42,103 bases of DNA, taken from Gemmatimonadaceae bacterium (lineage in GTDB: Bacteria > Gemmatimonadota > Gemmatimonadetes > Gemmatimonadales > Gemmatimonadaceae). Positions 1-42,103 of this stretch are shown in pieces. Location: positions 1-42,103 of the forward strand of contig JABFYH010000186.1 in assembly GCA_013361335.1 (NCBI GenBank). The letters run 5' to 3'. Position numbers and translations under genes: made by a program. Positions within the stretch are counted from its first letter, which is position 1, and each line of letters opens with the position of its first letter. The notes beneath the pieces are model-generated. The model was not told the origin of the DNA and ran no database searches. It saw nothing but the letters and a program-made list of their open reading frames with translations.

Positions 1-1
1 C

Positions 2-820
2 GCCCTGCTGCGCGCCCTCACCACGCAGGGCACGGCGATCTCCGCCCTCGCTCCCCTCTCCACGGTCGCGCTCCGGCGCATGGCGCCGCAGGCCGGCCTG
101 ACCGCCGCGGGCAGTGGCCGCGCCGTGGGTGGGGCCGCCACCCCGACGATCGCGCGGGAGCTGGCCGCGGAGCTGACCGCCGAGCTGGCGAGCTGCCGCC
201 GTGCGGTCGCGGCGATGGATGCCGAGCGCCTGCATCAGACGCTGATGCGCGTCGCGCTCGAGCGCGGCCCGCTGACCTTCCTCGAGGAGATCGCGTCGCC
301 GTTGTGCGGCTGGGTCGGCGACGAATGGAGCCGGAACCGGCTCACCGAAGCGCAGGAGCACACGGCGTCCGAGGTCCTCCGGCGGGTCCTCGGCTTCATG
401 CTCCAGACGCTGCGCCGCGAGCGCCGCGAGCAACACGTGGTGCTCACGACGCTCGCCGGCGAGCGACACGAGTTCGGCGCGATGATGGCCGGCATCATCG
501 CGGCGACCGACGGGTGGAGCTTTCACTACCTCGGTCCCGACCTCCCGGCGTCGGCGATCGGCGCGGCGGTCAAGCGCATCGACGCCGACCTCGTCGCGTT
601 GAGCATCGTCGCGCCGCAGGTGCCGTCGCAGCCGGCGCGGGAGCTGATCGCTCTCCGACGCGCCGTGGGACGGAAGGTGGACATCGTGGTCGGCGGGCCG
701 TCGTCGCCCATTGTGGACGACGTGCTGGGAGAGGTGCGGGCGACGCGACTGGACACCCTGCGCGAGTGGCGCGAGCTGCTCGCGCAACGCCGAGGCGAGA
801 TGGCGGACGGGTCGCGATGA
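2..820 (+). CDS. carH: CarH/LitR-like B12-binding MerR-family photoreceptor repressor (5' truncated)
   Basis: The frame is open from base 2, so the gene begins upstream of the window and most of the MerR DNA-binding helix-turn-helix is missing; the first visible residues (ALLRALTTQG) look like the end of that domain. Numbering from the Met at 80, a Met-synthase-type helical cap carries W83-x9-E93-H94, the Wx9EH signature of CarH-type photoreceptors that cradles adenosylcobalamin, and E128-x-H130-x-x-G133 matches the B12 motif whose His is the lower axial ligand. A Rossmann-like cobalamin domain follows. In known CarH proteins the dark AdoCbl form is a tetrameric repressor and light dissociates it, releasing carotenoid genes. 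Here the stop overlaps the start of a crtI-like gene by 4 bp (ATGA), which fits that role. The residue after W83 is Ser, where Thermus CarH has the His used in the light-state adduct. Family assignment is strong; light response is inferred. Confidence 0.85.
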   Translation, partial: ALLRALTTQGTAISALAPLSTVALRRMAPQAGLTAAGSGRAVGGAATPTIARELAAELTAELASCRRAVAAMDAERLHQTLMRVALERGPLTFLEEIASPLCGWVGDEWSRNRLTEAQEHTASEVLRRVLGFMLQTLRRERREQHVVLTTLAGERHEFGAMMAGIIAATDGWSFHYLGPDLPASAIGAAVKRIDADLVALSIVAPQVPSQPARELIALRRAVGRKVDIVVGGPSSPIVDDVLGEVRATRLDTLREWRELLAQRRGEMADGSR

Positions 821-2286
821 AGGGTGCCGGGGCGCACGCCGTCGTGATCGGTGCGGGGTTCGGCGGCATCGCCGCCGCGCTGCGGCTTCGCGCGCGGGGC
901 TATCGCGTCACGCTCTGCGAGGCACTCGATCAGCCGGGCGGACGGGCGCGGGTCTTCCGGCAGGACGGGTTCACCTTCGACGCCGGCCCGACGGTCATCA
1001 CGGCGCCGCATCTGTTCCAGGAGCTGTTCGCCCTCTTCGGCCAGCGGCTCGAGGACCACGTCGAGCTGATGCCGGTCGACCCGTTCTACCGGATCCAGTT
1101 CCATACCGGTGAGACCTTCGACTTCGTCGGCGACGAGGACCGGCTGCTGGAGCAGATCCGCCGCTTCAACCCGGCCGACGTCGACGGGTATCGCGCGCTG
1201 GTGGAGAAGGTGAAGCGGATCTTCGCCGTCGGGTACGAGCAGCTGGCGGATCAGCCGTTCGACCGGGCCTCGACGATGCTTCGCGTGCTGCCGGCGATGG
1301 CCCGCCTCGAGAGCTACCGCACCGTGCATGGCCTGGTGGCGCGGCACATCCGGGACGAGCGGCTGCGGCAGGTGTTCAGCTTCGAGCCCCTGCTCGTCGG
1401 TGGGAATCCCTTTCGCACGACGTCCATCTATCTGCTCATCCACTGGCTCGAGCGGCGGTGGGGCGTCCACTACGCGCGCGGGGGGACCGGCGCGCTCGTG
1501 CGAGCGCTCGTGCAGCTCGCGGAGGAGTGGGGTGTGGAGGTCCGCCTGCGGACGCCGGTCGAGCGGATCGTCGTCGAGCACGGTCGCGCCACCGGCGTGG
1601 TGGTCGGTGACAGCGCGACGTCACGGACGATCGCGGCCGACGTCGTCGTCGCCAACGCGGACCCCACGACGGTGTACCGCACGATGATCCCACCGCGGGA
1701 GCGGCCGCTGGCCACCCGGCGGCCGGTGCGGCAGTCGATGGGGCTGTTCGTCGGGTACTTCGGGGCGGCCAGGCAGTATCCGACGATCGCGCATCACACG
1801 ATCCTCCTCGGCCCACGCTACCGGGGATTGCTCGACGACATCTTCCGTCGTCGAGTGCTGGCGGAGGACCATTCGCTCTACGTGCATGCGCCGACGCGGA
1901 GCGATCCGTCGATGGCGCCGGCGGGACACGACGCATTCTACGTGCTGTCACCGGTGCCGAACCTGCGCTCCGGAGTGCGGTGGGAGCAGGAGGGCGGCCC
2001 ATACTTCGAGCGCCTGCTCGAGACGATGGAGCAGCGGCTGCTGCCGGGTCTGCGCTCGGCGCTCGTGAGCTCGCGGATCATGACGCCGGCGGATTTCGCG
2101 TCCACGCTGCGCAGTGCCGATGGCGCGGCCTTCGGACCCGAGCCGACGCTGACGCAGTCCGCGTACTTCCGCTATCACAACCGGTCGAGCATCCAGGGAC
2201 TCTTCTTCGTCGGCGCAGGCACGCATCCCGGCGCCGGGGTGCCGGGTGTGCTGTCGTCGGCGAAGGTGCTCGAGCGTTCGCTGTAG
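817..2286 (+). CDS. crtI: CrtI-family phytoene/carotenoid desaturase
   Basis: The 489-residue product has the usual CrtI length. An N-terminal FAD-binding motif (VVIGAGFGG, residues 9-17) is followed by the family pattern GGRARVF and DAGPTVIT (about residues 41-65). The C-terminus carries the FAD/family signature FFVGAGTHPGAGVPGV (about 463-478). Enzymes of this family introduce double bonds into phytoene or related carotenes at the membrane. The ATG overlaps the stop of the CarH-like gene (ATGA), so the two are translationally coupled. The glycosyltransferase begins 11 bp downstream. CrtI, CrtD (3,4-desaturase) and carotenoid cis-trans isomerases are close relatives, so the exact step cannot be fixed from sequence alone; no crtB or cruF is visible in the window. 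Confidence 0.87.
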   Translation: MKGAGAHAVVIGAGFGGIAAALRLRARGYRVTLCEALDQPGGRARVFRQDGFTFDAGPTVITAPHLFQELFALFGQRLEDHVELMPVDPFYRIQFHTGETFDFVGDEDRLLEQIRRFNPADVDGYRALVEKVKRIFAVGYEQLADQPFDRASTMLRVLPAMARLESYRTVHGLVARHIRDERLRQVFSFEPLLVGGNPFRTTSIYLLIHWLERRWGVHYARGGTGALVRALVQLAEEWGVEVRLRTPVERIVVEHGRATGVVVGDSATSRTIAADVVVANADPTTVYRTMIPPRERPLATRRPVRQSMGLFVGYFGAARQYPTIAHHTILLGPRYRGLLDDIFRRRVLAEDHSLYVHAPTRSDPSMAPAGHDAFYVLSPVPNLRSGVRWEQEGGPYFERLLETMEQRLLPGLRSALVSSRIMTPADFASTLRSADGAAFGPEPTLTQSAYFRYHNRSSIQGLFFVGAGTHPGAGVPGVLSSAKVLERSL

Positions 2287-2297
2287 GCGGAGCCGGG

Positions 2298-3440
2298 ATG
2301 CTTGCGGTCGTCGTCTCGACGCTCGTCGTCTGGCAGAGCGCCGCTCTGGTGCTGCTGGGGATTCGGCTCTGGCCTGGCCGCACGCGGCGCCCGCCGGCGC
2401 CGCCGCATCCCGGGGAGATCGTCGATACCACGGTCTCGGTGATCGTGACGACGCTCAACGAGGCCGAGCGGTTGTCGCCCTGCCTGGCCGGTCTGCGCGC
2501 GCAGGGGCGGCCGCTGCTCGAGGTGCTCGTCGTCGACAGCCGCTCGACCGACGGGACTCGCGCCCTCGTCGAGGCCGCAGCCGTGCTCGACCCGCGCATC
2601 CGGCTCCTCACCGACGACCCGCTGCCTCCCGGGTGGGTCGGCAAGGTGTGGGCGCTCGAGCATGGATTGCGCGCCGCGCAGGGTGAGTGGGTGCTCGGCA
2701 TCGACGCCGACACCGAGCCGCGGCCCGGGCTGGTGGCTGGAGCGGTCTCGGCGGCGCGGGACGCGGGATGCGCCGTCGCCTCGTTCTCGCCGATGTTCGC
2801 CGCGCAGACCGGGTGGGAGCAGCTCATCCAGCCGGCGCTTCTGCTCACGCTCGTCTATCGCGGCGGCGCGGTGGGGGCCGATGCCGATCCCGAGCGCGTG
2901 CTCGCGAACGGCCAGTGCTTTCTGGCGCGTCGCGATGTGCTGCGGCGACACGGCGGCTACGCGGCCGCCCGCGCATCGTTCGCCGACGACGTGACGCTGG
3001 CGCGTCATCTCGCGCGCCGAGGGGAGCGAGTGGGATTTCTCGACGGCTCGCGGCTGTATCGCGTGCGGTCGTATCGATCGGCGCGCGAGATGTGGCGCGA
3101 GTGGGGTCGCTCGCTCGACCTGCGTCAGGCGACGAGCGGGGCCCGGCAATGGGGCGACGTCGCGTATCTGATCGCCGTGCAGGGGCTGCCGCTGCTCGTG
3201 CTGCTCACCCTCGCGATCGCGGCGCGGACGGGTGAGCTCTCGCGCGCGGCGCGGCTGCTGGCGGTGGTGAACGGCGCGCTGCTCGCCGTCCACCTGCTGC
3301 TTCTGCGGCCGCTGTCGCGGTCGTACGAGCGGGCCGGCCCGACGTTCTGGATGTCGTGGCTCGCCGATCCGATGGCAGTCGCGCGCATCGTGCTCTCGAC
3401 GGTGCGGCGGCGGCGGCAGTGGCGGGGACGGCGCTACTGA
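2298..3440 (+). CDS. Membrane family-2 glycosyltransferase, probably acting on a carotenoid (CruC/CruG/CrtQ-like)
   Basis: The 380-residue protein has one N-terminal membrane segment (about 3-22), a GT-A catalytic domain from about 46, and two hydrophobic stretches near 290-309 and 319-337. Visible motifs are VSVIVTTLNEAERL (47-60), PGWVGKVWALEHG (111-123, the GW-GK-A pattern of CrtQ/HpnB-like enzymes), the metal-binding D136-A-D138, ANGQCFLARR (203-212) and ADDVTLARHLARRG (229-242). Start is the ATG 11 bp after crtI. Its position suggests it glycosylates a hydroxylated carotenoid; Gemmatimonas phototrophica is known to make rhamnosylated carotenoids. HpnB-like hopanoid-associated enzymes share these motifs and remain an alternative. 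Its stop overlaps the stop of convergent cutC by 7 bp. Confidence 0.78.
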   Translation: MLAVVVSTLVVWQSAALVLLGIRLWPGRTRRPPAPPHPGEIVDTTVSVIVTTLNEAERLSPCLAGLRAQGRPLLEVLVVDSRSTDGTRALVEAAAVLDPRIRLLTDDPLPPGWVGKVWALEHGLRAAQGEWVLGIDADTEPRPGLVAGAVSAARDAGCAVASFSPMFAAQTGWEQLIQPALLLTLVYRGGAVGADADPERVLANGQCFLARRDVLRRHGGYAAARASFADDVTLARHLARRGERVGFLDGSRLYRVRSYRSAREMWREWGRSLDLRQATSGARQWGDVAYLIAVQGLPLLVLLTLAIAARTGELSRAARLLAVVNGALLAVHLLLLRPLSRSYERAGPTFWMSWLADPMAVARIVLSTVRRRRQWRGRRY

Positions 3441-4198
3441 ATCGAGGTCGACTCGGCGCGTCGGGTCCCGGCCGCCCGCGCGACCACTTGCCTGATCTCG
3501 TCGGCGCTGGCGACCGACCGGTCGTAGTCGCTCGTGCCGGTCTTCGAGAGACTCACTCCGCGACGACGATGCGCCATCGCGCTCTCGACTCGCGCCGCGC
3601 CGCGCACATGCACCTCCTTCACCCGCGACACGGCGACGACATCGCCGACGTTCGACGCCGTGATCGATCCGCCCGCCATCACGATCATGCGCTCCCCGAC
3701 GCGTTCCACCATCTTCCCGATCGCGGCCGCGCCTTCCGACGCGGTGGCGGCGCCACCGGACGTCAGCACGCGATCGACGCCGAGCTCCAGCAGGGAGTCC
3801 AGCGCCGAGCTCTGGTCGCGCACGAAGTCGAAGGCCCGATGAAAGGTCACGGACATCGGCCGCGCGAGCGCGAGCAGCGACGTCATCGCCGGGACATCGA
3901 CGTCGCCCGCCGCCGTCAGCGCGCCGATCGCGATGCCGTCGACGCCGAGCATCTTCATCTGCTCGATGTCGCGACGCATCACCTCCAGCTCGTCCTCCGT
4001 ATACAGGAAGTCGCCGGGACGCGGGCGGACGAGCACGAACAGCGGGATGTCGATCCGGTCCCACACCGCGCCGATCAGTCCGGCGCTCGGTGTGACACCG
4101 CCCTGCAGGAGCTCGCCGCACAGCTCGATGCGGCCGGCGCCACCACGCTCGGCTTCCAGGGCGCCGTCGATCGCATCGACGCAGGCCTCGACGATCAC
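3434..4198 (-). CDS. cutC: CutC-family TIM-barrel protein
   Basis: The 254-residue product matches CutC in length and pattern: VEACVDAIDGALEAERGGA at the N-terminus, then RIELCGEL, TPSAGLI, PLFVLVRPRPGDF, MSVTFHRAFDF, VDRVLTSGGA and MAGGSITASNV. The fold is a TIM barrel. The start is a GTG placed where CutC proteins begin; no better ATG lies in frame. The family is named for copper homeostasis in E. coli, but that function is disputed and no ligand or reaction is firmly established. Here it is the last gene of a sugar-oxidoreductase operon, 26 bp behind the Gfo/Idh gene, so a role on a sugar or sugar-derived substrate is a reasonable inference. Its 3' end overlaps the 3' end of the glycosyltransferase gene. 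Confidence 0.85.
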   Translation of the reverse strand: MIVEACVDAIDGALEAERGGAGRIELCGELLQGGVTPSAGLIGAVWDRIDIPLFVLVRPRPGDFLYTEDELEVMRRDIEQMKMLGVDGIAIGALTAAGDVDVPAMTSLLALARPMSVTFHRAFDFVRDQSSALDSLLELGVDRVLTSGGAATASEGAAAIGKMVERVGERMIVMAGGSITASNVGDVVAVSRVKEVHVRGAARVESAMAHRRRGVSLSKTGTSDYDRSVASADEIRQVVARAAGTRRAESTSIQ

Positions 4199-4224
4199 CC
4201 GCGTCCCGCCGACGTCACGGTCCG

Positions 4225-5481
4225 TCAGCTTCCCTGCTTCGGCGGATGCCAGTCCTCGCGCGCCACCGCCGGCTGGAACTTGTCGAGCCCCTTGCCCGGA
4301 TAGTCGATCGTCTTCCCCTGCTCCGCGCTCTGGTACGCCGTCATCAGCATGTGCACGACGTCGAGGCCATCGTCCATCGTGAGCAGCGGCGTCTCCTTGC
4401 CGAGGAAGCAGCGCACGAAGTGGCGGTCCTCCGCCTCGTACCCGTACGCGACCGCCTCGCTCGCCACGACGGGCATGAGGCCCATCTCGGCGTTCTGCTT
4501 CTCCACGAGATCCTCGCCCGTCTTCCCCTTCACCTCGCGGCTGAAGAAGAGCCGCAGGCCGGCGTCGAGCGAGTTCCACTGCATCGAGTACTCGGGGCCG
4601 AGCAGCTCGGCCGAGAGGCGGAGACCGGCGCCGACGAAGCTCCACGACGTGGACGCCTCGCCGATCACGGTGTAGCCGTCCTTCGTCTCGAACTCGATCA
4701 CCAGGCTCGCGAAGTCCTCGCTCGGATGCTTCGTGTAGTCGACCTCCTTGCCGTGCATCTTCGCGAGCTGCCTGGCGTACGCGGGCCGGCTCCACTTCAG
4801 GCTCGCGATGTGCGCGGTCACCTTCTTCGGCTGCACGTTCGCGAGCGGCTCGCCCGGCTTCGTGAGCAGATGCCGCACGACGAGCGCCGAATGGCACATC
4901 ATGTCGCTCAGCACGCCGCCGCCCTGCAACGGTCCCCGCCAGAACCATGGCATGTGCGGTCCGGCGTGCTCCTCGGCCGCGCGCGCGAGATAGGGACGGC
5001 CCGTGGTGGAGGCACCGCGGGCCCAGATCAGATTGCGGCCGGTCTCCACCTGCGGCGCGAAGACCTGGTTCTCCAGGTAGCCGTGCATGAGCCCCGCCTT
5101 CTTCACGAGCCGCAGCACTTCCTTCGCTTCGGCCACGTTCCGCGCGAGGGGCTTCTCGCTCGCGATCCCCTTCAGGGTGCCCTTGCCCTTCACGACGGCG
5201 TCGCAGAGCTCCTCGACGTTCTCGATGCGGGCGTGATTGGGGCCGGTGAGCCAGATCGCGTCGATGGCCGGATCCTTCACCATGTCGGTGATGGACTTGT
5301 ACGGCTTCGCGGCGCCGACGTCGAGCTGGCGTGCATACTCGGCCGCGCTCGCGGCGTTCTTGCCATTCGGGCTCCAGACGCCGAGGACGTCGCCGTCGCG
5401 CACGCCCTTCCAGCCGAGCATGTGGAAGCGTGCGTTGAAGCCGCTGCCGATGAATCCGACTCCGAGTCTCCTGTCGCTCAT
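4225..5481 (-). CDS. Gfo/Idh/MocA-family NAD(P)-dependent oxidoreductase
   Basis: The 418-residue protein has an N-terminal Rossmann domain with GVGFIGSGFNARFH (residues 7-20). The family E-K-P motif is at 109-111 (K110 catalytic-type Lys) and a D193-x3-H197 pair lies in GGVLSDMMCHSAL. These are the residues that position sugar hydroxyls in this family. There is no signal peptide, so it is likely cytoplasmic. ATG overlaps the stop of the subunit-3-like gene by 4 bp. Members oxidise or reduce sugars and inositols, often at C3 in keto-glycoside pathways. With a GMC dehydrogenase and an isomerase-like TIM barrel in the same operon, a 3-keto-sugar step is plausible but the substrate is unknown. 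Confidence 0.85.
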   Translation of the reverse strand: MSDRRLGVGFIGSGFNARFHMLGWKGVRDGDVLGVWSPNGKNAASAAEYARQLDVGAAKPYKSITDMVKDPAIDAIWLTGPNHARIENVEELCDAVVKGKGTLKGIASEKPLARNVAEAKEVLRLVKKAGLMHGYLENQVFAPQVETGRNLIWARGASTTGRPYLARAAEEHAGPHMPWFWRGPLQGGGVLSDMMCHSALVVRHLLTKPGEPLANVQPKKVTAHIASLKWSRPAYARQLAKMHGKEVDYTKHPSEDFASLVIEFETKDGYTVIGEASTSWSFVGAGLRLSAELLGPEYSMQWNSLDAGLRLFFSREVKGKTGEDLVEKQNAEMGLMPVVASEAVAYGYEAEDRHFVRCFLGKETPLLTMDDGLDVVHMLMTAYQSAEQGKTIDYPGKGLDKFQPAVAREDWHPPKQGS

Positions 5482-6125
5482 GCCTTGCGGCTCCTGGCCA
5501 GGGATGCGTCGTACTCCTCGTAGCTCACGCCCAACTTCGCCGTGGCCTCGGGGGGACAGCCGTCCCAGTTGGGGTTGAACACGTTGCCGACGTACTGCAG
5601 GTCCTTCCAGCCCATCGCGCTCGAGAAGAACGCGGAGCCGACGTTGGAGCGGAAGCGGGTGAACCAGGCGACGCCGGGCGCATAGGCCGGCTTCGCCGTC
5701 CTGGGGTAGGCGATGTCGTCGAGCACCGAGGTCCGCTGCTCGCTCGTGGCGTGGTAGAAGTCCTTGTCGAAGCGCCGGCGCATCTCGTTGTCGAGCCAGG
5801 CGAGGCCACCGCGCATGCTGACGCGCGAGCTCTCGCTCGTGTCGCGCTCGGCGAGCATGAAGTCGATGAACTCGGGCGCCCTGGCGTCGGTGGCGCTGCC
5901 GGAGCGCTCGTCGGCCGGGATGATGATGTCCGCCAGCACGCGCACGGTGCGCCACTCGTGCGGCGTGAAGAACTTCGGCTTGTAGGCGGCCGGCTGCGGC
6001 TCCTCGTGCAGGCGTGCCACCATGCGCGTGGCGCGCTCGATCGTCGGCACACTCCAATCCATAGCACCGGCGACTGGGATCGCGCCCAGTAATCGGAGGG
6101 CGTCGCGGCGGGAGAGGTCGGTCAT
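5478..6125 (-). CDS. Gluconate 2-dehydrogenase subunit 3-like Tat-exported protein
   Basis: The 215-residue protein starts with a Tat-type leader (MTDLSRRDALRLLGAIPVAG, twin Arg at 6-7). The body contains FFTPHEWRTVRVLADIIIPAD (about 52-72), typical of the gluconate 2-dehydrogenase subunit 3 family, the small gamma subunit that accompanies membrane FAD-GMC dehydrogenases and carries them across the membrane by the Tat route. Length is typical. It overlaps the GMC gene upstream and the Gfo/Idh gene downstream by 4 bp each, so stoichiometric expression with the GMC partner is likely. The C-terminal half (YVGNVFNPNWDGCPPEA) is conserved-looking but has no known motif. Confidence 0.85.
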   Translation of the reverse strand: MTDLSRRDALRLLGAIPVAGAMDWSVPTIERATRMVARLHEEPQPAAYKPKFFTPHEWRTVRVLADIIIPADERSGSATDARAPEFIDFMLAERDTSESSRVSMRGGLAWLDNEMRRRFDKDFYHATSEQRTSVLDDIAYPRTAKPAYAPGVAWFTRFRSNVGSAFFSSAMGWKDLQYVGNVFNPNWDGCPPEATAKLGVSYEEYDASLARSRKA

Positions 6126-7804
6126 AGCGCTCGCTCCTTGCGCTGCCGGGTGATGTAGTCGGCGGTGCGCCAGGCGAGGGCGAGGATCGTCCAGGTCGGA
6201 TTCTTGTCGGCCTGGCTGACGAAGGGGCCGCCGTCGGCGACGAAGACGTTGCGGCAGTCGTGCGACTGGCAGTTGGCGTTCAGCACGGAAGTCTTCGGGT
6301 CGGCGCCCATCTGCACGCACCCCAGCTCGTGGATGATCTGTCCGCCGGCGGAGATGCCGTAGCTCTGCTCCTTGCCGGGACGGGGGCTGAAGACCTGTCC
6401 ACCCATCGCATCGATGAGGTTGTGGAAGGTCTCCTGCATGTGCTTCACCTGGTTGTATTCGGCGTCCGTCCACTTCCAGTGGAAGCGCACGACGGGAATG
6501 CCCCACTGGTCGACGACGGTCGGATCGATGTCCATGTACGAGTCGGCGTTGGGGATCATCTCGCCGCGGCCGCTGAAGCCGATCGTCGCGCCGTAGTACT
6601 TGCGGTAGTCGTCCTTGAGCGACTGGCCGTAGCCGCCGCCGCCGGGATAGTTGTGGATGCCGCCCATGAAGCCGTAGCTCGGCTGGCCGAGCCCGCCCCA
6701 GACCTCGATGTGATAGCCGCGCGGGAAGTCGAGCTTCTTGTTGTCGATCCACCAGGGCATGTAGACGTGCATGCCGCCCACCCCGTCCTCGTTGTGCGGG
6801 ACGTGGTCGACCATCGCGGGGATGAAGCCGGAGACGTCGGTGCCCGTGGTGTCGGTGAGCCCTTTCCCGACCCAGCCCGACGAGTTGCCGAGCCCCTGGG
6901 GGAAGTAGGCGGAGCGGGAGTTGAGCATCAGCCGCGCCGACTCGCACGCGCTCGCGGCGAGGACGATGATCTTCGCGCTGACGTGGCGATCCGTCTTCGT
7001 GGCCTTGTCGATGTACGAGACGCCGTCGGCGAGCCCGTTCTTGCCGATCGTCACCTCGCGCGCCATGGCGTTGGTGACGAGGGTGAGACGCCCGGTCTGG
7101 AGCGCGGGTCCGATGAGTACGTCGGGGCTGGAGAAGTTCGCCTTCACCGAGCAGCCGCGGTTGCACTGCCCGCAGTAGTGGCAGGCCTGTCGGCCGTTGA
7201 TCGGCTGGGTGATGATCGAGAGGCGCGAGGGAATGCAGGTGATCCCCAGGCGGTCGCTCGCCTTCTTCACCAGCAGCTCGTAGCAGCGCGGCTTGGGCGG
7301 CGGCTGGAAGTTGCCGTCGGGGTGGTTGCGCAGCCCCTCCTTGCTGCCGAAGACGCCGATCAGGTCATCGACGCGATCGTAGTACGGCGCGACGTCGTCG
7401 TAGGAGATCGGCCAGTCGTCGCCGAGGCCGTCGCGGCTCTTGCCCTTGAAGTCGTCCGGTCCGAAGCGCAGGGAAATCCTGCCCCAATGATTCGTCCGGC
7501 CGCCGAGCATGCGCCCGCGCCACCACATGAACTTGTTGCCGGAGGCGACGGTGTACGGTTCCCCTTCGATGTCCCAGCCGCCATCGCAGGCGTCGAACTC
7601 GCCGAAGGGGCGGATGCGCGTGGAGGCGCCACGGCGCGGCGACGCGAAGGACGGGGTGAGCATCTGCGAGTTCTTCGAGGCGTACCACGGTCCGCCCGCC
7701 TCGAGCATCACGACCTTCGCACCCGCCTTCGTGAGGGCGTACGCGGCCATCCCGCCGCCCGCCCCGGATCCCACGATGCAGACGTCGTACTCGGTGTCGA
7801 TCAT
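6122..7804 (-). CDS. GMC-family FAD sugar/alcohol dehydrogenase with a Cys cluster
   Basis: The 560-residue protein has the FAD-binding motif VCIVGSGAGGGMAAY (8-22), GGRTNHWGR (101-109) and a C-terminal GMC active-site region with HELGC and a final NPTWTILALAWRTADY. C208-x2-C211-x2-C214-x3-C218 is a four-Cys motif; bacterial FAD glucose dehydrogenases of this group hold an iron-sulfur cluster in a similar region for electron exit. There is no signal peptide of its own; the Tat leader on its overlapping partner (subunit 3) would carry it to the periplasm. It follows the TIM-barrel gene by 3 bp. Substrate is probably a sugar, sugar acid or glycoside. The cytochrome c subunit normally paired with such enzymes is absent from the window. 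Confidence 0.87.
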   Translation of the reverse strand: MIDTEYDVCIVGSGAGGGMAAYALTKAGAKVVMLEAGGPWYASKNSQMLTPSFASPRRGASTRIRPFGEFDACDGGWDIEGEPYTVASGNKFMWWRGRMLGGRTNHWGRISLRFGPDDFKGKSRDGLGDDWPISYDDVAPYYDRVDDLIGVFGSKEGLRNHPDGNFQPPPKPRCYELLVKKASDRLGITCIPSRLSIITQPINGRQACHYCGQCNRGCSVKANFSSPDVLIGPALQTGRLTLVTNAMAREVTIGKNGLADGVSYIDKATKTDRHVSAKIIVLAASACESARLMLNSRSAYFPQGLGNSSGWVGKGLTDTTGTDVSGFIPAMVDHVPHNEDGVGGMHVYMPWWIDNKKLDFPRGYHIEVWGGLGQPSYGFMGGIHNYPGGGGYGQSLKDDYRKYYGATIGFSGRGEMIPNADSYMDIDPTVVDQWGIPVVRFHWKWTDAEYNQVKHMQETFHNLIDAMGGQVFSPRPGKEQSYGISAGGQIIHELGCVQMGADPKTSVLNANCQSHDCRNVFVADGGPFVSQADKNPTWTILALAWRTADYITRQRKERAL

Positions 7805-7807
7805 CGG

Positions 7808-8662
7808 TCAGAGCGCGAGCTTGGTGAGGTTCGTGAAGGCGACGCGGGCCGTCGTGAGCGGGTCGGTCGGGATGTCGTTCTCGACGTACGCGTGCTTCAG
7901 GCCGTGGCCGCGCGCCGTCCTGAGGATGGTGGCGAAGTCGATCGTGCCGGTGCCGACGTCGACGATCTTGCGCTCCGGCGGCGGGCTCGAGTCCTTGAGA
8001 TGCAGCAGCGGGAAGCGGCCCGGATACTTCGCCATCAGCGCGAGCGGATCGCTGCCGGCCTTCGTCACCCAGTAGACGTCCATCTCGAAGTCGACGAGCG
8101 ACGGGTCGGTGCGCGTGACGAGCGAGTCGAGGATGGTGCCGCCGCCGCTCGGCGCCGGACCGAACTCGAAGTCGTGGTTGTGATAGCCGAGGCGCATCCC
8201 CGCGGACTTCGCCATCTGGGCCATGTGGTTCATCCGGTCGGGAAGCCCCGCGAAGGTCGCGGGGGTGCGCTGCGACGGGTCGAGCCAGGGGATGACGGCC
8301 CATTCGTGGCCGATCTCGCGCGCGGCGTCGAGGGTCGCCTTCCACGCGTCGTCGGTCGCCGGCAGCGGGAGGTGCGCCGAGGGCGACCGGAGCCCATTTC
8401 GTCGGAGGACGTCACGCACCTGAGCCGGCGTGCGGTTGTAGTAGCCGGCGAACTCCACTTCCTTGTAGCCGATCTCGGCCACGCGAGCGAGGGTGCCGTC
8501 GAAGTCGCGCTCCATGATGGAGCGGAGGGTGTAGAGCTGGATGCCGAAGGGCATCGTGGACTGCGGCGCCGCGGCCGCACCGTTTGTCTTCGCGCACGCG
8601 AGCCCCGCCGCGCCGAGCGCGCCGAGGCCAAGGGTGCCGAGGAACTCGCGCCTGGTCTGCAT
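7808..8662 (-). CDS. Tat-exported sugar phosphate isomerase/epimerase-like TIM barrel
   Basis: The 284-residue protein opens with a canonical Tat motif (TRREFLG, residues 3-9), a hydrophobic stretch and Cys23, which may be a Tat-lipoprotein site although the lipobox is weak. The rest is an AP-endonuclease-2/xylose-isomerase-like barrel: MPFGIQLYTLR, EIGYKEVEFAGYY, GYHNHDFEF, DFEMDVYWV and HLKD mark strand ends that carry the metal ligands. It is the first gene of a five-gene operon. Exported members of this family are frequent in keto-glycoside and inositol pathways, where they act as epimerases, isomerases or lyases. Substrate unknown. Confidence 0.83.
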   Translation of the reverse strand: MQTRREFLGTLGLGALGAAGLACAKTNGAAAAPQSTMPFGIQLYTLRSIMERDFDGTLARVAEIGYKEVEFAGYYNRTPAQVRDVLRRNGLRSPSAHLPLPATDDAWKATLDAAREIGHEWAVIPWLDPSQRTPATFAGLPDRMNHMAQMAKSAGMRLGYHNHDFEFGPAPSGGGTILDSLVTRTDPSLVDFEMDVYWVTKAGSDPLALMAKYPGRFPLLHLKDSSPPPERKIVDVGTGTIDFATILRTARGHGLKHAYVENDIPTDPLTTARVAFTNLTKLAL

Positions 8663-8753
8663 GGGCAGAAGCTGTGCGGGCCGGGGCTGCGTCGCTAGTG
8701 GGGGCGGGGCTCGGGCGATCGGTCTTCGGCGTGCCAACCGACGGGATTTGCCG

Positions 8754-8759
8754 TATGTT
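8754..8759 (+). promoter_or_regulatory. Possible -10 element (TATGTT) for a leaderless aminotransferase mRNA
   Basis: TATGTT fits the TAnnnT pattern and ends 6 nt before the ATG of the aminotransferase gene. That spacing would put the transcription start at or next to the start codon. No Shine-Dalgarno-like purine run sits at the usual distance. The 103-bp divergent region (8663-8765) has no other strong signal that I can see. Confidence 0.3.
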
Positions 8760-8765
8760 AGAGAC

Positions 8766-10046
8766 ATGGCCACCTCCGCCCCGGCATCGCCGTCCCGACC
8801 CTCCGCGCTCGCGGGGTCGCTGATCGGCTCCGAAATCCTCAAGATCGCCGCCGACGTGCGGGCCCTCGTGGCCGGCGGGCGGGACATCTGCAATCTCACC
8901 GTCGGCGACTTCTCGCCGGCCGAGTTCCGCATCCCCGAGCGGCTCGAGCAGGGGATCGTCGAGGCGCTCCGGCGCGGCGAGACGAACTATCCGCCCAGCG
9001 ACGGGATCGTCCCCCTGCGCGAAGCCGTCCGGTCACTCTACGACCGGGAGCTCGGCTTCGCGCCGGAGGTCGGGTCGGTGATCGTGACGGCCGGCTCGCG
9101 TCCCGGCATCTACGCCACCTACTGCTCGCTGGTCGACGCCGGCGATCGCGTCGTCTACCCGACGCCGTCGTGGAACAACAACCACTACGTCCACCTCGTC
9201 TCCGGCGTGCACGTGCCGGTGCCGTGCGACGCGTCGTCGCGCTTCATGCCGACGCGCGGCGCGCTCGAGCGGGTGATCCGCGGCGCTCGGCTCCTGGCGC
9301 TCTGCTCGCCGCAGAATCCCACCGGCACCGCCTTCACCGAGGAGGCGCTGCGCGACATCTGCGAGCTCGTGCTGGAGGAGAACGAGCGTCGCGGCGACGG
9401 CGAACGGCCGCTGTACCTGATGTACGATCAGGTGTACTGGACGCTCACCTTCGGCGGTACGCGCCACGTGCACCCGATCGGGGTGTGTCCCGAGGTGGCG
9501 CCGTACACCGTCTACGTCGACGGAATCTCCAAGGCGTTGGCCGCGACCGGTGTGCGGGTCGGCTGGGTGGTCGCGCCCCCCGATCTCGCCGGCTCGATGA
9601 GCGGCTTCCTCGGCCACGTGGGCGCGTGGGCGCCGAAGGCCGAGCAGGGGGCAGTCGCGGCCTTCCTCAACGACGCCGCCGCGTTCCATGCGTACCGCGA
9701 CCAGATCGTCGGCGGGGTGCGCGAACGGCTCGACCTGCTCTTCGCCGGGCTGCAGTCGATGCGCGGAGCCGGGCTGCCGGTGGAGGCGATCGCGCCGGAG
9801 GGCGCCATCTACCTGAGCGTGCGGTTCGCGCTGGCCGGACGCGTCTCGCCCGACGGCACGGCGCTCGACAGCGACGAGGCGGTGCGTGCCTACCTGCTGC
9901 GCGCGGCTGGGGTGGCCGTCGTCCCCTTCCAGGCGTTCGGGGTACGGGGTGACACCGGCTGGTTCAGGCTCTCCGTCGGCGCGGTGTCGCGGGAGCAGAT
10001 CACCCGCACGCTGCCGAGGCTGCGCGAGGCCATCGCCGCGGTGTGA
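8766..10046 (+). CDS. PLP-dependent class I/II aminotransferase
   Basis: The 426-residue fold-type I enzyme shows N184 in SPQNPTGTAF (181-190), D221 in LYLMYDQVYW and K256 in DGISKALAATGVRVGW, which would form the Schiff base with PLP; R at the C-terminus (WFRLSVG) would bind the substrate carboxylate. ATG 8766 is the start that places the family N-terminus correctly (SLIGSEILKIAADV). It is divergent from the sugar operon and overlaps the kinase gene downstream. The family is broad (aspartate, aromatic or alanine-type) and the substrate cannot be called. The DUF969/DUF979 transporter genes further down the operon hint at amino-acid or peptide metabolism. Confidence 0.87.
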   Translation: MATSAPASPSRPSALAGSLIGSEILKIAADVRALVAGGRDICNLTVGDFSPAEFRIPERLEQGIVEALRRGETNYPPSDGIVPLREAVRSLYDRELGFAPEVGSVIVTAGSRPGIYATYCSLVDAGDRVVYPTPSWNNNHYVHLVSGVHVPVPCDASSRFMPTRGALERVIRGARLLALCSPQNPTGTAFTEEALRDICELVLEENERRGDGERPLYLMYDQVYWTLTFGGTRHVHPIGVCPEVAPYTVYVDGISKALAATGVRVGWVVAPPDLAGSMSGFLGHVGAWAPKAEQGAVAAFLNDAAAFHAYRDQIVGGVRERLDLLFAGLQSMRGAGLPVEAIAPEGAIYLSVRFALAGRVSPDGTALDSDEAVRAYLLRAAGVAVVPFQAFGVRGDTGWFRLSVGAVSREQITRTLPRLREAIAAV

Positions 10047-11965
10047 GCGCGGCGATGGCACCGGTCGGGAACGACGGGCCGCCGGCGCCACGATCGACGG
10101 CGTCGCCGTGGCGTTGGTCCCGCTGGTCGCTCACGCGCCGGTTGCCGATGCTCACGGCCGCGATCGTCGTCATCGTCATCGCGACGTCGCTCATTCTCAC
10201 CTACAACGCGCTCACGCGCGCACGGATAGAGTCGACGCACGATCAGCTCCGCCGGCAGGCGCGGCAGCTCGTGATCACGAGCGAGCAGAGCATCAAGGCG
10301 CGCACGATCCTCTACCGCCAGGTGGCGAACGACAGCGCGGTGCGCGCCGTCCTGCGCGCGGCCACCCGCGGCGCAGTGCCGCGCGGCGGGGATCCGGTTT
10401 CGATCATCGCCTCGGTCGCGCTGTTGCGACTGCGCACGACGCCCGACTCGTCGCTCCCGATCGAGCTGTGGACGACCGACGGGCGCCGGGTGCTCCGCGT
10501 CGGAAACGAGATCCGCGACGACTCGGTGGGCCGGCTGCGTCCGGAGATGCGCGCGCTGAACGGCAAGCCGGTGACGGAGATTCCGACGGGACGCGCCGGT
10601 CCCGACAGCCTCCAGTACGGCGCGTTCTACGTCTCGAGCGGGCGGGTGCTGTTCTGGACGATCGTGCCCATCGTGGACGGCAGGGAGCGCGTGGGCTACC
10701 TGGCGCAGCAGCGCGCCTTCGGGAGCACGGCGCAGAACCGCGCCATGGTGCGCGAGCTCCTGGGCAACGACGCCGCGCTCAACCTGCACAACGCGACCGA
10801 CCAGTTCTGGACCAACTATAGTGGCGAGCCGATTCCGCCGGTGACCGGCGTCGACACGGCAACGGGCAACTTCATCGGGCGGCGGACCGGCGTCGGCAAG
10901 GTCATCGTGAGCGAGGCGGCGGTGCCGGGAACGCCGTGGATCTTCTCCCTCGAGGCGCCGGTGGCCTCGGTGATCGCCGAGCCGCAGGCGACGCTGCGCC
11001 GACTGGCGGTGATCAACTTGCTCATCGCGCTGGCGGGGGTCGTTGCGGCCTGGCTCCTGAGCCGGCGCGTCACCGCGCCACTCGTCAGGCTGATCTCGGC
11101 GTCCGACGCCATCGCCCGCGGCGACTACGACACTCGCATGCCGCTGCGCGGCGACGGCGCGACCCAGAACGAAGTCTCGCGACTCGCCGCCACCTTCAAT
11201 CGGATGGCCGAGGAGATCGAGACGTCGCATCAGGAGCTGGAGCGGCAGCGCGACGCGGCCATGCAGGCGAATCGCGCGAAGGGCGACTTCCTCGCCGTGA
11301 TGAGCCACGAGCTGCGCACGCCGCTGAACGCCATCGGCGGGTACGCCGACATCCTGCAGCTCGGCATCTACGGCGAGGTGACGGCGAAGCAGAAGGAAGC
11401 GCTCGCGCGCATCATGCGCAGCCAGCAGATGCTGCTCTCGCTCATCAACGACGTGCTGAACTTCGCCAAGCTGGACGCAGGGCAGGTGCAGTATCGCATG
11501 GCGAACGTGCCGCTCGACGCGCTGCTCGCCCAGGTGGAGCAGCTCGTCGCCCCGCAGCTCGAGGCGAAGTCGCTGCGCTACCAGTTCGAGCGGTGCGACG
11601 CGGCGCTGGTCGTGCGGGCGGATCGCGAGAAGCTGACGCAGATCGTGCTCAACCTGCTCTCGAACGCCATCAAGTTCACCGCCCCGGAGGGCACGATTCG
11701 CCTCGCGTGCGACGTCGACGCGACCTGGGTGCGGGTCAACGTGCACGACACCGGGATCGGAATCCCGACGGACCGGCTGGAGTCGATCTTCGATCCGTTC
11801 GTGCAGGTGGACCGCAGCCTCAATCGCCCGCACGAAGGGGTGGGACTGGGCCTGTCGATCAGCCGCGACCTCGCGCAGGGGATGGGCGGCACGTTGACGG
11901 TGCGGAGCACGGTCGGTGAAGGATCGACCTTCACGCTGCGGCTGCGCCGCGGCGCGTCGGACTAG
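10043..11965 (+). CDS. Orphan membrane sensor histidine kinase (HAMP, HisKA, HATPase)
   Basis: The 640-residue protein has a membrane segment at about 36-53, a periplasmic sensor region of about 265 residues, a second membrane segment at about 321-340, a HAMP domain (341-395), and a HisKA domain with the phospho-accepting H422 in MSHELRTPLN. The ATP-binding domain shows NLLSNAIKF (N box), DTGIGIP (G1), FDPFVQVD (F box) and GVGLGLSIS (G2). The GTG start overlaps the aminotransferase stop (GTGTGA); an in-frame ATG at 10055 is the alternative. No response regulator gene is adjacent. The DUF969 gene starts 28 bp downstream, so the kinase appears to sit inside a metabolic operon. Confidence 0.85.
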   Translation: MSAAMAPVGNDGPPAPRSTASPWRWSRWSLTRRLPMLTAAIVVIVIATSLILTYNALTRARIESTHDQLRRQARQLVITSEQSIKARTILYRQVANDSAVRAVLRAATRGAVPRGGDPVSIIASVALLRLRTTPDSSLPIELWTTDGRRVLRVGNEIRDDSVGRLRPEMRALNGKPVTEIPTGRAGPDSLQYGAFYVSSGRVLFWTIVPIVDGRERVGYLAQQRAFGSTAQNRAMVRELLGNDAALNLHNATDQFWTNYSGEPIPPVTGVDTATGNFIGRRTGVGKVIVSEAAVPGTPWIFSLEAPVASVIAEPQATLRRLAVINLLIALAGVVAAWLLSRRVTAPLVRLISASDAIARGDYDTRMPLRGDGATQNEVSRLAATFNRMAEEIETSHQELERQRDAAMQANRAKGDFLAVMSHELRTPLNAIGGYADILQLGIYGEVTAKQKEALARIMRSQQMLLSLINDVLNFAKLDAGQVQYRMANVPLDALLAQVEQLVAPQLEAKSLRYQFERCDAALVVRADREKLTQIVLNLLSNAIKFTAPEGTIRLACDVDATWVRVNVHDTGIGIPTDRLESIFDPFVQVDRSLNRPHEGVGLGLSISRDLAQGMGGTLTVRSTVGEGSTFTLRLRRGASD

Positions 11966-11993
11966 CCAACGCGATGCGACCGTCCGGAGGTTC

Positions 11994-12707
11994 GTGCTCA
12001 CCCTGATCGGCATCCTCATCGTCGTTGCCGGGTTCGCGGCGCGGCTCAACCCGCTGCTCGTCGTGACCGTGGCCGGCCTGGCGACCGGGCTCGCGAGCGG
12101 ACTCGGACCGGTGCAGGTCGTCGCCGCCTTCGGGAAGGCGTTCACCGAGAGCCGCTACGTCGCCATCGTGTGGCTCGTGCTGCCGGTGATCGGGCTGCTC
12201 GAGCGGGCGGGGCTCAAGGAGCGGGCGCGCGCCGTGATCGCCGCCGTGCCCGCCGCGACGACGGGGCGCGTGCTGATGATCTACTTCGCCGTCCGGCAGA
12301 TCACCGCGGCGCTGGGGCTCATCTCGCTCGGCGGTCACGCGCAGATGGTGCGCCCGCTCGTCGCACCGATGGCGGAGGGAGCGGCGGAGAACCGGTTCGG
12401 CGCTCTGCGGGCGGCCACGCGCTTCCGGATCCGCGCGCATGCATCGGCCGTCGACAACGTCGCCGTGTTCTTCGGCGAGGACATCTTCATCGCCATCGGG
12501 TCCATCCTGCTCATCAAGGGATTTCTGGAGCAGAACGGCATCAACGTCGAGCCGGCGCGGCTCGCGCTGTGGGCAGTGCCGACCGCGGTCTCGGCGTGGC
12601 TCATCCACAATGTGCGGCTGCTGCTGCTCGACCGATCGCTGCGCCGCGAGGCCACCGCCAGCCCGGTCCCGATCGCGCCCGCGCAGCACGAGGAGCCGGC
12701 CGCGTGA
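11994..12707 (+). CDS. DUF969 membrane protein (probable transporter half)
   Basis: The 237-residue hydrophobic protein begins LTLIGILIVVAGFAARLNPLLVV, the usual DUF969 N-terminus, which favours the GTG at 11994. A GGAGG lies only 3 nt upstream, an unusually short spacing. An ATG at 11916 would overlap the kinase by 50 bp and add an unlikely Arg/Cys-rich leader. About six membrane segments are visible, with a conserved ASAVDNVAVFFGEDIFIAIG stretch. DUF969 is always seen with DUF979. Its stop overlaps the DUF979 start by 4 bp (GTGA). The pair resembles two halves of an ion-transporter-type permease; that reading is an inference. Confidence 0.82.
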   Translation: MLTLIGILIVVAGFAARLNPLLVVTVAGLATGLASGLGPVQVVAAFGKAFTESRYVAIVWLVLPVIGLLERAGLKERARAVIAAVPAATTGRVLMIYFAVRQITAALGLISLGGHAQMVRPLVAPMAEGAAENRFGALRAATRFRIRAHASAVDNVAVFFGEDIFIAIGSILLIKGFLEQNGINVEPARLALWAVPTAVSAWLIHNVRLLLLDRSLRREATASPVPIAPAQHEEPAA

Positions 12708-13660
12708 TCACACTGGAGCACGTGTACTGGCTGATGGGTGTCCTCGCCGCCGGGGTGGCGTGGGTGAACGCACGCGACGCGTCGAACCCGAAGCGATGGA
12801 ACAACGCGGCCTTCTGGGGACTCTACGCGGCGACCTTTCTCGCCGGCTCCTGGCTGCCGCACGCCGTCACCGGATGCCTGGTGATCGCGATGGTGGCGGT
12901 GGCGAGCATCGGCAAGCTGGGCCAGACGACGCGCGAGTCGCAGACGGCGGCGCAACGCGAGGCGAGCGCCGCCCGATGGGGGAATCGGCTGTTCCTGCCG
13001 GCGCTGACGATTCCCGCCGTGACCCTGCTCGGCACCTTCGTGCTGAAGACGGCGACCGTTGGCGGCGCGCCGATCGTGGACCCGAAGCAGGTGACGCAGA
13101 TCTCGCTCGCGCTCGGCGCGCTGGCCGGCCTCGCGGTGGCGATGGTGATGCTGCGCCCTCCGGCGGCTGCCCCGCTGCACGAAGCGCGACGTCTCTGGGA
13201 CGCCGTGGGGTGGGCCGCCGTGCTGCCGCAGATGCTGGCGGCGCTCGGAGCGCTCTTCGCCACGGCGGGGGTGGGCAAGGTAGTGTCGACGCTGGCCGAG
13301 CGGTGGCTGCCGCTGGGGACACCGCTGGCGGCGGTGGTGACGTACACGGTGGGGATGGCGCTGTTCACGATGATCATGGGCAATGCCTTCGCGGCGTTCC
13401 CGGTGATGACGGCGGGGATCGGACTCCCTCTCGTCATGACACGTTTCGGGGGCGACGTGACGGTGATGGCGGCGGTCGGAATGCTGTCCGGCTTCTGCGG
13501 GACGCTGATGACGCCGATGGCGGCGAACTACAACATCGTGCCGGCCGCGCTGCTCGAGCTCCCCGACGAGTACGCGGTGATCAAGGCGCAGATTCCGACG
13601 GCGCTGCTGCTGCTCGCGGCGAATACGGCGATCATGTACGCCTTCGTGTACCGACAATGA
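12704..13660 (+). CDS. DUF979 membrane protein (probable transporter half)
   Basis: The 318-residue protein has about eight to nine hydrophobic segments, beginning EHVYWLMGVLAAGVAWVNARD. It contains polar re-entrant-like segments MGNAFAAFPVMTAGIGLP and SGFCGTLMTPMAANYNIVPAALLEL, which look like substrate-site hairpins of ion-transporter-superfamily permeases. GTG start overlaps DUF969 by 4 bp; its own stop overlaps DUF2891 by 4 bp. In Firmicutes, DUF969/DUF979 pairs occur near peptidase genes such as pyroglutamyl peptidase, as far as I recall, which points to amino-acid or peptide-derived substrates. Substrate unknown. Confidence 0.82.
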   Translation: MITLEHVYWLMGVLAAGVAWVNARDASNPKRWNNAAFWGLYAATFLAGSWLPHAVTGCLVIAMVAVASIGKLGQTTRESQTAAQREASAARWGNRLFLPALTIPAVTLLGTFVLKTATVGGAPIVDPKQVTQISLALGALAGLAVAMVMLRPPAAAPLHEARRLWDAVGWAAVLPQMLAALGALFATAGVGKVVSTLAERWLPLGTPLAAVVTYTVGMALFTMIMGNAFAAFPVMTAGIGLPLVMTRFGGDVTVMAAVGMLSGFCGTLMTPMAANYNIVPAALLELPDEYAVIKAQIPTALLLLAANTAIMYAFVYRQ

Positions 13661-14676
13661 CTGAGCTCAGATCTCTCACCCCCGCCCTGGCGAGCAGCTT
13701 CGCGCGCGTCGTACTGGCGCACGTGGAGCGGGAGTTCCCGCACAAGCTCGATCACGTGCTGCTCGGCGCCGACGACATCCGCGGGCCCCGCGCGCTGCAT
13801 CCGATCTTCTACGGAAGCTTCGACTGGCATTCCTGCGTGCACGGCTACTGGCTGCTCGCCGCGCTGCTGCGGCGGCATCCCGAGCTGCCGCACACTCCGG
13901 AGACGCTCGCGCTGTTCGACCGCCAGATCCGGCCCAACCGGGTGACGGCCGAGGTCTCGTACCTGTCGGGTCCGATGCGCGCCGGCTTCGAGCGGCCGTA
14001 CGGGTGGGCGTGGGTGCTGATGTTGACGGCGGAGCTGGCGCGCAACCCGCTGCCGGATGCGGCGCGCTGGGCACGCGCACTGCAGCCGCTGGCCGACGTC
14101 TTCGTCGCGCGGCTGCACGAGTACCTCGGCAAGGCGACCTACCCGGTGCGCGTCGGCACGCACTTCAACACGGCGTTCGCGCTGGCGCTCGCGCTGGAGT
14201 ACGCCGACGTGCTGCGCGACGAATCGTTGAGCGGGCTGCTGCGGAGCAAGGCGCTCGCCTGGTACGAGCGCGACCGCGACTGCCAGGCATGGGAGCCCGG
14301 CGGGGACGACTTCCTGTCGTCGGCGCTGGTGGAGGCGGAGTGCATGCGGCGGGTGCTCGACCCATCGGCGTTCCAGTCGTGGCTCGACGGCTTTCTTCCG
14401 CGGCTCGCGCAGCGCGAGCCGCGCACCCTGTTCGAGCCGGTGACGGTGAGCGACCGCAGCGATGGGAAGATCGCGCACCTGGACGGGCTGAACCTCAGTC
14501 GGGCCTGGTGCTGGCGGTCACTGGCGCGCACCTGGCCGACGGACGATGCTCGGCGGCGGCTGGCGCTCGACACTGCGGAGACTCATCTCGCGGCGAGCCT
14601 GCCGTTCGTGTCGGGGGATTACATGGGTGAACACTGGCTGGCGACGTTCGCGCTGCTTGCGTTGACGGCCGCGTGA
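13657..14676 (+). CDS. DUF2891 family protein
   Basis: The 339-residue soluble protein has no signal peptide. Its features are ALHPIFYGSFDWHSCVHGYW (47-66), RPYGWAWVLML, YPVRVGTHFNTAFALALALEYA, WEPGGDDFLSSALVEAECM and SGDYMGEHWLATFALLAL. This rhythm of helices with W, H and D/E at their ends suggests an (alpha/alpha)n barrel like those of glycoside hydrolases and epimerases. The family has no established reaction. The ATG overlaps the DUF979 stop, so it is translationally coupled to the transporter pair and probably acts on the imported compound. It is the last gene of the operon. Confidence 0.82.
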   Translation: MTELRSLTPALASSFARVVLAHVEREFPHKLDHVLLGADDIRGPRALHPIFYGSFDWHSCVHGYWLLAALLRRHPELPHTPETLALFDRQIRPNRVTAEVSYLSGPMRAGFERPYGWAWVLMLTAELARNPLPDAARWARALQPLADVFVARLHEYLGKATYPVRVGTHFNTAFALALALEYADVLRDESLSGLLRSKALAWYERDRDCQAWEPGGDDFLSSALVEAECMRRVLDPSAFQSWLDGFLPRLAQREPRTLFEPVTVSDRSDGKIAHLDGLNLSRAWCWRSLARTWPTDDARRRLALDTAETHLAASLPFVSGDYMGEHWLATFALLALTAA

Positions 14677-14680
14677 GTCT

Positions 14681-14697
14681 CGGTTGTCAGCCAACCG
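14681..14697. terminator. Short hairpin between convergent genes
   Basis: CGGTTG (14681-14686) pairs with CAACCG (14692-14697) across a 5-nt loop, in the 31-bp space between the stops of the DUF2891 gene and the serine hydrolase gene. It could terminate both. No T tract follows on either strand, so it is only a weak candidate. Confidence 0.3.
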
Positions 14698-14707
14698 TCG
14701 CCACCCG

Positions 14708-16387
14708 TCACTCGCGCCGGAAGCGCACGTCGCGGATTCGTCCCGCCCAGATCCCGAAGCCGCTCACTTTCCCGCGCGCGTCGCGGGAGAAGATCACCGT
14801 GCCCGCCTGACTCGTGAAAGCCTCGGCGAAGGCCGGCGTCAGCAGAGTCTCCTCGCCGAGCCGGCTGCGCATCACCAGCGCACCGTCGCGCGCGGTGATG
14901 GTGAACCGGGTATCGAGCTCGTCGCTCCAGTAGCTCCCCACGTACGACGCGAGCTGCGCGGCGGAGGGTGACACGGCGGCGACCGGCTCGAAGCGCGTCG
15001 TGTCGCCGTCGCTCACCAGCAGCACGTCGCGGACTCGGCCGCCGTCGCGCCGGAAGATCATCTCCTGGCCCAACGCGCGGAACCGGTCGGGCGCGAGACG
15101 CGTGGGCGTGCTGGCGACCGGCAGCTCCGTGACCAGCTTCCCGTCGTGCACGACGGTGCGGATCAGGTTCTGCGATCCGCGCGTACGGAACAGGCCGACG
15201 TACGGCGCGAGCTCGCTGTCGGTCATGGTGCCCACCGCCGCCGCGACGGGCGATGCGGCCGGTCGCGGCATGATCACGTCCATCGCCTGATTGCCGAGCG
15301 ACGTCGGGTTCGCGCTGGCGAGGTTGCACAGCACGGCGACGGACATGCCGCGCTCCGGGTAGCGGGCGAGCCAGGTGCGATAGCCCGCGGTCGCGCCCCC
15401 GTGGCTGACTTCGCGAATGCCGTCGCGCGTGGCGATGCTCAGACCGAGGGCGTAGCCGCTCTTGCGGCCGTTGTTGAAGATCATCGGCGTCTCGAGCGTC
15501 TGCACGAGCGTGGGACCCCCGAGGGCGGCCGGTGGCGCATCGAGGAAGGCGTTCCACTTGAGCAGGTCGCCCACCGTCGTGAGCAGACCGCCGTTGCCGA
15601 TCACGTTGGTGAACGGCATGTCCAGGTGAAAGCCGGCCGCGGCGGTGCCGGAGTAGGCCGTTGCGCGATTCCTGACGACGGTGGTGAAATCGGCGCGCCA
15701 CCGGGTGTTCGTCATGCCGAGCGGCTTGAACATCCGCTCCTCGGTGAACGTCGCGAAGGGCTGGCCGCTCACGCGCTGGACGATGATCGCGGCGAGGGTG
15801 TAGCCGGTGTTGCTGTAGAGATATTCGGCGCCCGGGTCGAAGTTGAGCGCCTTCTGGTGCGACACGAGATCGAGGATCGTGGCGAAGCTGTGCACCTGCG
15901 AGCCGGGTGGCGAGCCTCTGAGCCCGAGCAGACCCCACTGATCGCGCAGGCCACTCGTGTGGGTGAGCAGGTTGCGGATGGTGATCTTCTTCCCGAAGTC
16001 CGGCACCTCGGGGAGATATTTCCGGACGTCGTCGTCCAGCGAGAGCTTGCCGTCCTGCACGAGCAGCATCATCGCGGTGGCGGTGAACTGCTTGGCGACG
16101 GAGCCGCTCTCGAAGATCGTCTCCGCGGTGTTCGGCACGCCGTACTCGAGGTTGGCCATGCCGTACGCTCGCGTGAGCACGGGGCGTCCCTGCTCGCTCA
16201 ATCCGATGGCGCACCCGGGCGCGTCGGGGCCGCCGAGCGCGGCGAAGGCGCGGTCGATTCGAGCGACCGCGGAGTCGGGGAGGCCGGTGAGACCAGCCTG
16301 CTGGGCGTGCGACGCGGGCCACGGAGCGAGCGCGAGCGTGATGACCGCCAGCGTGGCGTGAGCGCGGAGCGGGAGATGCAGTGTCAC
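14708..16387 (-). CDS. Exported serine hydrolase, class C beta-lactamase / penicillin-binding-protein fold
   Basis: The 559-residue protein begins at GTG 16387 with a Sec signal peptide (ATLAVITLALAPWPASHA, cleavage about 28). The catalytic domain shows S96-V-A-K99 (SxxK nucleophile), Y191-S192-N193 (YxN) and HGG in EVSHGGATAGYR in place of KTG. This is the esterase/D-aminopeptidase-like set typical of class C serine hydrolases. A C-terminal part of about 190 residues (from SELAPYVGLF) is built of repeated beta-rich segments resembling lipocalin-like modules found in this family. It probably acts in the periplasm on peptides or esters; beta-lactam resistance should not be assumed. Convergent with DUF2891. 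Confidence 0.84.
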   Translation of the reverse strand: MTLHLPLRAHATLAVITLALAPWPASHAQQAGLTGLPDSAVARIDRAFAALGGPDAPGCAIGLSEQGRPVLTRAYGMANLEYGVPNTAETIFESGSVAKQFTATAMMLLVQDGKLSLDDDVRKYLPEVPDFGKKITIRNLLTHTSGLRDQWGLLGLRGSPPGSQVHSFATILDLVSHQKALNFDPGAEYLYSNTGYTLAAIIVQRVSGQPFATFTEERMFKPLGMTNTRWRADFTTVVRNRATAYSGTAAAGFHLDMPFTNVIGNGGLLTTVGDLLKWNAFLDAPPAALGGPTLVQTLETPMIFNNGRKSGYALGLSIATRDGIREVSHGGATAGYRTWLARYPERGMSVAVLCNLASANPTSLGNQAMDVIMPRPAASPVAAAVGTMTDSELAPYVGLFRTRGSQNLIRTVVHDGKLVTELPVASTPTRLAPDRFRALGQEMIFRRDGGRVRDVLLVSDGDTTRFEPVAAVSPSAAQLASYVGSYWSDELDTRFTITARDGALVMRSRLGEETLLTPAFAEAFTSQAGTVIFSRDARGKVSGFGIWAGRIRDVRFRRE

Positions 16388-16504
16388 GGGTCCTCCGGAG
16401 GGTTCGCGGAACGAATCGGCCGCCTGCCGCACTCGGTCCTCGACCAGCAAGATGGCGCGCGATACCGGCGCCGGCCACGTCCCACTCCGAGCACCCAGCC
16501 TGTC

Positions 16505-17155
16505 ATGAAGATCGTCCTGTTCGGCGCGACCGGAAACATCGGTCAGCGCATCACGGCCGAGGCGCTGCGGCGCGGCCACACGGTGACCGGCGTCGTGCGC
16601 GATTCGGAGAAGGTCACATCGCCCGATGCTCGCGTGCCGTTGGTCCAGGGCGACGCGACGGATGCGGAGAGCGTCGCGCGCGTCGCGCGAGGGGCGGACG
16701 TGATCGTGAGCGCGGTCTCGCCGCGCCCCAACCCACGGGGCCGCGCGGCGCCCTCGTTGTCGGCGGCGGCGCGCGGGCTGCTCGCCGGGGCGCGGAAAGC
16801 GAACGTCAAGCGACTGATCGTGGTCGGTGGCGCGGGCAGCCTGGAGGTCGCGCCGGGCAAGCGCCTGATGGACGCCCCAGGGTTCCCCGATGCGTACAAG
16901 GCGGAGGCGACGGAGGGCGCCGACAGCCTGGCCGTCTACCGCGCCGAGGGCGCCGGCGTCGACTGGACCTTCCTCAGCCCGGCGGCGGAGATCGGGCCAG
17001 GCGAGCGCACGGGAAAGTATCGGACGACGGTGGATCAGTTCCTCACCGACGCCGGTGGGCACAGCCGGATCAGCTACGAGGACTACGCGGTTGCGCTGGT
17101 GGACGAGCTGGAGTCGGCGAAGCATCGCGGAGCGCGCTTCGGAGTCGCGTATTAG
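16505..17155 (+). CDS. NAD(P)H-binding atypical SDR (NmrA/BVR-B-like)
   Basis: The 216-residue Rossmann protein starts MKIVLFGATGNIGQRI, with the GxxGxxG motif at residues 7-13. It continues with VQGDATDAESVARVARGADVIVSAVSPR and LIVVGGAGSL, as in the NAD(P)H-binding family that includes YwnB and biliverdin reductase B. There is no YxxxK pair of classical SDRs. Members serve as reductases for quinones, flavins or azo compounds or as redox sensors; the substrate is unknown. The gene is alone on its strand, divergent from the serine hydrolase (117 bp between starts, no clear promoter seen) and convergent with the alpha/beta hydrolase. Confidence 0.83.
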   Translation: MKIVLFGATGNIGQRITAEALRRGHTVTGVVRDSEKVTSPDARVPLVQGDATDAESVARVARGADVIVSAVSPRPNPRGRAAPSLSAAARGLLAGARKANVKRLIVVGGAGSLEVAPGKRLMDAPGFPDAYKAEATEGADSLAVYRAEGAGVDWTFLSPAAEIGPGERTGKYRTTVDQFLTDAGGHSRISYEDYAVALVDELESAKHRGARFGVAY

Positions 17156-17165
17156 AGAGCGACAT

Positions 17166-17235
17166 CTCGACCTGCAACTGCAACTGCGAACGGTCGAGCC
17201 CCGGCGCGAGCGGCATCCGCGTTCTGCAGGTCGAG
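17166..17235. repeat. Inverted repeat between convergent genes
   Basis: CTCGACCTGCA (17166-17176) is exactly complementary to TGCAGGTCGAG (17225-17235), giving an 11-bp stem around a 48-nt loop. It fills most of the 95-bp space between the stops at 17155 and 17251. A bidirectional terminator or a protein site is possible; the loop is longer than in standard intrinsic terminators. Confidence 0.4.
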
Positions 17236-17250
17236 CCGGCGAGGAAAGCC

Positions 17251-18633
17251 TCAGTCTCGGTCTTTCAGTGCCGAGCGCGATCTCATCCACTCCACCACCC
17301 CGTTCAGGTATCCGGGCGCGAGCACCGGCCACCCCCAGCCCGCCCCCGCCGGCGCGAGGGGTGAGGCGACGAGCTTGATGACGTGGTTGGCGCCCGGGTA
17401 GATGCGAACCGTCACGTCCGGATGGCCGGCCGCGCGCAATGCGCGCTCCAGGCGCACCGCGCTCTCGCGCGCGGGCACGAGCTCGTCGCTCTCGCCGTAG
17501 ACGAGCAGCACCGGCACACGCAGGCGGCGCCACCACTCCACCGGATCGAGCGTGCGGCCATACCAGTACCATCCCCGCAGCTCGTCGGCGGTGGGCGCGT
17601 TGACCGGAATCGACGTGTGCGTCCGCCACGGCTCCGTCGCGACTCCAGCCAGCAGGGCCGAGACGTCGCCCGCAGAGCGGTGCACGCGCAGCGCCTCGCC
17701 GAGCGCACGATTCGTGGCGGCCGCGCGCGCCGCGGCCGCCTCGCCGAAGCCGCGCCACGCGACGCGCAGGCTGTCCTGATGTGCCGCGGACTCGGAGATC
17801 GGCATCCCCGGGCTCGACACCGCCACGACGAACGCCGGCGGCACCGCGAGATGCTCGGCCACCCTCGGCGCGAGGAAGGCGCCCTGGCTCAGCCCCCACA
17901 GCCCGACGCGCCGGCCATCGACTTCGGGCTGCGCCGCCAGCGTGTCGAACGCTTCGCGCGCGTCGAACACGAGGTCGTCGTACGACGCGCGACGATAGTC
18001 GCCGGTGGATTCGCCGTTGCCGCGCTTGTCGAAGGCCAGCACGACGAAGCCGGCACGGGCGAACCGGTCGGCGTAGAAGCGGTAATCGGACCGGAGGTTG
18101 GTGCTCGAGCCCTGGAGAAGGAGCACAGCCGGCGCGCGGCCGCGCGAGTTACGCGGGGTGAACAGCGTGGCGGCCAACGTCGCGCCCTGCGCGGCGATCT
18201 TCAGCTCTCGCGTGGCGTATGGCGCCGGCGCGGTGACCGCACCGCTCCGCACGACGCGCCAGCTCATCGTCGACGCCCCCTCGCGTGCCGCAACGATGGA
18301 CGAGAGCGTGGCCGAGCCGGCGAGCGTGTCGCCAGTCTGCCGGCCCCGAAAGACCAGCGCACCGTCGCCGTCGTCGATCGTGAAGTAGACACGCGACGAG
18401 TCGTGCGCGACGTCGATGAGGGGCTGGTCCAGCAACGCGATGTCCGGCGCGGAGAAGGTGCCGCGCAGCAGCCCGTTCACACGCTCGAAGCGCAGGGAGA
18501 CGGGAAGGGGCTGGCCGCGAAACACCGCGGTTCCGTTCCAGGTGCCGAGGACATCCTCGGCAGCGCGGGCATCGACGTCGGGCGACACACACGCAGTGGC
18601 GAGCAGAACGACGAGCAGCAGCGACGGCGACAT
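17251..18633 (-). CDS. Exported alpha/beta hydrolase (prolyl-oligopeptidase-like), possible lipoprotein
   Basis: The 460-residue protein has a hydrophobic leader ending LATAC15, a possible though imperfect lipobox. Residues 25-130 form a beta-rich domain of unknown role (VLGTWNGTAVFRGQPLPVSLRFE). The hydrolase domain follows, with S249 in GLSQG as nucleophile, D383 in VYGESDELVP and H417 in YPGANHVIK completing the triad, and FDKRGNGEST as the family loop. The two-domain layout is common in secreted esterases and dipeptidyl-peptidase-like proteins of soil bacteria. It lies 55 bp behind the outer-membrane barrel gene on the same strand and may share its transcript. Substrate unknown. Confidence 0.84.
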   Translation of the reverse strand: MSPSLLLVVLLATACVSPDVDARAAEDVLGTWNGTAVFRGQPLPVSLRFERVNGLLRGTFSAPDIALLDQPLIDVAHDSSRVYFTIDDGDGALVFRGRQTGDTLAGSATLSSIVAAREGASTMSWRVVRSGAVTAPAPYATRELKIAAQGATLAATLFTPRNSRGRAPAVLLLQGSSTNLRSDYRFYADRFARAGFVVLAFDKRGNGESTGDYRRASYDDLVFDAREAFDTLAAQPEVDGRRVGLWGLSQGAFLAPRVAEHLAVPPAFVVAVSSPGMPISESAAHQDSLRVAWRGFGEAAAARAAATNRALGEALRVHRSAGDVSALLAGVATEPWRTHTSIPVNAPTADELRGWYWYGRTLDPVEWWRRLRVPVLLVYGESDELVPARESAVRLERALRAAGHPDVTVRIYPGANHVIKLVASPLAPAGAGWGWPVLAPGYLNGVVEWMRSRSALKDRD

Positions 18634-18688
18634 GCTTCCAGATACAGCGCGGGCGCGGAGGGCACCAGCCCGCGCGGCCGGCGGCTCG

Positions 18689-19786
18689 CTACCGCTTCCG
18701 CGTCGCCAGCTCGAGCACGTCGAAGGTGCGGGAGACCTGCATCGCGAGCGCGCGCCCGCTCGTCTGCGGGGCGTAGGGATTGGGGTTCGGCACCCAGCGG
18801 TCCGCCCGCGCCGAAAGCTTGAGCAGCGTGCTGGCCGCGAGTCGGAGCCCGACGCCCGCCTCGGCGTCGGTGAAGTCGCTCTTGTCGGCGATCCAGCTGC
18901 TCGCGCCGAAGGGCATGATGTACGGGTAGTCGTTCCGCTCCACCCGCACCGCGGCGTACAGCCGCGGCGTGAAGGTGTACTTCGTCTCGGCGTACCAGGT
19001 GATCCCCGACAGCGACGCGCGGCCGGGCACGTCGTAGCGTCCCTGCGCCAGCTCGGCGAACGCCTCGAAGTAGCCGTGGCTGAGCTGGAGATCGGCGGCG
19101 ACGAGCCGCTGGTTGAAGTGGCGCCAGCCCTGGCCGGCGAGCAGCGTCGGCGCGAGCTCGCGGTTGAGGTACGGGCCGTTCGTGGCCGAGGCGCCGAGCC
19201 GGATTCCGGTGACCGGCGTGATGCCGACGCCGACCGCCGGCCGCGGCGCATGCGAGGGCTCGACGGTGTAGTCCTCGTGCGTGAGGGGCTTCGACAGCAC
19301 CGCGGCGCGCCAATCGAAGATCGACGCCGTGCCCGACACCTTCACGCCGAAGGGATACACGAGGGAGTATCCGTCGGGCGTGCCGATGAGCGGATTCCGG
19401 AACGACAGCCAGCGCGAGGAGAAGGTGCCGACGACGTGCGTCATCTTGCCCGCCTCCAACACGAACGCGTCGCTCGGGCTCCAGCGGGTGCCGTATTGCG
19501 TCACGTACAGCTCACTCCCTTCCTCGTGGCGGCCCGGCCCCGTCTCGGCGGAGAGCTGGCCGAACAGGACGACGTCGCGCCACGGCTCGGCCGCCGCCCA
19601 GAGTCCGATCCGCCCCATCGCGCCCGGCCGACCGTCGTTCCGCGCGAGCAGCGACGAGAGGGAATCCGTTTTCCAGAGTTCGGCGTCGAGCACGCCCTGA
19701 AAGAGAATGCCGCCCTGCGCCTGCACCGGCGGCGCGACGAGCAGTGCGAGCACGGCGAGCACGGCGAGCGTGAGGAGCTTACGCAT
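18689..19786 (-). CDS. Putative outer-membrane beta-barrel protein
   Basis: The 365-residue protein has a clear Sec signal peptide (LLTLAVLAVLALLVAPPVQA, cleavage about 23). The mature part alternates short amphipathic strands with aromatic girdle residues (RIGLWAAAEPWRDVVLFGQLSAETG, ITWYAETKYTFTPRLYAAVRVER, AEAGVGLRLAASTLLKLSARAD). It ends in ALAMQVSRTFDVLELATRKR, without a perfect terminal Phe. No named family is recognised; it resembles phosphate-selective-porin-like or carbohydrate-porin-like barrels in style only. Its start lies 8 bp inside the 3' end of the hybrid kinase gene, so it is coupled to that sensor and to the cupredoxin-like protein upstream. Confidence 0.72.
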   Translation of the reverse strand: MRKLLTLAVLAVLALLVAPPVQAQGGILFQGVLDAELWKTDSLSSLLARNDGRPGAMGRIGLWAAAEPWRDVVLFGQLSAETGPGRHEEGSELYVTQYGTRWSPSDAFVLEAGKMTHVVGTFSSRWLSFRNPLIGTPDGYSLVYPFGVKVSGTASIFDWRAAVLSKPLTHEDYTVEPSHAPRPAVGVGITPVTGIRLGASATNGPYLNRELAPTLLAGQGWRHFNQRLVAADLQLSHGYFEAFAELAQGRYDVPGRASLSGITWYAETKYTFTPRLYAAVRVERNDYPYIMPFGASSWIADKSDFTDAEAGVGLRLAASTLLKLSARADRWVPNPNPYAPQTSGRALAMQVSRTFDVLELATRKR

Positions 19787-22145
19787 GGGTGGCCGTCGGT
19801 GAGTAGCGTTGATCGAGCGCGCTCCGGATGAGCCGGCCCAGTCCCACCGGCGTGAACGGCTTCCGCAGCAGCGCGACGTCGGTGTCGAGCTCCAGCTTCA
19901 TGATCGCGTCGTCGACCCACCCGGTCATGTACACCACTCGCGCCGTGGGATGGCGGCGGCGCAGGCGCTCGGCGACCTGCGGGCCGCTGAGCTGGGGCAT
20001 CACGATGTCGGTGAGCAGCACGTCCACCCGCGGGAGCGCACGCGCGTGGGTGAGCGCGTCGATGCCGTCGCGGGCGACGACGACCGTGTAGCCGAGCGAC
20101 GTGAGCACCCGCTCGGCCATCCGGCGAATCGCGTCGTCGTCATCCACGAGGAGGATCGTCTCGGTGCCGCGCGGCGCGACGGCCGCTTCCGGTTCGCCCG
20201 ACAGCGGCGTTGCCTGCTCGACGGCGGAGGGCAGGCTGATGGTGAAGGTGGTGCCCTGCCCCAGCTGGCTCGCCACCGCGATGGTGCCCCCGCTCTGCGC
20301 CACGATCCCGTACACCGTGGCCAGACCGAGGCCCGTGCCCTTGCCCGGCTCTTTCGTCGTGTAGAACGGCTCGAAGATGCGGTCGCGCACGTCGGGCGGC
20401 ATGCCGATGCCGCTGTCGGTCACCCGCAGCGTCACCCGGGGAGCACCCGACGCGTCGCGCACGTGGCGCGTCGCGATCACGATCGCGCCCCCTTTGGGCA
20501 TCGCGTCGCGTGCGTTGATGACGAGGTTGAGGAGCACCTGCTCGAGCTGTCCCGGATCGGCCTTCACTCGCGCCGGCGAGCCATCGTCCTCGACGCGCAG
20601 GTCGATGTGCGACCCGATCAGCCGGCGAAGCATCCCCTCCATGCCCGTCACGGTCGCGTGCAGGTCGAGCACCTGGGGCTGGAGCACCTGCTTGCGGCTG
20701 AAGGCGAGGAGCTGGTGCGTCAGCGACGCGGCCCGCATGGCAGCGTCGCTCACTTCCTTGAGGTCGGGCGCCGCCTCGTGCTCCTTGCCGATCCGCTGGG
20801 CGGCGATCTGGGTGAAGCCGGAGATGACGGTGAGCAGGTTGTTGAAGTCGTGCGCGATGCCGCCGGCAAGGGTGCCCACGGCCTCGAGCTTCTGCGATTG
20901 GCGGAGCTGCGCCTCGCTCTCGCGCAGCGCGCGCTCCACCTGCTCGCGCTCGCGGATCTCGTCGGTGAGCACGGCGTTCGCGGCGGCGAGCTCGGTGCCG
21001 CGGCTCTCCAGCGCCGCACGCTCGCGCTCCAGCGCGTCCATGAGCTGCGTGAACGAGTCGCTCAGCGTCCGGATCTCGAGCGAGGCGTCGCTCGCGTCGA
21101 AGCGGACGGCGGGCCGATCGGCGCCGGCGCCCGAGCGCAGCGCGGAGATGAAGGCCCCCAACGGGCCGAGGAGCGAGCGCGAGAGAACGAATGCACCGAG
21201 GGCGGCGAGGAGCACGGCCAGCGCGCCGTAGAGCAGGAAGTCGCGGCCGAGGGCAGTGGCGAGAGCGTCGATCGTCGGTGTCAGCGGCTGCAGCAGCGTG
21301 AGCGTGATGTCGCTGCCGTGCTGCGTGGTGCCCATCGGTATCGTGGCCGCCAGGTACTCCGCGCGGCCGAGGGTGATGGACGCGCCGGTGGCCGGCCGCG
21401 CAGCGAGGAGTGCGGCGGTCTCCGCCGCCGGCAGGGTGCCGAGGATCACGTGGTTGCCGGCGGAGGCGACCACGGCGCCGTCGAAGTTGGCCCGCAGCGT
21501 GGCGACGAGAGTGGAGTCGACCCGCTGCCCGAACACCAGCGTGCCGATCGTGTAGCCGTCGAGGATCACCGGCGCGACGCCGACCGCGTAGAAGGCGTCG
21601 CCGAGCTCGAGACCGGAGAGGTACGACTCGCCGTGCGTGCTGGTGAACTCCGGGTCCAGCGCGTTGCGCACCGCGGAGAGCGACGAGATGTCCAGTCCCG
21701 TGGGGAGTCTGGTGGCACCGCGCACGTAGCCGGCAAAGACCTGTCCTTTCTCGTCGGTGGCGAGCAGGGCGCCCGCGTCGAGGTCCTGGCCGGCCTGCTC
21801 GAGCTCGCGGCGAACGGTGTTGGTGAGATCGGCCCGCACGACGCGGCTCGCGTCGTGCTCGACGCGATAGGTGGCGATGGCTGAGCGGAGGCTCGGGCTC
21901 TCGGCCAGGAGCGTGGCGGCGAGGACGAGCCGGCGCTGGTTCTCGCGCTGGAGGGAGACGAGCGCGCGCTGGTTGCGCGAGAGCTCGTCGGCGAGGAGGC
22001 GGTGGGTGCTGGCGCGGACCTGGATGCTGAGCGCGGCGAAGGCGCTACAGACGACGAGCGCCGCGAGCGCGGCGGTGAGCACGGCGAGGCGAATGCCGAG
22101 CGGCGTGCGGCGCAGACGGAGGCGGAGGTCGCGCAGCGCGGGCAT
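19779..22145 (-). CDS. Hybrid sensor histidine kinase with C-terminal receiver domain
   Basis: The 788-residue protein has TM1 at about 18-40, a periplasmic CACHE-like sensor of about 260 residues, TM2 at about 303-321, a linker with a coiled coil (about 372-420), and HisKA with H432 in GGIAHDFNNLL. The ATPase motifs are NLVINARDAM, DSGIGMP, FEPFYTTKEPGKGTGLGLAT. A receiver domain (663-785) carries D713 in LLTDIVMP and K762. The ATG at 22145 is preferred because it leaves 16 bp to the upstream gene and fits the membrane topology; an ATG at 22187 would overlap that gene. No separate output regulator is adjacent. Confidence 0.87.
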   Translation of the reverse strand: MPALRDLRLRLRRTPLGIRLAVLTAALAALVVCSAFAALSIQVRASTHRLLADELSRNQRALVSLQRENQRRLVLAATLLAESPSLRSAIATYRVEHDASRVVRADLTNTVRRELEQAGQDLDAGALLATDEKGQVFAGYVRGATRLPTGLDISSLSAVRNALDPEFTSTHGESYLSGLELGDAFYAVGVAPVILDGYTIGTLVFGQRVDSTLVATLRANFDGAVVASAGNHVILGTLPAAETAALLAARPATGASITLGRAEYLAATIPMGTTQHGSDITLTLLQPLTPTIDALATALGRDFLLYGALAVLLAALGAFVLSRSLLGPLGAFISALRSGAGADRPAVRFDASDASLEIRTLSDSFTQLMDALERERAALESRGTELAAANAVLTDEIREREQVERALRESEAQLRQSQKLEAVGTLAGGIAHDFNNLLTVISGFTQIAAQRIGKEHEAAPDLKEVSDAAMRAASLTHQLLAFSRKQVLQPQVLDLHATVTGMEGMLRRLIGSHIDLRVEDDGSPARVKADPGQLEQVLLNLVINARDAMPKGGAIVIATRHVRDASGAPRVTLRVTDSGIGMPPDVRDRIFEPFYTTKEPGKGTGLGLATVYGIVAQSGGTIAVASQLGQGTTFTISLPSAVEQATPLSGEPEAAVAPRGTETILLVDDDDAIRRMAERVLTSLGYTVVVARDGIDALTHARALPRVDVLLTDIVMPQLSGPQVAERLRRRHPTARVVYMTGWVDDAIMKLELDTDVALLRKPFTPVGLGRLIRSALDQRYSPTATHA

Positions 22146-22161
22146 CAGGACGGCCCCGACG

Positions 22162-22956
22162 TCAGCGCGAGAAGTTCTCGCCGCCACTCGGCAGCGGGAT
22201 GTTGAAGTCGAGCCGCGCCGTCTCGCCGGCGACGACGCGTACGGTGCGCATCACCGGCTTGATGCGCTCGTGCCAGCCGACGACGGTGTACTCGCCCGGG
22301 GGGACGTCCTCGATCGCGTAGTGGCCGGTGCGCGCCGGCTGCGCGAAGTACGGGTTGTCGAGCACGAGGATGACGGCGCTCATGTCCGAGTGGATGTGGC
22401 AGAACACCTGGACGACGCCGCTGCGATCGAAGGTCACCGACTTCGCGCTCCCCTTCGGGTAGCGGCCGAGGTCGAAGGTGCGCGCGCTGGAGAGGGAGAA
22501 GACGTTGTGGAAGACGTCGTCGGCGTTGGGAAAGTCGACGGTGGTGCCGCGGAGCACCGGCAGGACGTGCGGAGCGAAGCGCTCGTCGTCCTGGGTCATG
22601 GCGGCGTGGGCCGACGGAGCCGCGGGGGTGCCCGGCGCGTTCTGGAGGTAGAGGATGACGTTGCGGATCTCGTCGGTCTCGGAGGCGGGCGGGCGGCTGC
22701 CGGGGCCCGGGTCGGCGTAGATGCGGAAGCGCGGGCGGCGGCTGGCCAGCGCGCTCGAGATGACGACCTCGCCCTCGATGCGGCCGGTGGCCGGGCGCGC
22801 CGGTATCGCGGGGGGCGCCGGGAGGGCGGAGGGCAGCATCGCGAGCAGGCCGACGAGGGCCAGGGCGACCGGCGGTGAATACGACGACACGAGACTCCGG
22901 ACGTGGGGGGCGGTCTGTTCTAGACGACCGAATTGTGCGGCGGGGCACGTTCTCAC
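22162..22956 (-). CDS. Exported cupredoxin-like (plastocyanin/methylamine-utilization-type) protein
   Basis: The 264-residue protein has a hydrophobic export segment at about 29-47. The central domain shows the type-1 copper pattern: H150 in DDVFHNVFS and C186-x2-H189-x2-M192 in FCHIHSDM. A C-terminal segment (GHYAIEDVPPGEYTVVGWHE) resembles a carboxypeptidase-regulatory-like beta domain. Such proteins are often annotated as methylamine utilization protein or plastocyanin-like, but no amine dehydrogenase is present here. A GTG at 22890 gives a shorter leader and is a reasonable alternative start. The hybrid kinase begins 16 bp downstream, so this may provide a copper- or redox-linked signal; that is an inference. 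Confidence 0.78.
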   Translation of the reverse strand: MRTCPAAQFGRLEQTAPHVRSLVSSYSPPVALALVGLLAMLPSALPAPPAIPARPATGRIEGEVVISSALASRRPRFRIYADPGPGSRPPASETDEIRNVILYLQNAPGTPAAPSAHAAMTQDDERFAPHVLPVLRGTTVDFPNADDVFHNVFSLSSARTFDLGRYPKGSAKSVTFDRSGVVQVFCHIHSDMSAVILVLDNPYFAQPARTGHYAIEDVPPGEYTVVGWHERIKPVMRTVRVVAGETARLDFNIPLPSGGENFSR

Positions 22957-23042
22957 GCGCGGGCGGCGTCAGGGCGGGAGGCGTACGGAATTCGCTTGCC
23001 CCCCCAGTCGGACCGTTCATAGTTTGCCGTCCGACCCGTTCC

Positions 23043-23047
23043 AGGAG
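23043..23047 (+). promoter_or_regulatory. Shine-Dalgarno AGGAG of the DUF1801 gene
   Basis: AGGAG sits 5 nt before the ATG and fixes the start at 23053. It is one of the few strong ribosome binding sites in the window. A TAGTTT hexamer at 23020-23025 could be the -10 box of the same gene, but this is weak. Confidence 0.55.
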
Positions 23048-23052
23048 CAGCC

Positions 23053-23667
23053 ATGGGCACCCGCGATCCCCGCGTCGACGCCTACATCGCGAAGCAGAAG
23101 GAGTTCGCGAAGCCGATCCTCACGCGCATCCGCGACGTCGTGCACGCCGCCTGCCCCGAGGTGGAGGAGACGCTCAAGTGGAGCTCGCCGCACTTCATGT
23201 ACAAGGGCGGGATGATGTGCGGCATGGCCGGGTTCAAGGAGCACGCGATCTTCGGCTTCTGGAAGGGCACGCTCATCGACGGCGTGAGCCCCAACCGCAA
23301 CAACGGCGGCGACGCGATGGGGAACTTCGGCAAGCTGACGTCGGTGAAGGATCTGCCGAGCAAGTCGACGATGACGTCGCTCATCAAGCAGGCGATGAAG
23401 CTCAACGAGCAGGGAATCACGGTGCCGCGTCCCAAGCGCGCGAGCCGCCCGGAAGCGACGGTGCCCGCCGAGCTCCAGGCCGCCCTGGCGAAGAACAAGA
23501 AAGCGGCGACGCACTTCGCCGCCTTTCCGCCGAGCCACCGCCGCGAGTACGTGGAGTGGATCAGCGAGGCCAAGCGCGACGAGACGAAGACGAAGCGCGT
23601 CGCGCAGGCCGTGGAATGGATCGCCGAGGGGAAGGGGCGGAACTGGAAGTACGAACGGACTGGGTGA
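23053..23667 (+). CDS. DUF1801 / YdeI-OmdA-type protein
   Basis: The 204-residue cytosolic protein starts 5 nt after a good AGGAG (23043-23047). Its N-terminal half has the DUF1801 (YdhG-like) pattern VVHAACPEVEETLKWSSPHFMYKGGMM and FGKLTSVKDLPS. The C-terminal half, from about residue 138, matches the OmdA/YdeI type (PAELQAALAKNKKAATHFAAFPPSHRREYVEWISEAKRDETKTKRV). That helical domain is linked to bacteriocin resistance in some reports, but the biochemical role is unknown. The combination of both domains in one chain is common. The gene is alone and converges with the next gene at 3 bp. Confidence 0.87.
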   Translation: MGTRDPRVDAYIAKQKEFAKPILTRIRDVVHAACPEVEETLKWSSPHFMYKGGMMCGMAGFKEHAIFGFWKGTLIDGVSPNRNNGGDAMGNFGKLTSVKDLPSKSTMTSLIKQAMKLNEQGITVPRPKRASRPEATVPAELQAALAKNKKAATHFAAFPPSHRREYVEWISEAKRDETKTKRVAQAVEWIAEGKGRNWKYERTG

Positions 23668-23670
23668 GAG

Positions 23671-24159
23671 CTACTGCCCCATCGCCGCCTGCACCTCCTT
23701 CATCTTCTGATTCAGCGCCGCCTTGTTCGCCTTCATGAAGGTCACGTTGGCCCGGTTCATGTTGTAGGGTGGCGCCGCCGTGGGATTCTCCTTGGCGATC
23801 GCCTCGTACATCTGGGCCTGCATCATCACCAGGCCGAGGAGCGCGAACTCCTTCGTTGAGAGCCCGGCCTTGCGAATGCCACGGCGCATCTCGGGGATCG
23901 CGTCGAACTGCGCCGCCATCTCCTCGATCGTCTTCGCCTCGCGCTCCGGCGACGCCGGGGGTGGGCCCTGACGCGCCTTCATCGCACGCGCCATCTCCAC
24001 GTTCGCCTTCACCCACGCGTCCACCTTGGGCATGCTGAGGGTGTAGCCCATCACCGCACGATCGAGCGCGTTGGGGGTCTGCGCACGCAGCGCCGCCGGC
24101 CCGAGCGTGAGGAGCGCGGCGAGGATGGTGCGACGTGCGAGCCTGGTCATGGTCTCCAT
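23671..24159 (-). CDS. Small exported protein of unknown function
   Basis: The 162-residue product has a Sec or weak Tat-like leader (TRLARRTILAALLTLGPAALRAQ, cleavage about 27). The mature part is mostly helical and rich in Met, Ala and Lys: MGYTLSMPKVDAWVKANVEMARAMKAR and LLGLVMMQAQMYEAIAKENPTAAPPYNMNRANVTFMKANKAALNQKMKEVQ. AGGAG (minus strand, 24169-24165) sits 5 nt before the ATG at 24159, which favours it over the ATG at 24150. I do not recognise a named family. It lies 40 bp behind the ZU5-like lipoprotein gene and probably belongs to the same envelope operon. Confidence 0.7.
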   Translation of the reverse strand: METMTRLARRTILAALLTLGPAALRAQTPNALDRAVMGYTLSMPKVDAWVKANVEMARAMKARQGPPPASPEREAKTIEEMAAQFDAIPEMRRGIRKAGLSTKEFALLGLVMMQAQMYEAIAKENPTAAPPYNMNRANVTFMKANKAALNQKMKEVQAAMGQ

Positions 24160-24199
24160 CGAGTCTCCTGATCGGTAGTGGTGAGATGAATCGGGTGCA

Positions 24200-26041
24200 T
24201 CACTGCGGAGTGTGCCGCAGCACGAGATGCCCCGTCTCGGAGAGGCCCTTCGCGCCCAGCACCCCTTCCTTCGTGTTGAACTCGGCGCGCCACACGCCGG
24301 GCTCCTGCTGCTTCACCTTGACGACGAGCACCTGCGGCTGCTCCTGCGCCTCCGGCTGTCCCTCGTTCGACGAGCCGTTCGCCGCCACGATCTCGTCGCC
24401 GGCGGCCTGCCGGAACTGCGTGAAGAAGCGCATCCACTCGTGCATGTCCGCGTCGTGTGGCGGAGGAAATCCCTTCGCGAAGGTGAAGCGCACGATCTCC
24501 GTCGGCGGATCGATCCGGAGCGTCACCTCCACGCTGTCCGTCACGAGCGTCTTCTGCTGCTCGTCGCGGCCGGCGCAGCTCGTGCCCACGGTATCGCGGG
24601 CGACGTTCGCCCACTCGACGTGCAGCACCCTGACCGAGCCGTGGCGTGAGCCGCGCTTGGACAGCGACGCATCCGCGATGCTGAACGGGCTTCGCGCGTC
24701 GAGGAGCGCGCCACCGTTTCCGGCGAACATCGCGTCGAACACGTCCTTGAACGGCCGGCCGCTGATCTCCAGCGCCTGGTAGTTGAGCGCGGCGTCGGCT
24801 CCGCGGTCCTTGCCGTTGTACTGCGCCGTGGACGCCACCTGGAACCGGCTCGCGCCGCTCGGCAAGCGGCTCTCGACGTCCGACACCAGCTCCACCTCCC
24901 AGCGGTTGCAGCTCTCTTCGGCCTTGTCGATCACCTTCCAGAGGTCCGGCAAGGTGGTCGGTCCGCCGCCCAGCAGCTCGAACTCCCGGTAGATCGCGAT
25001 GACGCGCACGTAGGCGGCGAGGTCGTGCTGCTGTCGGCACTGATCCTCGGCGCGCTTGCCCATCGTCGCGGCCACGTTGGCCATGATCCGCGCCGCCGAC
25101 GCGCTCCCCTGCACCATCCGCGTCCGGAGATCGGGATCGGTGGTCTTCACCGCGGCCGACGTGCTCGCGATGTCGCCGCCCAGCATCGGGACATCGGTCT
25201 CATCCACGACGCTGAAGAGCTGGAGATTCCGCAGCCAGCCGAGGTAGAATCGCAAGGCGCACGCGGCCATCCGATCGTCCGTCTCGGCGATCTTCATCGT
25301 GGGCGCCACGATGCCGTCGTAGTACTCGATCATCGTCGAGCGAAAGGCTTCGCCGAGCGCGGCGGGGTCGTAGCTCCCGTCCTCGCCTGTCAGGATGGCC
25401 TTTCGCTCCTTGCCGATGACCTCGGCGAGCTTGGCCTCGAGCCGGGCTTCATGCGCCGACGCGTAGAGCAGGTGGATACGTCCCGGATCCGAGGGGGGCG
25501 CCTTGCCGAAGCCGTAGCCGCTGAAATGAAGGAGCTGGAGGTGCATCTCGAGCGAGTCGCCGCGCGCGGGATAGAGATGCGTGTCCCGGCCGTCGGCGAT
25601 CCACGCGAACGCCAGGCGCTCGTTCGCCGGCACGGGCTTCTCCACCTCGATCGTGAGCCGAACCGGCCGGTCGAAGCGCAGCCCTTCCGGCTCGAGCTGC
25701 ACCGTGCCCACCGCTCCACCCTGCTCGAGCGGCAACCCCTCCACGCGCTTGACGGGGATCATCGAGATCCGCTCGCGCGCGTGGAGAGCGCCCCTCGGGA
25801 TCTCGAGCGTGAAGAAGGTGCCGTCCTCGCCGGTGGCGGTGATCGTCGCGCCCGCGGAGTCCACCGTGCGCGTGACGCGGTTCGTCGTGTCGAGCGCGAG
25901 CGTCACTTTCACCGGGTCGTGCCGTTCGTCGAGCCACTTCACCCCGGTCTCCGCCACGGCGCTTCCACCAGTCCGCTCGTGGCAGCCGCTCGCCGCCGCG
26001 ACGCACAGCATCGTCGCGGCGACGGAGACGAGATGGCGCAT
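24200..26041 (-). CDS. Large lipoprotein with a ZU5-like N-terminal domain
   Basis: The 613-residue protein begins with a lipoprotein leader ending ASGC20. Residues from about 60 to 150 look like a ZU5-type beta domain: GATITATGEDGTFFTLEIPRGA, then GTVQLEPEGLRFDRPVRL and a closing LHFSGYGFG. The remaining part, about 430 residues, is mainly helical and unrecognised, with an acidic Gln/Glu-rich stretch (SSNEGQPEAQEQPQ) before a final beta segment. Its ATG shares one base with the stop of the OmpA-family gene (TGATG), so the two proteins are coupled and may work together at the outer membrane. Function unknown. Confidence 0.72.
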   Translation of the reverse strand: MRHLVSVAATMLCVAAASGCHERTGGSAVAETGVKWLDERHDPVKVTLALDTTNRVTRTVDSAGATITATGEDGTFFTLEIPRGALHARERISMIPVKRVEGLPLEQGGAVGTVQLEPEGLRFDRPVRLTIEVEKPVPANERLAFAWIADGRDTHLYPARGDSLEMHLQLLHFSGYGFGKAPPSDPGRIHLLYASAHEARLEAKLAEVIGKERKAILTGEDGSYDPAALGEAFRSTMIEYYDGIVAPTMKIAETDDRMAACALRFYLGWLRNLQLFSVVDETDVPMLGGDIASTSAAVKTTDPDLRTRMVQGSASAARIMANVAATMGKRAEDQCRQQHDLAAYVRVIAIYREFELLGGGPTTLPDLWKVIDKAEESCNRWEVELVSDVESRLPSGASRFQVASTAQYNGKDRGADAALNYQALEISGRPFKDVFDAMFAGNGGALLDARSPFSIADASLSKRGSRHGSVRVLHVEWANVARDTVGTSCAGRDEQQKTLVTDSVEVTLRIDPPTEIVRFTFAKGFPPPHDADMHEWMRFFTQFRQAAGDEIVAANGSSNEGQPEAQEQPQVLVVKVKQQEPGVWRAEFNTKEGVLGAKGLSETGHLVLRHTPQ

Positions 26042-27258
26042 CACCGCTTCACCAGCTCGACGCGGCGGTTCTGCTGGCGACCCTCGGCCGTGGAGTTCGA
26101 TGCGATCGGTTTCGTCGACCCCAGCCCCTTCGCGTCGAGGCGAGCGGCGTCGATCCCCTTGCTCACCAGATAGTCGCGCACCGCCACCGCCCGCTGCTCT
26201 GAGAGGGCGAGGTTGGCGCTCGCGCTGCCGACGCCGTCGGTGTGCCCCTCGATCGTCAGCGACAGGTCGCCGTGCTCCTGAAGCATCGTCACGATCTCCT
26301 TCAGCGTCGGCGTCGACTCCGGACGGATGACGTCCGAGCTCACGTCGAAGAGAATGCCGTGGGTCGCCACGCGGCCGGTGGAGGCGATGGCGTCGTAGAT
26401 CTTCTTGCCGCCGGCGGCGACGCGAATCGCTCCGACGTACGCCGGCGACTCGTCGCTCGCCGGCACGCGGACCCAGATCTTGTTGGCGCGGCCGAGGTCG
26501 GCGTTCGGCACGTTGGCCACGCGCTTGTCGCCCATGTACACCTTCACGTACTTGCCGTCCGCCATCACGCGAATCGGCACGAACTGGTCGGCGAACTTCT
26601 CCTGGCCGACGTCGGTCATCGACTCGTGGCCCATCGCGAGAATGCCGCCCTTCGTCCAATTGACCTGCACCACCGGGTTCTGCGCCGACGGCCGTTCCGT
26701 GAAGCGCACCGTCACCTCGCCCCAGGTATTGCGACGCGCGCCGTGATAGACGTCCATCTCGAGCGTGAACCGCGGCGGCAGCACGTCTGGGAGCGGGATG
26801 GCGATCTCGCCGGCGCCGGTCGAGCGCAGGTAGCGCGAGCCACGCCACTCGGCGATCTCCATGTTGCCCGACACCAGCTCGAGCCGCTGCGGGAAGTTGC
26901 CCACCTCGTCCTTCGTGTAGTCCTCGTAGAACAGCACCTTTTCGCCCGGCACGAAGTCGTAGTTGAGCCACGCGCCTTCGCCGGGCGTGGAGCGACCGCT
27001 TGCGGCGGCGTCGTTCTCGCCCTCGATCCGAACCTTCTTGCCGGCGGCGCGCGCCTTGTCGGCGCACGCGCGATCCCTCACCTGACAGGTGATGACCTCT
27101 TCCGCCTTGTCGACGCCTTTGTCCATCGCCTGATCAGTGCGCGTCTCCACACGCTCCTTCACCTTCTCCTTGAGGCGATCCTTCCAGCCCTGCGCGGGAG
27201 ATGCCGTAGGGGCGGCGATGAGCAGCGCGGCGGCGGCGAAGCAGAGACACGTCTTCAT
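26041..27258 (-). CDS. OmpA-family outer-membrane/peptidoglycan-associated protein
   Basis: The 405-residue protein has a signal peptide (CFAAAALLIAAPTASPAQ), then a charged helical region with two Cys (about 25-75). A jelly-roll/LamG-like middle domain follows (FEDY-type start at LFYEDYTKDEVGNFPQRLELVSG, about 108-280). The OmpA C-terminal peptidoglycan-binding domain (about 295-405) shows ILFDVSSDVIRPESTPTLKEI, IEGHTDGVGSASANLALSEQRA and NRRVELVK. There is no N-terminal 8-strand barrel, so anchoring probably involves partners. AGGAG lies 7 nt before the ATG. It heads a cluster with a lipoprotein and a small secreted protein, a layout that suggests an envelope complex. Confidence 0.85.
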   Translation of the reverse strand: MKTCLCFAAAALLIAAPTASPAQGWKDRLKEKVKERVETRTDQAMDKGVDKAEEVITCQVRDRACADKARAAGKKVRIEGENDAAASGRSTPGEGAWLNYDFVPGEKVLFYEDYTKDEVGNFPQRLELVSGNMEIAEWRGSRYLRSTGAGEIAIPLPDVLPPRFTLEMDVYHGARRNTWGEVTVRFTERPSAQNPVVQVNWTKGGILAMGHESMTDVGQEKFADQFVPIRVMADGKYVKVYMGDKRVANVPNADLGRANKIWVRVPASDESPAYVGAIRVAAGGKKIYDAIASTGRVATHGILFDVSSDVIRPESTPTLKEIVTMLQEHGDLSLTIEGHTDGVGSASANLALSEQRAVAVRDYLVSKGIDAARLDAKGLGSTKPIASNSTAEGRQQNRRVELVKR

Positions 27259-27265
27259 GGTAATG

Positions 27266-27270
27266 CTCCT
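27266..27270 (-). promoter_or_regulatory. Shine-Dalgarno AGGAG of the OmpA-family gene
   Basis: Read on the minus strand, AGGAG ends 7 nt before the ATG at 27258. The nine bases GATCAGGAG recur exactly in front of the small secreted protein gene (24173-24165), so the two ribosome binding sites of this cluster share an extended sequence. Confidence 0.5.
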
Positions 27271-27315
27271 GATCTGGGGAAAGCGTTGCGTGGATGAGGT
27301 GCGGCTGCCTGCGCG

Positions 27316-27834
27316 CTATCGCGGCGCGAGGATGCACCAGGTGCATCGGCCGGCGAAGATCTCGTGGACTCCGGTGCCGGGGTTCCGGCGCATCCTGGCC
27401 TCCAGCGCGGCGGCCAGATCGGCCAGAGGCAGTAGAGCCACGCCGTCCACGACGCGCACGCGCTCGGAGATGACCACCGGGCGCGCGACGCGCAGAAGGC
27501 AGTCGCTGCATCCGCCGACGCCGACGGCGTAGAGGCGTCGCCCCTCCTGCCGCAGGCGCGGCACCTCGGCCGGACGGGCGCCGTCCACGGCCCGAAGCAG
27601 CGCGTCGACGGGCACGAGCACCTCGTCGCCCTCGGCGACCACGACGTCGGCGAGGAGGCGGCCATTCATCTCGATGCGGGCGTGGTCGGCGGCGGGACGC
27701 CGGGCGGGCCGCTGAGGACCGGCGGGTGGGGCGCCGGTTCCGAGCAGCGCCGCCGCGACGAGCAGCGCGCGTCGTGCGGCCGAGCTGGGTGAGCTGAGCA
27801 CGGGGAGTAGGGAGAGAGATCGCCGGCACGACAC
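27316..27834 (-). CDS. Small exported protein with two Cys pairs, unknown function
   Basis: The product of about 172 residues has a hydrophobic leader (ARRALLVAAALLGTGAPPAG). The mature part contains a Cu-amine-oxidase-N-like or stalk-like beta pattern (IEMNGRLLADVVVAEGDEVLVPVDALLRAVD and VDGVALLPLADLAAALEARM). It also has CSDC and CTWC, two CxxC pairs that could form disulfides or bind metal. The GTG at 27834, with GAGG 4 nt upstream, is preferred. ATG codons at 27861 and 27879 are in frame, but the latter lies inside the 11-bp repeats in front of the divergent SARP gene. It lies 57 bp upstream of the OmpA-family gene on the same strand. No named family recognised. Confidence 0.62.
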   Translation of the reverse strand: MSCRRSLSLLPVLSSPSSAARRALLVAAALLGTGAPPAGPQRPARRPAADHARIEMNGRLLADVVVAEGDEVLVPVDALLRAVDGARPAEVPRLRQEGRRLYAVGVGGCSDCLLRVARPVVISERVRVVDGVALLPLADLAAALEARMRRNPGTGVHEIFAGRCTWCILAPR

Positions 27835-27867
27835 CTTGCCTCGTGTCGGGGCGCGGGCCATTCTAGG

Positions 27868-27900
27868 CGCCCCGATCACGCCCCGATCACGCCGCGATCA
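27868..27900 (+). promoter_or_regulatory. Three tandem 11-bp direct repeats, candidate SARP operator
   Basis: The unit CGCCCCGATCA occurs at 27868-27878 and 27879-27889. A third copy with one change (CGCCGCGATCA) is at 27890-27900, one base before the ATG of the SARP-type gene. A 7-bp core (CGATCAC) repeats with 4-bp spacing, so the period is 11 bp, one helical turn. That is the geometry of known SARP binding sites in Streptomyces. The repeats lie between divergent genes and could control the regulator and the envelope cluster. No Shine-Dalgarno is left in front of the gene. Confidence 0.55.
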
Positions 27901-27901
27901 C

Positions 27902-30787
27902 ATGGCCCCCGAAATCCGGTTTCACACGCTCGGTGGCTTGCAGCTCGAGGGCTCGAGCGGCCCGTTGCGTGGCGCCGCGGCCCAACGGCGCTCGCTCGCG
28001 CTGCTGGCCGTCATCGCCGGCGCGCGGGATCGCGGCATCAGCCGCGACACGCTTGCCGCGATGCTCTGGCCGGAGAGCGACGACGAGCACGCACGCCGCG
28101 CGCTCGCGCAAACGCTCTATCGGGTGCGGCAGGAGCTCGGCGCCGAGGTCGTCAGCGGCGGCGATCGGCTGCGGCTCGATCCGGCGCACCTCGCCGTGGA
28201 CCTGGTCGAGCTCGACGACGCGGCGGCGCGCGGGGATGCCGACCGCGCGGCGGCGCTGTACCGCGGTCCCTTCCTCGAGGGGTTCGCGCTGCCGGGTGTG
28301 CCGGAGCTGTCGCGATGGATAGACGAGGAGCGCGGCCGCGTCGCCGCTCGCTACGCGGACGTCCTGCGGCGCGCGGCGGCCGCCGCCACGGCCAGTGGCG
28401 ACCTGACCGCGGCCGTTCGGTGGTGGCGGGCGCTGCTGGCGGTGGATCCGCTCGACGCCCGCGTCGTCGTGGAGCTCATGCGCACGCTGGCCGCCGCCGG
28501 CAACGCGAGCGGGGCGCGCCAGGCGGCACGTATCCACGAGACACTACTTCGCCAGGAGCTGGAGGCGCCGCCGGATCCCATTGTCGCGGCCGCCCTGGCG
28601 CGGCTCGACGATGCGCCGCCGCCGGTCGCGGTCGCGGTGCCGCCGGCGGCATCACCGACCGAGCTGCCGCGCACACCGGCACCGCCACTCGTCGCCAGTG
28701 CGCCCGCAGCTGCGTCAGCGCCACGCGTGCGGCGGCGCCGTCTCGTGCGACAGATGGCCGTTGCGGTCGGGATCGTGGCCACCGCGGTCCTTGCTGCGGC
28801 GCAACTCTGGTCACGCCATCGAGAGCTGGAGCCGTTGCGCGTCGCCGTCGGTGAGATCGCCGACCTCACCGGCAGCGACAGCTCGCGCGCCGCGCGCGCC
28901 CTGCCGGAGCTCCTCACCACAGGGCTGGGGCGCTACCGCCCGCTCGAGGTCGTGAGCCGCGACCGCCTCTACGACGTGGCCGCGCAGCTCGGCGCCTTGT
29001 CGGGGGCGGGCGGGCTCACGCATGCGGCACGACAGACCGGCGCCGGTTTGCTGGTGGACGGCGCGCTCTATCGGCGCCCCGACAGCACCTTCCGGCTCGA
29101 CCTCCGCCTGCTCGACCTCGAGCGTGGGACCGTGCGCGCGTCGTATCAGCTCGAGGGGGCCGATGCGTTCGCCCTCGCCGAGCGAGCGACGGCGCGCGTG
29201 GCGGCGGACGTCGGCGCGTCGCGCCCGGTCAACGCGTCCGACGGGTTGGAGACGACGCGCTCCCTCACGGCGCTCCACCTCTACGAGCAGGGCCTGCGCG
29301 TCTTCTATACCGGCGACGGCCCGAGCGCCGAGCGCCTGTTCGCCGCGGCCCTCGCCGAGGACAGCACCTTCGCCATGGCCGCGTACTTCGCGTTTCGGAG
29401 CGCGCACGACATCCGCGAGCGCGCCCACGCCTATCTGGCATTGGCGATGCGGCACGCGGCGCGGACCACGGAGCGCGAACGCCTCGTCATCCGCGCGACG
29501 AGCGCTGCCGAGTTCTACGACCCGGCGCGCGTCGCGCTCGCGGAGACGCTCGCGGCGCGCTTCCCGGGTGAACCGATCGCGCACGTCTTGCTCGGCGAGG
29601 CCCTGGTGGAGACGAGCGGAGACTTTGCCGGAGCGCGAGTCGCCTTCCGGCAGGCGTTCACCATGGATTCGCTCGGGTTGCGCGACGGCGTGGTCCGCTG
29701 CTCCGCGTGCGACGCGATGCATGGGCTGGTGAGCGCGTACATGCACGCCGACTCCCTGGCCGGCGCGGAGCGTGAAGCGGAACAGTGGACGATCCGGCAG
29801 CCGCAGTCCGCCGCGGCCTGGCTCACCCTGGCGAGCGTGGCCGCCATGCGCGGCGACTCGACGCGCGCCGCCGCCGCGTTCCGCATGCGGCGGTCCATCC
29901 TGCCGTATGCGCCCGAAGCCCTGCTGTTCGGCGTTTCCCTCGCGCTGCGCACGGGGGACTTCGCGCGGGCGGAGCACCTGCTGGACAACGTCATCCAGAC
30001 GGGCACGCCGGCGGAGGGGCTCGAGGCCCGCTGGTGGCTGATCAATGTGCGGCGCTACGAGGGGCGGCTGGCCGAGGCATTGGCGCTGGCGCAGCGGCTC
30101 GTGGCGGAGAATCCCGCGGACGCAACAGCGCGACTTCTTCTTGCGCAGGTGCTGTACGAGGCAGCGCGCCCGCGCGACGCGCTCGCCGAGTTCGATTCGG
30201 CCGCCACGCTCCAGCTGCACGAGTCGGATGGCGTCCCCTCAGTCACGGCACGACGCCGGAGCTGGGCGATGACGCATCGCGTCACCGTGCTCGCCGCGCT
30301 CGGTGACACCGCGGGCATCGCGTCGCTCGTCGAGCCGCTTCGCGTCACTGGGGCGAGGAGCGGGTATGCGCGGGATCACGTGATGTATCACTACGCGCGT
30401 GGATTGCTGCTGGCGGCACGCGGGAGCCAGGGCGCGGCGGACGAGCTGCGCAGCGCCATCTTTTCGCCGAACCTCGGCTACACCCGCGTGAACGTGACCC
30501 TCGCCTCCCTCTATTTGGCGCGGGGACAGCCCGAGGAGGCCGTTCCTCTGCTGCGCGCGGCCCTTCAGGGCTCGCTGGAGGCGTCGAACCTGTACGTGAC
30601 GCACACGGAGGTGCACGCGCTGCTCGCACGCGCCTTCTCGCTGATGCGATCGCCGGACAGTGCCGCGGTTCACCGCGCGTACGTGACGCGCGCGCTCGTC
30701 GGCGCGGATGCCGCAGGTCGAGCGCGCTTCGCGGCACTTCCACGGCTGGCGTATGCGCTGGAGGGGTCGGGCGGCCGGGTGCGCTGA
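27902..30787 (+). CDS. Membrane-anchored SARP/BTAD transcriptional regulator with periplasmic FlgO-like and TPR region
   Basis: The 961-residue protein starts with a winged-helix DNA-binding domain (1-95; IRFHTLGGLQLEG, RGISRDTLAAMLWPESD, ALAQTLYRVRQELG). A BTAD helical domain follows (about 98-235), the classic SARP arrangement. A Pro/Ala linker leads to RRRRLVRQ and one membrane segment (about 284-303), so the N-terminus should be cytoplasmic and the last 650 residues periplasmic. That part begins with a FlgO/TolB-N-like alpha/beta domain (LRVAVGEIADLTG to about 450) and continues as TPR-type helices. The layout resembles one-component ToxR-like regulators. The ATG directly follows three 11-bp repeats. 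The glucan synthase gene begins 38 bp downstream on the same strand. Confidence 0.82.
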   Translation: MAPEIRFHTLGGLQLEGSSGPLRGAAAQRRSLALLAVIAGARDRGISRDTLAAMLWPESDDEHARRALAQTLYRVRQELGAEVVSGGDRLRLDPAHLAVDLVELDDAAARGDADRAAALYRGPFLEGFALPGVPELSRWIDEERGRVAARYADVLRRAAAAATASGDLTAAVRWWRALLAVDPLDARVVVELMRTLAAAGNASGARQAARIHETLLRQELEAPPDPIVAAALARLDDAPPPVAVAVPPAASPTELPRTPAPPLVASAPAAASAPRVRRRRLVRQMAVAVGIVATAVLAAAQLWSRHRELEPLRVAVGEIADLTGSDSSRAARALPELLTTGLGRYRPLEVVSRDRLYDVAAQLGALSGAGGLTHAARQTGAGLLVDGALYRRPDSTFRLDLRLLDLERGTVRASYQLEGADAFALAERATARVAADVGASRPVNASDGLETTRSLTALHLYEQGLRVFYTGDGPSAERLFAAALAEDSTFAMAAYFAFRSAHDIRERAHAYLALAMRHAARTTERERLVIRATSAAEFYDPARVALAETLAARFPGEPIAHVLLGEALVETSGDFAGARVAFRQAFTMDSLGLRDGVVRCSACDAMHGLVSAYMHADSLAGAEREAEQWTIRQPQSAAAWLTLASVAAMRGDSTRAAAAFRMRRSILPYAPEALLFGVSLALRTGDFARAEHLLDNVIQTGTPAEGLEARWWLINVRRYEGRLAEALALAQRLVAENPADATARLLLAQVLYEAARPRDALAEFDSAATLQLHESDGVPSVTARRRSWAMTHRVTVLAALGDTAGIASLVEPLRVTGARSGYARDHVMYHYARGLLLAARGSQGAADELRSAIFSPNLGYTRVNVTLASLYLARGQPEEAVPLLRAALQGSLEASNLYVTHTEVHALLARAFSLMRSPDSAAVHRAYVTRALVGADAAGRARFAALPRLAYALEGSGGRVR

Positions 30788-30812
30788 GCCGCCCATCGGT
30801 CTGGTGTCGTAC

Positions 30813-30820
30813 TATACATT
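30813..30820 (+). promoter_or_regulatory. AT-rich -10-like element before the glucan synthase
   Basis: TATACATT lies in the 38-bp gap after the SARP gene and ends 5 nt before the GTG start. It is a rare AT-rich patch in this region. If used as a -10 box, the transcript would begin at or near the start codon (leaderless). No -35 box or Shine-Dalgarno is evident. Confidence 0.3.
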
Positions 30821-30825
30821 AGATC

Positions 30826-33800
30826 GTGAACACGACATCGTACCGCCTCCGGTTCCCCTGGCAGCCCGCGCCGGTCGAGGAACCGACCGAGCCCATCCTT
30901 GGCGAGCTGTTCGGCACCGACCGGCTCGCGCAGCATGCGCGGCAGCTCGCCCGCCGCCAGCGTACCGCACCGCCTGAGCTCTCGCATCGCACCTGGCGTC
31001 GCCGCAAAGGCTCGCTCCTCGCGCGCCTCGACGCCACGGAGCAGGTGCTCCAGCGCATCCACGCGAACCTCGCCCACATCACCAGCGAGGGGATCGGCGT
31101 CAGCCCCGCCGGCGACTGGCTGCTCGACAACTACCACGTCGTCACCGCGCAGATCGCCGAGATCCGCACCACGCTGCCGGCCGACTACTACGCCGAGCTG
31201 CCGAAGCTCGCCGAGTCGAGCACCTTCGCCGGCTATCCGCGCATCTACGAGATCGCGATCGAGCTGATCGCCCACACCGACGGCCGGCTCGCCGAGTCGA
31301 CGCTCGAGCTGATGGTGCGCGAGTATCAGCGGGTCACCCCGCTCTCCATGGGCGAGCTGTGGGCCGTGCCGGCGATGCTGCGCATGGGATTCCTGGAGAA
31401 CATCCGGCACATGGCCCAGCGCGCTGGCCGCGACGCCGCCGACACCGTCGAAGCCGACGCGTGGGTGTCGCGCCTGCTCGCCGCCGACGAAGAGCCGCCC
31501 CCCGCGCTCGCGCGCGCCCTGGCGGAGTTCGTCGACCAGTCGCGCGAGCTCACGCCGACCTTCCTGACGCGCTTCCTGCAGCAGATGCGCAGCCGCCGCG
31601 CCGACTTCACCCCGCTCCTCTGGCTGGAGCAGTGGATCGGCGAGGACGTGATGAGCGTCGAGGAGGCGGTGCAGCGCTCGACCCAGCGCCTCGCGCTCTC
31701 GTCGCTCGTCATGGCGAACAGCATCGCCAGCCTGCGCGCGATCGGGAACATCGACTGGCGCGACTTCGTCGAGGACACGAGCCTCGCCGAGGCGATCCTC
31801 CGCCGCGATCCGGCGGGCGTCTACGCCACGATGACCTTCGGCACGCGCGACCGCTACCGCCACGTCGTGGAGCGGCTCGCCAAGCGCAGCCACCTCTCGG
31901 AGCTCGAGGCGGCCACCGCCGCGATCAACGCCGCCGCGGCCGCCGCCGGCCGCGCTGGTCCCGCCGCGCTGGAGGCGCACGTCGGCTACCACCTCGTCGA
32001 CGCCGGGCTCCCTGCCCTGGAAGCCACGGTCGGCTACCGCAAACCGATCGCCGAACGCCTGCGGCACATCGCGTACGCCGCGCCGAGCGCCACGTATCTG
32101 AGCGCCGTCTCGCTGCTCACGGCGGGCGCGCTCAGCATCCTGCTGCGACCGCTCCACGGCGCGGACGGCTTCGGGCTGCTGCTCGCGCTGGGGCTCGCGC
32201 TCGTGCCGGCGGCCGACATCGCCGTCGCGATCGTCAACCAGCTCGTCACCCTCCTCTTCCCACCGAGCCGCCTGCCGCGCCTCGACTTCACGCGCCAGGT
32301 GCCGGCGACGCATCGCACCGCGGTCGTCGTGCCGATCCTGCTCGGCAGCGTCGATGCCGTGCGCGAAGCGCTCGAGCATCTCGAGGCGCAGTATCTCGCG
32401 AACGCCGATCCGGAGATCCGGTTCGCCCTGCTCGGCGACTTCCTCGACGCCGATCAGCAGACGATGCCCGGCGACGCCGAGATCGTCGCGGCGGGAATCG
32501 AGGGCGTGCAGGCGCTCAACGCCTCGTACGGCGAGAGCGACGCGGCGACGGCGCCCTTCTACTTCTTCATGCGCCCACGCCGGCTCAACGCGGTCGACCA
32601 CCGCTGGATGGGCTGGGAGCGCAAGCGCGGCAAGCTCGCCGACTTCAACGCCTGGGTGCTCGGCGGCGGCGGCGAGGCCTTCTCGGTCACGGAGGGCGAG
32701 CTCGGCTGGCTGCACACCGTTCGCTTCGTCATCACTCTCGACTCCGACACCGTGCTGCCGCGCGACGCGGCCGTTACGCTGATCGGGACGATGGCGCATC
32801 CCCTCAACCGCGCGCGGTTCGACGAGACCGCCGGCCGGGTGACGCGCGGCTACGGCATCATGCAGCCGCGCGTGAGCGTGTCGCTCGCCAGCGCGAACTG
32901 CTCGCGCTACGCGGCGATCTTCGCCGGCCATCCGGGGGTGGACCCGTACACGACCGCGGTGTCCGACGTCTATCAGGACCTGTTCGCCGAAGGCACCTAC
33001 ACCGGCAAGGGGATCTACGACGTCGCGGCGTTCGAGGAGGCCACGGCGGGTCGCTTCCCCGAGAACTCGCTGCTCAGCCACGATCTGATCGAGGGCTCGT
33101 TCGCGCGCGCCGCGCTGGTCACGGACGTCGAGGTGTTCGACGACTACCCGACGCGCTATCTCACCGCGACGCGCCGGATGCACCGCTGGATCCGCGGCGA
33201 CTGGCAGCTCCTGCCCTGGCTGGTGTCGGAGATTCCCGGCCCGCGCGGCCGCGGCGTGAATCCGCTCGCGCCGGTGTCGCGCTGGAAGATGCTCGACAAC
33301 ATGCGCCGCAGCGTGACGCCGGTGCTCACGCTGGCGTGGCTCGTCGCGGGGTGGACGGTGCTGCCCCACGCCGGGCTGGGATGGGCGGGTGCCGTCCTCG
33401 CGGCCTTCGTCTTCCCCTGGCTCGCGCCCTTCGCCGTCGCCGCGCTGCGTCCCCCGGCCGACGAGTCGTGGCGGCCGTACTACGCGGCCCTCCGGCAGGA
33501 TCTCTCCAGCAGCGTGCAGCAGTTCGCCGTGGCGCTGGTGATGCTGCCGCATCAGGCGATCGTCGCCGCCGACGCGATCGGGCGCACGGTGTACCGCGTC
33601 GCCGTCTCGCACCGGAACATGCTGGAGTGGCAGACGGCCTCGCAGGCGGAGCAGGCGACGGCCGGGGGGCGGGCGCCGGTGTGGCGGCGGATGGCCTCCG
33701 CCGTGGGGCTCGGCATCGCCGCGCTGCTGCTCATGTGGCGGCATGCCCTGTCGCACGCCACCTCCCCCGTGGGGTGGACGCTGCTCGGCGTGCTCACCGT

Positions 33801-36800
33801 CTGCTGGCTGCTCTCGCCGGAGATCGCGTCGGCGCTGAGCGCGCCGCGAGCGCGCACGGAGCTCGAGCTCGGCGCCGCGGAGCGCGAGCGCGCGCTCGGC
33901 TATGCGCGCGCGCATTGGCGCTACTTCCAGCAGCTCGCCACCGCCGGCACGCAGTGGCTCATCCCGGACAACTTCCAGGAGACGCCGGTGCCGGTCGTCG
34001 CGCCGCGCACGTCGCCCACCAACATCGGGCTCCAGCTCCTGGCGATCATGTCCGCGCACGACCTCGGCTTCATCGACACGCCCGAGCTGATCGAGCGGCT
34101 GGAGCGCGTGCTGGCGACGATGGACCGGATGGCGAAGATCCGCGGTCACTTCATGAACTGGTACGACCTCGCCGACCTTCGCGTGCTCGACCCGCCGTAC
34201 GTCTCGGCGGTGGACTCCGGCAACCTCGCAGGCCATCTGATGGCGTTGGCGGTGGGGTGCACCGAGGTCGACGAGGCCGGCGATGCGGAGCGCGCGCGGC
34301 TGACGGCGATCGCCGAACGGGCGCGCGCGATGGCGATGGCGATGGACTTCCGGCTGTTCTACGACACGCGCCGGCGGCTGATGTCGATCGGCTACGACGT
34401 GCGCACCGGCCGGCTCGACGAGTCCGCGTACGATCTGCTCGCGTCCGAGGCACGGCTGGCGAGCTTCGTCGCCGTGGCCAAGGGCGACGTCCCGGTGGAG
34501 CACTGGTTCCACCTCGGCCGGACGCTGACCACGGCAGCGAACGCCACGGCGCTCGTGTCGTGGAGCGGCAGCATGTTCGAGTACCTCATGCCGCTGCTCG
34601 TCATGGCGTCGCGTCCCTTCTCGCTGCTCGACCAGACGCATCGGGCCGCGGTGCAGCGGCAGATCGCGTATGCCGTCGCGCGCGGCACGCCGTGGGGGAT
34701 CTCCGAGTCCGCCTACAACATGCGCGACCGGCACGACACGTATCAGTACCGCGCGTTCGGTGTCCCCGATCTCGGCCTCAAGCGCGGGCTCGCGTCGGAC
34801 GTCGTGGTCGCGCCGTATGCCACCGCGCTCGCCCTCGCGGTGGACCCGCATGTCGCGATGGCGAATCTCGCGACGCTGGAGACCCTCGGCGCGCTGGGGG
34901 CGTACGGCTTCTACGACGCGCTCGACTACTCGCGCCCCGATCCGGACTCCACCTTCGCCGTCGTGCGCGCCTTCATGGCGCACCACGTCGGCATGAGTCT
35001 CGCCGCGCTCGACAACGTGCTGCATCTCGACGGCGGTGAAGGGATCTGGCAGCGCCGCTTCATGCGCGACCCCGCGGTACGGGCGTCGGAGCTGCTGCTC
35101 GACGAACGGGTGCCGCGCCGCTACACCACGATGCCGGCGCAGCCCGATCAGCCGACCGACGCCTACGTGCGGCCGCCGCGCGCCCGCGCGGTGGTGCGCG
35201 AGTACGAGGACGCCGACACCCACGAGCCGCACGTCGGCCTGCTGGGCGGGCGGGCCTATTGCACCCTGCTCACGAACGCGGGGGGCGGCTACTCGCGCGT
35301 CGGCGCCATGGACGTCTACCGCTGGCGCGCCGACGCGACGAAGGACGAGACGGGACATTTCATCTACCTGCGCGACCTGTCCGCCGGCAGCGTGTGGTCG
35401 GCCGCCCACCAGCCGGTACGCGCCCCGACTTCCTTCTATCGCGCCTCGTTCGCCGCCGACCGCGCGGTGTTCACGCGGGTCGACGGACCGGTCGAGACGC
35501 GCACGGAAGTCGTCGTCGTGCCGCGCGACCGGGCGGAGATCCGTCGCGTGACCGTGTGCAACCAGTCCCGCGCGACGCGAGAGCTGGAGATCACCAGCTA
35601 TGGTGAGATCGTCCTCACCGACGCCGGCGCCGATCGCGCGCACCCGGCCTTCCAGAACCTGTTCGTCGAGACCGAGTGGCTCCCCGAGCTCGGCGCGGTG
35701 CTGGCGAGCCGCCGCCCCCGCTCGGCGATGGAAAAGCGGCCGTGGTGCGCGCACGTGCTCGCGGTGGGTCCGGAGCTGACCGGTGAGATCACCTGCGAGA
35801 CCGACCGGGCGCGCTTCATCGGTCGTGGACGCACGGTGCATGCGCCCGCTGCGCTCGACGAAGGCGCGTCGCTCTCCGGCACCGCGGGCGCCGTGCTCGA
35901 TCCGATCGCCTCGCTGCGCGCGCGGCTGCGGCTCGAGCCTGGCCGCTCGGCGACCGTCGCCTTCACCACCATCGTCGCCGACTCGCGCGAGCAGGCCATC
36001 CAGGCGGTCGACCGCTATCGCGATCTCGAAGCCTCGCGGCGGGCGCTCTCCCTCATGGGCACCGAGTCGCAGATCGAGCTCCGCGACCTCGACATCACCC
36101 CCGCCGACGCCGCGCTGTACCAGGATCTGGCCGGCGCGCTGATCTATCCACGTGACTCGCTCCGCGCGCCGCGGGCCGAGCGGCTCGCCAACCGGCGTGG
36201 GCAGACGGCGCTGTGGGCGCACGGCATCTCCGGCGACTGGCCCATCGTGCTGGCGACGATCCGCGACCCCAACGGCCTGCCGAGCATTCGCCAGCTCCTG
36301 TCGGCGCACAAGTACTGGCGCATGAAGGGGGTGCGCAGCGATCTCGTCATCCTGAACGCGAAGGGCCCCTCCTACATCCAGGACCTGCAGGACCAGATCA
36401 CGACGATGGTCGTGTCGTCGAGCGAAGGAGGCATCCTCGAGCGGCCGGGCGGCGTGTTCGTCCGTCGCGTGGACGTGCTGCCCGAGGAAGACGTGTCGAT
36501 GCTGCGCGCCACGGCCGCCATTCACATCGTCTGCGACGGCGTCGGGCTCGGCGAGATCGTCGGCGCTACCGACGACCAGCGCATCGTCACCGCGCGGCCC
36601 ACGGCTGTGGTGCCGCGCGCCGTGCGGCGCACGCGGCCGGCGCCGGCGGAGGGCAACGGATTCGGCGAGCTGACCGAATCGCGCGACTACGGCATCGACG
36701 TCGACGGCGCGCATCTGCCCCCCGCACCGTGGGCGAACATCGTCGCCAACCCGAACGCCGGCTTCTGCGTGACGGAGCGCGGCGGCGGCTTCACCTGGAC

Positions 36801-39081
36801 GGACAACAGCTTCTTCTTCCGGCTGACCCCGTGGTTCAACGACCCGGTGAGCGATCCGTCGGGCGAGGTGCTGTACCTCGTGGACGCGGCGTCCGGCGAA
36901 TGGTGGACGCCGACCCCTGGACCGGCGCCGGCGATGGACGACGAGGATCCGGCGGCGTATCGCGTCGTCCATGCGCCGGGCCGCTCCACCTTCGCGCACT
37001 CTCGCCACGACGTCGCCACGGAGCTGGAGCTCGCGGTGCCGGAGGGCGATCCGGTGAAGATCAGCCGCCTGCGCATCAGGAACGACGGAAGCGCCGTCAA
37101 GACGCTCTTCGTGACGAGCTTCGTGGAATGGGTGCTCGGCACCGATCGCCAGCACACGCGGCATCAGCTGCACACCAGTCGCGACGACGCCACGGGAGCG
37201 ATCTTCGCGCAGAACTTCTTCATGGAGGAGTTCGCGTCGCGGGTGGCCTTCTCGTGGATCAGCGAGCCGGTCACGAGCGCCACGGCGTCACGGATGTCGT
37301 TCATCGGCCGCAATGGCGATCTCGCCAATCCTGCCGGTCTGTCGGTCATCAATCTCGACGACGACCTCCTCGGCGCCGGCGACGACCCCTGCGCGGCGCT
37401 GCGCTGCTCCATCGTGCTCCAGCCTGGCGAGACGCGCGAGCTCGTCGTGCTGCTCGGCGCCGCAGGGAGCGAGGAGGAGGCGCGGGCGATCATCGCACGG
37501 TGTGGCGCACCGGTGCTCGCCGCCAAGGCCACCCGGCAGGCGGTCGCGGCGTGGGAGAACCGGCTGTCCACGATCAAGGTGCGCACGCCGTCCCCCGAGT
37601 TCGACGCGCTGGTGAACCGCTGGACGTTGTACCAGGCGCTGTCGTGCCGGATGTGGGCCCGCTCGGCGCTCTACCAGTCGAGCGGCGCATACGGCTTCCG
37701 CGACCAGCTCCAGGACGGGATGGCGTTCGTGTACACCGATCCGGCGGTGACGCGCGAGCACATCCTGCGCTCGGCGAGCCATCAGTTCGTCGAGGGCGAC
37801 GTGCAGCACTGGTGGCACGAGCCGAGCGGGCGCGGTGTGCGCACGCGCTTCTCCGACGATCTGGTGTGGCTCCCCTTCACCGCCGACCACTACGTGCGGG
37901 TGACGGGAGACGCGGGCGTGTGGGACGAGGTGGTGCACTACATCGAGATGCGCCAGCTCGAGCCTCAGGAGCACGAGGTCTACGACAAGCCCAACCGCAG
38001 CGAACGAACGGACACGCTCTATGCGCACTGCGTGGCGGCGCTGCGCAAGGCGTGCACGATGGGCGCCCACGGATTGCCGCTGATCGGCATCGGCGACTGG
38101 AACGACGGCATGAACCGCGTCGGCGTGGAGGGCAAGGGTGAGAGTGTGTGGCTCGCCTGGTTCCTCGTCACCACGCTCCGCCGCTTCGCCGTGCATGCCG
38201 AGGCGCGTCACGACACGGACATGGCGACCTGGTGCCACGTCAAGGCTGACGCATACGCCGAGGCAGTCGATCACGCGGCGTGGGATGGCTCATGGTACCG
38301 CCGGGCATACTTCGACGACGGGACGCCGCTCGGAAGCTCGCAGTCGGACGAGTGCACGATCGACTCGATCGCGCAGAGCTGGGCGGTCCTGTCGGCCGCC
38401 GGCGATCCGGAGCGGGCGCGCATCGCGATGCGTTCGCTCAACGAGCACCTCGTGCGCGACGACGAGCGTCTGATCCTCCTGCTCACCCCGCCCTTCGACA
38501 AGACGGCGCACGATCCGGGGTACATCAAGGGTTACCTGCCCGGCGTGCGCGAGAACGGCGCGCAGTACACCCATGCCGCGTTCTGGACGGTGCTGGCGAC
38601 GGTGGGGCTGGGCGACGGCGACCGCGCGTTTCATCTGCTCGACCTGCTGAATCCCTTGACGCATGCCCGCACCCGCGAGGAGGCGGAGCGCTACAAGGTG
38701 GAGCCGTACGTGGTGGCGGCGGACGTGTACACCGCGCCGGGCCACGTGGGGCGCGGCGGATGGACCTGGTACACGGGCTCCGCGAGCTGGAGCTACCGCT
38801 CGGCGCTCGAGGGGATTCTCGGGTTTGCCAAGCGCGGGGACCGGTTGAGCATCTCGCCCTGCATCCCGGCGTCGTGGGAGGAGGTGTCGATCGAGTACCG
38901 CTTCGGCCGCACGACGTACGCGATCACGATCCTCAACCCGGATGGGGTCTCCACCGGCGCGCGCCAGGTCGAAGTCGACGGCATCGCGGTCCCCGACGGC
39001 GCGATCGCGCTGCGCGACGACGGGGCCGAGCACGTCGTGCGCGTCACGATGGGCGAGACGGACGCGGTGGCGGTCTCGTAA
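30826..39081 (+). CDS. ndvB: Cyclic beta-glucan synthase (NdvB/ChvB/Cgs type, GT84 + GH94)
   Basis: The 2751-residue length is close to Agrobacterium ChvB and Brucella Cgs (about 2800-2870). After an N-terminal region, membrane helices occur at about 421-478. The GT84 domain shows D639-S-D641, SHD753LIEG and R784-M-H-R787-W788 followed by IRGDWQ. More membrane helices occur at about 829-875 and 955-1001. A glycoamylase-like domain follows (from about 1105; FMNWYDLADLRVLDPPYVS, WSGSMFEYLMPLLV), then beta-supersandwich segments and the GH94 phosphorylase domain with GDWND at 2423-2427. In known enzymes the GT84 part builds a protein-linked beta-1,2-glucan from UDP-glucose and cyclises it, and the GH94 part trims chain length; products go to the periplasm. 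Start is GTG. Linkage and cyclisation here are inferred. Confidence 0.9.
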   Translation: MNTTSYRLRFPWQPAPVEEPTEPILGELFGTDRLAQHARQLARRQRTAPPELSHRTWRRRKGSLLARLDATEQVLQRIHANLAHITSEGIGVSPAGDWLLDNYHVVTAQIAEIRTTLPADYYAELPKLAESSTFAGYPRIYEIAIELIAHTDGRLAESTLELMVREYQRVTPLSMGELWAVPAMLRMGFLENIRHMAQRAGRDAADTVEADAWVSRLLAADEEPPPALARALAEFVDQSRELTPTFLTRFLQQMRSRRADFTPLLWLEQWIGEDVMSVEEAVQRSTQRLALSSLVMANSIASLRAIGNIDWRDFVEDTSLAEAILRRDPAGVYATMTFGTRDRYRHVVERLAKRSHLSELEAATAAINAAAAAAGRAGPAALEAHVGYHLVDAGLPALEATVGYRKPIAERLRHIAYAAPSATYLSAVSLLTAGALSILLRPLHGADGFGLLLALGLALVPAADIAVAIVNQLVTLLFPPSRLPRLDFTRQVPATHRTAVVVPILLGSVDAVREALEHLEAQYLANADPEIRFALLGDFLDADQQTMPGDAEIVAAGIEGVQALNASYGESDAATAPFYFFMRPRRLNAVDHRWMGWERKRGKLADFNAWVLGGGGEAFSVTEGELGWLHTVRFVITLDSDTVLPRDAAVTLIGTMAHPLNRARFDETAGRVTRGYGIMQPRVSVSLASANCSRYAAIFAGHPGVDPYTTAVSDVYQDLFAEGTYTGKGIYDVAAFEEATAGRFPENSLLSHDLIEGSFARAALVTDVEVFDDYPTRYLTATRRMHRWIRGDWQLLPWLVSEIPGPRGRGVNPLAPVSRWKMLDNMRRSVTPVLTLAWLVAGWTVLPHAGLGWAGAVLAAFVFPWLAPFAVAALRPPADESWRPYYAALRQDLSSSVQQFAVALVMLPHQAIVAADAIGRTVYRVAVSHRNMLEWQTASQAEQATAGGRAPVWRRMASAVGLGIAALLLMWRHALSHATSPVGWTLLGVLTVCWLLSPEIASALSAPRARTELELGAAERERALGYARAHWRYFQQLATAGTQWLIPDNFQETPVPVVAPRTSPTNIGLQLLAIMSAHDLGFIDTPELIERLERVLATMDRMAKIRGHFMNWYDLADLRVLDPPYVSAVDSGNLAGHLMALAVGCTEVDEAGDAERARLTAIAERARAMAMAMDFRLFYDTRRRLMSIGYDVRTGRLDESAYDLLASEARLASFVAVAKGDVPVEHWFHLGRTLTTAANATALVSWSGSMFEYLMPLLVMASRPFSLLDQTHRAAVQRQIAYAVARGTPWGISESAYNMRDRHDTYQYRAFGVPDLGLKRGLASDVVVAPYATALALAVDPHVAMANLATLETLGALGAYGFYDALDYSRPDPDSTFAVVRAFMAHHVGMSLAALDNVLHLDGGEGIWQRRFMRDPAVRASELLLDERVPRRYTTMPAQPDQPTDAYVRPPRARAVVREYEDADTHEPHVGLLGGRAYCTLLTNAGGGYSRVGAMDVYRWRADATKDETGHFIYLRDLSAGSVWSAAHQPVRAPTSFYRASFAADRAVFTRVDGPVETRTEVVVVPRDRAEIRRVTVCNQSRATRELEITSYGEIVLTDAGADRAHPAFQNLFVETEWLPELGAVLASRRPRSAMEKRPWCAHVLAVGPELTGEITCETDRARFIGRGRTVHAPAALDEGASLSGTAGAVLDPIASLRARLRLEPGRSATVAFTTIVADSREQAIQAVDRYRDLEASRRALSLMGTESQIELRDLDITPADAALYQDLAGALIYPRDSLRAPRAERLANRRGQTALWAHGISGDWPIVLATIRDPNGLPSIRQLLSAHKYWRMKGVRSDLVILNAKGPSYIQDLQDQITTMVVSSSEGGILERPGGVFVRRVDVLPEEDVSMLRATAAIHIVCDGVGLGEIVGATDDQRIVTARPTAVVPRAVRRTRPAPAEGNGFGELTESRDYGIDVDGAHLPPAPWANIVANPNAGFCVTERGGGFTWTDNSFFFRLTPWFNDPVSDPSGEVLYLVDAASGEWWTPTPGPAPAMDDEDPAAYRVVHAPGRSTFAHSRHDVATELELAVPEGDPVKISRLRIRNDGSAVKTLFVTSFVEWVLGTDRQHTRHQLHTSRDDATGAIFAQNFFMEEFASRVAFSWISEPVTSATASRMSFIGRNGDLANPAGLSVINLDDDLLGAGDDPCAALRCSIVLQPGETRELVVLLGAAGSEEEARAIIARCGAPVLAAKATRQAVAAWENRLSTIKVRTPSPEFDALVNRWTLYQALSCRMWARSALYQSSGAYGFRDQLQDGMAFVYTDPAVTREHILRSASHQFVEGDVQHWWHEPSGRGVRTRFSDDLVWLPFTADHYVRVTGDAGVWDEVVHYIEMRQLEPQEHEVYDKPNRSERTDTLYAHCVAALRKACTMGAHGLPLIGIGDWNDGMNRVGVEGKGESVWLAWFLVTTLRRFAVHAEARHDTDMATWCHVKADAYAEAVDHAAWDGSWYRRAYFDDGTPLGSSQSDECTIDSIAQSWAVLSAAGDPERARIAMRSLNEHLVRDDERLILLLTPPFDKTAHDPGYIKGYLPGVRENGAQYTHAAFWTVLATVGLGDGDRAFHLLDLLNPLTHARTREEAERYKVEPYVVAADVYTAPGHVGRGGWTWYTGSASWSYRSALEGILGFAKRGDRLSISPCIPASWEEVSIEYRFGRTTYAITILNPDGVSTGARQVEVDGIAVPDGAIALRDDGAEHVVRVTMGETDAVAVS

Positions 39082-39094
39082 ACGAGAAGGCTGC

Positions 39095-39120
39095 CGCGCT
39101 CGTCCCCTTGCTGGAGCGCG
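39095..39120. terminator. Hairpin between glucan synthase and DMT exporter genes
   Basis: CGCGCTC (39095-39101) pairs with GAGCGCG (39114-39120) across a 12-nt loop in the 44-bp convergent gap. It could stop transcription from both sides. No T tract is present. Confidence 0.3.
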
Positions 39121-39125
39121 TGTCG

Positions 39126-40037
39126 CTACTCGTGCGCCGCGCCGAGGTTGATCGCCAGCACCGCCACCAGCGTCAGCGCCATGGCGGCGACGGTGCGCGG
39201 ACCGAAGGGCTCACCCGCGAGCAGCCAGCCGAGGAAGACGGCGACGATCGGGTTGACGTATGCATACGTCGACGCGCGAGCCGGCGTGGTCGCCTTGAGC
39301 AGATACAGGTAGGCCGAATAGGCGACCATGGATCCGGCGACGACGAGATACACCCAGGCGAGGGCGGAGCGGCGGCTCACGTCGCCGAGCGTGAAGTGCG
39401 CGCCTTCGCCGGCGAGGAGGCCGAGGACGACGAGCATCGCGCCGCCGGTGAGCATCTGCATGGCGGAACCGAGGAAGGCGTCGGCCGGCAGGTCGGCCTT
39501 GCGGGCGCGGAGGGAGCCGAGGCCCCAGGAGACGCCGGCGAGGAGGACGGCGCCCAGTCCCCACGGGTCGATGCGGGTGTGGTCGGCGCTGCCGACGCCG
39601 AAGAGGAGCGCCTGGGCGCCGAGCCCGATCACGATCCCGGCGATGACGAGGGCGGTGGGTCGGCGCGCGGCGGCGATGGAGGAGAAGAGAACCATCCAGA
39701 GCGGCGTCATCGCGGTGATCAGCGCCACGATGCCCGAGGGAACGGTCAGCTCGGCCCACGAGACGAGGCCGTAGGAGGCCGCGATCAGGAACAGCCCGGT
39801 GACCGTGGCGGCCTGCCATTGGCGGGGCGTCGGACGCGACGTTCTTCCGTCCCGCATCAGGCACCACAGATAGAGCGCCCCACCCGCGGCGAGGAAGCGC
39901 GTGCCGGACATGACGAGAGGCGGGATCGTCTCGACGGCGAAGCGGATCGCGAGATAGGTCGAGCCCCAGACGAGGTAGACGATCGCGAAGGCGGCGACGA
40001 GGACCCACCGCTGGCGTTCGCCGAGGCTCGGCGCCAT
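39126..40037 (-). CDS. EamA-family drug/metabolite transporter
   Basis: The 303-residue protein has ten predicted membrane helices in two EamA repeats. The first is FAIVYLVWGSTYLAIRFAVETIPP to about 140 and the second starts near WGLGAVLLAGVSWGLGSL. It ends TYAYVNPIVAVFLGWLLAGEPFGPRTVAAMALTLVAVLAIN, the conserved last-two-helix pattern. YedA/RhaT-type exporters of amino acids or other small metabolites are the nearest kind; substrate cannot be named. It is alone on its strand, convergent with the glucan synthase. Its start is only 26-50 bp from the divergent DUF1028 gene, so the promoters must overlap. Confidence 0.87.
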   Translation of the reverse strand: MAPSLGERQRWVLVAAFAIVYLVWGSTYLAIRFAVETIPPLVMSGTRFLAAGGALYLWCLMRDGRTSRPTPRQWQAATVTGLFLIAASYGLVSWAELTVPSGIVALITAMTPLWMVLFSSIAAARRPTALVIAGIVIGLGAQALLFGVGSADHTRIDPWGLGAVLLAGVSWGLGSLRARKADLPADAFLGSAMQMLTGGAMLVVLGLLAGEGAHFTLGDVSRRSALAWVYLVVAGSMVAYSAYLYLLKATTPARASTYAYVNPIVAVFLGWLLAGEPFGPRTVAAMALTLVAVLAINLGAAHE

Positions 40038-40063
40038 TCTCTGTCCCTCATTCCGGAGGCATC

Positions 40064-41185
40064 GTGTCGCACGTCGAGTCCCGCGTCATGAAACGTAGAG
40101 TCGTCCTCGTCCGTTGGGCCGCGTGCGGTCCGCTCGGTGTGCGGGTCCTGCTTGCGTCGCTCGCGTTGAGCGCATCCGTGAGGGCGCGCGCGCAGGAGCC
40201 GGCCGCGTGGGGTCACCCGCTCGACTTCGCCACCTTCTCCATCGCGGCGATCGATCCGCGCACGGGGGAGAGCGGCGTCGCGGTGACGACGCGGGTGCCG
40301 TGCGTGGGGAATGGTGTGCCCTGGGTGCGCGCGGGCGTGGGCGCGGTGGCGACGCAGGCGAACACGCACACGGAGTACGGGAATGGTCTGTTGGATTTGC
40401 TGGCCGCCGGGCTGTCGCCCGACTCGGCGCTCAAGCAGCTGCTGGCCGCGGACAGCGGGTCGGCGAGCCGGCAAATCGGCGTCATCGCGCTCGACGGTCG
40501 CTCGGCGACGTGGACGGGGAGCGGGACGACGCAGTGGGCGGGGGCGCGGCGGGGGAAGAACTACGTCACCCAGGGGAATCTGCTCGTGAGCGGCGAGACG
40601 ATCGACGTCGTGGCCGCGACCTTCGAGAACAGCGAGGGGAGTCCACGGCATCTGGCGGATCGGTTGATCGAAGCGATCGCCGCGGGGCATGCGGCGGGTG
40701 GCGACGCGCGCAAAGGTCGCTCGCAGTCGGCGGCAGTAGTGGTGGCGGATCCGCGGCCGGGCCATTCACGCCGCGCGGACAAGATCACGGCGAACATCAA
40801 CGTGTGCGAGCATCCGGAGCCGGTGGCGGAGCTGCGGCGGATCTACAACACGATCTCGCAGACGCTGGGCTATCGCGAGCTCCAGTCGTTCAGCGGGAAC
40901 GACGTGTGGCAGCTCAAGGTGATCCTGCACGCCCTGGGGTTCTATCGGCCGACAGTCGCAGGATCACTGGTCCGCGATTCGACGGCGACGGATTACACCG
41001 CGGAGGCGATCGCGGCGGTGGATGCGTTCCGGGGGTCGGAGAAGTTGGCCGGACCCGCGCTGGGGTCACCGTCGGGGCTCGTGGATCGCGAGACGGTGGC
41101 GCGGTTGTGGGCGGCGCTCGAGCGGGGCGGGAAGGCGGACGCGGTAAAGAGGGAGTTGCTCGATGTCGTGGGAGTACGGCGGTAA
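40064..41185 (+). CDS. Exported DUF1028 (Ntn-hydrolase-like) protein with C-terminal peptidoglycan-binding-like domain
   Basis: The 373-residue protein has a signal peptide (LLASLALSASVRARAQ). After it comes the DUF1028 domain: FATFSIAAIDPRTGESGVAVTTRVPCVGNGVPWVRAGVGAVATQA, then YGNGLLDLLAAGLSPDSALKQLLAAD, and further on VTQGNLLVS. The C-terminal region (about 285-365; DVWQLKVILHALGFYRP to LVDRETVARLWAAL) is the short helical putative peptidoglycan-binding domain that often accompanies DUF1028. GTG 40064 has GGAGG 4 nt upstream; ATG 40088 gives a more standard signal peptide and is the alternative. The reaction is unknown, although the fold is related to N-terminal nucleophile hydrolases. Confidence 0.84.
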   Translation: MSHVESRVMKRRVVLVRWAACGPLGVRVLLASLALSASVRARAQEPAAWGHPLDFATFSIAAIDPRTGESGVAVTTRVPCVGNGVPWVRAGVGAVATQANTHTEYGNGLLDLLAAGLSPDSALKQLLAADSGSASRQIGVIALDGRSATWTGSGTTQWAGARRGKNYVTQGNLLVSGETIDVVAATFENSEGSPRHLADRLIEAIAAGHAAGGDARKGRSQSAAVVVADPRPGHSRRADKITANINVCEHPEPVAELRRIYNTISQTLGYRELQSFSGNDVWQLKVILHALGFYRPTVAGSLVRDSTATDYTAEAIAAVDAFRGSEKLAGPALGSPSGLVDRETVARLWAALERGGKADAVKRELLDVVGVRR

Positions 41186-41211
41186 CAGATCCCGCTACGG
41201 CGAGAGCTTCC

Positions 41212-41802
41212 ATGCGCTTCCTGCCGATCGTTCTCATCGCCCTCCCCGGCGCGCTCCGTGCGCAGGCTCCGCACAACGCACCGCTGACCGACGCGCAGCA
41301 GATCGCCGCCGCCGTGCTGCCCCTCCCCGCCGAGTTCCGTGCCGATGCCCGCGTGCTCGGCCATCGCGCGGGCGGCAAGGAGCTCGTCACGCTCCGCGAC
41401 GGCCGCGGCGCCTTTACCTGCCTCGCGAGCGATCCCGCCGCGACGCGCTTCCACGTCGCCTGCTACCACAAGTCGCTCGAGCCGTTCATGGCGCGAGGTC
41501 GAGCGCTGCGCGCGAGCGGCGTGAAGGACGATCAGGTGGACAGCACGCGCTTCCGCGAGATCCGGAACGGAACGCTCGCGATGCCGAAGCAACCGGCCGC
41601 GCTGTATTCGCTCACCGGACCGCTCGGGAGCTACGACCCCGCGACGAACACCGCGCGCGGCGCGCGGCCGCTGTCGGTCATCTACATCTCCGGCGCGACG
41701 ACCCAGTCGACGGGGTTGACGGCGACCCCGACGCAGGGAGCGCCGTGGATCATGTATCCCGGCACACCCAAGGCGCACATCATGCTCGTTCCCAAGATGT
41801 GA
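41212..41802 (+). CDS. Small exported protein of unknown function
   Basis: The 196-residue protein has a short signal peptide (FLPIVLIALPGALRAQ). The mature part begins with a helix (LTDAQQIAAAVLPLPAEFRADARVLGH) and continues with a beta-rich region containing TLRDGRGAFTCLASDP and FHVACYHKSLEPFMARGRAL (two Cys, possibly a disulfide). It ends in APWIMYPGTPKAHIMLVPKM. No named family is recognised. It follows the DUF1028 gene by 26 bp on the same strand. Confidence 0.68.
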   Translation: MRFLPIVLIALPGALRAQAPHNAPLTDAQQIAAAVLPLPAEFRADARVLGHRAGGKELVTLRDGRGAFTCLASDPAATRFHVACYHKSLEPFMARGRALRASGVKDDQVDSTRFREIRNGTLAMPKQPAALYSLTGPLGSYDPATNTARGARPLSVIYISGATTQSTGLTATPTQGAPWIMYPGTPKAHIMLVPKM

Positions 41803-41846
41803 TGGACATGGCCGACGTTCGAGGGTCCCACACCGATCGACATCTG

Positions 41847-42103
41847 ATGCCTCGCCACTTCTCGCACCTGTTGTCGTCCCTCGCGCTCGTGCTCCTCGTT
41901 GCCTGCGGCAAGGGAACGGGCGACACACCGGCTGTCCCCGCCGGCCCCGCACCCGACTCCTTCCGCGTCACGCTCGAGACGAGCCGAGGCCCGGTCGTCG
42001 TGGAGGCGCTGCGGGCCTGGGCGCCGAACGGCGTCGACCGCTTCTACGCGTTGAGCCAGGCGCACTTCTTCGACGAGAACCGCTTCTTCCGCGTCGTGCC
42101 GGG
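41847..42103 (+). CDS. Lipoprotein cyclophilin-type peptidyl-prolyl isomerase (3' truncated)
   Basis: The first 86 residues are visible; the gene runs off the window. The leader LALVLLVAC20 is a good lipobox (LVAC). The mature part begins the cyclophilin fold with FRVTLETSRGPVVVEALRAWAPNGVDRFYALSQAHFFDENRFFRVVPG, which includes the N-x-x-x-F and the Y/F-x-x-x-FRVV pattern around the active-site Arg. These enzymes assist folding of exported proteins in the periplasm. An in-frame ATG at 41802 overlaps the previous stop (TGATG) but would put 15 polar residues before the leader, so 41847 is preferred. Confidence 0.83.
   Translation, partial: MPRHFSHLLSSLALVLLVACGKGTGDTPAVPAGPAPDSFRVTLETSRGPVVVEALRAWAPNGVDRFYALSQAHFFDENRFFRVVP

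Follow-up and report, generated by a model that had tools for sequence, protein, structure and literature searches.

The stretch of DNA analyzed here (the window, 42,103 nt) carries three 11-bp direct repeats directly before the start codon of a BTAD regulator gene. The comparison of homologous loci indicates that these repeats are very probably the binding site of the regulator itself. The best explanation, to which a probability of roughly 70% is given, is that a membrane-anchored SARP-fold regulator represses its own gene and controls, probably by activation, a divergently transcribed gene for an exported protein. A large fraction of the BTAD genes in Gemmatimonadota show the same operator arrangement, each time with its own core, which an earlier sequence-only reading of the window had missed. 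A broader view is tentative and has somewhat less than an even chance, i.e., that Gemmatimonadota possess a large family of membrane-anchored SARP-fold regulators serving as one-gene envelope switches, with private operators and symmetric bidirectional promoters, in which occupancy would turn the regulator down and the divergent exported protein up.

Repeats and regulator in the window

The repeats, i.e., GCCCCGATCAC, GCCCCGATCAC, and GCCGCGATCAC, occupy 27869-27901 and abut the ATG at 27902. Exact CGATCAC cores stand at 27873-27879, 27884-27890, and 27895-27901, with the 4-bp spacers GCCC and GCCG between them. The sequence-only reading had given the positions as 27868-27900, which is correct to within 1 base at each end, and its three 7-bp cores, 4-bp spacers, and contact with the ATG agree exactly with the sequence. 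The features of the operator and the regulator, with their basis, are as follows.

27869..27901, + strand: putative operator of three 11-bp direct repeats (sequence, tandem-repeat ranking, genome uniqueness, chance expectation)
27902..30787, + strand: BTAD regulator gene, 961 aa (Pfam, predicted structure, Foldseek, hydropathy)
Regulator residues 1-240: SARP-type DNA-binding domain and BTAD domain (predicted structure, Pfam)
28082..28138, + strand: recognition helix, residues 61-79 (AlphaFold helix with mean pLDDT 96, top covarying positions)
Regulator residues about 281-303: predicted transmembrane segment (hydropathy)

The operator was the top-scoring tandem repeat of the window (score 61) and its only perfect triple 7-mer when periods 7 to 20 were scanned. 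By chance, 0.02 perfect triples are expected per 42 kb in a first-order Markov model at period 11. The MAG (3.75 Mb, 84% complete) was searched for CGATCAC repeats at 11-bp spacing, as the sequence-only reading had proposed. The triple occurred only here, even with 3 mismatches permitted, and the one other exact double lay in the coding region of a MacB-like permease ORF. A regulon elsewhere in the MAG was set aside, since there was no second triple and this sole double is coding sequence. Rfam and tRNA scans of the window gave no matches.

In the regulator, Pfam recognized BTAD (5e-10, above the cut-off) and Trans_reg_C (4e-4, below the cut-off). The structure predicted for its first 210 residues had a pLDDT of 96, and the top Foldseek matches were EmbR (2ff4, the best, TM 0.65) and AfsR (8hvr, 8k60). 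The winged helix plus BTAD layout recognized earlier was borne out by these domain and fold matches. A phmmer search against the PDB with the window protein alone gave no match, and profiles gave matches. The C-terminus contains a TPR region, although no NB-ARC domain was matched by Pfam in the regulator. No second regulator of this type was found in the MAG. The predicted membrane anchor had escaped the sequence-only reading; a membrane segment was predicted in 29 of the 37 operator-bearing proteins long enough to judge.

Period and core covariation in Gemmatimonadota BTAD genes

Upstream regions of BTAD homologues were gathered in three sets, i.e., 94 homologues, 65 non-overlapping Gemmatimonadota loci, and 72 held-out loci. 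The search for relatives was seeded with five sequences, and by name the relatives were nearly all Gemmatimonadota. The held-out loci came from other genomes of the same class, and they are independent sequences, not a different lineage. Kinship was handled via de-duplication, partial Mantel tests, and the held-out loci only. Thresholds and start codons were set by script.

The 3-unit score at 11 bp averaged 13.2 in the 94 homologues, with 34 of them at 15 or above, whereas the other periods from 7 to 24 averaged 9.5-10.3 and placed at most 7 there. The 11-bp mean was 13.0 in the 65 loci (23 vs at most 4) and 13.1 in the 72 held-out loci (21 vs no more than 3 for any other period tested). The 42 control genes taken from the same genomes had no excess at 11 bp. 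With the core generalized to nnnTnAn, three 11-bp-phased units were found in 86 of 232 upstream regions of Gemmatimonadota BTAD genes, and other periods from 8 to 14 reached this threshold 0-1 times per set. One such locus (L166) belongs to a cultured relative, Roseisolibacter sp. H3M3-2. In the 86 aligned operators, the distance between the last repeat and the start codon favored 9-10, 20-21, or 0 bp, which tends to keep the start codons in the same helical phase as the repeats.

This GC-rich window contains many short imperfect tandem repeats, and the triple might be considered one more of them, arisen by chance and without function. This can practically be dismissed, because a perfect triple is so rarely expected, the same architecture appeared in two further sets, and the phylum-wide pattern already contradicts it. 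It should be noted that 63% of the homologues were below the operator threshold used. No close orthologue of the regulator was found; in the nearest homologue (45% identity), the triple was not convincing (p = 0.19).

Across proteins, the core varied with the recognition helix (Mantel p = 2e-4). This held when BTAD-domain similarity was removed, too, and given the helix, BTAD-domain similarity added nothing to the prediction of the core. An unbiased scan of 91 domain positions by 7 core base positions ranked Q70-base 6 and R66-base 5 first. The top six also held A67-base 7, Y73-base 5, and A69-base 3; the remaining pair, residue 59-base 4, lies outside the helix, which counts against the best explanation. 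R66, A69, and Q70 (and Y73) were taken as the specificity residues of the helix.

A residue-to-base code was then taken by eye from the discovery set and tried on 27 held-out operators, where all five predictions held (one-sided p 0.001 to 0.043). K or R at 69 went with G3 in 5/5 (p = 0.0016), D70 with a base other than A at 6 in 3/3 (p = 0.0014), H or R at 66 with C5 in 14/15, Q70 with A6 in 15/15, and N66 with T5 in 3/4. The window regulator agrees with the code, i.e., R66-C5, A69-A3, and Q70-A6. The covariation and the held-out predictions strongly suggest binding of each regulator to the operator at its own gene. The earlier interpretation as a SARP-style operator is supported by the phylum-wide 11-bp period, the held-out core-helix covariation, and the SARP fold. 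In four loci (L045, L061, L161, and L211), the operators have GTTA cores, not nTCA, and the recognition helix has N in place of R66.

The repeats might be bound by another regulator, e.g., a PhoB- or PhoP-like response regulator recognizing 11-bp TCA repeats. The TCA core and the 11-bp spacing are indeed common to PhoP sites, and at afsS the site of AfsR overlaps that of PhoP (PMC10972967). However, a common regulator would keep one core, and here the core varies by gene and follows the helix of the adjacent protein, so this possibility is very improbable.

If the regulator binds its own operator, three DNA-binding domains would line up along the 11-bp units, with one domain for each turn of the DNA, and the recognition helix of each would read the core via residues 66, 69, and 70.

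Predicted promoters and divergent genes around the operator

The sites and genes upstream of the operator are as follows.

27836..27841, + strand: -35-like TTGCCT of the regulator's own putative promoter (17-bp spacer to CATTCT, TTG enriched in homologues)
27859..27864, + strand: -10-like CATTCT of the same promoter, predicted start about 27871 (fixed A-N3-T in homologues)
27860..27865, - strand: -10-like TAGAAT of the putative divergent promoter, predicted start about 27853 (symmetric -10 in homologues)
27316..27834, - strand: divergent gene, small protein with signal-peptide-like N-terminus (ORF and codon-position GC)
26041..27258, - strand: OmpA-domain protein, next gene in the divergent cluster (Pfam OmpA 1e-23)

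A generic sigma-70 scan of 27200-28500 was negative, and the promoter proposed here rests on comparison. In 66 of 86 loci, the A-N3-T of the -10 preceded the operator, in exact register by steps of one unit. At the exact operator spacing, it was present in 17 of 27 held-out and 39 of 59 discovery loci against a background of 2.9%. The window operator is 1 bp nearer to the -10 than the commonest spacing. TTG occupied the corresponding -35 position in 18/35 by one homologue count, and in 17/86 vs a mean of 2.1 by another. The -10 shared by the two directions in homologues reads TAnnnTA(G); it was fully symmetric, i.e., TAnnnTA, in 27 of 86 loci and partially symmetric in others. In the window, the divergent TAGAAT overlaps the forward CATTCT, and no -35 was recognizable in the predicted divergent promoter.

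Because the -10 sits at a fixed offset, the operator would reach from about +3 to about +31 relative to the predicted promoter of the regulator. On the opposite strand, it would cover about -21 to -49 of the predicted divergent promoter. Activator SARPs have their site over the -35. The position seen here, downstream of the regulator's own -10, was missed by the sequence-only reading.

The start of the divergent gene is probably the GTG at 27834 or 27801. An ORF at 27255-27665 (- strand) was set aside as the divergent gene, since the frame at 27316 has coding-type codon-position GC. Pfam gave no match for the product, and its export was predicted from sequence. Divergent neighbors stood at 27:5 in operator-bearing loci vs 14:14 in non-operator BTAD loci (p = 0.006), by a simple neighbor-strand heuristic. 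By an equally simple signal-peptide and lipobox rule, 28/38 divergent genes were predicted to be exported vs 7/48 control genes (p = 4e-8). Export was also frequently predicted for the minus-strand neighbors of non-operator BTAD loci (19/48), which weighs somewhat against the best explanation, but it was rarer there than at operator loci (p = 0.002). The domains of the divergent genes vary, i.e., cupin, globin, PD40 propeller, GDSL lipase, OMP barrel, or none. In one homologous locus (L170:886-1338, - strand), the gene beside the operator is a globin with a signal-peptide-like N-terminus.

Autorepression would be expected because the operator lies directly downstream of the regulator's own predicted start site, where its occupancy should block RNA polymerase. 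The same occupancy would cover the divergent -35 region, and control of the exported-protein gene is expected because that promoter has no -35 of its own. Activation is the most likely form of this control, favored by the missing -35 and the fixed spacing, and some room is left for repression of the divergent gene. Control in both directions and a block of the regulator's start site had both been suggested before, and they gain support from the operator's fixed distance downstream of the -10 and from the divergent-gene association.

The operator might serve the regulator's promoter only, with the divergent gene as a chance neighbor. The forward promoter elements with their 17-bp spacer, the operator just downstream of them, and its uniqueness in the genome fit such pure autorepression. 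However, the divergent arrangement is enriched specifically in operator-bearing loci, the divergent genes are strongly biased to exported proteins, and the -10 is symmetric, which makes this explanation unlikely. One point against the best explanation is that a repressor that simply blocks would need no such exact spacing.

It is also conceivable, but with still lower probability, that the operator is a SARP-type activator site for the divergent gene only, that the forward -10 belongs to this gene, and that the regulator has its promoter at another place. The operator would overlap the -35 region, at about -21 to -49, as in afsS, and the first base of the reverse -10 is conserved more often than that of the forward one. 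The TTG enrichment 17 bp upstream of the forward -10, the start codons close behind the operator, and a core orientation relative to the divergent promoter opposite to that of AfsR speak against it.

The preferred reading, i.e., autorepression with control of the divergent gene, includes a sensory part. The C-terminal TPR region is presumably extracytoplasmic. Because there is a single predicted membrane segment in addition to this region, the switch probably responds to an envelope signal.

Relation to known regulators and adjoining genes

AfsR of Streptomyces coelicolor shares the SARP fold with the window regulator. The AfsR recognition helix, placed in the major groove, contacts the same base pairs (in CGTT(T/C)A), although in a residue alignment made by conserved anchors the individual contacts are not exactly coincident. 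The afs box of afsS consists of two repeats; its center is at -29.5, and it lies over the -35 of the target promoter. The present operators mostly comprise three repeats and follow closely behind the -10 of the regulator itself. Relative to the divergent promoter, their cores face the opposite way from those at afsS, so the mode of contact must differ from that of AfsR, and the AfsR activation mode cannot simply be transferred. The window regulator also has a predicted membrane segment instead of NB-ARC; of the NB-ARC/NOD plus TPR architecture of large SARPs such as AfsR, it shows the TPR part. It is a SARP-fold, i.e., SARP-like, regulator and not a canonical SARP activator, because its site does not lie over the -35 in the AfsR orientation.

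The sites of DnrI, ActII-ORF4, and PimR are three heptameric direct repeats, with 4-nt spacers in PimR (PMC10972967). Those sites activate antibiotic genes, whereas here a differing private core stands before each regulator's own gene. EmbR of Mycobacterium tuberculosis, the best structural match, has the same winged helix and BTAD domain, but its C-terminus is an FHA domain in place of the predicted membrane segment and TPR region. An N-terminal OmpR-type winged helix is also common to CadC and ToxR, with weak sequence match. CadC and ToxR are membrane-anchored one-component regulators with a single membrane segment, such as is predicted for the window regulator, and they are not known to have a BTAD domain. 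The C-terminal region of the window regulator differs from theirs.

The E. coli pairs acrR/acrA and soxR/soxS have bidirectional promoters with a shared symmetric -10 and a regulator gene on one side, and the regulator site favors one direction and can repress the other (PMC12825309). In contrast, a single regulator family shows the present arrangement at many loci, together with tandem repeats matched to the helix. Regulated bidirectional promoters were called hardly studied by the authors of that work, and many putative natural examples are offered here. Literature searches covering open-access papers found no published account of these regulators in Gemmatimonadota. A predicted binding site can now be assigned to a widespread regulator family, and a likely target can be named for each regulator. 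Core and helix vary naturally, and this provides a testable partial recognition code for SARP-type helices; if true, this simple residue-to-base match would be a recognition code for SARP/OmpR-type helices.

Downstream of the regulator gene, a 2751-aa ORF with GH94 and glucoamylase domains (30826-39081, + strand) resembles cyclic beta-glucan synthases. It begins 39 bp past the regulator gene and may have its own promoter, because a TACTAT -10-like site is present in the gap. On the other side, 19779-22187 (- strand) encodes a hybrid histidine kinase that combines a dCache sensor with a response-regulator domain.
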